Part shown: positions 1 through 36,749 of the stretch, piece by piece
Layout: the number at the start of each line of letters is the position of its first letter
Numbering within the stretch: the stretch's first letter is position 1
Virus record (IMG/VR): IMGVR_UViG_3300030616_000012
Location: 1-36,749 of that record
Origin: a virus
DNA: 36,749 nucleotides
Strand: one strand, 5' to 3'
Notes under the pieces: model-generated
The model's database searches: none
Seen by the model: only the letters and a program-made list of their open reading frames with translations
Told to the model about the DNA's origin: nothing
Translations under genes and position numbers: made by a program

Positions 1-127
1 TGTGGCTGCATAGGCCAGAGGAACGGTTTATGTTCGCATCATATTCCGAGAGCCTGTCAACCAAGCATAGCACGGATAGAAGGACCATAATTGAATCATC
101 CTGGTATCAATCGCAGTGGGGTTGTAA
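1..127. repeat. Terminal overlap, copy 1 (circular contig end)
   Basis: These 127 bases are identical to the last 127 bases of the window (36623-36749), and the terminase reading frame runs continuously across the join. This shows a closed circle of 36,622 bp. An overlap of exactly 127 matches a common maximum assembly k-mer, so it is more likely an assembly overlap than a physical terminal repeat (inference). Confidence 0.95.
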
Positions 128-1253
128 ATGTGAGGGCAAGGAACACAGGCCGGACTGCAAGGCGTACCGGATGGCATCGGACCAGAACGTCAAGACTGAA
201 TTCCAAAATGACCGCAGGGGCCACATGATAGCGACTTCCATGACCGGCACAGCCACAGGCAAGGGCGGCAATATAATCGTCATTGATGATCCCCACGATC
301 CCAAGCGTGCCGAATCCAAGACGTTACGGGAAGGGGCAATTGAAGCCTTTGACAAGACCTTTACTACTCGCCTGGATGATAAGGTCAACGGGGTCATTAT
401 AATCGTTATGCAGCGGTTGCACCCGAATGACCTATCAGGGCATTTGCTGGCACAGGGCGGCTGGGAACACTTATTGATTCCTGGTATTGAAGCCAAGCCA
501 AAGACGTATATATTCCCCATTTCCGGCAAGGCAATGCAGCGCCAAGAAGGCCAGGTGCTTCATCAGGAACGTGAGGACCAGGCGACTATTGATAAGCAGA
601 AAACAGCCCTTGGCAGTTATGGATTTGCAGGCCAGTATCAACAGGAACCATCACCCAGGGAAGGCGGGATATTCAAGCGCCATTATTGGCAGCGATATAA
701 TCACCTTCCGACAAAGGTAATTGAAAACGGTGGCATCAGCCAAGAGGTACTGGACTTCGATGAAATAGTGGACTTCTGGGATATGAACTTCAAGGAAGGC
801 AGCGAAAATGATAATGTCTGCGGTGCTGCCTGGGGCCGTAAAGGCGCTGACAAATACCTATTGCACCTGAACCAGCGGCAGATGGGTTTCAATAGCACAT
901 TGAAGGCAGTCAAGTCATTCAGGGGCCTATATAAAGAGATACGCCGGACTGTTGTTGAAGATAAGGCAAACGGGCCGGCAATTATCCAGGTGTTGAAATC
1001 AGAGATATCCGGCCTGAAGGCATTCAATCCCAGGGGCAGCAAAGAGGAACGGGCGGCAGTATGCGAACCGCAACTTGAATCCGGTAATGTCTATCTACCC
1101 ACAACGGATATTGCAACCTTTGACGTTGAAGCATATATCGATAATCTGGCTGCATTCCCGAATGTAGAACACGATGATGACGTTGATGTCACAACTATGG
1201 CATTAATTTATTTCAAGGGCAAGGAACTACATGGACAACAAATCCGGTACTAA
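1..1253 (+). CDS. terL: Terminase large subunit, C-terminal part (continues from 36322)
   Basis: This is the packaging motor ATPase/nuclease that pumps DNA into the prohead through the portal. The frame is open from base 3, and its start lies at 36322 before the circular join, giving 517 aa in total. The part here carries a Walker B-like segment NIIVIDDPHD (around nt 270) followed by the coupling region. A C-terminal RNase H-like nuclease domain shows acidic motifs in FWDMNF (nt ~775), VVEDKANGP (nt ~955) and HDDDVDV (nt ~1170). The architecture matches the psiM2-ORF9/TIGR01630-like terminase C-terminal family. It ends 23 bases inside the portal gene, indicating translational coupling. The internal ATG at 30 is not the true start, because conserved sequence continues upstream of it. 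Confidence 0.93.
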   Translation, partial: WLHRPEERFMFASYSESLSTKHSTDRRTIIESSWYQSQWGCKCEGKEHRPDCKAYRMASDQNVKTEFQNDRRGHMIATSMTGTATGKGGNIIVIDDPHDPKRAESKTLREGAIEAFDKTFTTRLDDKVNGVIIIVMQRLHPNDLSGHLLAQGGWEHLLIPGIEAKPKTYIFPISGKAMQRQEGQVLHQEREDQATIDKQKTALGSYGFAGQYQQEPSPREGGIFKRHYWQRYNHLPTKVIENGGISQEVLDFDEIVDFWDMNFKEGSENDNVCGAAWGRKGADKYLLHLNQRQMGFNSTLKAVKSFRGLYKEIRRTVVEDKANGPAIIQVLKSEISGLKAFNPRGSKEERAAVCEPQLESGNVYLPTTDIATFDVEAYIDNLAAFPNVEHDDDVDVTTMALIYFKGKELHGQQIRY

Positions 1254-3393
1254 TAAGAAACCAGGCATAATCACGCGGCTATTCAGCGGCATGATACAGA
1301 AGTCAGTATCAGCGCAACTGAACCAGCACTTCAACTGGAATGCCTATGGCGCATTGAAGGGTAACAAGAGCGCATATATGAAGGGTATCAAGACAGCCCA
1401 GGCATACGCAGAGGAAATATATGTCTATGGTTGCGTTTTCTTAATCTCGAACACTATCGCTTCAATCCCCATCAGGATATACAAGGATGAATCGAAGTCA
1501 GAGGATATGAAGAATCATCCGGCATATACGTTATTCAAGAAGCCGAATTTCAAGGACAGCATGTACGATATCAAGGAATCAATATCAGCGAACCTTGAAC
1601 TGGATGGCAACGGGTATCTGCTTGTAAATGAAGGCAAGCCCCAACAGATATTCTCGCTTGCAGCGCCCATGATTACCATAGAGCCGAACAAGACAGCCGG
1701 AATAACTTCAATGTCCGATATGATACAGCATTATAAATACGGTCAGAAGGAATACAGCGTTGATGAGATTATCCATGAACGGAAATTCAATATCAATACC
1801 AGCCTGAAGGGGTTATCGCCTATCCGCGCGGCAGCAATGAATATTGATACCCTGGCAGAAGCCCGCAGGCAGAATTATAACATGTTCGTCAATGGCATGA
1901 ATACCAATGTTGTATTTGAAAGCGATGCGGACTTCGATGGGGATGCATACAAGCGCCTGAAGGATGACCACATGAAGAAGGCATCCAGCGCTGAAAATGC
2001 CCATCTGCCATATATCCTGTTCAGCGGGTTGAAATACAAGGCTGCCGGACTTGCCCCGAAGGATATCGAGTATGTCAAGGCATTGCAGTTGACCAGGGAA
2101 GATATCTGCGGCTTCATATACCAGGTCCCGATGATCCTGCTTGGCGTGCTTGAGAATTCCAGTTATAATAACATCAAGGAAGCGCAGAAGATATTCTATG
2201 AATTTTGTATCATCCCCAGGCTGGTCAAGAATAGGGAACTATACCAGAAATTGGTTGACAAGTACAGCATGGGCGGCTATGTTGATTTTGACTTGTCAGG
2301 CATTGCCGTATTACAGGAAGATGAACTTGAACGTATCAAGAAGGCCAAGGAAATGTGGGGCATGGGAGTATCGGTCAAGCAGTTGAATGATATGTACCAT
2401 CTGGGTATCAAGCCATATCCTGGCTGGGATATCGGATATCTGCCGTTCAGCGTTATGCCTGCCGGCACTTCAAGGGAACCCGAACCATCGGACAATGGCG
2501 ATGATAACGGCGGCGGTGAGCCTGCCAAGACTGTCAGGAAGGAAGCCCGAAGCAAGGAATTTTGGACAGAGGAACGCAAGGTCGCCAAATGGCAGCAGTT
2601 TGACAAGATATCAACCAAGCATGAGAATGAATACAAGCGCGATTTGAATGCCTATTTCAAGCAGCAACAGAAGGAAGTAATAAAGAATCTTAATAAATAC
2701 AAGAGCATAGGCGCTGCCAAGGTGCATGATGATACCTTTATTATATATGGTGAGCCGCACGGGATTGACCAGAAGAAGGAAGCCATCAGGGTTGATTCAG
2801 TGCTATTTGACAAGGATGATGAAGTCAAGAGGTTAACGAAGGTCAGCGCACCGATATATAAGAGGGCGATAATCGAATCAGCGACAGCCGAACTTGAACT
2901 GCTGGGCATTGATATTGCCTTTGACATTAATAATCCGCGCATCGCCAGGTGGATCGAACAGGTTGGCTTGAATAAGGCGAAGGAAGTCAATGCAACCATA
3001 ATCGATAAACTGCGGACAACCATAATCGATGGCATAAATGAAGGTGAAAGCATTGTCAATCTTACTGATAGAATTGAACAAGTTTATGAAGGCTATACCA
3101 AATATAGCGGGTTCGATGCGGAACGCATTGCCCGTACCGAAACGATAGGCGCTGCTAATCAGGGCGCGCTTGAATCCTATAAACAGGCAGACGTTGAAAA
3201 GAAGGGCTGGCTGTCAACCAGAGATGGCAGGGTTCGAGATACACACAGGGAAGCCGAGGATCGCTATGCTGACGGCATCCCCGTTGACAAGAATTTCAAT
3301 GTGGGTGCTGGTTCTGGTCCTGCCCCTGGGCAGATGGGCGTTGCGGAAGAGGATATCAATTGCCGGTGCTCATTGATTGGGATAGTGGACTGA
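1231..3393 (+). CDS. Portal protein fused to Mu F-like head morphogenesis domain
   Basis: At 720 aa this is far longer than a usual HK97-family portal (about 400-500 aa). Residues ~1-415 look like a portal: an early TAQAYAEEIYVYGCVFLISN stretch, then NLELDGNGYLLV and SYNNIKEAQKIFYE, which are typical of the family. A low-complexity linker (DNGDDNGGGEP, around 425) follows. The C-terminal third has the SPP1 gp7/Mu gpF pattern: ERIARTETIGAANQG at ~631, KGWLSTRDGRVRDTH, then a closing EEDINCRC. The portal forms the vertex ring for packaging and head-tail joining; the Mu F domain is a minor head or ejected protein in relatives. Start ATG 1231 overlaps the terL end. I saw no internal stop or strong restart at the junction, so it appears to be a true single polypeptide. 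Confidence 0.9.
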   Translation: MDNKSGTNKKPGIITRLFSGMIQKSVSAQLNQHFNWNAYGALKGNKSAYMKGIKTAQAYAEEIYVYGCVFLISNTIASIPIRIYKDESKSEDMKNHPAYTLFKKPNFKDSMYDIKESISANLELDGNGYLLVNEGKPQQIFSLAAPMITIEPNKTAGITSMSDMIQHYKYGQKEYSVDEIIHERKFNINTSLKGLSPIRAAAMNIDTLAEARRQNYNMFVNGMNTNVVFESDADFDGDAYKRLKDDHMKKASSAENAHLPYILFSGLKYKAAGLAPKDIEYVKALQLTREDICGFIYQVPMILLGVLENSSYNNIKEAQKIFYEFCIIPRLVKNRELYQKLVDKYSMGGYVDFDLSGIAVLQEDELERIKKAKEMWGMGVSVKQLNDMYHLGIKPYPGWDIGYLPFSVMPAGTSREPEPSDNGDDNGGGEPAKTVRKEARSKEFWTEERKVAKWQQFDKISTKHENEYKRDLNAYFKQQQKEVIKNLNKYKSIGAAKVHDDTFIIYGEPHGIDQKKEAIRVDSVLFDKDDEVKRLTKVSAPIYKRAIIESATAELELLGIDIAFDINNPRIARWIEQVGLNKAKEVNATIIDKLRTTIIDGINEGESIVNLTDRIEQVYEGYTKYSGFDAERIARTETIGAANQGALESYKQADVEKKGWLSTRDGRVRDTHREAEDRYADGIPVDKNFNVGAGSGPAPGQMGVAEEDINCRCSLIGIVD

Positions 3394-3394
3394 T

Positions 3395-3562
3395 ATGGAT
3401 AATATACATATAAACAATCACAATGAAAGCATTATCCCAATGAAATATCATTCAATGAATCCAAAAACTATTAATATCACAATTCATATTGGTTCTGGTA
3501 ATTTGGGTAAATTAATTAATGAAATAGCACGGAAAATAATACAAAATAATGATAATATCTGA
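3395..3562 (+). CDS. Small hypothetical protein (55 aa)
   Basis: The ORF begins one base after the portal stop and overlaps the next gene by 14 bases, the tight spacing seen throughout this operon. It is rich in Asn, Ile and His (start MDNIHINNHNESIIP), AT-rich compared with the portal, and has no recognisable domain. It could be a real small head-region gene or a chance ORF. Support rests on gap filling and coupling only. Confidence 0.45.
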   Translation: MDNIHINNHNESIIPMKYHSMNPKTINITIHIGSGNLGKLINEIARKIIQNNDNI

Positions 3563-3752
3563 TAAGGAATTCATCGACAAGTTAAGCGCGAAACTGGAAT
3601 TCAAGGAACGCATTGATAATAATCTGATGATTCCCGTTGAATGTCCGGCTTGCGGAAGAATGGTCAAATTGCATCTTGTCAACAAGGCAGAGCATCGATA
3701 CATGGGTGTATGTTTACATTGTTTTATGGGGGTGGAAGGATGTCCATTATGA
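3549..3752 (+). CDS. Small zinc-ribbon-like protein (67 aa)
   Basis: Two Cys pairs, CPAC (about residues 32-35) and CLHC (about 55-58), sit 20 residues apart, as in treble-clef or zinc-ribbon knuckles, and a charged N-terminal helix precedes them. This predicts a small metal-binding protein, possibly nucleic-acid or protein binding. It lies between portal and protease and overlaps both neighbours. Function is unknown. It is one of several mini zinc-ribbon proteins in this genome. Confidence 0.6.
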   Translation: MIISDKEFIDKLSAKLEFKERIDNNLMIPVECPACGRMVKLHLVNKAEHRYMGVCLHCFMGVEGCPL

Positions 3753-4237
3753 TGATTTTAATTATACTTGGTTTGTTTGTGTTATTTTTATCAATTTTAA
3801 TTAAATATATCACACATGGCATGCCAGGATCAAGTTATACTTTTGAAAGAAAAGATATTTTAAACAGCAATCCACCAAAAAGAATAAACGTGGGCAAATT
3901 AATTATATTACTGATTATCCTGTCGCTTGCTATGCCGGCGATGGCTGTTCCGGTGCTCAATGACAATGCCTATAATAAGGCACAGGAAAAATATTTTGAA
4001 AGCACAGTTGACGATAATGTCAATTATAAAATGCTTGCCTTGCGGTTACAGGGCGAAGCAAAGGCGCGGAAACAGCGGCATCAACTTTATGCCGGATATA
4101 CGGTTGCCGGTATATTGTTATTACACGGCGCATCAACATACTGGAAAGCAGATAACGGTTCAGCGGAATCATTTATTGGGCTGGCAACCTTTGCGATTGG
4201 CGAAGTAATGATATTAAAGATTAAAATGGAATGGTAA
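3740..4237 (+). CDS. Hypothetical membrane protein with two hydrophobic segments (165 aa)
   Basis: An N-terminal transmembrane segment (MMILIILGLFVLFLSILI) comes first. After a ~40-residue polar stretch, a second segment (KLIILLIILSLAMPAMA) ends in an AxA-like signal-peptidase site. A third hydrophobic stretch lies at TVAGILLLHGAS. The frame is open further upstream to 3641, but a GGTGGAAGG ribosome site directly precedes ATG 3740 (alternative ATG 3749), and the upstream part overlaps the zinc-ribbon gene. The second segment could be the signal peptide of a separate downstream protein with a lost start; I see no good start codon there. Function unknown. Confidence 0.6.
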   Translation: MSIMMILIILGLFVLFLSILIKYITHGMPGSSYTFERKDILNSNPPKRINVGKLIILLIILSLAMPAMAVPVLNDNAYNKAQEKYFESTVDDNVNYKMLALRLQGEAKARKQRHQLYAGYTVAGILLLHGASTYWKADNGSAESFIGLATFAIGEVMILKIKMEW

Positions 4238-4244
4238 TTCGTAA

Positions 4245-4490
4245 ATGGAATTTAATGAAATAATTGAAAAAATTGAAGCAGCAATCCCAGACGATGCCGG
4301 AACGCCGATGATACGGTATAATCAAAACTGGCGTTATCCGCACCTTGGCGATGACCAGAAGTCATGCCCGCTGCTGGATTTTATGCTTCAAATGGAATAC
4401 CGGTCAGGCACGTTGATATTTGTACCCGACAGAATTAATAAAATGAATTTACAGGACCGCAACAAGGAACCGCAAGGGGGAGTTAAATGA
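4245..4490 (+). CDS. Hypothetical protein (81 aa)
   Basis: This small acidic protein starts at ATG 4245, 8 bases after the previous gene, and overlaps the protease start by 4 bases (ATGA). It has no transmembrane segment, Cys pair or known motif. The QNWRYPHLGDDQKSCPLLDF region looks structured. The position just upstream of the prohead protease suggests a head-region role, but this is context only. Confidence 0.6.
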   Translation: MEFNEIIEKIEAAIPDDAGTPMIRYNQNWRYPHLGDDQKSCPLLDFMLQMEYRSGTLIFVPDRINKMNLQDRNKEPQGGVK

Positions 4491-5986
4491 AATTTTTCGA
4501 CATTCGGAAGTACGATTCATCGGCATTTTTCAGCGCAAAGCGTGTCATTGATATTTCACCGGAAGAAGGTATCAGGGCGAAGGTCGGGAACCTGGTGCTG
4601 GATCCTGACGGCAAGCCCGTCATTGAATCCTATTTATTCGATGCTGAACGGTTTTCAAAGGAACAGGCTGAAGCATGGGTTGGCAAATACGGCAATTATA
4701 CGCTTGAAGGGCTGCTGAAATTGCATGAGGATATAGACGTAAATGACCGGAAAAGCAAGAAGGAAGTCAAGTATTATAAAAGCAAGATTGTCAAGATAGA
4801 CAAGGAAAATCATATCGCGTATGCGCAGATATCAACCGCTGACCAGGACCGTGACAAGGAAGTGCTTCCGACTGATTCATGGAAGAAGCACAGGAAATAC
4901 TATGAAAATCATCCTGTTCTGGTATCAAGCCATAATTACTTTGAACTCCGCAGCCAGATCGGTGAAGCCGTTGAAGTCGATTGGGACACATTGACATTCG
5001 GGTTCAAATGGTATGTCAATGAAGGCAATCCCGAAGCGGATTGGGGCTGGAAACTTGCCGAGAAGGGCATGGCCATGTTCAGCGTGGGCTTTATCCCGCA
5101 TAAGAGATTGAAAGGCGATGCTATCCCCGAAGAATACCGGAAAGGCGAACCCAGCGCCGTATTGCCTGAAAATGAATTGCTTGAAGTCAGCCAGGTTGTT
5201 GTTGGTTCGAACCGCGGGGCATTGCAGTGCAGCATTGACAAGCCCAGCAAGGACCATCTGCAATTCATCAGCGATATTGTCACCACGTTCAAGGATATAC
5301 CTGACCTGGAAGCGCTTGAAAAGGTTGCCCCTGGTTCAAAGCCATATCCGAATGAGCATGCCTGCCGGCTGCACAGCCCTGATGATTACAAGACATGCCG
5401 CAGAGATACCAAGAAATCTGATGGGAAGGAATATTCGGTATTATACTGCCAGCGCAAGGATGACGAAAAGAAATGGGAAGAGCAGGCGTACCGGTATAAT
5501 AAGGATAAGTGGACAGAGGACCAGGCGAAGAAGCATTGCGATGCTGTCGGCGGGAAATTCGAAGCAGCGAAGCCGGAAAAATCCAAAGCAGAATATGACT
5601 GCGAATGTATCGATTGCGGGCATACGATGAAATCGGACAGCCATTGCAAGGACCTGAAATGCCCGAAGTGCGGCGGCCAGATGCGGCGTGCTGAACGGCC
5701 AGGACCTGGACAGAACTCAATAACAGCCGACAGTTTCATAATCGAGCCGCTTGCAGTAAAGAATATGAAGGACCTGACAGAGATTGTCGCTATATGGAAG
5801 GAAGGGCGGGTGCTGTCAGACAAAAACAGGGGAATCGTAAAATCAGCGATTGAAAATATCAGCAAATGCGCGGAAATGTTGACAGGCCTTCTTGCTTTAA
5901 CTAATCCTAAAGACGGGGGTGATAAACCGAAGGCCGTCAGTACCGATCCCGAAATCACTGATTTTTTAAACAAGACAAAAAAATAA
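4487..5986 (+). CDS. Prohead maturation protease with Cys-rich C-terminal extension (499 aa)
   Basis: Residues ~100-255 look like an HK97-type (U35) prohead protease: strand KIVKIDKENHIAYAQIST, a probable catalytic His in SSHNYF (~147), and the serine motif AMFSVGFIPHK (~197). The protease cleaves capsid N-termini during head maturation. It is about 250 aa longer than a usual protease. At ~285 begins PYPNEHACRLHSPDDYKTCR, continuing to WEEQAYRYNKDKW, a small conserved domain seen attached to phage head proteins. A zinc ribbon follows at ~370-400 (CECIDCGHT then KCPKCGGQM), then a helical tail. It sits directly upstream of the capsid gene, as expected. The added domains may serve as a scaffold or delta region (inference). 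Confidence 0.85.
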   Translation: MKFFDIRKYDSSAFFSAKRVIDISPEEGIRAKVGNLVLDPDGKPVIESYLFDAERFSKEQAEAWVGKYGNYTLEGLLKLHEDIDVNDRKSKKEVKYYKSKIVKIDKENHIAYAQISTADQDRDKEVLPTDSWKKHRKYYENHPVLVSSHNYFELRSQIGEAVEVDWDTLTFGFKWYVNEGNPEADWGWKLAEKGMAMFSVGFIPHKRLKGDAIPEEYRKGEPSAVLPENELLEVSQVVVGSNRGALQCSIDKPSKDHLQFISDIVTTFKDIPDLEALEKVAPGSKPYPNEHACRLHSPDDYKTCRRDTKKSDGKEYSVLYCQRKDDEKKWEEQAYRYNKDKWTEDQAKKHCDAVGGKFEAAKPEKSKAEYDCECIDCGHTMKSDSHCKDLKCPKCGGQMRRAERPGPGQNSITADSFIIEPLAVKNMKDLTEIVAIWKEGRVLSDKNRGIVKSAIENISKCAEMLTGLLALTNPKDGGDKPKAVSTDPEITDFLNKTKK

Positions 5987-6011
5987 TCCCACGAAAAAGG
6001 AGTACAACACT

Positions 6012-7214
6012 ATGGATCCGAAAGATTTAATGACGATGACGAAGGAAGAGTTTAATGAACTGAAGCGCGTCGAAGCGGAAGCCAAGAAGATATTGGCTGA
6101 AAAAGATGCCCAGGAAAAGGATGCCATCAAGAAGGAAGAACTTGAAAAGATGGTGAATGCTATTGTTGACAAGATAGCGCCGAAGGCGAAGCCGATTGAG
6201 TTTGTCAATGACATACCCGAACAGCCGGAAGCAGGCAAGGAATACAAGAAATTCGGCGATTTCATGCGGCTTGTCAGGTCAGGTGATCCCGCAATAAAAA
6301 CGTACCTGTCAACCACGGGCGCACAGGGTGGATATAACATCCCGCAGACATGGGTTCCGCAGATAATCAACAGGATCAATGAAGTTTCAGACATTTACGC
6401 AGGGCTGAAGCAGGTCATTGAAGTTGTTGGCAGTCAGGTGAATTTGCAGTCAATCCTGACCGATATCACGGTATCATGGTCAACTGAAGCGGCAACGAAG
6501 TCCGAAACGAAGCCGACATTTTCAACGGATGCGCTGTCATTACGGTTCCTGTATGCAATGATTACGCAGACGAATGAGCATGAAGTCGAAACCATGCTGA
6601 ATACCGAGAATTTTCTGATGAATCTTGTTGCGCAGAACATGGCGCTTGAAATGGAAAACCAGGTATTCAACGGCGCGGCTGCACCATTCACAGGGCTTCT
6701 GAACGCGGCACTTCTGGCGAATGCACCTATTGCCGGCGCTAATCTGGCATACGATGACCTTGTTGACTGTCAGAATAACGTTCTGATGCTTGAATTCTAC
6801 CGCAAAAACGCCATGTGGTATCTGACCAGGAACGCACTGAAGATAATCATGAAACTGAAGGATAACAATGGCCTTCCTATTTGGCGGCTGAATAACCCGA
6901 TGGGCGGGCAGTTGTCGGATATCCTTGGTTCACCTTACAAGATAGCAACACAGATTACCGATGCGACAGCAACCGGTGGAGTGACAACGATATATTACGG
7001 TGACCTGAATTCCACTATCTTCAAGGGCAGGCGTGCGGGCCAGCCGGACACGATCAACGTACTGTTCAGCAGGGAAGCAGTGGTTGATAACGGTGCCGGT
7101 GGAGTAACGCATTCGTATTTCTCGCAGAACAAGTCAGGGTGGAGGTTCGAGAAGGAAGAAGGACTGCTTGTCGGGCTGTTAAACGGCATGAGCAGGCTGG
7201 ACAACGTGAAATAA
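6012..7214 (+). CDS. Major capsid protein, HK97 fold (400 aa)
   Basis: This is the coat protein that forms the icosahedral shell. Residues ~1-65 are a highly charged helical segment (KEEFNELKRVEAEAKKILAE), like the scaffolding delta domain removed by the protease in relatives. From ~95 the HK97 pattern follows: LSTTGAQGGYNIPQTWVPQI, the E-loop and spine region, MALEMENQVFNGAAAPFTGLL, and the C-terminal KSGWRFEKEEG. An AAAAAGGAG ribosome site precedes ATG 6012. The gene lies 25 bases after the protease, the classic order portal-protease-capsid. Confidence 0.93.
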   Translation: MDPKDLMTMTKEEFNELKRVEAEAKKILAEKDAQEKDAIKKEELEKMVNAIVDKIAPKAKPIEFVNDIPEQPEAGKEYKKFGDFMRLVRSGDPAIKTYLSTTGAQGGYNIPQTWVPQIINRINEVSDIYAGLKQVIEVVGSQVNLQSILTDITVSWSTEAATKSETKPTFSTDALSLRFLYAMITQTNEHEVETMLNTENFLMNLVAQNMALEMENQVFNGAAAPFTGLLNAALLANAPIAGANLAYDDLVDCQNNVLMLEFYRKNAMWYLTRNALKIIMKLKDNNGLPIWRLNNPMGGQLSDILGSPYKIATQITDATATGGVTTIYYGDLNSTIFKGRRAGQPDTINVLFSREAVVDNGAGGVTHSYFSQNKSGWRFEKEEGLLVGLLNGMSRLDNVK

Positions 7215-7248
7215 GGTGTTTCAATCTTAATACAAGGCGGTGATTATA

Positions 7249-7383
7249 ATGTCAGATGATAAAAGGAAGGATCCCCAGGAACCCGATAATGAAAATGACG
7301 GTCCATCATCTGGCAATAAGCACAAGGGGATAAAAAACAAGAAGGACAAGATGGTCAAAAAATCCTACAATAAGGGAGTGTGA
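7249..7383 (+). CDS. Small charged hypothetical protein (44 aa)
   Basis: ATG 7249 follows an AAGGCGGTG ribosome site by about 8 bases. The protein is almost entirely hydrophilic: acidic in the first half (DDKRKDPQEPDNENDG) and Lys-rich in the second (KHKGIKNKKDKMVKK). This bipolar, disordered composition could suit a capsid-associated or scaffold-like peptide, but no family is recognised. It ends 5 bases before the next start. Confidence 0.55.
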   Translation: MSDDKRKDPQEPDNENDGPSSGNKHKGIKNKKDKMVKKSYNKGV

Positions 7384-7388
7384 ATACG

Positions 7389-7847
7389 ATGAAAAAAGCA
7401 TTATTCATTGCAGTGTTGCTCATGCTGGGTATCGCGATTCTGCCGGCAGTATCTATGGCAGAGAACCTTGAAAGCATCGTTGTGCATAGCGTTTCAACTT
7501 TCACGGTTTCCGGTGACGATTACAACTGGAACGCCAATCCATTAGTGATTTCTTCCACGGCGAAGAAGTCGCTGATCAAGGAACTGGACATTTCAGTTGA
7601 TGTGACGAATGCCACGCAGATTGTAACATTATGGGATGGGTGGTCATTAAACACTTCATCTGCTAATGTGGCAAGGATATGGGAAATCAGGATCCCTTCC
7701 AATACCACATCGACAAGCGGGGCCAACGTGGTTTACAGCAAAACATTTCGGTACGGGGACCGCGGTTTCCTGAAGGCTGATTATGGTCTTGCGGTTACAA
7801 AGTCCAGCACGATTGGCAACGTGACTGTCAGTATTCAGTACAAATAG
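7389..7847 (+). CDS. Signal-peptide protein downstream of capsid (152 aa)
   Basis: The N-terminus is a textbook Sec signal peptide: MKK, a hydrophobic core ALFIAVLLMLGIAIL, and cleavage predicted after AVSMA (~24). The mature part is Thr/Ser/Val-rich with alternating hydrophobics, suggesting an all-beta protein. Its place after the capsid gene would suit a decoration or head-fibre protein, but export does not fit cytoplasmic assembly. An in-frame GTG at 7380 lies too close to the AAGGGAG site, so ATG 7389 is preferred. A terminator follows. Confidence 0.75.
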   Translation: MKKALFIAVLLMLGIAILPAVSMAENLESIVVHSVSTFTVSGDDYNWNANPLVISSTAKKSLIKELDISVDVTNATQIVTLWDGWSLNTSSANVARIWEIRIPSNTTSTSGANVVYSKTFRYGDRGFLKADYGLAVTKSSTIGNVTVSIQYK

Positions 7848-7875
7848 CGTGCTGTTGGTTTAGCAATATGAACCT

Positions 7876-7913
7876 GAAGGGGCAAGGTTCAAGCCCTTCC
7901 CCTTCTTGGTTTT
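7876..7913 (+). terminator. Intrinsic terminator after capsid operon segment
   Basis: The inverted repeat GAAGGGGcAAGG / CCTTCCCCTTC (7876-7905) gives an 11-bp stem with one bulged C and a 7-base loop, followed by TTGGTTTT. It may lower expression of the signal-peptide genes downstream relative to the capsid. No promoter with good matches is visible between it and 7934, so downstream genes probably depend on read-through. Confidence 0.7.
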
Positions 7914-7933
7914 AAAACAGGGGGTATGGAAGC

Positions 7934-8335
7934 ATGAAATTAAAACACTTTTTTATCTTGGTTTTACTGGCATTGATAATCTTTATCCTTCAATTGACTG
8001 CCAATGCCCAGGTCAGGGATTTCGCAAATCGCGATTATACCGTATGGGCGACAACCATTGCCCCGACAACGGTTGGCGTGTACCAGCCAGGGCGCAGATA
8101 TTACCTGGTAACGAATGAATCCCTGAATTATAATGTCAGGCATGCGACGTTCCCGATAACTGTTGCGCAGTTGGGCACGGCAATGCAGGGGCTTCTGTTG
8201 ACCAGCAATGGCGGGCACTGGGAAGATGGATGGAATGTCTATCAGTCAACGTATTGGGTTATTATATCATCGCTGGGATGCGGCGGCACGGAAACACCTA
8301 TCACTGCACCGATAACGTATAGACAGCGGTATTAA
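7934..8335 (+). CDS. Signal-peptide protein (133 aa)
   Basis: It begins MKLKHFF followed by a long hydrophobic core (ILVLLALIIFILQLT) and ANAQ, a good signal-peptidase I site near residue 25. The mature ~108 aa are beta-like (DYTVWATTIAPTTVGVYQPG, a YLVTNESLNYNV stretch) and contain no known catalytic motif. It is the second of four consecutive genes with signal peptides or a membrane anchor after the capsid gene. Function unknown; a surface-exposed or secreted virion-related role is inferred from context. Confidence 0.72.
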   Translation: MKLKHFFILVLLALIIFILQLTANAQVRDFANRDYTVWATTIAPTTVGVYQPGRRYYLVTNESLNYNVRHATFPITVAQLGTAMQGLLLTSNGGHWEDGWNVYQSTYWVIISSLGCGGTETPITAPITYRQRY

Positions 8336-8347
8336 AAGGAAGGTATC

Positions 8348-9034
8348 ATGAAAAAAACAATATTATATGGTATTTTACTATTATTAATCGGTATATCCCC
8401 TGTTTATGCCGGTTATGCGTGGGGCGAAATACCAGATGTTGATGCAGTGACATCCGACTCAATAGCGGTATTGAATGCGGGCATTACTGCCGATGACGGT
8501 ATTGTCGAGATTATCCCTGACGGTACTGACTGGACAGCAGGATTCGGTCCGAGCAGCACAACCTTCCGCACGGTTGTTTTATCATCCCAGGTATGCGGAA
8601 CGCTTATAACATCATACGGGTACAATTCAAGCAGCGCAACGGAAATCACGGCAGTCGGCCAGGCTGAAAGCATTAAAAGCACAACGGTTGCACCGACGAC
8701 GATGTGTTCCCATTTTGATTCCCCTGGCAATGGGAAATTACGATATACCGGCAAGCACGGGATGTTTATTGATATATCTGCTAATAATTCATTGAATCTT
8801 ATATCAGGATCGGCGGCTGTTGCCGAAACAAGGCTATATAAAAATGACACATGGATTGATGGCATAAGGAATTATGGGTATATTTATAATTCCGGTGACT
8901 GGTCGTCAATACCATTATTCGGCACGATATGGATGGAACCGAATGATTATGTTTCGGTATGGGTTATAAATAGGTCAAATACCGATAATATAGGCACAAT
9001 GGCTGGGCAGATAAAGGCTTCAGCGCCGAAATAA
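8348..9034 (+). CDS. Signal-peptide protein, beta-rich (228 aa)
   Basis: The signal peptide is MKKTILYGILLLLIGISPVYA, with cleavage before GYAWGE (~21). The mature part has many short strands with Gly/Ser/Thr turns and ends with a WMEPNDYVSVWVINRS pattern that recalls jelly-roll decoration or fibre-head proteins. An AAAGGAAGG ribosome site precedes ATG 8348. It is tightly coupled to the next, similarly built gene; the two may be distant paralogues (both start with a signal peptide ending YAG and close with a strand-rich segment). No enzyme motif seen. Confidence 0.72.
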   Translation: MKKTILYGILLLLIGISPVYAGYAWGEIPDVDAVTSDSIAVLNAGITADDGIVEIIPDGTDWTAGFGPSSTTFRTVVLSSQVCGTLITSYGYNSSSATEITAVGQAESIKSTTVAPTTMCSHFDSPGNGKLRYTGKHGMFIDISANNSLNLISGSAAVAETRLYKNDTWIDGIRNYGYIYNSGDWSSIPLFGTIWMEPNDYVSVWVINRSNTDNIGTMAGQIKASAPK

Positions 9035-9042
9035 GGAGCATT

Positions 9043-9690
9043 ATGAAAAGAATAATATTATCAATTTGTATTCTGTTGTTGTTGGGCGGTTGGATTTATG
9101 CCGGATTCGGGACCGGCGATCCTGCCAATGTCAAAGCAACAATAACCGATCCTGACGGGTATATTGCCGAGATTGACAATTTAACGCAGTCAATGCGGAC
9201 TGTCGGTATTATCCACGCGGAAGTCCATGACGGGCACATGTATAATTCAAGCCATTTATGGACATCACTTGCCGACGGCGCGACAGCGACAATGCTATTA
9301 TATGTCACAACGACAACAATGCATGCTGTCTTTGCTATTGCCTGCGGCGGCGATGCTTATATATATTTATATGAAGGCGCGAATTATCACAGCAGCGGCA
9401 CGGCAATCACTCCTATTAATCTGAACCGCACAACAAGGGCCGGCACTTCAATTGAAAAAACATATCACAGCCCGCAGGGTGTCTATGGCGGCACGCTGCT
9501 ATTCAATGGGTTTATTGCAGGCGGCTCCGGTTCAGGCCCACAAAGCACGGCATCGGGTGGCAATGTCCGCATGGATGTGGAATGGATATTCAAGCAAAAT
9601 GAAGATTATATCCTTGCTGTCCAAAATGTTTCCGGTGACGCGCACCCGTTCTCAATAGATATAGAATTTTACGAGGAAGAAAACTACTAA
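9043..9690 (+). CDS. Signal-peptide protein resembling phage capsid-decoration family (215 aa)
   Basis: The signal peptide (MKRIILSICILLLLGGWIYA) is followed by a mature region whose pattern I recognise from phage virion proteins encoded near the capsid: HAEVHDGHMYNSSHLW, then YLYEGANYHSSGTAITPINL, NRTTRAG, RMDVEWIFKQNEDYILAVQN and a final FYEEENY. Such proteins normally lack a signal peptide. It starts 8 bases after the previous gene with an AAGGAG site. It is likely a decoration or fibre-like beta protein that has gained an export signal (inference). Family membership is from memory of the pattern, not from a search. Confidence 0.7.
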   Translation: MKRIILSICILLLLGGWIYAGFGTGDPANVKATITDPDGYIAEIDNLTQSMRTVGIIHAEVHDGHMYNSSHLWTSLADGATATMLLYVTTTTMHAVFAIACGGDAYIYLYEGANYHSSGTAITPINLNRTTRAGTSIEKTYHSPQGVYGGTLLFNGFIAGGSGSGPQSTASGGNVRMDVEWIFKQNEDYILAVQNVSGDAHPFSIDIEFYEEENY

Positions 9691-9692
9691 TA

Positions 9693-9929
9693 ATGTCTAT
9701 TCAATTAATGATTAGTGCCGGCTTTTTGTTGTCAGCAATAGGATTGATTTTTGGAACTGGCGGTTTTTATTTTCTTACCCGATATCAGTTGCGGGAACTT
9801 GAAAAAGATATTGCCGATATAAAGAATAATCATTTGCATACGATACAGGCAGATATGAGAACGATGAAACTTGAACAGGAAGCCCAGGGCAAGGACATCG
9901 CATCCCTGAAGGCAAAGGCAGATTTATGA
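9693..9929 (+). CDS. Membrane-anchored coiled-coil protein (78 aa)
   Basis: An N-terminal hydrophobic segment (SAGFLLSAIGLIFGTGGFYFL, ~8-28) is followed by a heptad-rich helix (LRELEKDIADIKNNHLHTIQ through the C-terminus). This topology resembles XhlA/hemolysin-like or spanin-like phage membrane proteins. However, it lies between head and connector genes rather than in the lysis cluster. It overlaps the connector start by 4 bases. Role unknown. Confidence 0.6.
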   Translation: MSIQLMISAGFLLSAIGLIFGTGGFYFLTRYQLRELEKDIADIKNNHLHTIQADMRTMKLEQEAQGKDIASLKAKADL

Positions 9930-10831
9930 CACTTAAAGCAAACGCATTAATCACCCAGGATGAATTGATTGACAGCATGGACTTGAACCGCGATGAAATA
10001 CGGAAGGCGTGTTTCCGCATATATAACGGTTCAGGTGATGCCACGGCCGCAACCATTACAGTGTCGGCAAATACATTGACGTTAGTTGTTACCGGCGGCG
10101 TGAATGCCCATAATACAGCCTTTGACCTGACCGATGCCGCATACGATACCATTGGCGAGTTATTGACGGCAATTGAGGCCCTGGCGAAAGGCTGGGTTGT
10201 AAATAGGAAATGCAGCGCCGCTTTCACATCCGCTGACCTTTACAATATACCGGCGACAAGCGTGTTGACATCGCAAGAGGAATTGACACTTGAAGGATTT
10301 AACGGGTTGATTCTCGATAATCTCATTAATGCCGCATCGGAATTCGCTGAACAGTTTACAAGGCGAACCCTGGTATCAACAGCGCACACGGAATATCCTG
10401 ACGGTGGGGAAGCGAAATATATGAAGTTGAAGAATTTCCCTATTATAAGCATTACCAGCCTGCATTCCTGGGATCCGGTAATGCAGGCGACAATCCAGGC
10501 ATGGACAGAACATACTGACTATGAAGCCGAGTATTCAAGCGGGATGCTATACTCCGCGGGCGGGTGGAAGTCAAATAGGAATGATGTCAAGGGCTGGAAG
10601 ATAGTCTATACTGCCGGATATGCTGCCGCAAGCATGCCAGAGGACCTGAAGGAAGGCGTGAAACAGTTATGCAAATATCTATATACTATCAGGCAGAAAC
10701 AGGGCTATTCTTCAACAAGCAATGGCGTACTGACTACTAACTACAAGAAAGCTGAATATAAAGTCATGGGCATATATCTGCCGCTTGACCTGGTTGCATT
10801 CCTTATACCTTACCGCAAGAGGGACTTTTAA
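9926..10831 (+). CDS. Head-tail connector (adaptor) protein with N-terminal beta insert (301 aa)
   Basis: The C-terminal ~190 aa match gp6/gp15-type head-tail connectors that dock on the portal: an initial helix LDNLINAASEFAEQFTRRTL, strand MKLKNFPIISITSL, an RNDVKGWKIVYTAGY loop, then helices PEDLKEGVKQLCKYLYTIRQ. The first ~110 residues add a separate Thr/Val-rich beta domain (ATITVSANTLTLVV to KGWVVNRKCSA) placed inside the usual N-terminal part. The protein is therefore about 100 aa longer than typical. Start ATG 9926 overlaps the previous stop. Confidence 0.75.
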   Translation: MTLKANALITQDELIDSMDLNRDEIRKACFRIYNGSGDATAATITVSANTLTLVVTGGVNAHNTAFDLTDAAYDTIGELLTAIEALAKGWVVNRKCSAAFTSADLYNIPATSVLTSQEELTLEGFNGLILDNLINAASEFAEQFTRRTLVSTAHTEYPDGGEAKYMKLKNFPIISITSLHSWDPVMQATIQAWTEHTDYEAEYSSGMLYSAGGWKSNRNDVKGWKIVYTAGYAAASMPEDLKEGVKQLCKYLYTIRQKQGYSSTSNGVLTTNYKKAEYKVMGIYLPLDLVAFLIPYRKRDF

Positions 10832-10832
10832 T

Positions 10833-11312
10833 ATGGCTGGCAAACTTGAAATAACAATCAAAGGAAACAAGGATTTATTGAAATATTTGAATACGCTTGG
10901 CAAGAAGAATCCGGCGAAAGCAAAGGAAGTATTGACAAAAGCCTGCATTCTTGTCGAAAGTGAAGCGAAGAAAAATGTATTGAAAGAGGGGCTAAAAGAT
11001 ACCGGCAAGCTTCAGACACATATCACGCATGCCGTAATTCATTCAGGAAATGCGTTATTCGGGGTTGTGGGAACCAATACTGATTATGCCGCAATATGGG
11101 AAAAAGGCCCGAAATCAGGGCTTACCAAGCGCGTTCTGGCCCCTGTTGGCGAGAAGTGGGCAAGGCGGCACGGGTTCCCGCCTGGAACCAAATTTCTATG
11201 GGTTACGCTGCGGAAGCGCCCGTTCCTTGATCCCGCACTTCGGGATAATCAAGGAAGGATTACAAGGCTGGTCGCAAATGAATACAGCAAATTTATAAAA
11301 ACAGGGAAATAA
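10833..11312 (+). CDS. HK97 gp10-like tail completion protein (159 aa)
   Basis: The N-terminal MAGKLEITIKGNKDLLKYLN, a central helix, the THITHAVIHSG strand, then GTNTDYAAIWEKG and a final RPFLDPALRDNQ are hallmarks of the HK97 gp10 family, which works at the head-tail joint. ATG 10833 starts 1 base after the connector stop; the 16 in-frame codons further upstream overlap the connector and are unlikely. The gene directly abuts the next one, consistent with one neck operon. Confidence 0.82.
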   Translation: MAGKLEITIKGNKDLLKYLNTLGKKNPAKAKEVLTKACILVESEAKKNVLKEGLKDTGKLQTHITHAVIHSGNALFGVVGTNTDYAAIWEKGPKSGLTKRVLAPVGEKWARRHGFPPGTKFLWVTLRKRPFLDPALRDNQGRITRLVANEYSKFIKTGK

Positions 11313-11807
11313 ATGCCATTAGCCGATCCGAAAGTATATTATAGAACAGTCAGGGATGCAATTTTAACGGTACTGCGCGATAACGTGGCAACGCTGAATA
11401 CCGGCTTGACCAGGGGCAAGATAACCAACACGGGGCGGCAGATAAGGGCCGGTCATCCAGGTGTAATCCCCGTCAATACCGAACAATACCCGACAATCAT
11501 GGTAAAATTGACCAAAAAAATAGAAGAATTTGAACAGCTTGGGCATGCCGGAAGAAAACGCCCATTCTTATTGTTTACCATTTACGGGCTTGTCATTAAT
11601 CCTGTCCTTGACATGGGTGCAGAGAACGACATTATGCAGCTATGCAGCAATGCTGAAGGGCTTTTCAGGAACAATATTACAGTCGATGCGACGACGGTAT
11701 ATACCGATGTCCGCGATGCGGATTTCAATGTCAGCGAACGCTTTGAAAATAACAACTATCTTGACGTATTTTCTTTTGAATTATACGCCAGAGTAGAGGT
11801 AAAGTAA
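11313..11807 (+). CDS. Probable tail terminator protein (164 aa)
   Basis: It starts immediately after the gp10-like gene. Helix YYRTVRDAILTVLRDN, strand PTIMVKLTKKIEEFE and a later DVFSFELYARVEV strand give the mixed alpha/beta order of minor tail or tail terminator proteins (lambda gpU-like position). Length and position, after gp10 and before the tail tube, fit a protein capping the tail tube. Sequence alone is not decisive; a minor neck protein is the alternative. Confidence 0.55.
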   Translation: MPLADPKVYYRTVRDAILTVLRDNVATLNTGLTRGKITNTGRQIRAGHPGVIPVNTEQYPTIMVKLTKKIEEFEQLGHAGRKRPFLLFTIYGLVINPVLDMGAENDIMQLCSNAEGLFRNNITVDATTVYTDVRDADFNVSERFENNNYLDVFSFELYARVEVK

Positions 11808-12059
11808 ATGAAAATAGAATATCTTGGTCCGAGTGAATCAACGGTCATTCATTATGGCAGCGTATTTTGTAAACTCCGGCAGCGGGATTCGGTTGAAGTA
11901 CCTGAAAAAATAGGGAATTATTATATATCCACAGGCAATTTCGCTGAAGTGAAACAGCCAATTGCTGATAGAATCGAACCGGAAGAAGAATCTGAAAAAC
12001 AGGATGAAGTTAAACCTGAAAAAAAACGGAAGAAAAAATCAAGGACAAGGGGGAAGTAA
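11808..12059 (+). CDS. Small protein with charged C-terminal tail (83 aa)
   Basis: Residues 1-45 form a compact beta-like region (MKIEYLGPSESTVIHYGSVF). The last 30 residues are almost all charged, first acidic (EPEEESEKQDE) then basic (KKRKKKSRTRGK). It directly precedes the tail tube gene with an AGGGGGAAG site at its end. It could be a small tail-assembly factor. No family assigned. Confidence 0.6.
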   Translation: MKIEYLGPSESTVIHYGSVFCKLRQRDSVEVPEKIGNYYISTGNFAEVKQPIADRIEPEEESEKQDEVKPEKKRKKKSRTRGK

Positions 12060-12062
12060 ATC

Positions 12063-13724
12063 ATGGCACCAGGACTTGGATTCAAGGGCGGTATTTTGGG
12101 GATTGGCGAAGAGGTTGTTTACGGGACAGCGGTTGCAAGGGACAGATTTATTGAAATGAATTCTGACGGGCTTGATACTGCGGAAGGCCGAATCCATAGT
12201 GCAGCGATTCCTGATATTGCAGCCGACAGCGACGAGGTTGCCCAGGGGGCTGTCGATCCCGCCGGTTCAATAGAATTTGAAATGCGATACGAGGGGATGG
12301 AACGCCTTCTGAAGCACGCAATGGGTTCCGTCGATACCGTTGAGGTTGCAAGTTTCGTTGTCGGCGCAACAAACAAATTCCTTGATATTAAAGAGGATGG
12401 CGGCGGGGACCTGAATGCAACGCTGACCGAAGCGACATATAAAATGGGCGAACGCGGGCACTATGAAATCGATGCGACGAATAACAAAATCAATTTCAAG
12501 GAAGATGGCGGGGCTGAATTGACGGCAACGCTGGCGGCGGCAGAATACGCAACGGCTGCCCTGCTTGCTGCACAGATTAAGACACAACTGGAAGCGGCCG
12601 GTGCTGGCACTTATACGGTGGCGTATTCAGCGACAACGAATAAATTTTCAATCACAGCGACAGCAGGCGTGACAACGTTCCAAATCTTATGGAAAACCGG
12701 AACAAACGGTGCAGACGGCACTGACACGCATCCTGGCGCGCTTCTGGGCTTCCTTGACACAAAGGATGGCATTGATGATACGTCAACTACAAGCGATTAC
12801 AGCACATTCGATCCCGATGGAACACTATGCGCAGAGATTAAAACACAACTTGAAGCAGCTGGTGCGGGAACCTATACAGTAACGTTCAGCAACACAACGA
12901 AGAAGATTACCATTGCGGTTGCAGGCGTGATAGCCGCCACGCAGTTTCTTTGGAAAACAGGCACACATGGTTCAGATGGTACAGATACCAGCGCAGTGAC
13001 ATTGCTTGGATTTACTGCCGGCGCAGACGGTGCAAGCGTTGCTTCAGTTACCGCTGACAGCGCGGTTGTGACGGTATTCGACAGCACGTTCAAGCTGGCT
13101 GACGAATTGCCGACAGGATTGACACTTGAAGTCGACAGGGATTTGAGAGGATTTACAACCGAAGGCTGCAAGATAGGCAACATATCATTTGCACAGGATT
13201 CAGCCGGCTTTTTAATCGGAACCATTGAAGTGATAGGCGAAGATACCAATGCAACAGCGGTCACTGCTTCAACATTGCCGACAAAGCCGCTTGTTGATTT
13301 CGCTGATTTTAGTTTCACCTATAATGGCGCGATAATCCTGACAAGCTTTGATTTTACCTTGAATAACAACCTGAAGGGTGACCGCAGGTTCATTGGTTCC
13401 AGGTTAAGATATGAACCCAAGCGGGCCGGAAAACGTGATGTCACGGGATCATTCGCGGCTGAATATGAGAATGAGGACCAGTATGATGATTACAGGGCCA
13501 TGACTTCCAGGGCGATTGTCGGGACAGCAACGGGTGCGGTAATCAAGGCAGCAATCACATACACTCTAACAATCACATTCCCTGTCTGCAAGCTGACCAA
13601 GGGAGTGCCATTGATGTCTGATGAAAGCGTTATAATGTATGAACACGAATTCAAGGCATATTCGACAGACAGCTCAACACGCGAACTGACCATCGTTATT
13701 AGAAATACACTATCTCGCGTATAA
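12063..13724 (+). CDS. Major tail tube protein with tandem internal repeats (553 aa)
   Basis: The N-terminus (FKGGILGIGEEVVYGTAVAR) and C-terminal half (FDFTLNNNLKGDRRFIGSRL, then DVTGSFAAEYENEDQYDDY and a last MYEHEFKAYSTD) match phage tail tube proteins, which stack in hexameric rings. The usual length is about 300 aa. The excess lies in the middle, where a beta module repeats: KEDGGGDLNATL at ~117 and KEDGGAELTATL at ~150; AQIKTQLEAAGAGTYTV at ~171 and AEIKTQLEAAGAGTYTV at ~257; then LWKTGTNGADGTD and LWKTGTHGSDGTD. DNA identity between copies is still clear, implying fairly recent duplication. Such modules may decorate the outside of the tail. Confidence 0.82.
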   Translation: MAPGLGFKGGILGIGEEVVYGTAVARDRFIEMNSDGLDTAEGRIHSAAIPDIAADSDEVAQGAVDPAGSIEFEMRYEGMERLLKHAMGSVDTVEVASFVVGATNKFLDIKEDGGGDLNATLTEATYKMGERGHYEIDATNNKINFKEDGGAELTATLAAAEYATAALLAAQIKTQLEAAGAGTYTVAYSATTNKFSITATAGVTTFQILWKTGTNGADGTDTHPGALLGFLDTKDGIDDTSTTSDYSTFDPDGTLCAEIKTQLEAAGAGTYTVTFSNTTKKITIAVAGVIAATQFLWKTGTHGSDGTDTSAVTLLGFTAGADGASVASVTADSAVVTVFDSTFKLADELPTGLTLEVDRDLRGFTTEGCKIGNISFAQDSAGFLIGTIEVIGEDTNATAVTASTLPTKPLVDFADFSFTYNGAIILTSFDFTLNNNLKGDRRFIGSRLRYEPKRAGKRDVTGSFAAEYENEDQYDDYRAMTSRAIVGTATGAVIKAAITYTLTITFPVCKLTKGVPLMSDESVIMYEHEFKAYSTDSSTRELTIVIRNTLSRV

Positions 13725-13737
13725 TGGGGGTGATGAC

Positions 13738-13962
13738 CTGAAAATTCTGATTGACACAGATGGGCATGCTGATAACACAAAAATTCGCATCAATGATGAA
13801 GAAATAAAATTGCAGGAATTCAGTATCACAATTCAGGCTGGGCGTAAAATAAAGAGCAACTTCGTCATGGATATTAATGGGAAAGTATTCCCGATATCAT
13901 TCTTCGGCGATGATTTTAAATTTTACGACCAGCACAACAAAAGGATGGAAAATTCAAAATGA
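13738..13962 (+). CDS. Small conserved tail-region protein, probable CTG start (74 aa)
   Basis: The open frame between tail tube and chaperone reads KILIDTDGHADNTKIRINDE and ends FYDQHNKRMENSK, overlapping the next gene by 4 bases (ATGA). No ATG, GTG or TTG occurs in frame upstream. A strong GGGGGTG ribosome site (13726-13732) lies 5 bases before CTG 13738, so CTG is the best start. The N-terminal pattern (KIxIDGxGHxxNT-like) is familiar from small proteins next to tail tube genes. It is probably involved in tail assembly. Confidence 0.6.
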   Translation: MKILIDTDGHADNTKIRINDEEIKLQEFSITIQAGRKIKSNFVMDINGKVFPISFFGDDFKFYDQHNKRMENSK

Positions 13963-14396
13963 CCGAGAACAAAACGCCAACCGCAGTTGAAGAATACCTG
14001 AAGAAAACAAAGGACACAAAAACAGTTACAACGCAGTCTGGATCGGTGTTTGTCCTGCGTAAAATAACCGGCAGGGATTTTATACGCAAGGGCGGCCTGA
14101 TGCTGACTTCCCTGAATGAAGTCATTAAAAGCAAGACAGACGATAAAAAGAAGGCATTGCAGATTCTGTCTGAAGAAGATCGCAAGAAACAGCTTGATTT
14201 GTATGACCGGCTATTGGTTGAAGCAGTCATTGAACCGAAAATAACGTCAACCGGTGAGCCTGGCGCAATCCCTGTTGATAAGTTATTCGACACAGACTAT
14301 TATGATTTGCTGAAGGTTCTGTTTGAATATTCGCTTCCAGGGGGTGAAGCGGATTTAAAATCCTTTCGTGAAGAGCAGGAACCCAGCACTTCTTGA
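13959..14396 (+). CDS. Tail assembly chaperone, upstream (gpG-like) frame (145 aa)
   Basis: The position between tail tube and tape measure, an acidic helical sequence and a VFVLRKITGRDFIRKG motif fit a tail assembly chaperone that coats the tape measure before tube polymerisation. It ends EEQEPSTS, and an overlapping downstream frame follows, the usual G/GT layout. A TTTAAAA heptamer at 14354-14360 is in the correct phase for -1 slippage, but the -1 frame stops four codons later. Any productive fusion here must be +1 or -2. Confidence 0.65.
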   Translation: MTENKTPTAVEEYLKKTKDTKTVTTQSGSVFVLRKITGRDFIRKGGLMLTSLNEVIKSKTDDKKKALQILSEEDRKKQLDLYDRLLVEAVIEPKITSTGEPGAIPVDKLFDTDYYDLLKVLFEYSLPGGEADLKSFREEQEPSTS

Positions 14397-14553
14397 TTAT
14401 ATTGCGAGCAGATACAAGGTATTGCCGCATGTATTATTGGATATAGACATGAAGGATTTACAGATTGACCTGATATGCGCGGAAACGGGCAACATGATTG
14501 AAGCACAGGACATAAAAGCAGCGCAAAGGAAGGCTAAACGTGGCCGCAGATAG
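14368..14553 (+). CDS. Tail assembly chaperone, downstream (gpT-like) frame (61 aa)
   Basis: The frame is +1 relative to the upstream chaperone and overlaps it by 29 bases. It reads NPALLDYIASRYKVLPHVLL then DLQIDLICAETGNM and ends basic (KAKRGRR). The only early start is GTG 14368, which has no ribosome site at normal distance (nearest GGGGGTGAAG lies ~18 bases upstream). Expression by +1 or -2 frameshifting is therefore plausible, with CCC-A at about 14380 or TCT-TGA at the stop as candidate sites. It ends 14 bases inside the tape measure gene. Confidence 0.55.
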   Translation: MKSRNPALLDYIASRYKVLPHVLLDIDMKDLQIDLICAETGNMIEAQDIKAAQRKAKRGRR

Positions 14554-16066
14554 AAAATTTGACTTGCAGATTGTGCTGGGGATGGTTGACAAGGCCTCTT
14601 CAAAATTTGCGAATATTCAAAAGCAAATTAATAAAGTCGGCCTTGCTGCAACGGCAGTCGCAACGGCAACAGTTGCCGGCGCATTAGCGGCCGCTAATGC
14701 CGCAGGAAAACAAGAGCAACAGGAATTATCGCTTGCCCAGGCCATGCGTACAGCCGGAACATTTACTGAAGCCGCATTCCAACATAATCTTGAATATGCC
14801 AGCTCATTGCAGCGGATAACAACCTTTGGCGATGAAACAATCCTGTCGGTCCAGCGATTACTGACTAACTATGGCGCACAGGGTGATCAGCTGGATGCCC
14901 TGACCAAATCAACCCTTGATTTTGCCACGGCAACCGGCATGCAACTTGAAGCAGCTGCCGCACTTGTCGGCAAGACAATCGGAAGTACAACCAACGCATT
15001 GACCAGATACGGGATAACAGTTGAAGGTGCGGTTGGATCCACGGAACGCATGGATGCTGCTGTTGAAGGTATAACAAAATTATTCGGTGGCGCCGCGGAA
15101 GCCAATGCGCAAACATACGCCGGAAGGGTGCAGCAATTACAGAATCGCTGGGGTGATTTTATTGAAACGATTGGATTTAAAGTCATTCCGTATATTGAAG
15201 CATTAATCAACGCCATCAATACGAATGTTTTGCCCTCACTTGAAGATTGGATGAATGCGACAGATGATACGCAGGAATCAGCAGTAAAATTTGGTGAGAT
15301 TTTAGCCCGCATAATAGATTATGCAAGGCTCGCAGTAGAAGCATTTGATTTCCTTGCCGACGGACTTGCTGGATTGGGGCTGGCATTGGTTGGACAATTC
15401 GGCGCTGCAAAAGAAGCGTTTTCAAGCATGCAAACAAAATTCGTCGAATTCGGTGAAACGGTCGGGAAAGTTCAGGCCCTTGAACTGCAACGCACAATAA
15501 AAACTGAAGCAGTCAAGAAGGAATTGCGGCTTGCGAATTTAAACGAATTGCTTAATGTAACAAAAACCACAACCAAGAAAATCGGGGACTTACATAAAAA
15601 CATTGAAGCTGGGACTGCCGGTGTATTCAATGAGGTATTGGCAGGCTCAAAGAAAATTGAAGAAACCGTTCCGGCTGTTTTTGAAAGTGTAAAGCAATCA
15701 ATTATAAAATCGTTTTCAGATATACTTGCAAGCAAAGCAGTCACGGGTGTTTTAAGCCTGTTCACTGGTGGCATAGGCGGGGCCGTTGTTGGCGGTATAG
15801 GCAGTATTCTTGGCTTTGGAGTGGGCACAAAGGGGTTCACAGGCGGGGCTGCCATGGTTGGCGAGGAAGGGCGTGAATTGGCTATGCTGCCCCGCGGGAC
15901 CAACGTGATCCCACATGCCAGGACTGAACGGATTCTTGCCGCGGCAGGGACCGGCAATATAGTTATTTCAGGCAATACCTTTGTTGGCACGGGCGGCGTG
16001 GAAGAGCTTGCAGACATCATCAGCGAGATACAGTATAACAAGGTCAGGAATCAGCGGAATATATAA
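14540..16066 (+). CDS. Tape measure protein (508 aa)
   Basis: Start GTG 14540 follows an AGGAAGG site. The N-terminus (LQIVLGMVDKASSKFANIQK) is followed by Ala-rich helices, a conserved tape-measure block (QRLLTNYGAQGDQLDALTKS then YGITVEGAVGST and RVQQLQNRWGDFIETIG), and a Gly-rich hydrophobic segment near ~405-435. It sets tail length and is ejected into the host envelope. At about 1.5 angstrom per residue, 508 aa predicts a tail of roughly 75 nm (inference). The short length and lack of sheath genes fit a siphovirus. No lytic transglycosylase or peptidase domain is visible. Confidence 0.85.
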   Translation: MAADRKFDLQIVLGMVDKASSKFANIQKQINKVGLAATAVATATVAGALAAANAAGKQEQQELSLAQAMRTAGTFTEAAFQHNLEYASSLQRITTFGDETILSVQRLLTNYGAQGDQLDALTKSTLDFATATGMQLEAAAALVGKTIGSTTNALTRYGITVEGAVGSTERMDAAVEGITKLFGGAAEANAQTYAGRVQQLQNRWGDFIETIGFKVIPYIEALINAINTNVLPSLEDWMNATDDTQESAVKFGEILARIIDYARLAVEAFDFLADGLAGLGLALVGQFGAAKEAFSSMQTKFVEFGETVGKVQALELQRTIKTEAVKKELRLANLNELLNVTKTTTKKIGDLHKNIEAGTAGVFNEVLAGSKKIEETVPAVFESVKQSIIKSFSDILASKAVTGVLSLFTGGIGGAVVGGIGSILGFGVGTKGFTGGAAMVGEEGRELAMLPRGTNVIPHARTERILAAAGTGNIVISGNTFVGTGGVEELADIISEIQYNKVRNQRNI

Positions 16067-16359
16067 TGGCATTATACTACAATCTATTTCTTACGAACAA
16101 TGAACCAGTGAAGCCGCCGAATCTGGCGTTTTGGTTAAAGCCCGATATTGGGCAGGCGTTCATGAGGGTGAATGACCGATGGACACCGGTGATCGGCGGC
16201 AATCCAATTGCATCGTTTGTTGAAGGTACATTCTATCGTGAATTATACGTTCAAGCGGCTGAACCAGTTCCGAATCTTCCTGGTGATATTTGGCTTAATA
16301 CTGATATCAACCAGGCATTTATGTTATTCGAACACTGGCAGCCATTCGCAGGGGCATGA
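16066..16359 (+). CDS. Small tail protein with two W-motif repeats (97 aa)
   Basis: It overlaps the tape measure stop by one base. The protein is two copies of a ~30-residue unit: KPPNLAFWLKPDIGQAFMRV...RWTPV and NLPGDIWLNTDINQAFMLF...HWQPF. The unit (W, D-x-x-x-A-F-M, W-x-P) recurs once more at the N-terminus of the next gene. Such short beta-hairpin units could bind saccharide or form a tail-tip interface (inference). It occupies the place where a distal tail protein would be expected. Confidence 0.65.
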   Translation: MALYYNLFLTNNEPVKPPNLAFWLKPDIGQAFMRVNDRWTPVIGGNPIASFVEGTFYRELYVQAAEPVPNLPGDIWLNTDINQAFMLFEHWQPFAGA

Positions 16360-16360
16360 C

Positions 16361-17977
16361 ATGGCGCATGCAATGATAACGAAGGAGTATGAGCCTTCGA
16401 ATCCAGTTGACGGTAATTTCTGGTATAAGCCAAGCGCTGACCAGGTATTCATGCGCATTGCTGGATCATGGACACCGATTGCAACGGATGAAGCGATCCC
16501 CATGCGTATTCCTTTAACGTTCCTTATCAGAGGGGTTGACAGAAGCGACAATATTCTCATAAGCTCATTATCAAAGGTTGATGCAATCACATCCCAGGTT
16601 GACACGCTGTCATTTTATCTCGATGATGAGGAAGGGACTGTTCATCCAAGGCAGGGCGAGGAAATATTTGTATTCAAGAAGAAGGCAGGGGATGTTGATG
16701 CCCAGCTATGGTTTGGCGGCGAGATTGACAGCGCCGAACCATTTGACCGTGCGCCTGGGCAGCACAAGCTGACATATTCCGTGAAGTGCGTTGATTTCAG
16801 CAAGCGACTGAATAAAGAACTTGTTACCGAAACATACGAGGATAAGACAGTTAATTATATAATAGCCGATATGATAGACACCGAAGCTGAAGAATTTACA
16901 TACAATAATGTTGACTGCGGTATAACAATTGACTTCATTGCTTTTGACCGCAAGCCATTATTTGAAGCCCTTGAAGAACTTGCAGGGCTTGTCGGTTATG
17001 ATTTTTATGTCGACTATGAAAGGGATGTTCATTTCTTCAGTAAAACAGCCGCTTACGCGCCATATTCTATAACCGAAAATATTGCAACAACCGGACATTA
17101 TAAGAATTTCAAAATCAAGGTTGACAAATCCCAGCTGCGTAATAGAATAACGGTTCGCGGCGGCAAAAGCCTGACTGCTTTTGCTGATGATATACAGGAA
17201 GCTGATGGTGAACGCACAGTATTTAATCTTGCGTATATGCCACGCGGCGATGTCAAGGCATACGTTGACACTGGCGGTGGGTTCGTTGAAAAGACAGTCG
17301 GCATTGACAATATAGATTCAGCCGGCTTTGATTTTGTTGTGAATGTTCAGGAAAAATGCTTGAAGAATCTTGACCTTGCGAAGCTCACAGCTGGGCATAT
17401 TTTAAAAGTTACCTATGACCGCCAGGAACAGATCGTCGCTGGTGTCAGGGACAAGGGCAGCATTGCTGCCATAAAAGATATAGAAGGCGGGACTGGTCAA
17501 TATAGATTTTATATTGTTGATGAAAATATTGACACTGTTGCCGCTGCGACTGAACGCGGGAAAGCTGAACTTGCGATATATTCAAATCCAATTATTGCTG
17601 GTTCATATTTTACTGACCAAGATGGATATAGGTCAGGACAATTATTGCCGATTGACATGCCTTCCTGGGGCTATGCAGACAGGCAATTCCTTATTCAAAA
17701 AGTAACGTCAAAACTTAGAAGCGACGGAACGACATTTGAATATCAAATCGTATTCGCAACAAGATTAAAAGGCTTGACGGATTTCTTGAAATATTTATAT
17801 GACCAGGGCCAGAAAATAATTATCAGGAATGAAGAAGTTGTGCATGAACTGGTTGAATTGCCCGCAGAATCATTGCCAATAACAGAAGGAACGCCGGTAC
17901 TAACGTTATTCACGCCGCCATATAAGTGGGGTGTTGATGCTGATCAGGGGGTATGGAATGAAGCAGCCTGGGGCTAA
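16361..17977 (+). CDS. Tail hub / baseplate protein (538 aa)
   Basis: ATG 16361 is chosen because it follows the preceding gene by one base; the frame is open to 16208 but that part overlaps. Residues ~8-40 repeat the W-motif (VDGNFWYKPSADQVFMRIAG). From ~50 the sequence reads like a gp27/gpJ-type hub: LTFLIRGVDRSDNIL, then KLTYSVKCVDFSKRLNKE, FEALEELAGLVGYDFYVDYE, LRNRITVRGGKS and FLIQKVTSKLRSDGTTFEYQ. Hub proteins close the tail tube and carry fibres. The C-terminus is a short W-rich tail (PPYKWGVDADQGVWNEAAWG). Confidence 0.75.
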   Translation: MAHAMITKEYEPSNPVDGNFWYKPSADQVFMRIAGSWTPIATDEAIPMRIPLTFLIRGVDRSDNILISSLSKVDAITSQVDTLSFYLDDEEGTVHPRQGEEIFVFKKKAGDVDAQLWFGGEIDSAEPFDRAPGQHKLTYSVKCVDFSKRLNKELVTETYEDKTVNYIIADMIDTEAEEFTYNNVDCGITIDFIAFDRKPLFEALEELAGLVGYDFYVDYERDVHFFSKTAAYAPYSITENIATTGHYKNFKIKVDKSQLRNRITVRGGKSLTAFADDIQEADGERTVFNLAYMPRGDVKAYVDTGGGFVEKTVGIDNIDSAGFDFVVNVQEKCLKNLDLAKLTAGHILKVTYDRQEQIVAGVRDKGSIAAIKDIEGGTGQYRFYIVDENIDTVAAATERGKAELAIYSNPIIAGSYFTDQDGYRSGQLLPIDMPSWGYADRQFLIQKVTSKLRSDGTTFEYQIVFATRLKGLTDFLKYLYDQGQKIIIRNEEVVHELVELPAESLPITEGTPVLTLFTPPYKWGVDADQGVWNEAAWG

Positions 17978-18455
17978 TAATAAAATAAGTTTATCAGCTG
18001 AAAAAATGAATCCTGTCGGCATAGTAACGATGATATTCATTAACGTCAAGACGGGAAAAACAAGAAAAAAAGTATATAGAAATTTAATAACAAATGCCGG
18101 CAAGATTGCAATATTGCGGCGATTGAATAACGTCGGGGCGGTTGCTAACGAGGGGATTATTACATACGGGGCTGTTGGTACAAGTACCACGGCCCCGCTT
18201 GTTACAGACACAACGCTTGGAACAGAAATTGAACGTATTGTAAAATCAGCCACAAGTTCAATCACTGACCAGACACTTGAATTAAGATGCTTCTTTAATG
18301 AAGCTGAAGCAAATGGGGCGTTGAAGGAATTCGGCTGGTTCGGCGAGGATGCCAGCGCAGCCGCAGATTCCGGCACGATGTTTAATCACGTTGCAATTGA
18401 TGAAACAAAGACAGCGGCTGAAACGCTGACAATAGTGCAGACAATAGATTTATAG
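17958..18455 (+). CDS. Hypothetical tail-associated protein (165 aa)
   Basis: ATG 17958, 6 bases after an AGGGGG site, overlaps the hub gene by 20 bases; ATG 18006 is an alternative. The recognisable portion, KVYRNLITNAGKIAILRRLN then GIITYGAVGTSTTAP and ALKEFGWFGEDAS, recurs in phage proteins encoded next to tail tips. A minor tail or fibre-attachment protein is likely. No enzyme motif. Confidence 0.6.
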   Translation: MKQPGANNKISLSAEKMNPVGIVTMIFINVKTGKTRKKVYRNLITNAGKIAILRRLNNVGAVANEGIITYGAVGTSTTAPLVTDTTLGTEIERIVKSATSSITDQTLELRCFFNEAEANGALKEFGWFGEDASAAADSGTMFNHVAIDETKTAAETLTIVQTIDL

Positions 18456-18463
18456 GGGGACTT

Positions 18464-18676
18464 GTGATTGACAGATTAAAAAAGAATGTTGATGTTGTAT
18501 TGGCTTACAGCACGCAGGCACAAATTATATTAAATTCACAGAGTGATTTTACCATCGAAGAATTTGAAGCTGAATTTCTTAAAAATATTGAGATAGGCGA
18601 CAGGACAATCGTGCAATTTATATTAAATAGAGGTACGAAAAAAATAGAAGAACAGGGGAAAGACAATGCCAAATAG
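18464..18676 (+). CDS. Small hypothetical protein (70 aa)
   Basis: GTG 18464 is preceded by AGGGGGAC. The protein is helical and charged, without Cys or membrane segments (DFTIEEFEAEFLKNIEIGDR). It overlaps the next gene by 11 bases. Its place between hub and fibre genes suggests a small chaperone or linker for fibre assembly, but that is only context. Confidence 0.55.
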   Translation: MIDRLKKNVDVVLAYSTQAQIILNSQSDFTIEEFEAEFLKNIEIGDRTIVQFILNRGTKKIEEQGKDNAK

Positions 18677-19316
18677 TGCGAATGTAAACGCTGGCGATAC
18701 TATTCTTGCAACGCAGTATAATAATTTGCGGACTGATGTGTTGGCTGGGCATGACCATATCACAGCCGGCGAAGGGGCTGCCCTGGGTACTGGCGCAGTC
18801 AGCGGTGATATTATTGCCGACGAAGGTATTGGCGCAGATAAACTTGGTGACGGTGCGACATTTAAAAATACACAGGAAAGAATATTCACAATAACACCTT
18901 CCGATATGATTTGCAACGATGAAGCCGGGCCGTATGATATAGGGGCGAATCCTCATTCATTAAGAAATGGCGATACGAGTTCAATATCATATTATGCTGG
19001 TGTGCATTTACCTCACGCAGCAATAGTAACATCAATAAGGGTTTATTGGTATCGCGATGATGCTTTAGCATCTGGCGATGCGCTTCTTGCGCGACACGAT
19101 TTTTCTGGTGGCACGCCTGATACTATGGGCGATGCTGACAGCGATGCAACAACAGGGTATCATTCTGTTATTGATTCGTCAATTGACAATGCAACAATTG
19201 ATAATACATCATATACTTACTTTTTGCGACTGATATTGGATCCGAATGATAATGCTGATGATGTTGCTTTTATGGGCGCGGTTATAAGATATACCGTGCA
19301 GAAACCTTTACCATAA
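18666..19316 (+). CDS. Fibre-like tail protein (216 aa)
   Basis: The N-terminal NAGDTILATQYNNLRTDVLA followed by GHDH is a pattern common in phage fibre or receptor proteins. A Gly/Ala segment with GADKLGDGATF comes next, as in collar or fibre shaft parts, then a ~130-aa beta domain containing SIRVYWYRDDALASGD and YFLRLILDPNDNADD. Unlike the next three genes it has no signal peptide. It probably forms part of a tail fibre or tip. Confidence 0.6.
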   Translation: MPNSANVNAGDTILATQYNNLRTDVLAGHDHITAGEGAALGTGAVSGDIIADEGIGADKLGDGATFKNTQERIFTITPSDMICNDEAGPYDIGANPHSLRNGDTSSISYYAGVHLPHAAIVTSIRVYWYRDDALASGDALLARHDFSGGTPDTMGDADSDATTGYHSVIDSSIDNATIDNTSYTYFLRLILDPNDNADDVAFMGAVIRYTVQKPLP

Positions 19317-19348
19317 TGTTGTGCAGGCCAAAATACAAGGGGTTATTA

Positions 19349-20704
19349 ATGAAAAAACTATTTTTATTATTAGCATTGCTGATGTTTCCGTCGATATTAT
19401 TTGCCGGCTGGGTTCAGACGTACAAGGTCATTTATAGTTCATCGGCTGAAACATCATTATTCATTATGGTTGATGATTTAAAGATTGGAACATCCACGTC
19501 AACCTGGACAATTGAATTATTTGGTTCAAGCGGTGTTGTGCATTGCAATTATATTGAATGCAGCACGGCAACGTTTGACATGATATACGGCAACGGTCAG
19601 TATATCACTAATCTGTCAACCGCACTGCCGACAGCGGAATTGCAATTGCTTGGTCAATGTACCGGTCATCTTTATGTCGCGGACCAACTTATTGGACAGA
19701 CAACGGGGCACCTATATGTCGTTGACCAACTAATCGGGCAATGCACGGGCTATGAGTATAATGCAAGAATCGCACAGGACCAGGCAATTGGAATCACAAC
19801 AGCCACTATTCAGGCATTGGCTACAAGCAATAAAACAGAAATTGATGCCTTGCACGTTGCGACAGCGACAGAGATTACTGCCCGAATAGCCGGCGACCAG
19901 TTGCTTGGACAGTCAACGACGTATGTATGGAATATGCAGAATTATGCTGGCAATCCTGGCGATGTATGGAAAAAATTCGGTAGTTCTGATTCATGGGGAA
20001 ATGATGATGTTGGTGCTGCTGGAATAGATACGGACTGCCGTATATCAACTGGAATAATAACGTTCCTTGAAGGCGGCACAGAAGGCGATATGATACAATA
20101 TGATGGTGCTGCCTGGGTGAAGGTTCCAAAGGGGGCAGCCGGCCAGGTTTGGACAATGCACGCCGATTCCGCATCATGGACAACTGCTGCATCCGGCGGT
20201 TCCGGTAAGGCGGTAATACATTTGAATACCGAAAACGTACATCTGCCGAATAGCGGATTCGCCCGACCGGATAAAGTAGTGCGGACATACGGGGTAGATC
20301 ACGTCTTAAAATTTGAAGCGCTTGCCACCGGCACAACGGAGTCTGCATATTTTACGGATTCCTGCCCTGCGTTTTATGGCGGCGGTGCCTGGACTATAAC
20401 TTCTTATTGCGTATTAGAAACAACGGAAACAGGCACGACGGCGCAAATTACCATCGGCGTGCGGGCAAAAGAGCACGATGAGGCGTGGGATGCGGCCTTC
20501 ACAACTATCGGGACAATAGATGTAGTGCCGACAGGCACAGCAGAGGATTTATTGGTTGATGTGCTAACAGGGGGGTGGGGTTCCGACCTTCCGACTGCGG
20601 GCGATTTACTGGAATTCGAAGTAACAGTCAAGCCGGTAAATTGTACTTTTGTATCGTTCGACGGGGATTTACCAGTAATAGACATTAAGATCGAAGAAGA
20701 TTAA
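19349..20704 (+). CDS. Signal-peptide fibre-like protein with GQxTGHLYV repeats (451 aa)
   Basis: ATG 19349 follows AAGGGG by 6 bases; the 11 upstream in-frame codons are dropped. A strong signal peptide (MKKLFLLLALLMFPSILFA) ends before GWVQTY. At ~100-140 a 13-residue unit repeats three times (QLLGQCTGHLYVA, QLIGQTTGHLYVV, QLIGQCTGYEYNA), with a weaker fourth copy QLLGQSTTYVW after a helical spacer. A Gly/Ala-rich middle and a beta-rich C-terminal domain (~300-451) follow. Repeats plus a terminal domain are fibre-like, yet the export signal is unexpected. Confidence 0.68.
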   Translation: MKKLFLLLALLMFPSILFAGWVQTYKVIYSSSAETSLFIMVDDLKIGTSTSTWTIELFGSSGVVHCNYIECSTATFDMIYGNGQYITNLSTALPTAELQLLGQCTGHLYVADQLIGQTTGHLYVVDQLIGQCTGYEYNARIAQDQAIGITTATIQALATSNKTEIDALHVATATEITARIAGDQLLGQSTTYVWNMQNYAGNPGDVWKKFGSSDSWGNDDVGAAGIDTDCRISTGIITFLEGGTEGDMIQYDGAAWVKVPKGAAGQVWTMHADSASWTTAASGGSGKAVIHLNTENVHLPNSGFARPDKVVRTYGVDHVLKFEALATGTTESAYFTDSCPAFYGGGAWTITSYCVLETTETGTTAQITIGVRAKEHDEAWDAAFTTIGTIDVVPTGTAEDLLVDVLTGGWGSDLPTAGDLLEFEVTVKPVNCTFVSFDGDLPVIDIKIEED

Positions 20705-20717
20705 AGGGGGGGTATGT

Positions 20718-21011
20718 ATGAAAAAGGTTATTCTATTAGGGTTTATCGTTTTGTTATGCGTGGGGGTGGTTTCTTCTGATACCGATGTTTCAACGTCGGA
20801 AAAGGATAATTTTATCGAACTGCTTGCACGAAAAGAAAAGGTATCTAATTTATTGCAGGCAGAACTTGACGAACTGAATGCGGAAAACGAAGCGGCGTAC
20901 AATACTTACCTGGCCGCATTACAGGCAAATAAAGACACCCATCAACCGGATATCGTAAAATTCCGTAATGAATTAGAAACTATTAATAGCGGATTAAAAG
21001 AATTTAAGTAA
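20718..21011 (+). CDS. Signal-peptide coiled-coil protein (97 aa)
   Basis: The N-terminus MKKVILLGFIVLLCVGVVSS is a signal peptide or membrane anchor. The Cys at ~14 lacks a lipobox, so a lipoprotein is unlikely. The rest is helical with heptad character (LQAELDELNAENEAAYNTYL). It abuts the next gene exactly. The topology would fit a periplasmic coiled coil, for example an inner spanin, although lysis genes begin 1.3 kb later. Confidence 0.6.
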   Translation: MKKVILLGFIVLLCVGVVSSDTDVSTSEKDNFIELLARKEKVSNLLQAELDELNAENEAAYNTYLAALQANKDTHQPDIVKFRNELETINSGLKEFK

Positions 21012-21731
21012 ATGAGAAAACTAATTTTTATTACCCTTCTATTATTATATAGCAGTGGGCATTCCGCGTGGTATAACAATTCAGGCGCAGGCGAGGATGG
21101 CTTTGTTAAAACATCAGGACTTACAACCTGGTATAAAACCGGAAAAAGTGCTTTTACTGTTATGGGCTGGGTATATCTCGACGATACCACAGACGATTGC
21201 TTCATTTTGCCGTATGACTACTCGTGGGCAGAATGGGTTTTTAGACTATCGAAAACTACATCAAAAAGAATCAGCACGCATTTAGCAGGAACTAATCCAG
21301 GCGGTTGGGTAGAAGGCACGGCAGAATTAGAAAATGATACCTGGTATCATCTTGCCTATACTTATGACGGTTCCCATAGAAGGACATATATAAATGGCGT
21401 AATGGATATAAACCAGGCAGAAACAGGAACGACAACTGGTAATGCAGGAATAACATTAGGCGTTCTGCTTGGAAGTTATGCAAAAGGTAGCAATTTTTCT
21501 GTATGGAATTATGCTAAAAGTGCCGCAGAAATAGAAGAAGCAATGATGCAACGATTAATATCCGACGAGCGTTGTATGGGTTTATGGTATTGCGATGAAA
21601 AAGTAATAAACGGAGCGCCTGGTGGTGTTATTATGCGAGATACATCCGGCAATGGCATACACCTTGACGAAAGGAATGCCGGCTCAATAACAAACGATAA
21701 TTATAGAGATGGCCCGCCAATACAGTGGTAA
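21012..21731 (+). CDS. Secreted LamG/concanavalin A-like lectin-fold protein (239 aa)
   Basis: A short signal peptide (MRKLIFITLLLLYSSGHSA) precedes a LamG-type jelly roll. Key signs are FTVMGWVYLDDTTDDC, a central WYHLAYTYDGSHRRTYINGV motif (~115), ITLGVLLGSYAKGSNFSVWN and WNYAKSAAEIEEAM, all in the order expected for Laminin_G_3 domains. These bind carbohydrate or surface polymers. In fibre clusters they often act in adsorption; with a signal peptide, this copy may instead act outside the producing cell. Confidence 0.75.
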   Translation: MRKLIFITLLLLYSSGHSAWYNNSGAGEDGFVKTSGLTTWYKTGKSAFTVMGWVYLDDTTDDCFILPYDYSWAEWVFRLSKTTSKRISTHLAGTNPGGWVEGTAELENDTWYHLAYTYDGSHRRTYINGVMDINQAETGTTTGNAGITLGVLLGSYAKGSNFSVWNYAKSAAEIEEAMMQRLISDERCMGLWYCDEKVINGAPGGVIMRDTSGNGIHLDERNAGSITNDNYRDGPPIQW

Positions 21732-21746
21732 TTTGGGGGTGTTGTT

Positions 21747-21926
21747 ATTGTATTTACTCGATTCGTTAAACGATGGTTTTTAAGAAAAAGAATATATCGG
21801 TGCAAGAAATGCCGACGGCGGGTAATGGCATTAATCTGGTCACCGATTAGCAGCAAATTCTGGTTCTGGTGCGGTAACTGCGGGAAATATATCACATTAA
21901 ACCAGGTATATCGAAAGGGGGGTGTC
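21747..21926 (+). other. Zinc-ribbon segment open in frame with the next gene, no canonical start
   Basis: The frame is open from 21732 and encodes RFVKRWFLRKRIYRCKKCRR, a hydrophobic W-rich stretch, and WCGNCGKYITL: a CxxC...CxxC ribbon with 22 residues between pairs. No ATG, GTG or TTG lies before the first Cys pair. ATT 21747 is 5 bases after GGGGGTG, and ATG 21825 comes after the first pair. No stop separates it from the gene at 21927. It is either an N-terminal domain started at ATT or a decayed small gene. Confidence 0.45.
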
Positions 21927-22265
21927 ATGGAACCGAAGGACATTGCGAAGCAGATTATAGCAAATGCAGGGAAGTACAGGGATGAATTGATTGCCCTGAA
22001 GGTTGCAACGGAAAACCTGGTCAAGAAGGCAGCCCAGGAAAACAAGGTCATCATTGAAGATATCGACACGGATGACAAATTGGTCAAGGTGCTGGCTGAA
22101 GTTGCCGATGAAGCATACAAGGGCAAGGGGCTGAAGGAAGCGCTTGATGGTCCGGCCGCGCATGTTGCATTTTCTGGCATGAATAAATATGTTGTTGTGA
22201 AATTCGCTGGCCTGAATTGGTGGGTGAAATTCAGGGAATGGCTGAAATCCGTATTGGCCGTATAA
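21927..22265 (+). CDS. Hypothetical helical protein (112 aa)
   Basis: ATG 21927 follows a very strong AAAGGGGGG site, so it is taken as the main start although the frame is open upstream through a zinc-ribbon segment. The protein is helical and charged in its first 75 residues (KQIIANAGKYRDELIALKVA). It ends with an aromatic segment NWWVKFREWLKSVLAV that could touch the membrane. It sits just before the holin-like gene and may belong to lysis or virion release. Family not recognised. Confidence 0.6.
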   Translation: MEPKDIAKQIIANAGKYRDELIALKVATENLVKKAAQENKVIIEDIDTDDKLVKVLAEVADEAYKGKGLKEALDGPAAHVAFSGMNKYVVVKFAGLNWWVKFREWLKSVLAV

Positions 22266-22274
22266 GGGGGATCC

Positions 22275-22472
22275 GTGGGACAGAAATCAAAGGTTACGAT
22301 TGCGCTGGGATTGCTTGGTACTATCGCGGCAGGGGTTCTGCCGGCTGCCGTGGTGCCATCGGTCCTGACGTTCATTGGCGGCCTGGGAAGCGCCTTTATA
22401 TTATCGCAGGCGACATCTGATGTAATGACCAAGGGTGCAACGTCATCCGTATCGAAAGGGCCAGGCAAGTGA
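22275..22472 (+). CDS. Holin-like small membrane protein (65 aa)
   Basis: GTG 22275 follows AAGGGGGA. A basic N-terminus (GQKSK) is followed by two closely spaced hydrophobic helices (VTIALGLLGTIAAGVLP and VLTFIGGLGSAFILSQA) and a short polar tail, the class II holin layout. Holins permeabilise the inner membrane so the endolysin can reach the wall. The position just upstream of an M15-like peptidase supports this. A small tail or host membrane protein remains possible. Confidence 0.6.
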   Translation: MGQKSKVTIALGLLGTIAAGVLPAAVVPSVLTFIGGLGSAFILSQATSDVMTKGATSSVSKGPGK

Positions 22473-22642
22473 CTATAATCGTATATCAGGGCGACGGCCA
22501 GAAAAAGCCCAAAACTGACTGCCAAGATTGCCCGAATAAACATTGTAAATCCCGCAACGGATATCTGCGGGATTACCATTTAAAAGGCATAATTGTCAGG
22601 GATTGCGGGGAAAGGTATGCAGAAATTTCAATCAATAAATAA
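22469..22642 (+). CDS. Small Cys-rich protein in lysis cluster (57 aa)
   Basis: GTG 22469 overlaps the holin-like stop by 4 bases. It has CQDCPNKHC (residues 18-26) and a later Cys at 46, a possible metal knuckle, with a basic central part. It overlaps the peptidase start by 26 bases in another frame. No family is recognised. It could be a lysis regulator or simply a small zinc protein. Confidence 0.5.
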   Translation: MTIIVYQGDGQKKPKTDCQDCPNKHCKSRNGYLRDYHLKGIIVRDCGERYAEISINK

Positions 22643-23234
22643 TAGGTTTCTGCGGGTTGCCCCAGGTGTGCTTCTCACTGACCGCATAGATCCCGTAATC
22701 TGCGCACTGGATGGGCATTTCTGCCATTTTAATATGGTCAGGTATGTCAGCAGCGGGTACAGGCTGAAATCTGACCAATTACGGCTTATTATCAACTATT
22801 CCAGGGCCAACGGCATCCCTGCCGATTTCAGCGAATTCCAAGTTGATGATAAGGAAAATAATATATATATATGGGTTCCGGCCTGGAATAGACTGCTTCA
22901 GATGGGGTATCTCATAGCGCCGCCGAATCGGGCAGCAACCATATATCCATATAAGAATAAAGCCGGCCATGAATTCCCGCCAGGGCGTATCTGGGAACCT
23001 TCGGGGCATTTCAACGGGGACTGCTTTGACATATCGGGATCACGCGGGGAACAGGAACAGATGCAGGCAAAGGAAATCGATGATGAACTGGAAGTGCTGA
23101 AATACGCGCTTGCCAATGACAAGATGATTGAACGTGCAATCCAATACTATACCATAGAACGCCGCAACAACTGCCTGCATGTCAAGGTCAAGGAAACTGC
23201 CATAATTTTCGGAAGTTGCCTGCATGTAATTTGA
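22617..23234 (+). CDS. Putative endolysin, M15-type D,D-peptidase fold (205 aa)
   Basis: ATG 22617 follows GGGGAAAGG and is preferred over TTG 22593. Residues ~40-55 read MVRYVSSGYRLKSDQ, like the conserved SGYR region of M15/DacY-type peptidases. At ~130, SGHFNGDCFDISG gives the H-x6-D zinc-binding pair, and NNCLHVKV (~188) can supply the last His. These enzymes cut peptidoglycan peptide bonds. It follows the holin-like gene and is the last late gene before promoter P1. The spacing of motifs is not the textbook one, so a structure-based comparison would be needed to be certain. Confidence 0.6.
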   Translation: MQKFQSINNRFLRVAPGVLLTDRIDPVICALDGHFCHFNMVRYVSSGYRLKSDQLRLIINYSRANGIPADFSEFQVDDKENNIYIWVPAWNRLLQMGYLIAPPNRAATIYPYKNKAGHEFPPGRIWEPSGHFNGDCFDISGSRGEQEQMQAKEIDDELEVLKYALANDKMIERAIQYYTIERRNNCLHVKVKETAIIFGSCLHVI

Positions 23235-23258
23235 CCTGGTTGAATTTTTAGAAACCCC

Positions 23259-23287
23259 TTGACATTCCCTGACATATCTGTTATAAT
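23259..23287 (+). promoter_or_regulatory. Promoter P1, consensus sigma-70
   Basis: TTGACA (23259-23264), a 17-bp spacer and TATAAT (23282-23287) match the consensus at 12 of 12 positions. A second TGACA at 23270 sits exactly 10 bp after the first, inside the spacer, and could be an operator half-site. Predicted transcription start is near 23294. It drives the first early operon (zinc-ribbon genes and nuclease). Confidence 0.9.
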
Positions 23288-23293
23288 AGTAGT

Positions 23294-23411
23294 ACAAAAC
23301 CAAGTGGGTATAAAAATGACCGGCGAAAATCACAAAATTAAATTAAACCAAATAACCCCTGAAGGACAGAGTTTGTCCTGCCGGTCATTCTCTGCCTTCG
23401 GGGGCTTTTTA
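23294..23411 (+). ncRNA. Structured leader or small RNA 1 downstream of P1
   Basis: About 117 nt run from the P1 start to a T-run. Arm a (23315-23324, AATGACCGGC) is complementary over 10 bp to a' (23380-23389). Arm b (23356-23365, CCCCTGAAGG) pairs with b' (23395-23404) with one wobble. The order a-b-a'-b' is interlocked: a pseudoknot or two competing folds. A 6-bp hairpin AGGACA/TGTCCT (23363-23379) abuts a'. No ORF of note lies inside. It may be an attenuator, an antitermination element or a discrete sRNA; it shares topology and a CAAGTGG 5' segment with RNA 2. Confidence 0.65.
23356..23410 (+). terminator. Terminator b/b' of RNA 1, also end of late operon
   Basis: Stem CCCCTGAAGG/CCTTCGGGGG (10 bp, one U-G) is followed directly by CTTTTT. 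The loop is long (29 nt) and contains arm a'. Transcripts reading through from the lysis genes would meet the same terminator, so it likely ends the late operon as well as controlling P1 transcripts. Confidence 0.65.
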
Positions 23412-23424
23412 TAAGGGGGGCACA

Positions 23425-23589
23425 TTGATTAGAATTTGCATGGAATGCGGAACGAAAATGGGCGAGAAGGAACCTCTTGAAGATAAAAGCGAAACGCACG
23501 GGCTTTGCGACAAGTGCCTGAAAATTCAATTGAGGATTGAAGCATTTAATAATGCGTATCTTCATAAGCCATTACTAATAAGGGGATAA
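23425..23589 (+). CDS. Small zinc-ribbon protein (54 aa)
   Basis: TTG 23425 follows AAGGGGGG by 4 bases; the next ATG would remove the first Cys region. CMEC (residues 5-8) and CDKC (28-31) are 19 residues apart, with the pattern ICMECGTKMGEKEPL then HGLCDKCL. It is the first gene of the P1 operon and may be a small regulator or nucleic-acid-binding early protein. No specific family named. Confidence 0.65.
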   Translation: MIRICMECGTKMGEKEPLEDKSETHGLCDKCLKIQLRIEAFNNAYLHKPLLIRG

Positions 23590-23591
23590 CC

Positions 23592-23786
23592 ATGTACGCA
23601 AGGACACGGGATGCATATTCATTCGCAAGGTATTTGGGGCAAAGCAATCGAATCCGGCGCTGCCTTGTCTGTGGTGAGCCGCTGGAAATTGACCAGGGCG
23701 ACGGGATTGCTATTGATCCCGAAGATCCCGATTCGGACTTTGTGTGCGATGAACGGTGCATGGAACGGTATCAAGAATTAATATAA
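23592..23786 (+). CDS. Small Cys-containing early protein (64 aa)
   Basis: It starts two bases after the previous stop with a GGGGAT site. CLVC (24-27) and CDERC (52-56) suggest a zinc-binding site joined by an acidic loop (DPEDPDSD). The N-terminal half is basic and aromatic. Probably a small DNA- or protein-binding early factor. Confidence 0.62.
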   Translation: MYARTRDAYSFARYLGQSNRIRRCLVCGEPLEIDQGDGIAIDPEDPDSDFVCDERCMERYQELI

Positions 23787-23796
23787 AGGGGGAAGC

Positions 23797-23982
23797 GTGA
23801 ACGATTTCAGCAAAATGATATTTGACACAGCGGTTGCAATCAATAGGGCATACGCAAGAGGGCTGCAGGAAGGGAAAAGACTTGCAGAGAAAGAGGTATA
23901 TGTACCGGATGAAATGGCAGAACAGATTCACCTGGACAGGATTGAGGAACAGAAAAAATTGAAAAGGGATGGGGTGGAATAA
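23797..23982 (+). CDS. Small helical early protein (61 aa)
   Basis: GTG 23797 follows AAAGGGGGAAG. The sequence is one long amphipathic helix with charged ends (INRAYARGLQEGKRLAEKE), no Cys. It overlaps the nuclease start by one base, so the two are probably translated together. Function unknown. Confidence 0.6.
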   Translation: MNDFSKMIFDTAVAINRAYARGLQEGKRLAEKEVYVPDEMAEQIHLDRIEEQKKLKRDGVE

Positions 23983-26126
23983 TGCCATTACGCTGGTTTA
24001 TCTGCCCTGACAATACACGGATTGAATTCAAGGACTGCCTGAAGGAAGGCGGTTGCCGTATGGGTAGCCGGTGCGCTTCCAGGTCATATCTGCACATGGT
24101 ATCGCAAGACAGGGTGTGGACCGGCAAGCCGAGTTGCACGCAGTTGATACAGGGCACGATGTGCGCCTTCCTGAAGATAACAAAGGATTATGCGGTGTCG
24201 CCTGATGACCGCGCCTTTGCTATTCACGGGACCAAAGGGCACAAGAATCTTGAAAACGCCGGTGCTGATGATGAATATTCCGAATTAGAAATGCGGTTCA
24301 AGGAAGGGGATATTTCAGGGATTGCCGATGCTATCGAAAAAGAATGCGGCAGGATAATATTGAGTGATACGAAAACATCGGGATCGTTTAAAGTTGCCAA
24401 GGCCCTGGGCATAGTAATCAAGAAGGAAGAAACCGGCGAGGTTTACAAGTCAGGCAAGCGCAAGGGCGAACCGAAGATGCGGAATGTCATGGTCAGGGAT
24501 GAATCAGCCATTGACCGCTGGGAATGGGAATATCAGACAAATTTCTATCGTATGGAATATGAACGTGTTACCGGCAAGAAGATTGACGAAATCCGAATCA
24601 TGTGCGTTGTCAGGGATGGCAACACATATATTGCCAGGGGGCGCGGCGTATTCCGTAATGTCTATTATTTTAATATTCCTATCATGGAAGATAACGCTGT
24701 CAAGATATATTTTCAGACAAAAAAATTGCAGTTATTCAAGGCATTAAAACAGGGTTACTGGAATGATGCCTGCGATGCCAAGGAAAATTGGGATGGCGTT
24801 AAGTGTTCCAGGTATTGCGAGGTAGCAGAATATTGTAAATATGGGAAATATTTAAAAATCCAAAGAGAGGTGGAAGAAATGGCTATCAAGAATCTGTCAG
24901 AGGTCAGAAGGTTGCCAAGGCTTGGCAAAATCAGGCTTGGCATTAAGAAGTTATCTGCGAAGGGCAAGGAATATCCGGCTGAAGTTGATTACTTCATACT
25001 GGATCCCCAGACACCGATTGAAACAGAGAACAAGAAATTGATTGATGCGTTTCACAAGTTATATGGTGACAAGCCGAAGCAAATCAATATCATGTTCCCT
25101 GTTGCCGATAAAGACATATTTTTTGCGCAATTCTACAAGCGCTATGGTTCAGGCGCATCCCTGAAATGCAAGGGCGACGGAGTGATTGCGCATTGCGGCA
25201 CGGATGAATTTGCCAAGGGCCTGAAGGTTACAGGCAAATCAGACTTGGGGCTTCCTATCGTTGAGTGTCATGGCAAGGAATGCCCGTTCTATCAAAGCAA
25301 GCAGTGTTCGGAAGTCGGCACGCTTCAGGTATTGTTGCCCGAATTACCAGGTGCAGGGGTGTGGCAGATTGCAACCGGCTCATTCCATAGCATAGTCAAT
25401 ATCAATTCATGTATTGATTATATCAGGGCGGTTGCGGGCCGTGCGCACATGCTGCCGTTGAAACTTGAACGGCGGGAACAGGAAATCGCCTATGAAGGCA
25501 AGAAAAGCAAGCATTATATCCTTCATATCAATATGGATTTTGCGCTTGCTGACCTTCAGAAATTTGCATTGATTGATCCTTCGAAGGTGCTGCTTGAATT
25601 GCCTGAACCGGCAGTCACGGCAGAGGATATTGAAGTGCTGCCTGGTGGCGTTGAAGTTGTCAATAAAAATACAGGGGAAGTGACCGATCCGGCAGACACG
25701 GAAAGGCAGAAACCGCAGAATAAGGTTGAGCAGACGGCTGATGATGCGCCTTGGGATGAACCATCCGAAGAAGCCGAAACAGCGGGACCTGAACCAAAGC
25801 AGGGACCGGCAGCAACAGGCAAGCCCACGCCTGAACAGTTGGAAAAGCAGATTCAGGAAGAATACGCGAATGCCCTGGCGAAATATCCTGATATTGAAGG
25901 GGCGCACGTTGAGGTCATTGCAAAGAAAATCAAGGGGCTGCTGAAGGATGCCGGATATCTTGGCAAGAAAAAGCCTGGCGGGATGAATTACGAAACCATG
26001 CTGATTAAGTCTATGAATGACCAGGCAGAGAAGTACAGCAACCTGACCAGGAAGGAATTGACGATTTTATACGCACGCCTTGCGGGCGAAAAGGGTGATC
26101 CGACGGGGCTTTGCGTTGCATTCTGA
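23982..26126 (+). CDS. Cas4/RecB-like nuclease fused to Gp3-like (RDF-type) protein (714 aa)
   Basis: Residues ~1-290 have PD-(D/E)XK RecB-type motifs in order: GTKGHKNLE (~82-90), GIADAI (~113), SDTKT (~128) and YQTNFYRME (~185). A Cys cluster (DACDA then KCSRYCEVAEYC, ~262-283, plus N-terminal Cys residues) follows, as in Cas4/AddB iron-sulfur nucleases. From ~307, RRLPRLGKIRLGIKKL and EVDYFILD match the Gp3-like/recombination-directionality-factor-like family, with Cys pairs (CHGKECPFYQSKQC) that may bind metal. The last ~150 aa are low-complexity Pro/Glu plus a helical domain. A strong GAGAGGTGGAAG site precedes an in-frame ATG at 24879, so the second part (415 aa) can also be made alone. 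Likely role: phage recombination and replication. Confidence 0.7.
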   Translation: MPLRWFICPDNTRIEFKDCLKEGGCRMGSRCASRSYLHMVSQDRVWTGKPSCTQLIQGTMCAFLKITKDYAVSPDDRAFAIHGTKGHKNLENAGADDEYSELEMRFKEGDISGIADAIEKECGRIILSDTKTSGSFKVAKALGIVIKKEETGEVYKSGKRKGEPKMRNVMVRDESAIDRWEWEYQTNFYRMEYERVTGKKIDEIRIMCVVRDGNTYIARGRGVFRNVYYFNIPIMEDNAVKIYFQTKKLQLFKALKQGYWNDACDAKENWDGVKCSRYCEVAEYCKYGKYLKIQREVEEMAIKNLSEVRRLPRLGKIRLGIKKLSAKGKEYPAEVDYFILDPQTPIETENKKLIDAFHKLYGDKPKQINIMFPVADKDIFFAQFYKRYGSGASLKCKGDGVIAHCGTDEFAKGLKVTGKSDLGLPIVECHGKECPFYQSKQCSEVGTLQVLLPELPGAGVWQIATGSFHSIVNINSCIDYIRAVAGRAHMLPLKLERREQEIAYEGKKSKHYILHINMDFALADLQKFALIDPSKVLLELPEPAVTAEDIEVLPGGVEVVNKNTGEVTDPADTERQKPQNKVEQTADDAPWDEPSEEAETAGPEPKQGPAATGKPTPEQLEKQIQEEYANALAKYPDIEGAHVEVIAKKIKGLLKDAGYLGKKKPGGMNYETMLIKSMNDQAEKYSNLTRKELTILYARLAGEKGDPTGLCVAF

Positions 26127-26135
26127 TATTTGACA

Positions 26136-26160
26136 GGCAGTCGGTTGGAAGCCGGCTGCC
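26136..26160 (+). other. Intergenic hairpin without T-run
   Basis: GGCAGTCGG and CCGGCTGCC form a 9-bp stem with one wobble and a 7-base loop, directly after the nuclease gene. No T-run follows, so it is not a standard terminator. It could stabilise the upstream mRNA or be a processing site before the next ribosome site (AAAGGA, 26161-26166). Confidence 0.5.
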
Positions 26161-26173
26161 AAAGGAATCATAA

Positions 26174-26341
26174 ATGAAATATTATATCTGGTGTGTCCAC
26201 TGCGGATGGGAAAAGGAAGTTGACAAGGGTTATGTCATTGACCATGTGTGCCCGAAATGTCATTCGCCGAAATTGGTAATTGATGAGGATATTAATGGAA
26301 CCAATCAAATTCAAAGCCGCTGTCCATGCAGTCAGGGTTGA
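26174..26341 (+). CDS. Small zinc-ribbon protein (55 aa)
   Basis: ATG 26174 follows AAAGGA. CVHC (7-10) and CPKC (26-29) with 15 residues between form a rubredoxin-like ribbon. The C-terminus adds CPC. It overlaps the next gene by 47 bases in another frame. Function unknown; it resembles other mini ribbons in this genome only in Cys spacing. Confidence 0.6.
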   Translation: MKYYIWCVHCGWEKEVDKGYVIDHVCPKCHSPKLVIDEDINGTNQIQSRCPCSQG

Positions 26342-26504
26342 TAATGTCGGGGAAGGGAAAATCACGTTCCAGGTCCCCTTGTCTGACCGTGACAAGATTA
26401 TTCTGCTGGCAGCCCTGACCGAAACGTGCCTGCAAGTTACGGTTGAAAAGGACAGCGAAACGGGGATTGTTATTGAAGAAGATAACCTGGGGGATATGGG
26501 ATGA
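26295..26504 (+). CDS. Small hypothetical early protein (69 aa)
   Basis: ATG 26295 lies 5 bases after GAGG; earlier in-frame starts at 26280 and 26283 are possible. The order PIKFKAAVHAVRVDNVGEGK then LSDRDKIILLAALT and VTVEKDS suggests a compact alpha/beta protein similar in style to small recombination-region phage proteins. It overlaps the DUF5131 gene by 4 bases. Confidence 0.55.
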   Translation: MEPIKFKAAVHAVRVDNVGEGKITFQVPLSDRDKIILLAALTETCLQVTVEKDSETGIVIEEDNLGDMG

Positions 26505-27130
26505 ATAAGACTAAAATTGAATGGTGCGATTATACCTGGAATCCGGTTATTGGTTGCAAGCGCGGATGTTCGTATTGTTACGCAAGGAAGATGAATGACC
26601 GGTTTCATTTCATATCAAAATGGGATGAGCCGGAATTGATTATTGATAGATTAAAAAATCCAAGAATGCCGAAGAAACCATCAAGGATATTTGTTGGTTC
26701 AATGTCAGATATATGTTATTGGCATGATTTCTGGGTTCTCGATGTGCTTAAAATAATCAATGAATATCCGCAACATACATTTATATTTTTGACAAAAGAT
26801 TCGCTTGCTTATGATAGACATAAATTCCCGTCAAACTGCTGGCTTGGCGTATCAGATATAGGCGACGGGAACCCAACAAAGACATTTTATACATATCAGG
26901 ATAATAAATTCGTATCATTCGAGCCGCTATTATCACGCCCAGAGCATACATTCAGATTCTATGTAAATCATGGTATCAAGTGGGTTATTGTCGGCGGCTT
27001 AACTCCGATGAATAAACATAAAAAAGAGTGGGTTGACGAAATAATTACATGGTGCAGGGCTGCACTCATTCCCATATTTTTGAAGCCCAATCTGCACTAT
27101 CCTGAAAAAATACAGGAGTTTCCGAAATGA
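26501..27130 (+). CDS. DUF5131 (phage Gp37/Gp68-like) three-Cys-motif protein (209 aa)
   Basis: The start TKIEWCDYTWNPVIGCKRGC is diagnostic of the DUF5131/Gp37-Gp68 family, with a radical-SAM-like CKRGCSYC motif at ~19-26. Downstream family blocks are present: SRIFVGSMSDI, THTFIFLTKD-like QHTFIFLTKD, WLGVSD, FVSFEPLL and KWVIVGG. The substrate is unknown. The gene is small for the family (often ~230-270 aa) and more AT-rich than the nuclease gene upstream. Its usual genomic partner TcmP is not seen in this window. Confidence 0.82.
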   Translation: MNKTKIEWCDYTWNPVIGCKRGCSYCYARKMNDRFHFISKWDEPELIIDRLKNPRMPKKPSRIFVGSMSDICYWHDFWVLDVLKIINEYPQHTFIFLTKDSLAYDRHKFPSNCWLGVSDIGDGNPTKTFYTYQDNKFVSFEPLLSRPEHTFRFYVNHGIKWVIVGGLTPMNKHKKEWVDEIITWCRAALIPIFLKPNLHYPEKIQEFPK

Positions 27131-27363
27131 AACAAACAATCAAGCAACAGATTGTCGAGCATCTGCGGTTTTCAAGGGAACCACTGGCACTGCATGAGTT
27201 TCCATATCTTGGTGTGAATCAGTGCAGCCTAAAGACAAGGCTTTGGGAATTGGAAGAATCCGACATCGTTGTGTGCCGGAAAAGAAAAGACAAGCCATTC
27301 AGTGAATTCTATCTTGTAGTCAGAAGGAAGGAATTCGAAGGACAGATGGGGCTGGGGATATGA
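27127..27363 (+). CDS. Small winged-helix-like protein (78 aa)
   Basis: It overlaps the preceding gene by 4 bases. The order QQIVEHLRFSREPLALHEFP, SLKTRLWELEESDIVVCRKR and a terminal beta strand FSEFYLVV suggests a winged helix-turn-helix. It is a candidate early transcription regulator. No Cys cluster or signal. Confidence 0.58.
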   Translation: MKQTIKQQIVEHLRFSREPLALHEFPYLGVNQCSLKTRLWELEESDIVVCRKRKDKPFSEFYLVVRRKEFEGQMGLGI

Positions 27364-27500
27364 AAACCGAACACTATTTTCCCGTATTTATTATGTTCTG
27401 CTATCTATGCGCGGCAATGGTTTATTTTTCAAAAGGGAATATCAAGCAGGGGCTTTACTGGATATTTGCGCTTGGGCTTGTCTGGGTGGTAACGTTTTAA
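27360..27500 (+). CDS. Small membrane protein, two helices (46 aa)
   Basis: ATG 27360 overlaps the previous stop. Two hydrophobic segments (YFPVFIMFCYLCAAMVYF and LYWIFALGLVWVVTF) flank a short basic loop SKGNIKQG. The TAA overlaps the methyltransferase ATG by one base. Small two-helix proteins with this FPVF...CYLCAAMVY pattern are common in phage early regions. Function unknown. Confidence 0.65.
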   Translation: MKTEHYFPVFIMFCYLCAAMVYFSKGNIKQGLYWIFALGLVWVVTF

Positions 27501-28750
27501 TGAATAAATTAATCAATGACGATTGCCTGGTTGCCTTGAAACAGATACCTGACAACAGCGCGGATTGTATTGTAACCGATCCGCCTTATGGTTACAGTTT
27601 CATGGGCAAGGGCTGGGACAAGGTTGTTGTCAGCGTTGATATATGGGCTGAATGTTTACGGGTATTAAAGCCAGGAGCATTTGCCTTTATTATGTCAGCG
27701 CCACGCCAAGACGTTTTATCTCATATGATAGTCAACCTTGAACAAGCCGGATTCGTTACAGGATTTACGAGTATGTATCATTGTTACGCAAGCGGATTCC
27801 CAAAGGCAAGCAATATCGGCAAGATGGTTGATAAGAAGTTGGGGAATAAAAGGGAGGTTACGGGTACAGGGAAAGCGGGAAGTGGTATGAATAAGATTAA
27901 GGGATTCGGGGTTAATACAACAAAAGGTGGCGAAGCAACAACCGAGTGGGATGAAACAAAAGGCAATTCCTCACTAGAAGGCAGTTACGGCGGATTCCAG
28001 CCCAAGCCAGCCGTCGAGATTATCCTTGTAGTAATGAAGCCGATAACAGAAAAGACCTACGTTGACCAGGCGATGAATAATAAGAAGGGTATAACGTGGC
28101 TTGACGATGGCAGGATTCCGTATGAGAGTGATAAAGACAAGAATTTTAATATGAAAGTCAGGCATAATTCAAAAGATAATGTATGTTATTCCGGTGGTAG
28201 TATTGGGCAAGGCGATGCACAAGGGAAAGACACAGGCAGATTCCCTGCCAATCTACTGGTAAGTGATGATTGCCTGAATGATGGGAAGGAATGGGCTGGC
28301 GGTAAAAATAACACGCAGGCAATGTCAATATTTGGCAATGATATGAAAAATAGAAAACAAGCAAAAAGGGATTCCGACTCCGGCTCATTCTCACGCTATT
28401 TCTCATTAGACGCTTGGTTCAATGATAAGATTAAACAGTTAAGCCCAGAGGTACAAAAGACATTCCCATTTCTGATAGTACCAAAGGCGGCGAAGTCAGA
28501 GAAGAATGAGGGATTAAAAATATCCAACAAACATCCAACAGTTAAAAGTGTCAAATTAATGAGTTATTTAATAGCCATTGGCAGCAGGCCAGGGGATGTC
28601 ATTCTTGATCCCTTTGCTGGTTCAGGAACGGCGGGTGTGTCAGCCACGGCCCAGGGCAGGGAATACATATTGATAGAACGCGAGAAGGAATATTTCGAGA
28701 TATTAAAGGCAAGGACAGCCGAATCAGAAAAACAGGGAAGGTTATTTTGA
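27500..28750 (+). CDS. DNA methyltransferase, beta class, probable N6-adenine (416 aa)
   Basis: ATG 27500 is chosen over 27407, as conserved sequence begins MNKLINDDCLVALKQI. Motif IV TDPPYG is at ~29-34; a long variable target-recognition region follows; motif X (KHPTVKSVKLMSYLI) and motif I (DPFAGSGT, ~377-384) are C-terminal. The order IV-TRD-X-I defines the beta class; DPPY is typical of N6-adenine enzymes, though N4-cytosine is not excluded. It probably modifies phage DNA against host restriction. No cognate restriction enzyme is adjacent on the same transcript. Confidence 0.85.
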   Translation: MNKLINDDCLVALKQIPDNSADCIVTDPPYGYSFMGKGWDKVVVSVDIWAECLRVLKPGAFAFIMSAPRQDVLSHMIVNLEQAGFVTGFTSMYHCYASGFPKASNIGKMVDKKLGNKREVTGTGKAGSGMNKIKGFGVNTTKGGEATTEWDETKGNSSLEGSYGGFQPKPAVEIILVVMKPITEKTYVDQAMNNKKGITWLDDGRIPYESDKDKNFNMKVRHNSKDNVCYSGGSIGQGDAQGKDTGRFPANLLVSDDCLNDGKEWAGGKNNTQAMSIFGNDMKNRKQAKRDSDSGSFSRYFSLDAWFNDKIKQLSPEVQKTFPFLIVPKAAKSEKNEGLKISNKHPTVKSVKLMSYLIAIGSRPGDVILDPFAGSGTAGVSATAQGREYILIEREKEYFEILKARTAESEKQGRLF

Positions 28751-28753
28751 ATC

Positions 28754-28782
28754 TTGACAAATCGACATTTGTGTGATATAAT
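28754..28782 (+). promoter_or_regulatory. Promoter P2, consensus sigma-70
   Basis: TTGACA (28754-28759), a 17-bp spacer and TATAAT (28777-28782) match the consensus fully, with the same spacing as P1. The spacer contains CGACA and ACATTTGT, a small dyad. Predicted start is near 28789. It drives the second early operon beginning at 28913. Confidence 0.9.
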
Positions 28783-28788
28783 AGGGTA

Positions 28789-28899
28789 GAGGTCAAGTGG
28801 TATGAATCAAATCCAATTATTGAAAATCAGCAGGCGTACGGTTATGAATTCCACCAGGGTTCATATTCACTTGACCGACGTACGTCTGCTTTTTGTTTT
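28789..28899 (+). ncRNA. Structured leader or small RNA 2 downstream of P2
   Basis: About 111 nt. Arm a (28791-28806) pairs with a' (28860-28876): 9 bp GGTCAAGTG/CACTTGACC plus 6 bp TATGAA/TTCATA around a small internal loop. Arm b (28829-28840, AGCAGGCGTACG) pairs with b' (28879-28890) over 12 bp with one G-U, followed by TTTTTGTTTT. The order is again a-b-a'-b', with only 2 nt between a' and b'. The stem sequences differ from RNA 1 while the layout is kept, which argues for selection on structure. Confidence 0.68.
28829..28899 (+). terminator. Terminator b/b' of RNA 2
   Basis: A 12-bp stem (AGCAGGCGTACG / CGTACGTCTGCT) with a 38-nt loop is followed by T-rich TTTTTGTTTT. Formation may be regulated by the overlapping a/a' pairing. 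It would also stop transcripts arriving from the methyltransferase gene. Confidence 0.7.
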
Positions 28900-28912
28900 A
28901 TAGGGGTTGACT

Positions 28913-29392
28913 ATGGTATGGGTATTTAAACACGAAGAGGGTGATATTAGATTTCGCGATATGCAAGAAAAATATAAAATACAATCTTATCAAATGCCGT
29001 GGTTAAAGGATATGCGAAGTGTAAAACCAAGCAATAAATATGGCCCAGTATTTTTTGAAAACGAAGAAGATATAAAAAATTATATAATGGAGAATTGGAA
29101 ACATCTATTTGATTTTTGGATATGGACAACAGAATACAGAATAAACAGAGGAAATAAAAGAGTTGATGTTGTTGGTTATGATTTTAATATTGAGAAACCA
29201 TTAAAAAGTAATCGTAATTTTTATATGATAGAATTGAAATTCCATGAATACAGAAAATCAGACAAAGAACAATTGCAATATTATGTTGATAATGTTGATA
29301 TGTACGGCCCAGGTACATGGATGATACCGGTTGGCATATTAATAAATTATGAAAATCAATATTTAGTACCGAGAATTATACGCAAGGGGTAA
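28913..29392 (+). CDS. PD-(D/E)XK nuclease-like protein (159 aa)
   Basis: ATG 28913 lies 6 bases after AGGGG. The segment NRGNKRVDVVGYDF, then FYMIELKFHEYRKSD and QLQYYVDNVD gives D...E-x-K...Q, the catalytic pattern of DUF91/NucS-like or archaeal-type PD-(D/E)XK nucleases. N-terminal ~60 residues are aromatic and charged, without a clear domain. It is strikingly AT-rich compared with neighbours, suggesting separate acquisition. Possible roles are recombination, host DNA breakdown or defence. Confidence 0.6.
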   Translation: MVWVFKHEEGDIRFRDMQEKYKIQSYQMPWLKDMRSVKPSNKYGPVFFENEEDIKNYIMENWKHLFDFWIWTTEYRINRGNKRVDVVGYDFNIEKPLKSNRNFYMIELKFHEYRKSDKEQLQYYVDNVDMYGPGTWMIPVGILINYENQYLVPRIIRKG

Positions 29393-29395
29393 TTC

Positions 29396-29779
29396 GTGGC
29401 TTGGATTAAATGCGATGTTCTTATTAGAGAAAATAAAAAAATCCGTAAATTATGCGGATTGACTGGATGGAATACCTATGAATGTATTGGCCGCATGGTT
29501 GCACTATGGGCATGGTGTTTAAAAAACCAAGAGGATGGGTATTTAAGTGGGATGGATCCATTAGAATATCTTGATGATATAAAGGGTGATTTAAGTGCGC
29601 CAGCATTAGAAGAATATTTAATGCAATGTGGCCTTGTAGACCGTCGCCCTAAACGCATACACGACTGGTTGCAATTCGCTGACCGCTATTTAATTCGTAA
29701 ATATCAGAATAATCACATTCAAATATTACAAGAAATTTGGCAGAAACACGGCGAAGTCTATGGTGAACGCAAGAGATAG
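29396..29779 (+). CDS. DnaD-like replication/replisome organiser protein (127 aa)
   Basis: GTG 29396 begins MAWIKCDVLIRENKKIRKLC. The pattern of a W-I-K start, LTGWNTYECIGRMVALWAWC, NQEDGYLSGMDP, LVDRRPKRIHDWLQF and ADRYLIRKY follows the winged-helix N-terminal domain of DnaD/phage replisome organisers. It probably recruits the host helicase to the origin. It lacks the longer C-terminal DnaD domain, so it is either a minimal version or split. A hexamer-repeat array lies directly downstream, as expected for an origin. Confidence 0.6.
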   Translation: MAWIKCDVLIRENKKIRKLCGLTGWNTYECIGRMVALWAWCLKNQEDGYLSGMDPLEYLDDIKGDLSAPALEEYLMQCGLVDRRPKRIHDWLQFADRYLIRKYQNNHIQILQEIWQKHGEVYGERKR

Positions 29780-29796
29780 TTAATTATGTTAATGGT

Positions 29797-29817
29797 CAGT
29801 TAAGTGACCAAAAAGGT
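29797..29817 (+). promoter_or_regulatory. Dyad GGTCA-N6-TGACC next to repeat array
   Basis: The sequence GGTCAGTTAAGTGACC is an almost perfect 16-bp palindrome located just before the hexamer array and after the DnaD-like gene. It could be a protein-binding site for replication control or a small hairpin. No T-run follows. Confidence 0.4.
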
Positions 29818-29822
29818 AATAT

Positions 29823-29876
29823 ATAGACTTAGACTTAGGTTTAGACTTAGATATAGACTTAGATATAGACTTAGAT
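29823..29876 (+). repeat. AGACTT hexamer array, candidate replication origin
   Basis: AGACTT occurs at 29825, 29831, 29843, 29855 and 29867, i.e. at 6- and then 12-bp spacing. The 12-mer AGACTTAGATAT is present twice in perfect tandem, and AGACTTAGGTTT is a variant. The region is very AT-rich and lies between a DnaD-like gene and 29889, in a 109-bp stretch without a gene. Iteron-like repeats beside an initiator gene fit an origin (inference). Confidence 0.6.
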
Positions 29877-29888
29877 TAAAACCTACAC

Positions 29889-30287
29889 ATGGAAGCGAAA
29901 ATGGTCAAAAAGGGCAATAAGCGGAAATGTCAGCATCCAAAGGAAGCCAGGGAATGCCGGCAATATTTCTATGATAGGTTTGAAAAGGTCAAGGGCAGGC
30001 CATACAATCCGAATTTTCCGAAGGATATAATGCTTATGGATGCCCCAGCCGGAAGGTTCGGCGTTGCCTGGGTGAAGGGGTTGATTGACTTCTATCTGCA
30101 ATGGGATGAACCATTTGTGAAGCAGTGCGGATATACAACAGGCGTATTTGTCTGCAAGATTAATCAGATGCTTGAAATGGGTATTCATAAAAGCCATTGG
30201 GTGCGTGACCATGAGAAGGTACAGATGAAATCATCCAAGGCAGTCATGGGATCGCTGCTGAAAGAATTAATCAAAGGACAGGAATAA
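29889..30287 (+). CDS. Hypothetical protein in replication region (132 aa)
   Basis: ATG 29889 or ATG 29901 (5 bases after GGAAG) may start it. The protein is basic and aromatic: KRKCQHPKEARECRQYFYDR, KVKGRPYNPNFPKD, then GVAWVKGLIDFYLQWDEPFV and GVFVCKINQMLEMG. It may be nucleic-acid binding. No catalytic motif is evident. It follows the repeat array and precedes a methyltransferase by one short gene. Confidence 0.6.
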   Translation: MEAKMVKKGNKRKCQHPKEARECRQYFYDRFEKVKGRPYNPNFPKDIMLMDAPAGRFGVAWVKGLIDFYLQWDEPFVKQCGYTTGVFVCKINQMLEMGIHKSHWVRDHEKVQMKSSKAVMGSLLKELIKGQE

Positions 30288-30475
30288 TGGACTTCAAAAA
30301 CCGCATACATAAATATATTATAGTCACTCCGGTTGAAGGCGGCTGGGTTCGGACAAAGCAGATTATCAGGGAACGGGATCCCCTGGGCGCGGTATTGCTT
30401 GCGCAGCCGATGTTCGAAGGACCGATTGCGGCGGTGAGGTTCAGTAAATTCAAGGGGTTATATGGATTATATTAA
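30287..30475 (+). CDS. Small hypothetical protein (62 aa)
   Basis: Start overlaps the previous stop by one base, and its end overlaps the methyltransferase start by 14 bases. HKYIIVTPVEGGWVRTKQII and GAVLLAQPMFEGPIAAVRFS suggest a small beta-rich fold. No Cys or membrane segments. Role unknown. Confidence 0.6.
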   Translation: MDFKNRIHKYIIVTPVEGGWVRTKQIIRERDPLGAVLLAQPMFEGPIAAVRFSKFKGLYGLY

Positions 30476-31244
30476 TAAGATACATTGCGGCAATTGCACG
30501 GATATTCTTTATGACATGCCAAACGAATCAATCGACATGATTATAACCAGCCCACCTTATGATAATTTAAGGGACTACCATGGATACGATTTTAATTTTG
30601 AAGTCATTGCGCGCTATTTATTTAATATTCTAAAGCCAGGGGGTGTAATGGTTTGGGTTGTTGGTGACGCAGTTGTTGATGGATCTGAAACCGGAACATC
30701 ATTTCGACAGGCATTGTATTTTATAGAGATAGGGTTTAATTTACATGATACGATGATATATAAAAAAAATTCATCGGCATTTCCGGCGAATAGAAAAGCC
30801 AACAGATACACGCAGATATTTGAGTATATGTTTATTTTAAGCAACGGGAAGCCCAAAACAGCGAATCTTATATGTGATAAAAAGAACAAATGGGCTGGCA
30901 GTACCAATTGGGGTGTCAATACCGAGTATAATAAAAATGGAAAATTGGTCAGGACCAATGATATTAAACCGGTCCCAGAATATTCCGTGAGAAATAATAT
31001 TTGGAAATATAGCACTGGATTCAATAAAACAGGGCATCCAGCCGTATTCCCATATAAACTTGCAGAAGATCATATATTGACATGGAGTAACGAAGGTGAT
31101 ATTATATTGGACCCAATGTGTGGAAGTGGCACATCGTGCGTTGTTGCTAAAAAATTAAACAGGAAATATATTGGTATAGATATATCAAAAGAATACGTGG
31201 ATTTGACAGAACGCAGAATCCACAACGATGCGGGGTTACTATGA
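30462..31244 (+). CDS. DNA methyltransferase, beta class, TSPPY type (260 aa)
   Basis: Motif IV TSPPYDNLRDY (~30-40) is N-terminal, a short recognition region follows (WAGSTNWGVNTEY), then motif X HPAVFPYKLAEDHI and motif I LDPMCGSGTSCV (~220-231). The order is beta class; SPPY is more often seen in N4-cytosine enzymes. It is unrelated in its recognition region to the enzyme at 27500, so two target sequences are likely. It overlaps the VRR-NUC gene by 4 bases. It is AT-rich relative to the head genes. Confidence 0.82.
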   Translation: MDYINKIHCGNCTDILYDMPNESIDMIITSPPYDNLRDYHGYDFNFEVIARYLFNILKPGGVMVWVVGDAVVDGSETGTSFRQALYFIEIGFNLHDTMIYKKNSSAFPANRKANRYTQIFEYMFILSNGKPKTANLICDKKNKWAGSTNWGVNTEYNKNGKLVRTNDIKPVPEYSVRNNIWKYSTGFNKTGHPAVFPYKLAEDHILTWSNEGDIILDPMCGSGTSCVVAKKLNRKYIGIDISKEYVDLTERRIHNDAGLL

Positions 31245-31639
31245 TCCAACAGGAAAAAGCGCTTCAGAAGGAAATCGTTGAATACTTGAATGCACGCGGA
31301 CACGCAGTCTGGCTGAATGAGGTCCCGCGCGGCATGCCTTCCAAGAAAAGCCCGACAGGGTTCAGAAGGGTTGCCAATCGCAGTACCGCTGATATAGTGG
31401 GTACAATCAAGGGTGGCAGGGCCATATACATCGAAGTCAAGTTGCCTTGCCATAAGAAGAAGGTGCAGGCAATATACGAAGCCCTGCGGTTGTCAGGTTA
31501 TTGCAATGCCTATAAATTCACTGAAGATACCATGCGGATAATAGCACAGGCGAACTTCCTTATCTGGCAAGAGAAGGCCGGCGCTATTGCGATATTTGCG
31601 TACTGCCTGGATGACGTGCTGAAGGCAATAAATGGATAA
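31241..31639 (+). CDS. VRR-NUC domain nuclease (132 aa)
   Basis: QQEKALQKEIVEYLNARGHA then NRSTADIVGTIKGGRAIYIE (D...E) and VKLPCHKKKVQAIYEALRLS (K...Q) show the VRR-NUC PD-(D/E)XK core with residues D, E-x-K and Q in place. Phage VRR-NUC proteins are Holliday-junction or flap-type nucleases in recombination and DNA processing. ATG 31241 overlaps the methyltransferase stop, so the two are co-translated. Confidence 0.82.
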   Translation: MIQQEKALQKEIVEYLNARGHAVWLNEVPRGMPSKKSPTGFRRVANRSTADIVGTIKGGRAIYIEVKLPCHKKKVQAIYEALRLSGYCNAYKFTEDTMRIIAQANFLIWQEKAGAIAIFAYCLDDVLKAING

Positions 31640-31742
31640 AATTGTCAAGTGGTACATCCGGCTATTTGTAGTCTTATTTTTCGCGGCAGTAATAATCGGC
31701 ATAATGCAAAGACTTGCTGAAAAAGGGGTATATCCAAGATGA
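31632..31742 (+). CDS. Single-pass membrane peptide (36 aa)
   Basis: ATG 31632 overlaps the VRR-NUC end by 8 bases, and its TGA overlaps the next ATG (ATGA). One hydrophobic helix (LFVVLFFAAVIIGIM) is flanked by basic residues. It is small, but coupling on both sides supports it. Function unknown. Confidence 0.55.
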   Translation: MDKIVKWYIRLFVVLFFAAVIIGIMQRLAEKGVYPR

Positions 31743-32209
31743 GAGAGATTAAATTCAGGTTAATACTTGATAATAAAATAGTTGGATATGAGAAATGGTA
31801 CGCAGGGAAACGTAATCCGCAGACGGGGTTGTGGGAGGCAGAGGATAGATGGCTATATTCAAAAGACGGCAAATACTGGAATCCGCAGTATATATATCAT
31901 CATAAAAAAGATATGTACACCGGACTCAAAATAAGAGATAAAGAGGTTTACGAGGGGGACATTATACAACTGAAGTGGGAAAGCGGTATTGACGATAACG
32001 ATAATCCCAAATATGAAACAGAAAATATATTAGTATATTGGGATGAGGATGCCTGTAATTTTTTGGTTCAATGGAGTGGTTTTGAATATGAAAAAATGGC
32101 GGTTGGATATGCGCCAGATTGGTGGGACAATGATGAAAATAGAATAGAGTTTGAAGTAATCGGCAACATATATGAGAATCCTGAACTATTGAAAGAGAGG
32201 AAACCATGA
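31739..32209 (+). CDS. YopX family protein (156 aa)
   Basis: The start MREIKFRLILDNKIVGYEKW, the MYTGLKIRDKEVYEGDIIQL motif (~60-80) and the end FEVIGNIYENPELL are the characteristic YopX (PF09643) pattern. The family is widespread in phages and its molecular function is not established. It overlaps its neighbours by 4 bases each way. AT-rich composition. Confidence 0.88.
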   Translation: MREIKFRLILDNKIVGYEKWYAGKRNPQTGLWEAEDRWLYSKDGKYWNPQYIYHHKKDMYTGLKIRDKEVYEGDIIQLKWESGIDDNDNPKYETENILVYWDEDACNFLVQWSGFEYEKMAVGYAPDWWDNDENRIEFEVIGNIYENPELLKERKP

Positions 32210-32613
32210 TATTACTATCAATCGTTGCTTTAATCTTCACCTGGCTTCTAATAGCATTCGGCTTCTATGTGGGCACAAGGTATCAATTGCACAGCGTTCA
32301 GAAGGACTATCAGGACCGGCTGGACTTCTATATCCTGAAGGTCGAAATTGACAGGGGCCTGAATGAATTCGAGCGCATGCGTATCAAGGAACTGCGGATG
32401 ATGGCAAAGGGGTATCAGGCATGCTATGGCTGTAAGAGGGTTGCAGGGCTGCCGTACAAGGACAGCAAGGGTAATATATACCATATCACTTTGAAGCGTA
32501 AATGGGGTAAATATGTCTGTCAGTATTGCGAAGCCAGGGTTGAGCAGCAAGCCCAGGAACGGAAGATATTGCAACAGAAGTTAAAATCAGCGGAAGTCAA
32601 GGGGAATGCGTAA
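32206..32613 (+). CDS. Membrane-anchored zinc-ribbon protein (135 aa)
   Basis: An N-terminal transmembrane helix (LLSIVALIFTWLLIAFGFYV) is followed by a coiled region and a ribbon, CYGC (~73-76) and CQYC (~103-106), then a helix. Topology suggests a cytoplasmic metal-binding domain tethered to the inner membrane. It could act on host membrane processes or superinfection; that is speculation. No family is named. Confidence 0.6.
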   Translation: MILLSIVALIFTWLLIAFGFYVGTRYQLHSVQKDYQDRLDFYILKVEIDRGLNEFERMRIKELRMMAKGYQACYGCKRVAGLPYKDSKGNIYHITLKRKWGKYVCQYCEARVEQQAQERKILQQKLKSAEVKGNA

Positions 32614-32623
32614 AGGGGGAGTC

Positions 32624-32839
32624 ATGAAAGAGATACTAACGACAATCGTATTAGTATTATGTGCTGCTTTAATATTCCTGATGGGTTGTCAGGTGATGGA
32701 CTATGTATGGAAAAATAAGAAATTGAAATGCACAGTGGTGGTCAATGGTACTCCGATGTATTGTTGGATTTCTACTGTAAACACTTCAATATATAACGAA
32801 GTTATTCGTTGTGAATATTTAATTTACGAAACGAGGTAA
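32624..32839 (+). CDS. Small lipoprotein-like protein (71 aa)
   Basis: ATG 32624 follows AAAGGGGGAG; an in-frame ATG at 32606 sits upstream of that site. The N-terminus MKEILTTIVLVLCAALIFLM then GC resembles a lipoprotein signal with Cys near 22, though Met at -2 is unusual. The mature part is ~50 aa with two further Cys. Early phage lipoproteins can act in superinfection exclusion; this is only a hypothesis. Confidence 0.55.
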   Translation: MKEILTTIVLVLCAALIFLMGCQVMDYVWKNKKLKCTVVVNGTPMYCWISTVNTSIYNEVIRCEYLIYETR

Positions 32840-32841
32840 TC

Positions 32842-33072
32842 ATGCCAATATGTCCAGTCTGCGGTGGAACAGGGAAAGTCGAGCCGAATCATTTCAACAA
32901 GGAATTGCGGGATGCCCATATCCGCAAGATCGCCAAGGCGCTTGAAGGCAAGCGTAAACAGGAAGTGCTTTTCCGTATTACAAGGTATCTGCAATTGAAG
33001 GGTGTTGGATTAAGTGAACGGCAGATATACAGGGTGCTGAATAAGACAGGGGATGAAGCGAGGGTAAAATGA
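32842..33072 (+). CDS. Small protein with CxxCGGTG knuckle and helix-turn-helix (76 aa)
   Basis: CPVCGGTGKV at the N-terminus is a DnaJ-type half zinc knuckle. After it comes a basic helical region (HIRKIAKALEGKRKQEVLFR) and LSERQIYRVLNKTG, which looks like a helix-turn-helix recognition unit. It is a candidate DNA-binding early regulator. It overlaps the next gene by 4 bases. Confidence 0.58.
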   Translation: MPICPVCGGTGKVEPNHFNKELRDAHIRKIAKALEGKRKQEVLFRITRYLQLKGVGLSERQIYRVLNKTGDEARVK

Positions 33073-33758
33073 ATAAATTTGACAAAGACGGGAAGGATAA
33101 AGAGAGCAAAGAGCAGTTATGGATATGTCCGAAGGCAGGCGAATGTGAGGAAGTAGATAAACCATTTGGTGAAAGTTGTTATAGAGGTACACCACATAGG
33201 CATATATATAGTCAGTGTTATTTTGCTATTCGTTCTGGCTGTCCTGATGCCTGCATCCCCTACACTCCCGAAGATAAAGAGAGCAAGGCAGAGAAGTGTA
33301 ATAAACAAAATGGAGCAGAGAATATAATAAAAATATGGATTGATTTTTGTAAAGAGGATATGGAACTCCACCCAGACTGGTACGATAGTCTTTATGATGC
33401 AATGATGTTTCATAGAACTGGACTTGTACGAGATATGCGTACATATATGTCAACGGGAATCAAGCCCACCTCACAGGCACAGGGGGATGTGGATAAGAAG
33501 AACACAAGATTATTAAAACGTGCTCTATCTGAAATATTATGGTATTACAGGCACAGAAAATTTAAAAATGATACTGCAACAATCAAGGGTACGGATGAAG
33601 CCATATCACAAATCCAATCCCTTATCAAATCAGAACGTGAGAGGTGGATAGCAGATATTGAGGAATTGAAGAATAGCAAACCAAGAAATTGGATGTCTGC
33701 TTATTATGATATAGCATACGACAAAGCAATCTCAAAAATAAGGGGGAAGAACGAATGA
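33069..33758 (+). CDS. Cys/His-rich hypothetical protein (229 aa)
   Basis: The N-terminal ~75 residues hold many Cys and His (ICPKAGECEE, ESCYRGTPHRHIYSQCYFA, SGCPDAC), likely one or two zinc sites. The C-terminal part is helical and charged (WIDFCKEDMELHPDW, SEILWYYRHRKFKND). No catalytic motif is seen. The gene is distinctly AT-rich with AGA/ATA codons, suggesting recent acquisition. The last ~40 bases resemble the junction repeat that precedes the Nudix gene. Confidence 0.6.
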   Translation: MNKFDKDGKDKESKEQLWICPKAGECEEVDKPFGESCYRGTPHRHIYSQCYFAIRSGCPDACIPYTPEDKESKAEKCNKQNGAENIIKIWIDFCKEDMELHPDWYDSLYDAMMFHRTGLVRDMRTYMSTGIKPTSQAQGDVDKKNTRLLKRALSEILWYYRHRKFKNDTATIKGTDEAISQIQSLIKSERERWIADIEELKNSKPRNWMSAYYDIAYDKAISKIRGKNE

Positions 33759-34021
33759 AAAGGAAGATAAAATGGATACAGAGGAGTAGTTGGAAGCAGT
33801 TCAGGCAAGCAGGAATGCTATGGTGGGTGAACCGAATATTACACATCTTTGGTTGGGCATTGGTTGTGGACTTGAATAAGGATGGTAGTATAGTAGGAGT
33901 ATATCCAGCAAAGTGCAGGTATAGAGGATTCTGCGAGAAAGTTGAAGGAGAGGGGTATAAGAAAGTAACTAGGTATATGCAGAAACACATAAAAAGTCTA
34001 ATGCGTGATGTGTTATTGTAG
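33755..34021 (+). CDS. Small basic hypothetical protein (88 aa)
   Basis: ATGA coupling links it to the previous gene. It is Trp- and Lys-rich (KWIQRSSWKQFRQAGMLWWV) with a hydrophobic stretch ILHIFGWALVVDL and a basic end. It may bind membrane or nucleic acid. No family assigned. AT-rich like its neighbours. Confidence 0.55.
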   Translation: MKRKIKWIQRSSWKQFRQAGMLWWVNRILHIFGWALVVDLNKDGSIVGVYPAKCRYRGFCEKVEGEGYKKVTRYMQKHIKSLMRDVLL

Positions 34022-34024
34022 TAA

Positions 34025-34082
34025 AAAGGACACCCAAAATGAGAGAGGATAACAAAGCAATCTCAATAACGAGGGGGAAGAG
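34025..34082 (+). repeat. Junction repeat copy 1
   Basis: It begins AAAGGACACCCAAAATGAG and ends with CAATCTCAATAACGAGGGGG plus AAGAG, which supplies the ribosome site of the Nudix gene. Its 3' half closely matches the end of the gene at 33069 (from 33721), and its 5' part recurs at 34528 and 34752. Each copy sits just before a small gene. Confidence 0.7.
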
Positions 34083-34086
34083 ATGA
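34039..34086 (+). CDS. Possible 15-aa leader peptide upstream of Nudix gene
   Basis: Within the junction repeat, ATG 34039 reads MREDNKAISITRGKR and its TGA overlaps the Nudix ATG (ATGA). It resembles the C-terminal end of the protein at 33069 (DKAISKIRGKNE), so it may be a leftover of a duplicated gene end that now couples translation. A similar MRED start occurs at 34764. Confidence 0.35.
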   Translation: MREDNKAISITRGKR

Positions 34087-34529
34087 AAAGATATGTTGTT
34101 GGATTTCCCACACAAAAGTTATCTGTGTTGTTGATAAAAAAGAATAGACCCCGTTGGCAGACAGGCAGGTATAATGGCATTGGTGGACATATTGAGAAAG
34201 GCGAAAAACCCATAGACGCTATGGTTCGTGAATGTGAAGAAGAAACTGGTCTGCGTACTATAGCCGAACAGTGGGAAAAGTTTGTTATATACAGGGGTAA
34301 AAAGTATATTGTTCACTTTTTCGTAGCATTTAATGTAGATATATCACAAGCAGTCCAAAAAACAGACGAAGAATTAAAGATATTTGACATATCAACGTTT
34401 GATTATGATATGAAAATGGGCAAGGGTATGATTTATAATCTAAACTGGCTGCTTCCATTAGCATTTGACGGAGCGGTAAAGACACCAATAACAATATACG
34501 AACAAACAGAAACAGGACACGCAAGTTAA
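34083..34529 (+). CDS. Nudix hydrolase (148 aa)
   Basis: A complete Nudix box is present at ~37-59: GHIEKGE then seven residues and RECEEETGL, containing the RE and EE metal ligands. Upstream PRWQTGRYNGIGG and the GF-type start support the fold. The enzyme hydrolyses a nucleoside diphosphate linked to another moiety; substrate is not readable from the sequence, with oxidised nucleotide, NAD-type or mRNA-cap cleavage all possible. Start ATG 34083 follows GAGGGGGAAG. Confidence 0.88.
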   Translation: MKRYVVGFPTQKLSVLLIKKNRPRWQTGRYNGIGGHIEKGEKPIDAMVRECEEETGLRTIAEQWEKFVIYRGKKYIVHFFVAFNVDISQAVQKTDEELKIFDISTFDYDMKMGKGMIYNLNWLLPLAFDGAVKTPITIYEQTETGHAS

Positions 34530-34571
34530 AGGACACCCAAAATAAGGGTAAATCTCAATAACGAGGGGGAA
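34528..34571 (+). repeat. Junction repeat copy 2
   Basis: AAAGGACACCCAAAAT overlaps the Nudix stop, and after a short deletion comes AATCTCAATAACGAGGGGG, identical to copy 1. It provides the ribosome site for the gene at 34577. The mini-ORF seen in copy 1 is interrupted here. Confidence 0.68.
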
Positions 34572-34576
34572 TGGGT

Positions 34577-34750
34577 ATGGCGGACTTAAAAATAGACAAT
34601 AAGAATTGGTACACAGAAGAACAGGTAATGGGTAAGGTTAAAGATATGGAAGATTTGAAAGAATATTTAGACGGCATAGACTGTGTAAGAGAAAAAGACG
34701 GAGTACGGTATTATTTCAAAAGGCACGTTGATAGATATGTTAATCGATAG
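34577..34750 (+). CDS. Small hypothetical protein (57 aa)
   Basis: ATG 34577 is 6 bases after GAGGGGGA; ATG 34571 is in frame but too close. The protein reads KIDNKNWYTEEQVMGKVKDM with a C-terminal VRYYFKRHVDRYVNR, like a short helix-turn-helix or excisionase-type DNA-binding protein (WYTEEQV start is reminiscent). Preceded and followed by junction repeats. Confidence 0.5.
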   Translation: MADLKIDNKNWYTEEQVMGKVKDMEDLKEYLDGIDCVREKDGVRYYFKRHVDRYVNR

Positions 34751-34751
34751 T

Positions 34752-34787
34752 AAAGGACACCCGAAATGAGAGAGGATAAGGAAGGGA
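34752..34787 (+). repeat. Junction repeat copy 3 (5' part)
   Basis: AAAGGACACCCGAAATGAG followed by AGAGGATAAGGAAGGG: matches the first ~25 bases of copy 1 with one change and then diverges. It ends in a GGAAGGG ribosome site for the gene at 34791. Confidence 0.65.
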
Positions 34788-34790
34788 TGA

Positions 34791-34925
34791 ATGCTATTTA
34801 ATATTATCTTCTGGACTGTTAGTATCATATGGTTTGGGTATTGCGTTTATTGGTTTATTGACCTTACGCCAGGCAGGGAAATTGAACGGTTTAAGAAGAT
34901 ACATAATCACAAGGATTGGCGATGA
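34791..34925 (+). CDS. Small membrane protein (44 aa)
   Basis: ATG 34791 is 6 bases after AAGGAAGGG. One hydrophobic aromatic helix (LFNIIFWTVSIIWFGYCVYW) is followed by a charged tail (REIERFKKIHNHKDWR). Its TGA overlaps the next ATG. Function unknown. Confidence 0.55.
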   Translation: MLFNIIFWTVSIIWFGYCVYWFIDLTPGREIERFKKIHNHKDWR

Positions 34926-35005
34926 ATAAAATACTTACAATTGCCGCTTTAATATCTACTGCCATAATAACCATTATGGTTTTGTTGATGTTGTTTTTTA
35001 GATAA
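34922..35005 (+). CDS. Very small membrane peptide (27 aa)
   Basis: The peptide is almost one hydrophobic helix (KILTIAALISTAIITIMVLL). ATGA coupling to the previous gene supports translation. It may be a toxin-like or accessory membrane peptide, or merely a chance ORF. Confidence 0.4.
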   Translation: MNKILTIAALISTAIITIMVLLMLFFR

Positions 35006-35018
35006 GGCGGGACAATGC

Positions 35019-35246
35019 ATGATTAAATTGACCGTGGTGTATATTATACTTGCCATATTGATAATAGGTTGCCTGACAGGATGGTTCGGGCTGATTAAAC
35101 TTGAACCGCAGCGGCCCGTCTTTGATAAGCGATCCCTTGATAAAAGACTTTGGCTGGATAAACGGCTTTGGATTGAAAAGGATATGCCTGGGGATCCTGA
35201 TGGCGGCCAGATAGGGATTACTGCGAAAAGGGGGCGTTGTGATTGA
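35019..35246 (+). CDS. Membrane protein with LDKRLW repeats (75 aa)
   Basis: An N-terminal transmembrane helix (TVVYIILAILIIGCLTGWFG) precedes a basic segment in which SLDKRLWLDKRLWIEKD repeats a 6-residue unit. The rest is short and Gly-rich. It overlaps the next gene by 8 bases. Possibly a host-membrane-acting early protein; unrecognised. Confidence 0.55.
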   Translation: MIKLTVVYIILAILIIGCLTGWFGLIKLEPQRPVFDKRSLDKRLWLDKRLWIEKDMPGDPDGGQIGITAKRGRCD

Positions 35247-35628
35247 AATTAAGGGCTTGACAGGAATCTTGCTGCAAGAAGTCGGATTTTTTGGTGAAGG
35301 AAATTGTTCTGTTGAAGGTGTAAAAATACCAATATTGAAGGGGGAACCAATGGTCATGTTTAAGTTCAACAATGGTGATGTGGTTAAGGATCAAATCACC
35401 GGATTCAAGGGTGTAATTACAGCACGCGCTGATTACATTTCAGGGTGTGTGCAGTATGGTGTCAGGCCACAGACACTTACCAAGGAAGGGAAGGTCAATG
35501 ATTCAGTTTGGTTTGATGAAGATAGGCTGGTCGAATGTGGGAAGTCAATCAGCCTGAAGCCGAAAACAAGCAAGCGCAAAGATCCGCCAGGTGGGCCGGC
35601 GCTTGAAAGCCACAGCCGCAAGTCATAA
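35239..35628 (+). CDS. Hypothetical beta-barrel (KOW/SH3-like) protein (129 aa)
   Basis: GTG 35239 is the likely start, with GAAAAGGGGGCG before it. The conserved core FNNGDVVKDQITGFKGVITA, DYISGCVQYGVRPQ and DSVWFDEDRLVE is a familiar small phage protein with a KOW-like barrel, usually ~65 aa. Here a ~40-aa N-terminal addition and a basic, Pro-rich tail are joined. An ATG at 35358 would give just the core (FKFNNG). Last gene of the early operon. Confidence 0.6.
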   Translation: MIEIKGLTGILLQEVGFFGEGNCSVEGVKIPILKGEPMVMFKFNNGDVVKDQITGFKGVITARADYISGCVQYGVRPQTLTKEGKVNDSVWFDEDRLVECGKSISLKPKTSKRKDPPGGPALESHSRKS

Positions 35629-35654
35629 CCCTTCTCGCTTTTTCCTTCTGCCAG

Positions 35655-35692
35655 CCCTGGTGCTGTTTAATAGACGGCATCAGGGTTTTTTT
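35655..35692 (+). terminator. Intrinsic terminator at end of early operon
   Basis: CCCTGGTGCTG and CGGCATCAGGG (35655-35685) form an 11-bp stem with two wobbles and a 9-base loop, followed by seven T. It separates the early operon from promoter P3 and the terminase genes. Confidence 0.85.
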
Positions 35693-35695
35693 ATT

Positions 35696-35746
35696 TTGAC
35701 ACTTGCTGACATTATTATTGACATAATCCTGAATATGTTATATATA
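35696..35746 (+). promoter_or_regulatory. Promoter region P3 (late/packaging) with tandem TGACA
   Basis: TTGACA at 35718-35723 lies 17 bp before TATATA (35741-35746). An upstream TTGACA (35696) is followed after 5 bases by TGACA (35707), the same TTGACA-N5-TGACA layout as in P1. An inverted repeat ATTAT-TGAC-ATAAT (35714-35727) covers the -35 box and could be an operator. The -10 is weaker than in P1 and P2, fitting a regulated late promoter. Confidence 0.6.
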
Positions 35747-35751
35747 TTAGT

Positions 35752-35832
35752 ATGAACCCAGAGATTATAACTTTCCCAGTTGCAGCCATTCTTGTTATAG
35801 CAGCATATCTATTTTATACGTTGGTGAGATAA
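35752..35832 (+). CDS. Possible 26-aa membrane peptide before terminase
   Basis: ATG 35752 encodes one hydrophobic helix (TFPVAAILVIAAYLFYTLV). Its TAA overlaps the terminase ATG by one base. It has no ribosome site and would start at or near the predicted P3 transcript start, so it would be leaderless if P3 is correct. It may instead be untranslated leader. Confidence 0.35.
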   Translation: MNPEIITFPVAAILVIAAYLFYTLVR

Positions 35833-36380
35833 TGGAAAGCAATCCTATCATTGAAAAACAGGACATATTATCGGTCAAGGAAGTCGTTGCTGATATAGTG
35901 CGCCATCAGTCTGAACCAGGCAAGGGGCGCAAGTATTTTGACGGGAAGAACCCGTCTGAAGTTATTCAGAAATTAATTGACGTATGGGCAATCGGTGGCA
36001 GTGATGGGGAAGCCTCATTCTATGCCGATATTAGCAAGGCCGCATTGTCTGATTTACTTAAACACTATCCAGCATTATCTGAACGAAAAGTGGAATTGAA
36101 AAACAAGCCGGTATTAAAAGCCCGCAAGGTTGTCGTCGATGGATTGACCGATTTTGACAATGGGTTGAAATACCTTGAACGTGTCCGGTCAGATGAATTT
36201 TCCGTCAAGACCAAGACTGAACATACAGGCAAGGATGGCACGGATTTATTCAGTACGCTGCATAATCTATCCGAGGAAGAATTACAATCACGGATTGAAA
36301 AAATTCACGCAAGGATAACTAATGCCAGCAGTGATGGAACGCCCCCAGCAACCGATAACAGCCAGGCGCAGGGTGCTTGA
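35832..36380 (+). CDS. terS: Terminase small subunit (182 aa)
   Basis: The first gene after P3, overlapping the large terminase. The N-terminal ~90 residues form helices with a DNA-binding style turn (SEVIQKLIDVWAIGGSDGEA, FYADISKAALSDLLKHYPAL). After that come ELKNKPVLKARKVVVDGL, then GLKYLERVRSDEFSVKTKTE and a final EELQSRIEKIHARI helix, typical of small terminases that bind the packaging site and form a ring. The C-terminal tail is disordered. Assignment rests on position and general pattern. Confidence 0.78.
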   Translation: MESNPIIEKQDILSVKEVVADIVRHQSEPGKGRKYFDGKNPSEVIQKLIDVWAIGGSDGEASFYADISKAALSDLLKHYPALSERKVELKNKPVLKARKVVVDGLTDFDNGLKYLERVRSDEFSVKTKTEHTGKDGTDLFSTLHNLSEEELQSRIEKIHARITNASSDGTPPATDNSQAQGA

Positions 36381-36749
36381 AAAAGACCTGCTTGAATTGA
36401 TTTCCCTGGACTGCGAACTTGCCACACGGAAATATTATCATTTCTTTAAATGTAGTTGGGATATCATCAATCCCACAACGCCGCTATTAAGCAATTGGCA
36501 TCATGAACTGATAGCCGAGTATTTAACTGCCTGCTATAATCGCCAAATCAATCGCCTGATTATCAACATCCCGCCGCGGTATGCAAAGTCAACGCTGGTG
36601 TCCGTATCGTTTCCCGCATGGGTGTGGCTGCATAGGCCAGAGGAACGGTTTATGTTCGCATCATATTCCGAGAGCCTGTCAACCAAGCATAGCACGGATA
36701 GAAGGACCATAATTGAATCATCCTGGTATCAATCGCAGTGGGGTTGTAA
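36322..36749 (+). CDS. terL: Terminase large subunit, N-terminal part (continues at base 128)
   Basis: ATG 36322 (or ATG 36334) starts inside the end of the small subunit gene. The ATPase region is readable: TRKYYHFFKCSWDIINPTTP, the NWHHELIAEYL adenine-motif region, and the Walker A variant NIPPRYAKSTLVSV (~82-95), then FMFASYSESLSTKHSTDRR. The frame runs through the circular join and ends at 1253. Bases 36623-36749 duplicate 1-127. Confidence 0.92.
   Translation, partial: MPAVMERPQQPITARRRVLEKDLLELISLDCELATRKYYHFFKCSWDIINPTTPLLSNWHHELIAEYLTACYNRQINRLIINIPPRYAKSTLVSVSFPAWVWLHRPEERFMFASYSESLSTKHSTDRRTIIESSWYQSQWGC
36623..36749. repeat. Terminal overlap, copy 2
   Basis: Identical to bases 1-127. 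See the first copy: this is the closing overlap of a circular sequence and should be counted once. Confidence 0.95.

What the first reader, a model, noticed from the sequence alone, without database searches (positions are those of the whole stretch)
7389..9690. Run of signal-peptide proteins right after the capsid gene
Seen: four of the genes after the capsid gene (7389, 7934, 8348, 9043) begin with clear Sec signal peptides (basic start, hydrophobic core, A-x-A-like site). The protein at 9043 otherwise looks like phage decoration/fibre-head proteins. Head proteins are assembled in the cytoplasm, so export is unexpected. Inference: these may be secreted into the periplasm or outside as decoys, coat the host cell, or be attached to virions after lysis.
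Basis: partly seen in the sequence, partly recalled or inferred. Interest (0 to 1): 0.78.

Follow-up and report, generated by a model that had tools for sequence, protein, structure and literature searches.

The report
Phage surface proteins with export signals
A tailed phage from an environmental sample appears to carry cell-export tags on several proteins that look like parts of its outer shell and fibres, which suggests that these parts are made outside the cell interior and might join the virus only when the cell bursts.

Summary
Four consecutive genes between capsid and head-tail adaptor genes (7389, 7934, 8348, 9043) start with Sec type I-like signal peptides; three more lie in the distal-tail region (19349, 20718, 21012). 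My rule (no SignalP available) of 49 window ORFs, against 7 of 1150 genes in 80 TerL-related IMG/VR loci. The 9043 and 8348 proteins belong to, or share a domain with, phage surface jelly-roll proteins whose relatives lack the signal: 0 of 43 readable relatives and 0 of 80, six 5'-truncated. The tag was probably added to ordinary appendage-type proteins. A second phage group supports export from head-module genes: its leader (residues 1-20) is only 2-9/20 identical between members while the rest is 124-131/147 identical, the usual mark of a cleaved signal peptide. What the exported proteins do is inferred: most likely stored in the periplasm and bound to virions at lysis, or coating the envelope. 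Signal peptides on phage genes of unknown function were already noted in Porphyromonas phages (PMC10367356). New variant; interest 0.62.

The parts
6012..7214 (+). HK97-type major capsid protein (landmark)
   Evidence: phrog_10 E 1.3e-32, Pfam Phage_capsid 4.6e-30
7389..7847 (+). SP1: signal peptide (residues 1-24) plus 128-residue mature protein of unknown family
   Evidence: no relative in PHROGs, Pfam, NCBIfam, PDB sequences or phages
7934..8335 (+). SP2: signal peptide (residues 1-25) plus 108-residue mature protein of unknown family
   Evidence: no significant relative
8348..9034 (+). SP3: signal peptide (residues 1-21) plus mature protein with a C-terminal C1q-like jelly-roll; relatives include post-capsid proteins of Zobellviridae
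9043..9690 (+). SP4: signal peptide (residues 1-20) plus jelly-roll protein of the phrog_5335 family
9693..9929 (+). small protein with one N-terminal membrane segment and a coiled-coil-like tail, packed tightly with its neighbours
   Evidence: gaps 2 and -4 bases
9926..10831 (+). head-tail adaptor (landmark; shows that SP3 and SP4 lie in a tightly packed structural operon)
   Evidence: phrog_442 E 1.1e-13; spacing
19349..20704 (+). SP5: signal peptide (residues 1-19) plus 432-residue fibre-like protein with repeats (internal start of ORF 19316-20704)
   Evidence: no relative in phages
20718..21011 (+). SP6: short helical-looking protein with signal-like N-terminus, cleavage site unclear
21012..21731 (+). 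SP7: signal-like N-terminus plus LamG/concanavalin-type lectin domain
   Evidence: PF13385 E 1.8e-15; matches cyanophage virion structural proteins, E 5e-4

Best explanation
The phage encodes a set of appendage-type proteins (jelly-roll decoration or fibre-head proteins after the capsid gene, a fibre and a lectin after the tail genes) to which Sec type I signal peptides have been added. They are made late with the other structural proteins, go through Sec into the periplasm, lose the signal peptide and fold there. At lysis they meet finished virions and bind to heads and tail tips, so that the virion is completed outside the cytoplasm. Shown: gene order, signal-like N-termini, family or domain relations of SP3, SP4 and SP7, lack of the signal in relatives of SP3 and SP4. 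Strongly inferred: export and cleavage. Inferred without a test: periplasmic storage and binding to virions at lysis.
For: Signals far above background. SP3 and SP4 relatives are found in structural modules of other phages: MEP401_gp39, ICBM2_42 and CRP-5 gp45 lie between capsid and adaptor or tubular-protein genes, MEP301_gp38 between TerL and connector. None of the relatives read has a signal, so the signal looks like an addition to a virion-type protein and not like a secreted host gene that drifted in. In SP4 the predicted cut leaves the mature N-terminus near where the relatives start. SP3 to the adaptor gene are spaced by 8, 2 and -4 bases, so they are probably co-expressed with head genes. 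Independent group (7 IMG/VR contigs): protein gene between TerL and portal with a variable leader (2-9/20 identical) and conserved remainder (124-131/147) in the four members compared pairwise; the seven contigs' genes all pass the rule, though in L304 the rule puts the cut earlier. Decoration proteins can bind finished heads: T5 pb10 with DNA-filled heads in vitro (PMC5292684, passages), Dec with mature P22 capsids in vitro (PMC7602432, passages).
Against: No evidence that any of these proteins is in the virion of this phage. Decoration and fibre proteins of known phages work without export (general knowledge), so a benefit must be assumed. SP1, SP2 and SP5 have no recognised relatives. Cysteine is not enriched in the mature parts (15 of 1367 residues against 36 of 4766 in 13 other structural proteins, p 0.24), so there is no sign of a need for disulfide formation, except perhaps in SP5 (8 of 432). 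In the second group the signal-bearing protein is not shown to be virion-associated either.
Confidence: 0.42

Rival explanations
1. The proteins are exported but act on the host envelope and not on virions: binding domains of appendage type coat the cell surface, mask receptors, exclude other phages or keep progeny from sticking to debris.
For: Export signals as above; binding-type folds (C1q-like, jelly-roll, LamG lectin). The authors of a study of Porphyromonas gingivalis phages read signal-peptide genes of unknown function as having the potential to modify the host outer membrane (PMC10367356, passages).
Against: Seven different proteins at two places inside the structural modules is more than a typical exclusion gene set (general knowledge). 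None of the seven was called as a lipoprotein.
Confidence: 0.28
2. The N-termini are uncleaved signal anchors that tether the proteins to the inner membrane, for instance as an assembly platform.
For: A one-pass membrane protein (9693-9929) lies in the same operon.
Against: Apolar runs of 5-15 residues are short for anchors; Ala stands at the proposed -1 position in six of seven (read from the sequence). In the second group the abrupt change of conservation after residue 20 argues for cleavage. A periplasmic domain could not touch capsids in the cytoplasm.
Confidence: 0.1
3. The leaders are not for Sec but are removed by the phage's own prohead protease, as the Porphyromonas study suggests for signal-like capsid N-termini.
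For: A gene between portal and capsid (4487-5986) lies where the protease usually is; the suggestion is in PMC10367356.
Against: Leaders also occur in the tail region; relatives of SP3 and SP4 have no leader; protein 4487-5986 gave no protease family match.
Confidence: 0.06
4. Captured host surface-protein genes (moron-like cargo) that change the lysogen's surface.
For: LamG and fibre-like domains also occur in cellular surface proteins (general knowledge); a Gp3-like recombination directionality factor domain at 23982-26126 hints at a temperate relative.
Against: SP3 and SP4 have phage relatives at structural-module positions and lie in the same strand and operon as head genes.
Confidence: 0.08

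Closest known systems
phrog_5335 family, e.g. Methylophilales phage MEP301 gp38; also Roseobacter phage RDJL6 UFK26757
   Same: SP4 aligns over nearly the whole mature part (31% and 26% identity)
   Different: these relatives start directly with the mature domain and have no signal peptide
Post-capsid proteins of Zobellviridae (SIO1 gp29, CRP-5 gp45, ICBM2_42, MEP401_gp39; phrog_38624)
   Same: C-terminal jelly-roll of SP3 and, in MEP401, ICBM2 and CRP-5, the place between capsid and adaptor or tubular-protein genes
   Different: no signal peptide; different N-terminal half
Decoration proteins T5 pb10 and phage L Dec
   Same: the proposed action, binding to finished heads from outside
   Different: no sequence relation shown; not known as exported: a term search of the review PMC7602432 gave no mention of signal peptide, secreted or periplasm
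Signal-peptide genes of Porphyromonas gingivalis phages (proposed Nixviridae)
   Same: phages encoding several proteins with signal peptides, five of unknown function following the Bacteroidetes Q rule (PMC10367356, passages)
   Different: not described in the passages read as appendage families; whether they sit beside the capsid gene was not checked
L160 group (7 IMG/VR contigs, this work)
   Same: signal-bearing protein gene inside the packaging/head module, with a leader that evolves like a cleaved signal
   Different: one such gene, between TerL and portal; protein of a family that matched nothing in PHROGs or phages
Filamentous phage coat proteins, SAR endolysins, spanins
   Same: known phage proteins that use Sec (general knowledge)
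   Different: membrane-spanning coat or lysis proteins; the seven here have no second membrane segment and no lysis domain

Membership tests
Sec type I (SPase I) secreted proteins | basic n-region, apolar h-region of about 7-15 residues, small residues at -3 and -1 | tested here: met
   seven N-termini; SP6 has an unclear site, SP7 has H at -3 and passes the caller only without the ribosome-site condition
Sec type I (SPase I) secreted proteins | cleavage in the cell | not testable with these tools
   indirect only: the second group's conservation border after residue 20
phrog_5335 (SP4) | profile match | tested here: met
   E 1.8e-7, residues 43-213
phrog_38624 / SIO1 gp29 family (SP3) | direct profile match | tested here: not met
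   SP3 did not match phrog_38624; only similarity of residues 128-206 and a fold match to CRP-5 A0A646QWC8, E 1.3e-10, so a related domain but not filed as a member
LamG/ConA-like lectins (SP7) | PF13385 above the curated cut-off | tested here: met
   57.8 bits against 27.6
Capsid decoration proteins | bound to the outside of the capsid in virions | not testable with these tools
   no virion data; position and fold only
Filamentous-type coat proteins | signal peptide plus membrane segment in the mature protein | tested here: not met
   best 17-residue hydropathy of the rest -0.23 to 1.52 for the seven
Phage lipoproteins (o-spanin, exclusion lipoproteins) | lipobox with Cys at +1 | tested here: not met
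   none of the seven was called as type II

The most novel reading that the evidence does not exclude
A tailed phage that builds its virion in two compartments: the DNA-filled head and tail in the cytoplasm, and the surface appendages of both head and tail tip in the periplasm after Sec export, so that decoration and fibre attachment happen only at lysis.
Probability: 0.33. Interest if true: 0.88.

Novelty: new variant of a known kind. Interest (0 to 1): 0.62.

Why it matters
Tailed-phage virions are thought to be finished in the cytoplasm (general knowledge), and absence of signal peptides has been used as support for phage origin of diversified binding proteins (PMC6199706, passage). If appendages are exported first, assembly continues outside the cytoplasm, phage surface proteins can use the periplasmic folding environment, and the same proteins could shield the dying cell from progeny and rivals. 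It also warns against discarding signal-bearing genes as non-virion genes in annotation.

Tried and rejected
Single-protein scans of IMG/VR with SP4 and the capsid protein and of genome contigs with the portal found no relative. So this phage has no close relative in what was searched, and conservation of its own signals could not be tested. TerL relatives reach about 47-50% identity. In the loci held there were two weak matches to the capsid protein and none to SP1, SP2, SP5, SP6 or SP7.

Host search: A7 in 5 genomes and 198 of the phylum of G003, SP5 in 290 genomes twice (the listed handles are nearly the same, so the two draws look like one phylum) gave nothing. Host unknown; no tRNA gene.

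A wider SP4 alignment (A7) returned the same 44 loci as A1. A scan for signal genes up to 10 kb downstream of TerL without the ribosome-site condition gave 20 hits in 700 genes of 122 loci; most of the genome hits look like host genes to me, and L160 was the only one in a clear phage head module that I followed up. That scan was given all 80 IMG/VR loci but only 50 of the 80 genome loci.

Structure: the SP4 model is of middling confidence (pLDDT 66.6); its PDB neighbours (best Z 10.0, GOLD domain; HFTV1 turret Z 7.6) do not point to a function. The SP3 model is confident only from about residue 100 of the mature part (mean pLDDT 55.8). PDB sequence searches with A8, A9, SP1 and SP2 gave nothing. 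Cysteine enrichment was tested and not found. Literature searches for signal peptides on decoration, head-fibre or structural proteins (open-licence PMC only) listed no paper that I could see describing this arrangement, apart from the related remark in PMC10367356; other papers read by term search did not bear on it.

Full report
What was checked. The window is a 36,749-base virus record of IMG/VR, possibly a fragment. Its left part is a tailed-phage structural module: TerL (apparently cut at the window start), portal-MuF fusion, a gene at the protease position, HK97-type capsid protein, head-tail adaptor, neck protein, tail genes. The four ORFs of the finding lie between capsid and adaptor.

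The signals are real as sequence features. The N-termini at 7389, 7934, 8348 and 9043 have a basic start, an apolar core and a small-residue site. Three more were found at 19349, 20718 and 21012. With one rule applied everywhere, 9 of 49 window ORFs are called, against 7 of 1150 in 80 TerL-related IMG/VR loci and 17 of 1495 in 80 genome loci. Six of the nine are in my set of seven; 21012 is called only without the ribosome-site condition; 16208, 32606 and 35019 are calls that I leave out of the set. Shuffled window proteins give 0.26 calls on average, at most 2 in 1000 rounds. The rule is mine and is cruder than SignalP.

What the proteins are. SP4 (9043) matches phrog_5335, Methylophilales phage MEP301 gp38 (E 1e-6) and 44 IMG/VR loci. 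It is predicted as a beta sandwich that I read as a jelly-roll (mean pLDDT 66.6); its best matches in BFVD are uncharacterised proteins, the named ones among the first 20 all of tailed phages or tailed archaeal viruses, with query TM-scores of 0.53-0.68. SP3 (8348) shares its C-terminal domain with proteins that sit between capsid and adaptor or tubular-protein genes in MEP401, ICBM2 and CRP-5, and its model matches a CRP-5 protein of 188 residues, which I take to be gp45, and many phage proteins annotated with collagen or C1q domains. SP7 has a LamG-type lectin domain similar to virion structural proteins of cyanophages. SP5 looks like a fibre with repeats, by eye. SP1 and SP2 have no recognised relatives.

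Relatives do not have the signal. For SP4, 0 of 43 loci with a readable start have a signal at any in-frame start (one further locus, L054, is truncated; many of the 43 are near-identical copies). For SP3, 0 of 80 (6 cut at the 5' end; the search reported 116 relatives and kept the best 80). The named phage relatives also lack it. In the SP4 alignment the relatives' first residues stand where the leader and the first mature residues stand in the window protein. This is what one expects if a signal peptide was attached to a protein that elsewhere is made in the cytoplasm.

A second, independent case. Screening the TerL loci pointed to L160, in which a 167-residue protein with a signal-like leader is encoded between TerL and portal. 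Seven IMG/VR contigs carry it; in those compared the order is TerL, this gene, portal, then a gene and a capsid-like gene, as far as each contig reaches. Among four divergent members the leader is 2-9 of 20 identical while the remainder is 124-131 of 147 identical, and leader changes fall on first and second codon positions in a larger share than in the remainder. All seven pass the rule (for L304 the rule sets an earlier cut). A leader that changes freely but keeps its character, with a sharp border, is the usual evolutionary mark of a cleaved signal peptide. This supports that a head-module gene of a tailed phage can be under selection for export. It does not show what the window proteins do.

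Mechanism. SP3, SP4, the small membrane protein and the adaptor gene are spaced by 8, 2 and -4 bases, so they are probably made together with the head proteins. After export they would wait in the periplasm and could bind virions at lysis; decoration proteins of T5 and L bind finished heads in vitro (passages). The main rival is action on the cell envelope. Sequence alone cannot separate the two.

What is known. A study of Porphyromonas gingivalis phages reports signal-peptide genes in phages, including capsid proteins with signal-like N-termini and five genes of unknown function (PMC10367356, passages). A study of phage DGR proteins states that phage targets lack signal peptides, unlike surface-displayed bacterial ones, and takes this as support for phage origin (PMC6199706, passage). 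I saw no paper in the open-licence PMC library that describes decoration or fibre proteins with Sec signals in a tailed phage (search listings).

Verdict. Observation confirmed and extended; export is likely (I put it at about 0.85); function open. New variant of a known kind.

Noticed in passing
window 9693-9929 and 32206-32613: Both start with a membrane segment followed by a similar stretch (FYFLTRYQL and FYVGTRYQL) and a charged, coiled-coil-like tail; the first has a weak match to Rz-like spanins (E 0.034).
   Followed up: no
window 4487-5986: Gene at the prohead-protease position carries cysteine pairs like a zinc ribbon in its C-terminal half (weak matches) and no recognised protease domain.
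   Followed up: no
window 12063-13724: Tail protein (phrog_290) with internal near-repeats (TYTVAYSATTNK / TYTVTFSNTTKK, WKTGTNGADGTDT / WKTGTHGSDGTDT), so probably a duplicated domain.
   Followed up: no
window 27407-28750 and 30462-31244: Two DNA methyltransferase genes of the same PHROG (phrog_67) within 4 kb.
   Followed up: no
window 26501-27130: Matches PADLOC candidate models PDC-M41B and PDC-M30B (E 5e-34 and 1e-33) and phrog_2045.
   Followed up: no
L160, L300, L301, L302, L303, L304, L306: The residue after the proposed cut is Q in all seven, reminiscent of the Bacteroidetes Q rule cited in PMC10367356; GC of these contigs is 0.56-0.58 and the host is unknown.
   Followed up: partly
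window 7249-7383: 44-residue, highly charged ORF between capsid gene and SP1, 5 bases before SP1.
   Followed up: no

Follow-up and report, generated by a model that had tools for sequence, protein, structure and literature searches.

The DNA studied here is a stretch of 36,749 nt from an uncultured phage (IMG/VR record IMGVR_UViG_3300030616_000012), which we will call the window. It contains two early operons, each headed by a very strong promoter and a leader of similar design. The features of both leaders and the genes which follow them are given in Table 1.

Table 1. Coordinates in the window of the promoters, leader elements and genes of the two early operons
Feature	Position	Strand	Basis
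P1, perfect TTGACA-17-TATAAT promoter, extended TG	23259..23287	+	promoter scan
Operator-like motif GACATATCTGTTA in P1 spacer, common to P2	23271..23283	+	motif search
RNA1 leader, predicted +1 to just beyond T-run	23294..23414	+	sequence; +1 predicted from -10
RNA1 a, 5' strand of helix 1	23315..23325	+	pairing and shuffle tests
RNA1 b, terminator 5' strand (10-bp core 23356-23365, CAGAG after bulge)	23356..23371	+	
RNA1 P3 hairpin GGACAGAGTTTGTCC	23364..23378	+	folding
RNA1 a', 3' strand of helix 1, inside terminator loop, adjoins b'	23379..23389	+	
RNA1 b', terminator 3' strand (core 23395-23404)	23390..23404	+	pairing
RNA1 U-run (T5)	23406..23410	+	sequence
First gene of operon 1, 54 aa, zinc-ribbon-like	23425..23589	+	ORF and annotation search
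Exonuclease-like N-terminus fused to Gp3-like recombination directionality factor (RDF)	23982..26126	+	
P2, perfect TTGACA-17-TATAAT promoter, extended TG	28754..28782	+	promoter scan
Operator-like motif GACATTTGTGTGA in P2 spacer	28764..28776	+	motif search
RNA2 leader, predicted +1 to just beyond T-run	28789..28903	+	sequence; +1 predicted
RNA2 a (core 28791-28800, extension reaching 28808)	28791..28808	+	pairing and shuffle tests
RNA2 b, terminator 5' strand	28829..28840	+	pairing
RNA2 P3 hairpin	28843..28865	+	folding
RNA2 a' (core 28867-28876)	28858..28876	+	pairing and shuffle tests
RNA2 b', terminator 3' strand	28879..28890	+	pairing
RNA2 U-run TTTTTGTTTT	28890..28899	+	sequence
First gene of operon 2, PD-(D/E)XK-nuclease-like (weak match)	28913..29392	+	
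Replication initiation gene, next after the nuclease-like gene	29396-29779	+	

P1 and P2, both noted as perfect in the initial annotation, are the only perfect TTGACA-17-TATAAT matches on either strand of the window. Transcription probably starts near their -10 boxes, from which we have predicted the +1 positions. The shared form of the operator-like motif, GACATNTNTGTNA, is found exactly twice in the window, once in each promoter spacer.

Each promoter is followed by two complementary pairs in the order a-b-a'-b' and then by a T-run, an arrangement already proposed for this DNA and borne out by our pairing search and shuffles. The stem lengths proposed with it (10 and 10 bp in RNA1, 15 and 12 bp in RNA2) are close to ours. 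In RNA1 the helix a:a' has 11 bp and b:b' has 10 bp, or 15 bp when CAGAG/CTCTG is included beyond a one-base bulge; in RNA2 the a:a' core of 10 bp grows to about 17 bp through TATGAA/TTCATA, with a one-base bulge, and b:b' has 12 bp. The cores of a, a', b and b' do not overlap: competition is limited to side extensions, with P3 opposed to the CAGAG extension of b in RNA1 and to the extension of a in RNA2. The second helix is GC-rich, is followed by a U-run and lies between promoter and first gene, as in an intrinsic terminator; in both cases the first gene begins about 14–18 nt beyond the U-run. A promoter scan found no promoter in this interval in either operon. The segment CAAGTGG(G)TAT, which had been noted as common to both leaders, is indeed present (+ strand, 23301-23311 and 28794-28803), unpaired in RNA1 and within stem a in RNA2. 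It is not a core feature, being absent from the two related leaders described below, and it was rejected as a family signature: a scan of the collection for a promoter with CAAGTGG gave mostly unrelated sites.

RNA1 and RNA2 are the two best a-b-a'-b' structures with a T-run in the window (scores 52 and 51; the next one has 43), and none of 2000 dinucleotide shuffles of either leader reached its score. The complementarity between the 5' leader and the terminator loop was also evaluated separately, keeping the terminator fixed and shuffling the 5' leader alone 2000 times. Equally good pairing appeared in 9 shuffles for RNA1 and in 1 for RNA2, so that this complementarity is significant by itself (p about 0.005 and 0.0005). 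A search of 1.63 Mb of phage loci gave four hits with a score of at least 44 and a promoter with at most two mismatches; shuffled sequences gave none.

Relatives were sought with the exonuclease/RDF gene as a marker. The same architecture is found in locus L005, ahead of the same gene, and in L016, ahead of a replication-initiation/DnaB operon; the fixed-terminator test gave 0/2000 and 29/2000 respectively. Their stems are unrelated to those of the window, and all four leaders have the P3 hairpin, placed between b and a'. The suggestion of an RNA conserved in structure is thus supported by an identical topology and genomic position combined with unrelated stems. Only four leaders of this kind were counted in the phage group, and most relatives of the marker gene have none. 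A search of the phage collection with RNA1 found no homologous sequence, and the leaders of the IMG/VR relatives that we reached are unrelated to RNA1 and RNA2, with no alignable relative among them. The terminase and the replication gene led to remote relatives or none, and other regions of the records of eight relatives contained no further convincing elements. Comparable leaders do precede genes in other phages, including those of HNH homing endonucleases (L270, L323/L358).

Several candidates were discarded. L015 (+16185) and L241 (+1634) have high topology scores, but in the fixed-terminator test their 5' complementarity is at chance level (1617/2000 and 1437/2000). In L327 the helix a:a' is itself the terminator. 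In L003, inspected by eye, pairs a and b follow a good promoter ahead of the exonuclease/RDF gene, but a T-run is missing, and this locus was not counted. The sequence GCTTTTTGTT was considered as a conserved terminator tail: of the 10 sites returned by a scan only two, both already known, have the topology.

The order in which the helices could form was studied by folding successively longer prefixes. The predicted minimum-energy fold contains a:a' until position 23399 in RNA1 and 28887 in RNA2; from 23402 and 28890 it contains b:b' instead. When either helix is forced, the predicted energies of b:b' and a:a' are close: -27.9 and -26.8 kcal/mol in RNA2, -25.0 and -23.3 in L005, -32.4 and -32.5 in L016, -38.2 and -31.2 in RNA1. 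Since a and b have no nucleotide in common, the helices do not strictly exclude each other. According to a simple pseudoknot estimate, forming both at once would give a stability similar to that of the terminator by itself in RNA2 (-29.2 vs -27.9), L005 (-26.4 vs -25.0) and L016 (-26.2 vs -32.4); in RNA1 this holds to a lesser degree (-23.9 vs -38.2).

The leaders are most likely switches, at which the polymerase either stops or continues into the genes. They are best read as a predicted intrinsic terminator, b:b' with its U-run, contested by an interlocking helix from the 5' end. That both modules act in cis as transcription attenuators, each at the head of an early operon, is in our opinion an evenly balanced proposition; a regulated attenuator was one of three functions offered in the initial annotation, and it is the one which our results support. 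The polymerase would start at P1 or P2, and a would pair with a' once the latter emerges, giving helix 1 of about 10–17 bp with P3 alongside. Only 2–14 bases later b' would be complete and able to pair with b, forming the GC-rich helix before the U-run with a' held in the terminator loop. While the polymerase still grips the 3' end, the full winding of b round b' would be hindered, because a' abuts b' (0–6 nt) and a:a' closes the loop which holds b. Helix a:a' would then serve as a kinetic anti-terminator, with a fixed or regulated share of the polymerases continuing into the operon. Anything that keeps a from a' should favour termination; pausing, the binding of a ribosome or protein and a changed polymerase speed are examples. 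A signal, if there is one, probably does not come from a molecule recognizing the stem sequence, since RNA1 and RNA2 have no stem sequence in common. Termination could also be constitutive or partial, without regulation.

The helix a:a' might instead have the opposite effect. If a:a' forms jointly with P3 and b:b' in a single three-helix pseudoknot, it would strengthen termination or protect the 5' end of the terminated RNA, which we consider unlikely; it is equally unlikely that the operon is mostly off from P1 and P2 until something unfolds the pseudoknot. RNA2, L005 and L016 can accommodate all three helices at once, at the energies estimated above, and loop L1 is A-rich and poor in G (0, 1, 0 and 1 G), which fits a strand crossing a helix. 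Moreover stem a starts at the predicted +1 in L005, L270 and L323, so that the 5' end would be hidden. However, a loop L3 of only 0–6 nt and a closed loop would probably hamper full winding as long as the polymerase retains the 3' end, and in RNA1 P3 competes with the extended b.

A pseudoknotted sRNA had also been suggested; stand-alone small RNAs of this kind would act in trans, with the operons expressed through leak-through. Both modules are complete units from promoter to terminator of about 115 nt with stable folds, but the short distance to the first gene leaves no room for a second promoter and the stems are not conserved. A search for targets within the phage found, on the rest of the window's + strand, no 12-mer with complementarity to RNA1 or RNA2. 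This alternative appears quite improbable.

There is an even smaller chance that ribosomes decide, with translation of a short leader frame setting termination. Frames which run from stem a through the terminator remain open until just after the U-run in RNA1 (23316-23414, 32 codons) and RNA2 (28802-28903, 33 codons, with GAGGT 8 nt upstream of its ATG), and similar ones exist in L005, L016 and L270. About one frame in five of such length is open by chance, though, and the ATG of L005 and L270 is placed at the predicted +1 or upstream of it. L276 has a stop inside the leader, L204 and L248 have no such frame, and no common peptide appears: a leader frame or conserved leader peptide is not shared across members and was rejected as a feature of the class.

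Phage HK022 has twin structured RNAs, putL and putR, directly after two early promoters; each put site consists of two tandem hairpins and is an antiterminator without a terminator of its own. The twin elements of the window have the same placement, and a put-like antitermination element had been suggested for them. A processive signal of this kind, acting on the polymerase from the leader, is very improbable: their helices are interlocked rather than tandem, the second one has a U-run behind it and is itself a predicted terminator, and an element read by the polymerase would be expected to keep its sequence, while these stems are unrelated within one genome. Control by antisense RNA was rejected, as no promoter on the - strand matching at least 9 of 12 positions within about 400 bp reads across RNA1 or RNA2.

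Attenuators are usually recognized by a conserved sequence or by a terminator which shares a strand with the antiterminator. The trp/his, T-box and pT181/pIP501 rep leaders resemble those of the window in having a promoter, a leader of about 100 nt, an intrinsic terminator just before the first gene and an upstream helix able to form earlier in transcription. Their antiterminator shares a strand with the terminator, whereas the window helices interlock (1:3, 2:4) with no shared nucleotide; nor was any of their inputs (leader peptide, tRNA, antisense RNA) identified for RNA1 or RNA2. The ZTP, fluoride and preQ1 riboswitches also have an a-b-a'-b' pseudoknot beside a leader terminator, but they have conserved ligand pockets, of which RNA1 and RNA2 share none, and a riboswitch is less supported. 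Neither RNA1 nor RNA2 matches any of the Rfam 15 covariance models at the gathering score; a relaxed threshold gave only chance eukaryotic matches, none of them across these two leaders.

It is conceivable, although somewhat doubtful, that these leaders represent a widespread class of phage attenuators free of sequence constraint, in which a terminator loop complementary to the 5' end of the transcript lets topology and timing alone decide termination. Just as tentatively, the interlocking helix would close before the terminator and no ligand, peptide or antisense RNA would be needed. Leaders that conserve only an interlocked topology evade covariance models and Rfam. If the class exists, a control point on early operons, replication and homing-endonuclease genes has been overlooked in many phages, and it could be found by a strong promoter, a T-run and complementarity between 5' leader and terminator loop. 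It also makes a physical question testable, namely whether a terminator can wind if a closed loop traps its 5' strand. As a control in hosts, 398 Bacillota genomes gave 20 distinct leaders with promoter, terminator and AGGAG. None of them scores 42 or more, as against 6 of 66 phage leaders, a difference which is not significant at these small numbers, so that we do not claim phage specificity. The best host leader scores 39, and its sequence reads as a T-box.

The leaders of the homing-endonuclease genes share with those of the window the promoter, the order a-b-a'-b', the U-run and the start of the gene, and their stem a begins at or beside the predicted +1. They differ by an L3 of 8 nt and by conserved loops (GATTTTTTATGTT and others) absent from the window leaders. 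Between L270 and L323 these loops are conserved and the stems have changed with compensation, in leaders which are different from RNA1 and RNA2.

The initial annotation had described two perfect TTGACA-17-TATAAT promoters, each followed by two interlocked complementary pairs and a T-run. Both points hold: when both strands of the window were scanned, these promoters (P1 and P2) were the only perfect ones, and the helix pair with its T-run is present in both leaders, RNA1 and RNA2. The order is a-b-a'-b': a:a' joins the 5' leader to the terminator loop, and b:b' with its U-run forms a predicted intrinsic terminator. In RNA1 a:a' has 11 bp and b:b' 10 bp, or 15 if extended over a bulge (estimated energies -18.0 and -26.3 kcal/mol); in RNA2 they have 10 bp, extendable to ~17, and 12 bp (-23.0 and -19.6 kcal/mol).

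Both elements exceed chance expectation. The two elements rank first in a scan of the window for a-b-a'-b' plus T (scores 52 and 51; the third has 43), and none of 2000 dinucleotide shuffles of either leader scored as high. Since the terminator helix could exist for its own reasons, we also held the terminator fixed, shuffled the 5' leader alone and scored its pairing to the terminator loop. In this conditional test 9/2000 shuffles paired as well for RNA1 and 1/2000 for RNA2. In 1.63 Mb of phage loci four structures score at least 44 with a promoter of two mismatches or fewer; the shuffles gave 0.

Relatives were sought with the marker gene: IMG/VR has 13 and the genome collection 2. Two of their records, L005 and L016, have a comparable leader; none was found in the other relatives or in further regions of the relatives' records. 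The conditional test gave 0/2000 (L005) and 29/2000 (L016). The L005 leader lies ~230 bases upstream of the marker-gene homologue. The L016 leader is preceded by a radical-SAM gene and followed, after 17 nt, by a replication initiation gene and then a DnaB-like helicase. Downstream of RNA2 and of the L016 leader are encoded replication proteins that hit one PHROG profile, phrog_9474, at its opposite ends; no alignment between the two was obtained. The stem sequences are unrelated across all four members, which have in common the helix order, the junction of a' with b' (0–6 nt), an A-rich, G-poor a-b linker of 13–30 nt and, in the stretch from b to a', a hairpin (P3).

Features of the window and of the phage loci compared
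Feature	Position (strand)	Description
Terminase, large subunit	30-1253	N-terminal part at right end (by reading)
Structural genes	~1-22 kb
P1; P2	23259; 28754	perfect promoters
GACATNTNTGTNA	23271-23283; 28764-28776	in P1 and P2 spacers
Block 1	from 23.4 kb (+)	zinc-ribbon-like proteins, exonuclease-like/Gp3-like recombination directionality factor (RDF) fusion, DUF5131, DNA methylase
Marker gene	23982-26126	exonuclease-like N-terminus and Gp3-like RDF in one protein
Block 2	after block 1 (+)	nuclease-like protein, replication initiation protein, methylase, YopX, NUDIX, small proteins
16-base exact repeat TCAAATCCAATTATTG	17582-17597; 28807-28822	tail region; RNA2 linker
Terminator region	35653-35730	strong canonical terminator, then TTGACA-rich sequence, ahead of small-terminase gene; early operon 2 likely ends here, also likely site of a late promoter
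L005 leader	+9773	a GACCTTGCGA / a' TCGCAAGGTC; b AACCCGTCT / b' GGGCGGGTT; T5; promoter with 1 mismatch
L016 leader (Thiothrix MAG)	+7083	a TCTGGACGGA / a' TCCGTCCAGA; b AGCCAG(TTT) / b' (GGG)CTGGCT; T6
L270 leader	1881-2022 (-)	before NUMOD3/HNH-type endonuclease gene
L323 leader	7680-7810 (-)	before NUMOD3/HNH-type endonuclease gene; L358 leader identical
L201; L248; L204 leaders	+4336; +5526; +7196	a in loop of separate 5' hairpin
L116 leader	3052 (-)	promoter, long a:a' pair, GCCGC-TTCG-GCGGC terminator

The terminase is divided between the two ends of the 36,749-base IMG/VR virus record, which suggests a genome that is permuted and nearly complete. The two rightward gene blocks of the record appear to be early operons, judging by their gene functions. 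The GACATNTNTGTNA motif has no further exact match on either strand of the window; it looks like a shared operator for one DNA-binding protein, so both operons are probably co-regulated at initiation too. The TCAAATCCAATTATTG repeat may be due to chance. The marker protein has ~60–70% identity to proteins in several IMG/VR contigs, and in Bacteroides phage BKO1-3 its two parts are separate adjoining genes. Among the window proteins covered by the scan, none was recognised as an integrase.

In RNA1 and RNA2 the U-run follows a GC-rich helix 14–18 nt upstream of the first gene, too short a distance to hold a second promoter: polymerase from P1 or P2 must therefore pass the terminator for the operon to be expressed. 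When growing prefixes are folded, a:a' gives the minimum-energy structure until b' is mostly transcribed, and b:b' does so afterwards. In the complete leaders little energy separates the two nested states, RNA1 excepted. As the helices have no core bases in common, they may also coexist as a pseudoknot, a state which a rough energy estimate makes competitive in RNA2 and L005. With the 3' end in the polymerase, b' would have to wind about one turn around a strand confined within the loop that a:a' closes. On topological grounds this should be slow, and for this reason we favour a:a' as a kinetic anti-terminator. An effect of opposite sign, with a:a' promoting termination, is less favoured. A regulator which recognises the stem sequence is unlikely, because even in a single genome RNA1 and RNA2 have no stem sequence in common; more likely inputs are timing, pausing, polymerase factors or ribosomes.

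Neither leader matches an Rfam family. The literature, chiefly open, yielded pseudoknot riboswitches and attenuators in general and no description of this exact layout, which is weak evidence of novelty. The putL and putR antitermination RNAs of HK022 offer a comparison; a literature query on put gave nothing. Provisionally, the sequences suggest a variant of intrinsic-terminator attenuation not previously described.

Similar leaders are found in other phages. Among 120 units with a strong promoter and GCTTTTT 90–120 bases downstream, 6 reach a topology score of at least 42, vs 0.2 in shuffles. A second scan, for promoter, T-run and AGGAG (84 stretches, 66 distinct), also gave 6, vs 0.2. The 5'-to-loop complementarity is still significant in the conditional test for L204, L270, L276, L201, L298, L311, L323 and L350, and marginal for L248; L241 and L015 fail it. 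These leaders appear comparable to RNA1 and RNA2 in architecture, homology not being implied, and the host control is too small to support phage specificity of the layout. L270 and L323 have common loop sequences (GATTTTTTATGTT, GTAnGCG and CGCnGAA); both stems differ and pairing is kept in each, so this is compensatory change within an interlocked leader. This family, with L358, has no Rfam match. In L201, L248 and L204 a is complementary to the terminator-hairpin loop; the contact would thus be loop-to-loop, and they are possible kissing attenuators. The canonical terminator of L116 has a 5' arm which also pairs upstream, and this leader looks like a conventional attenuator.
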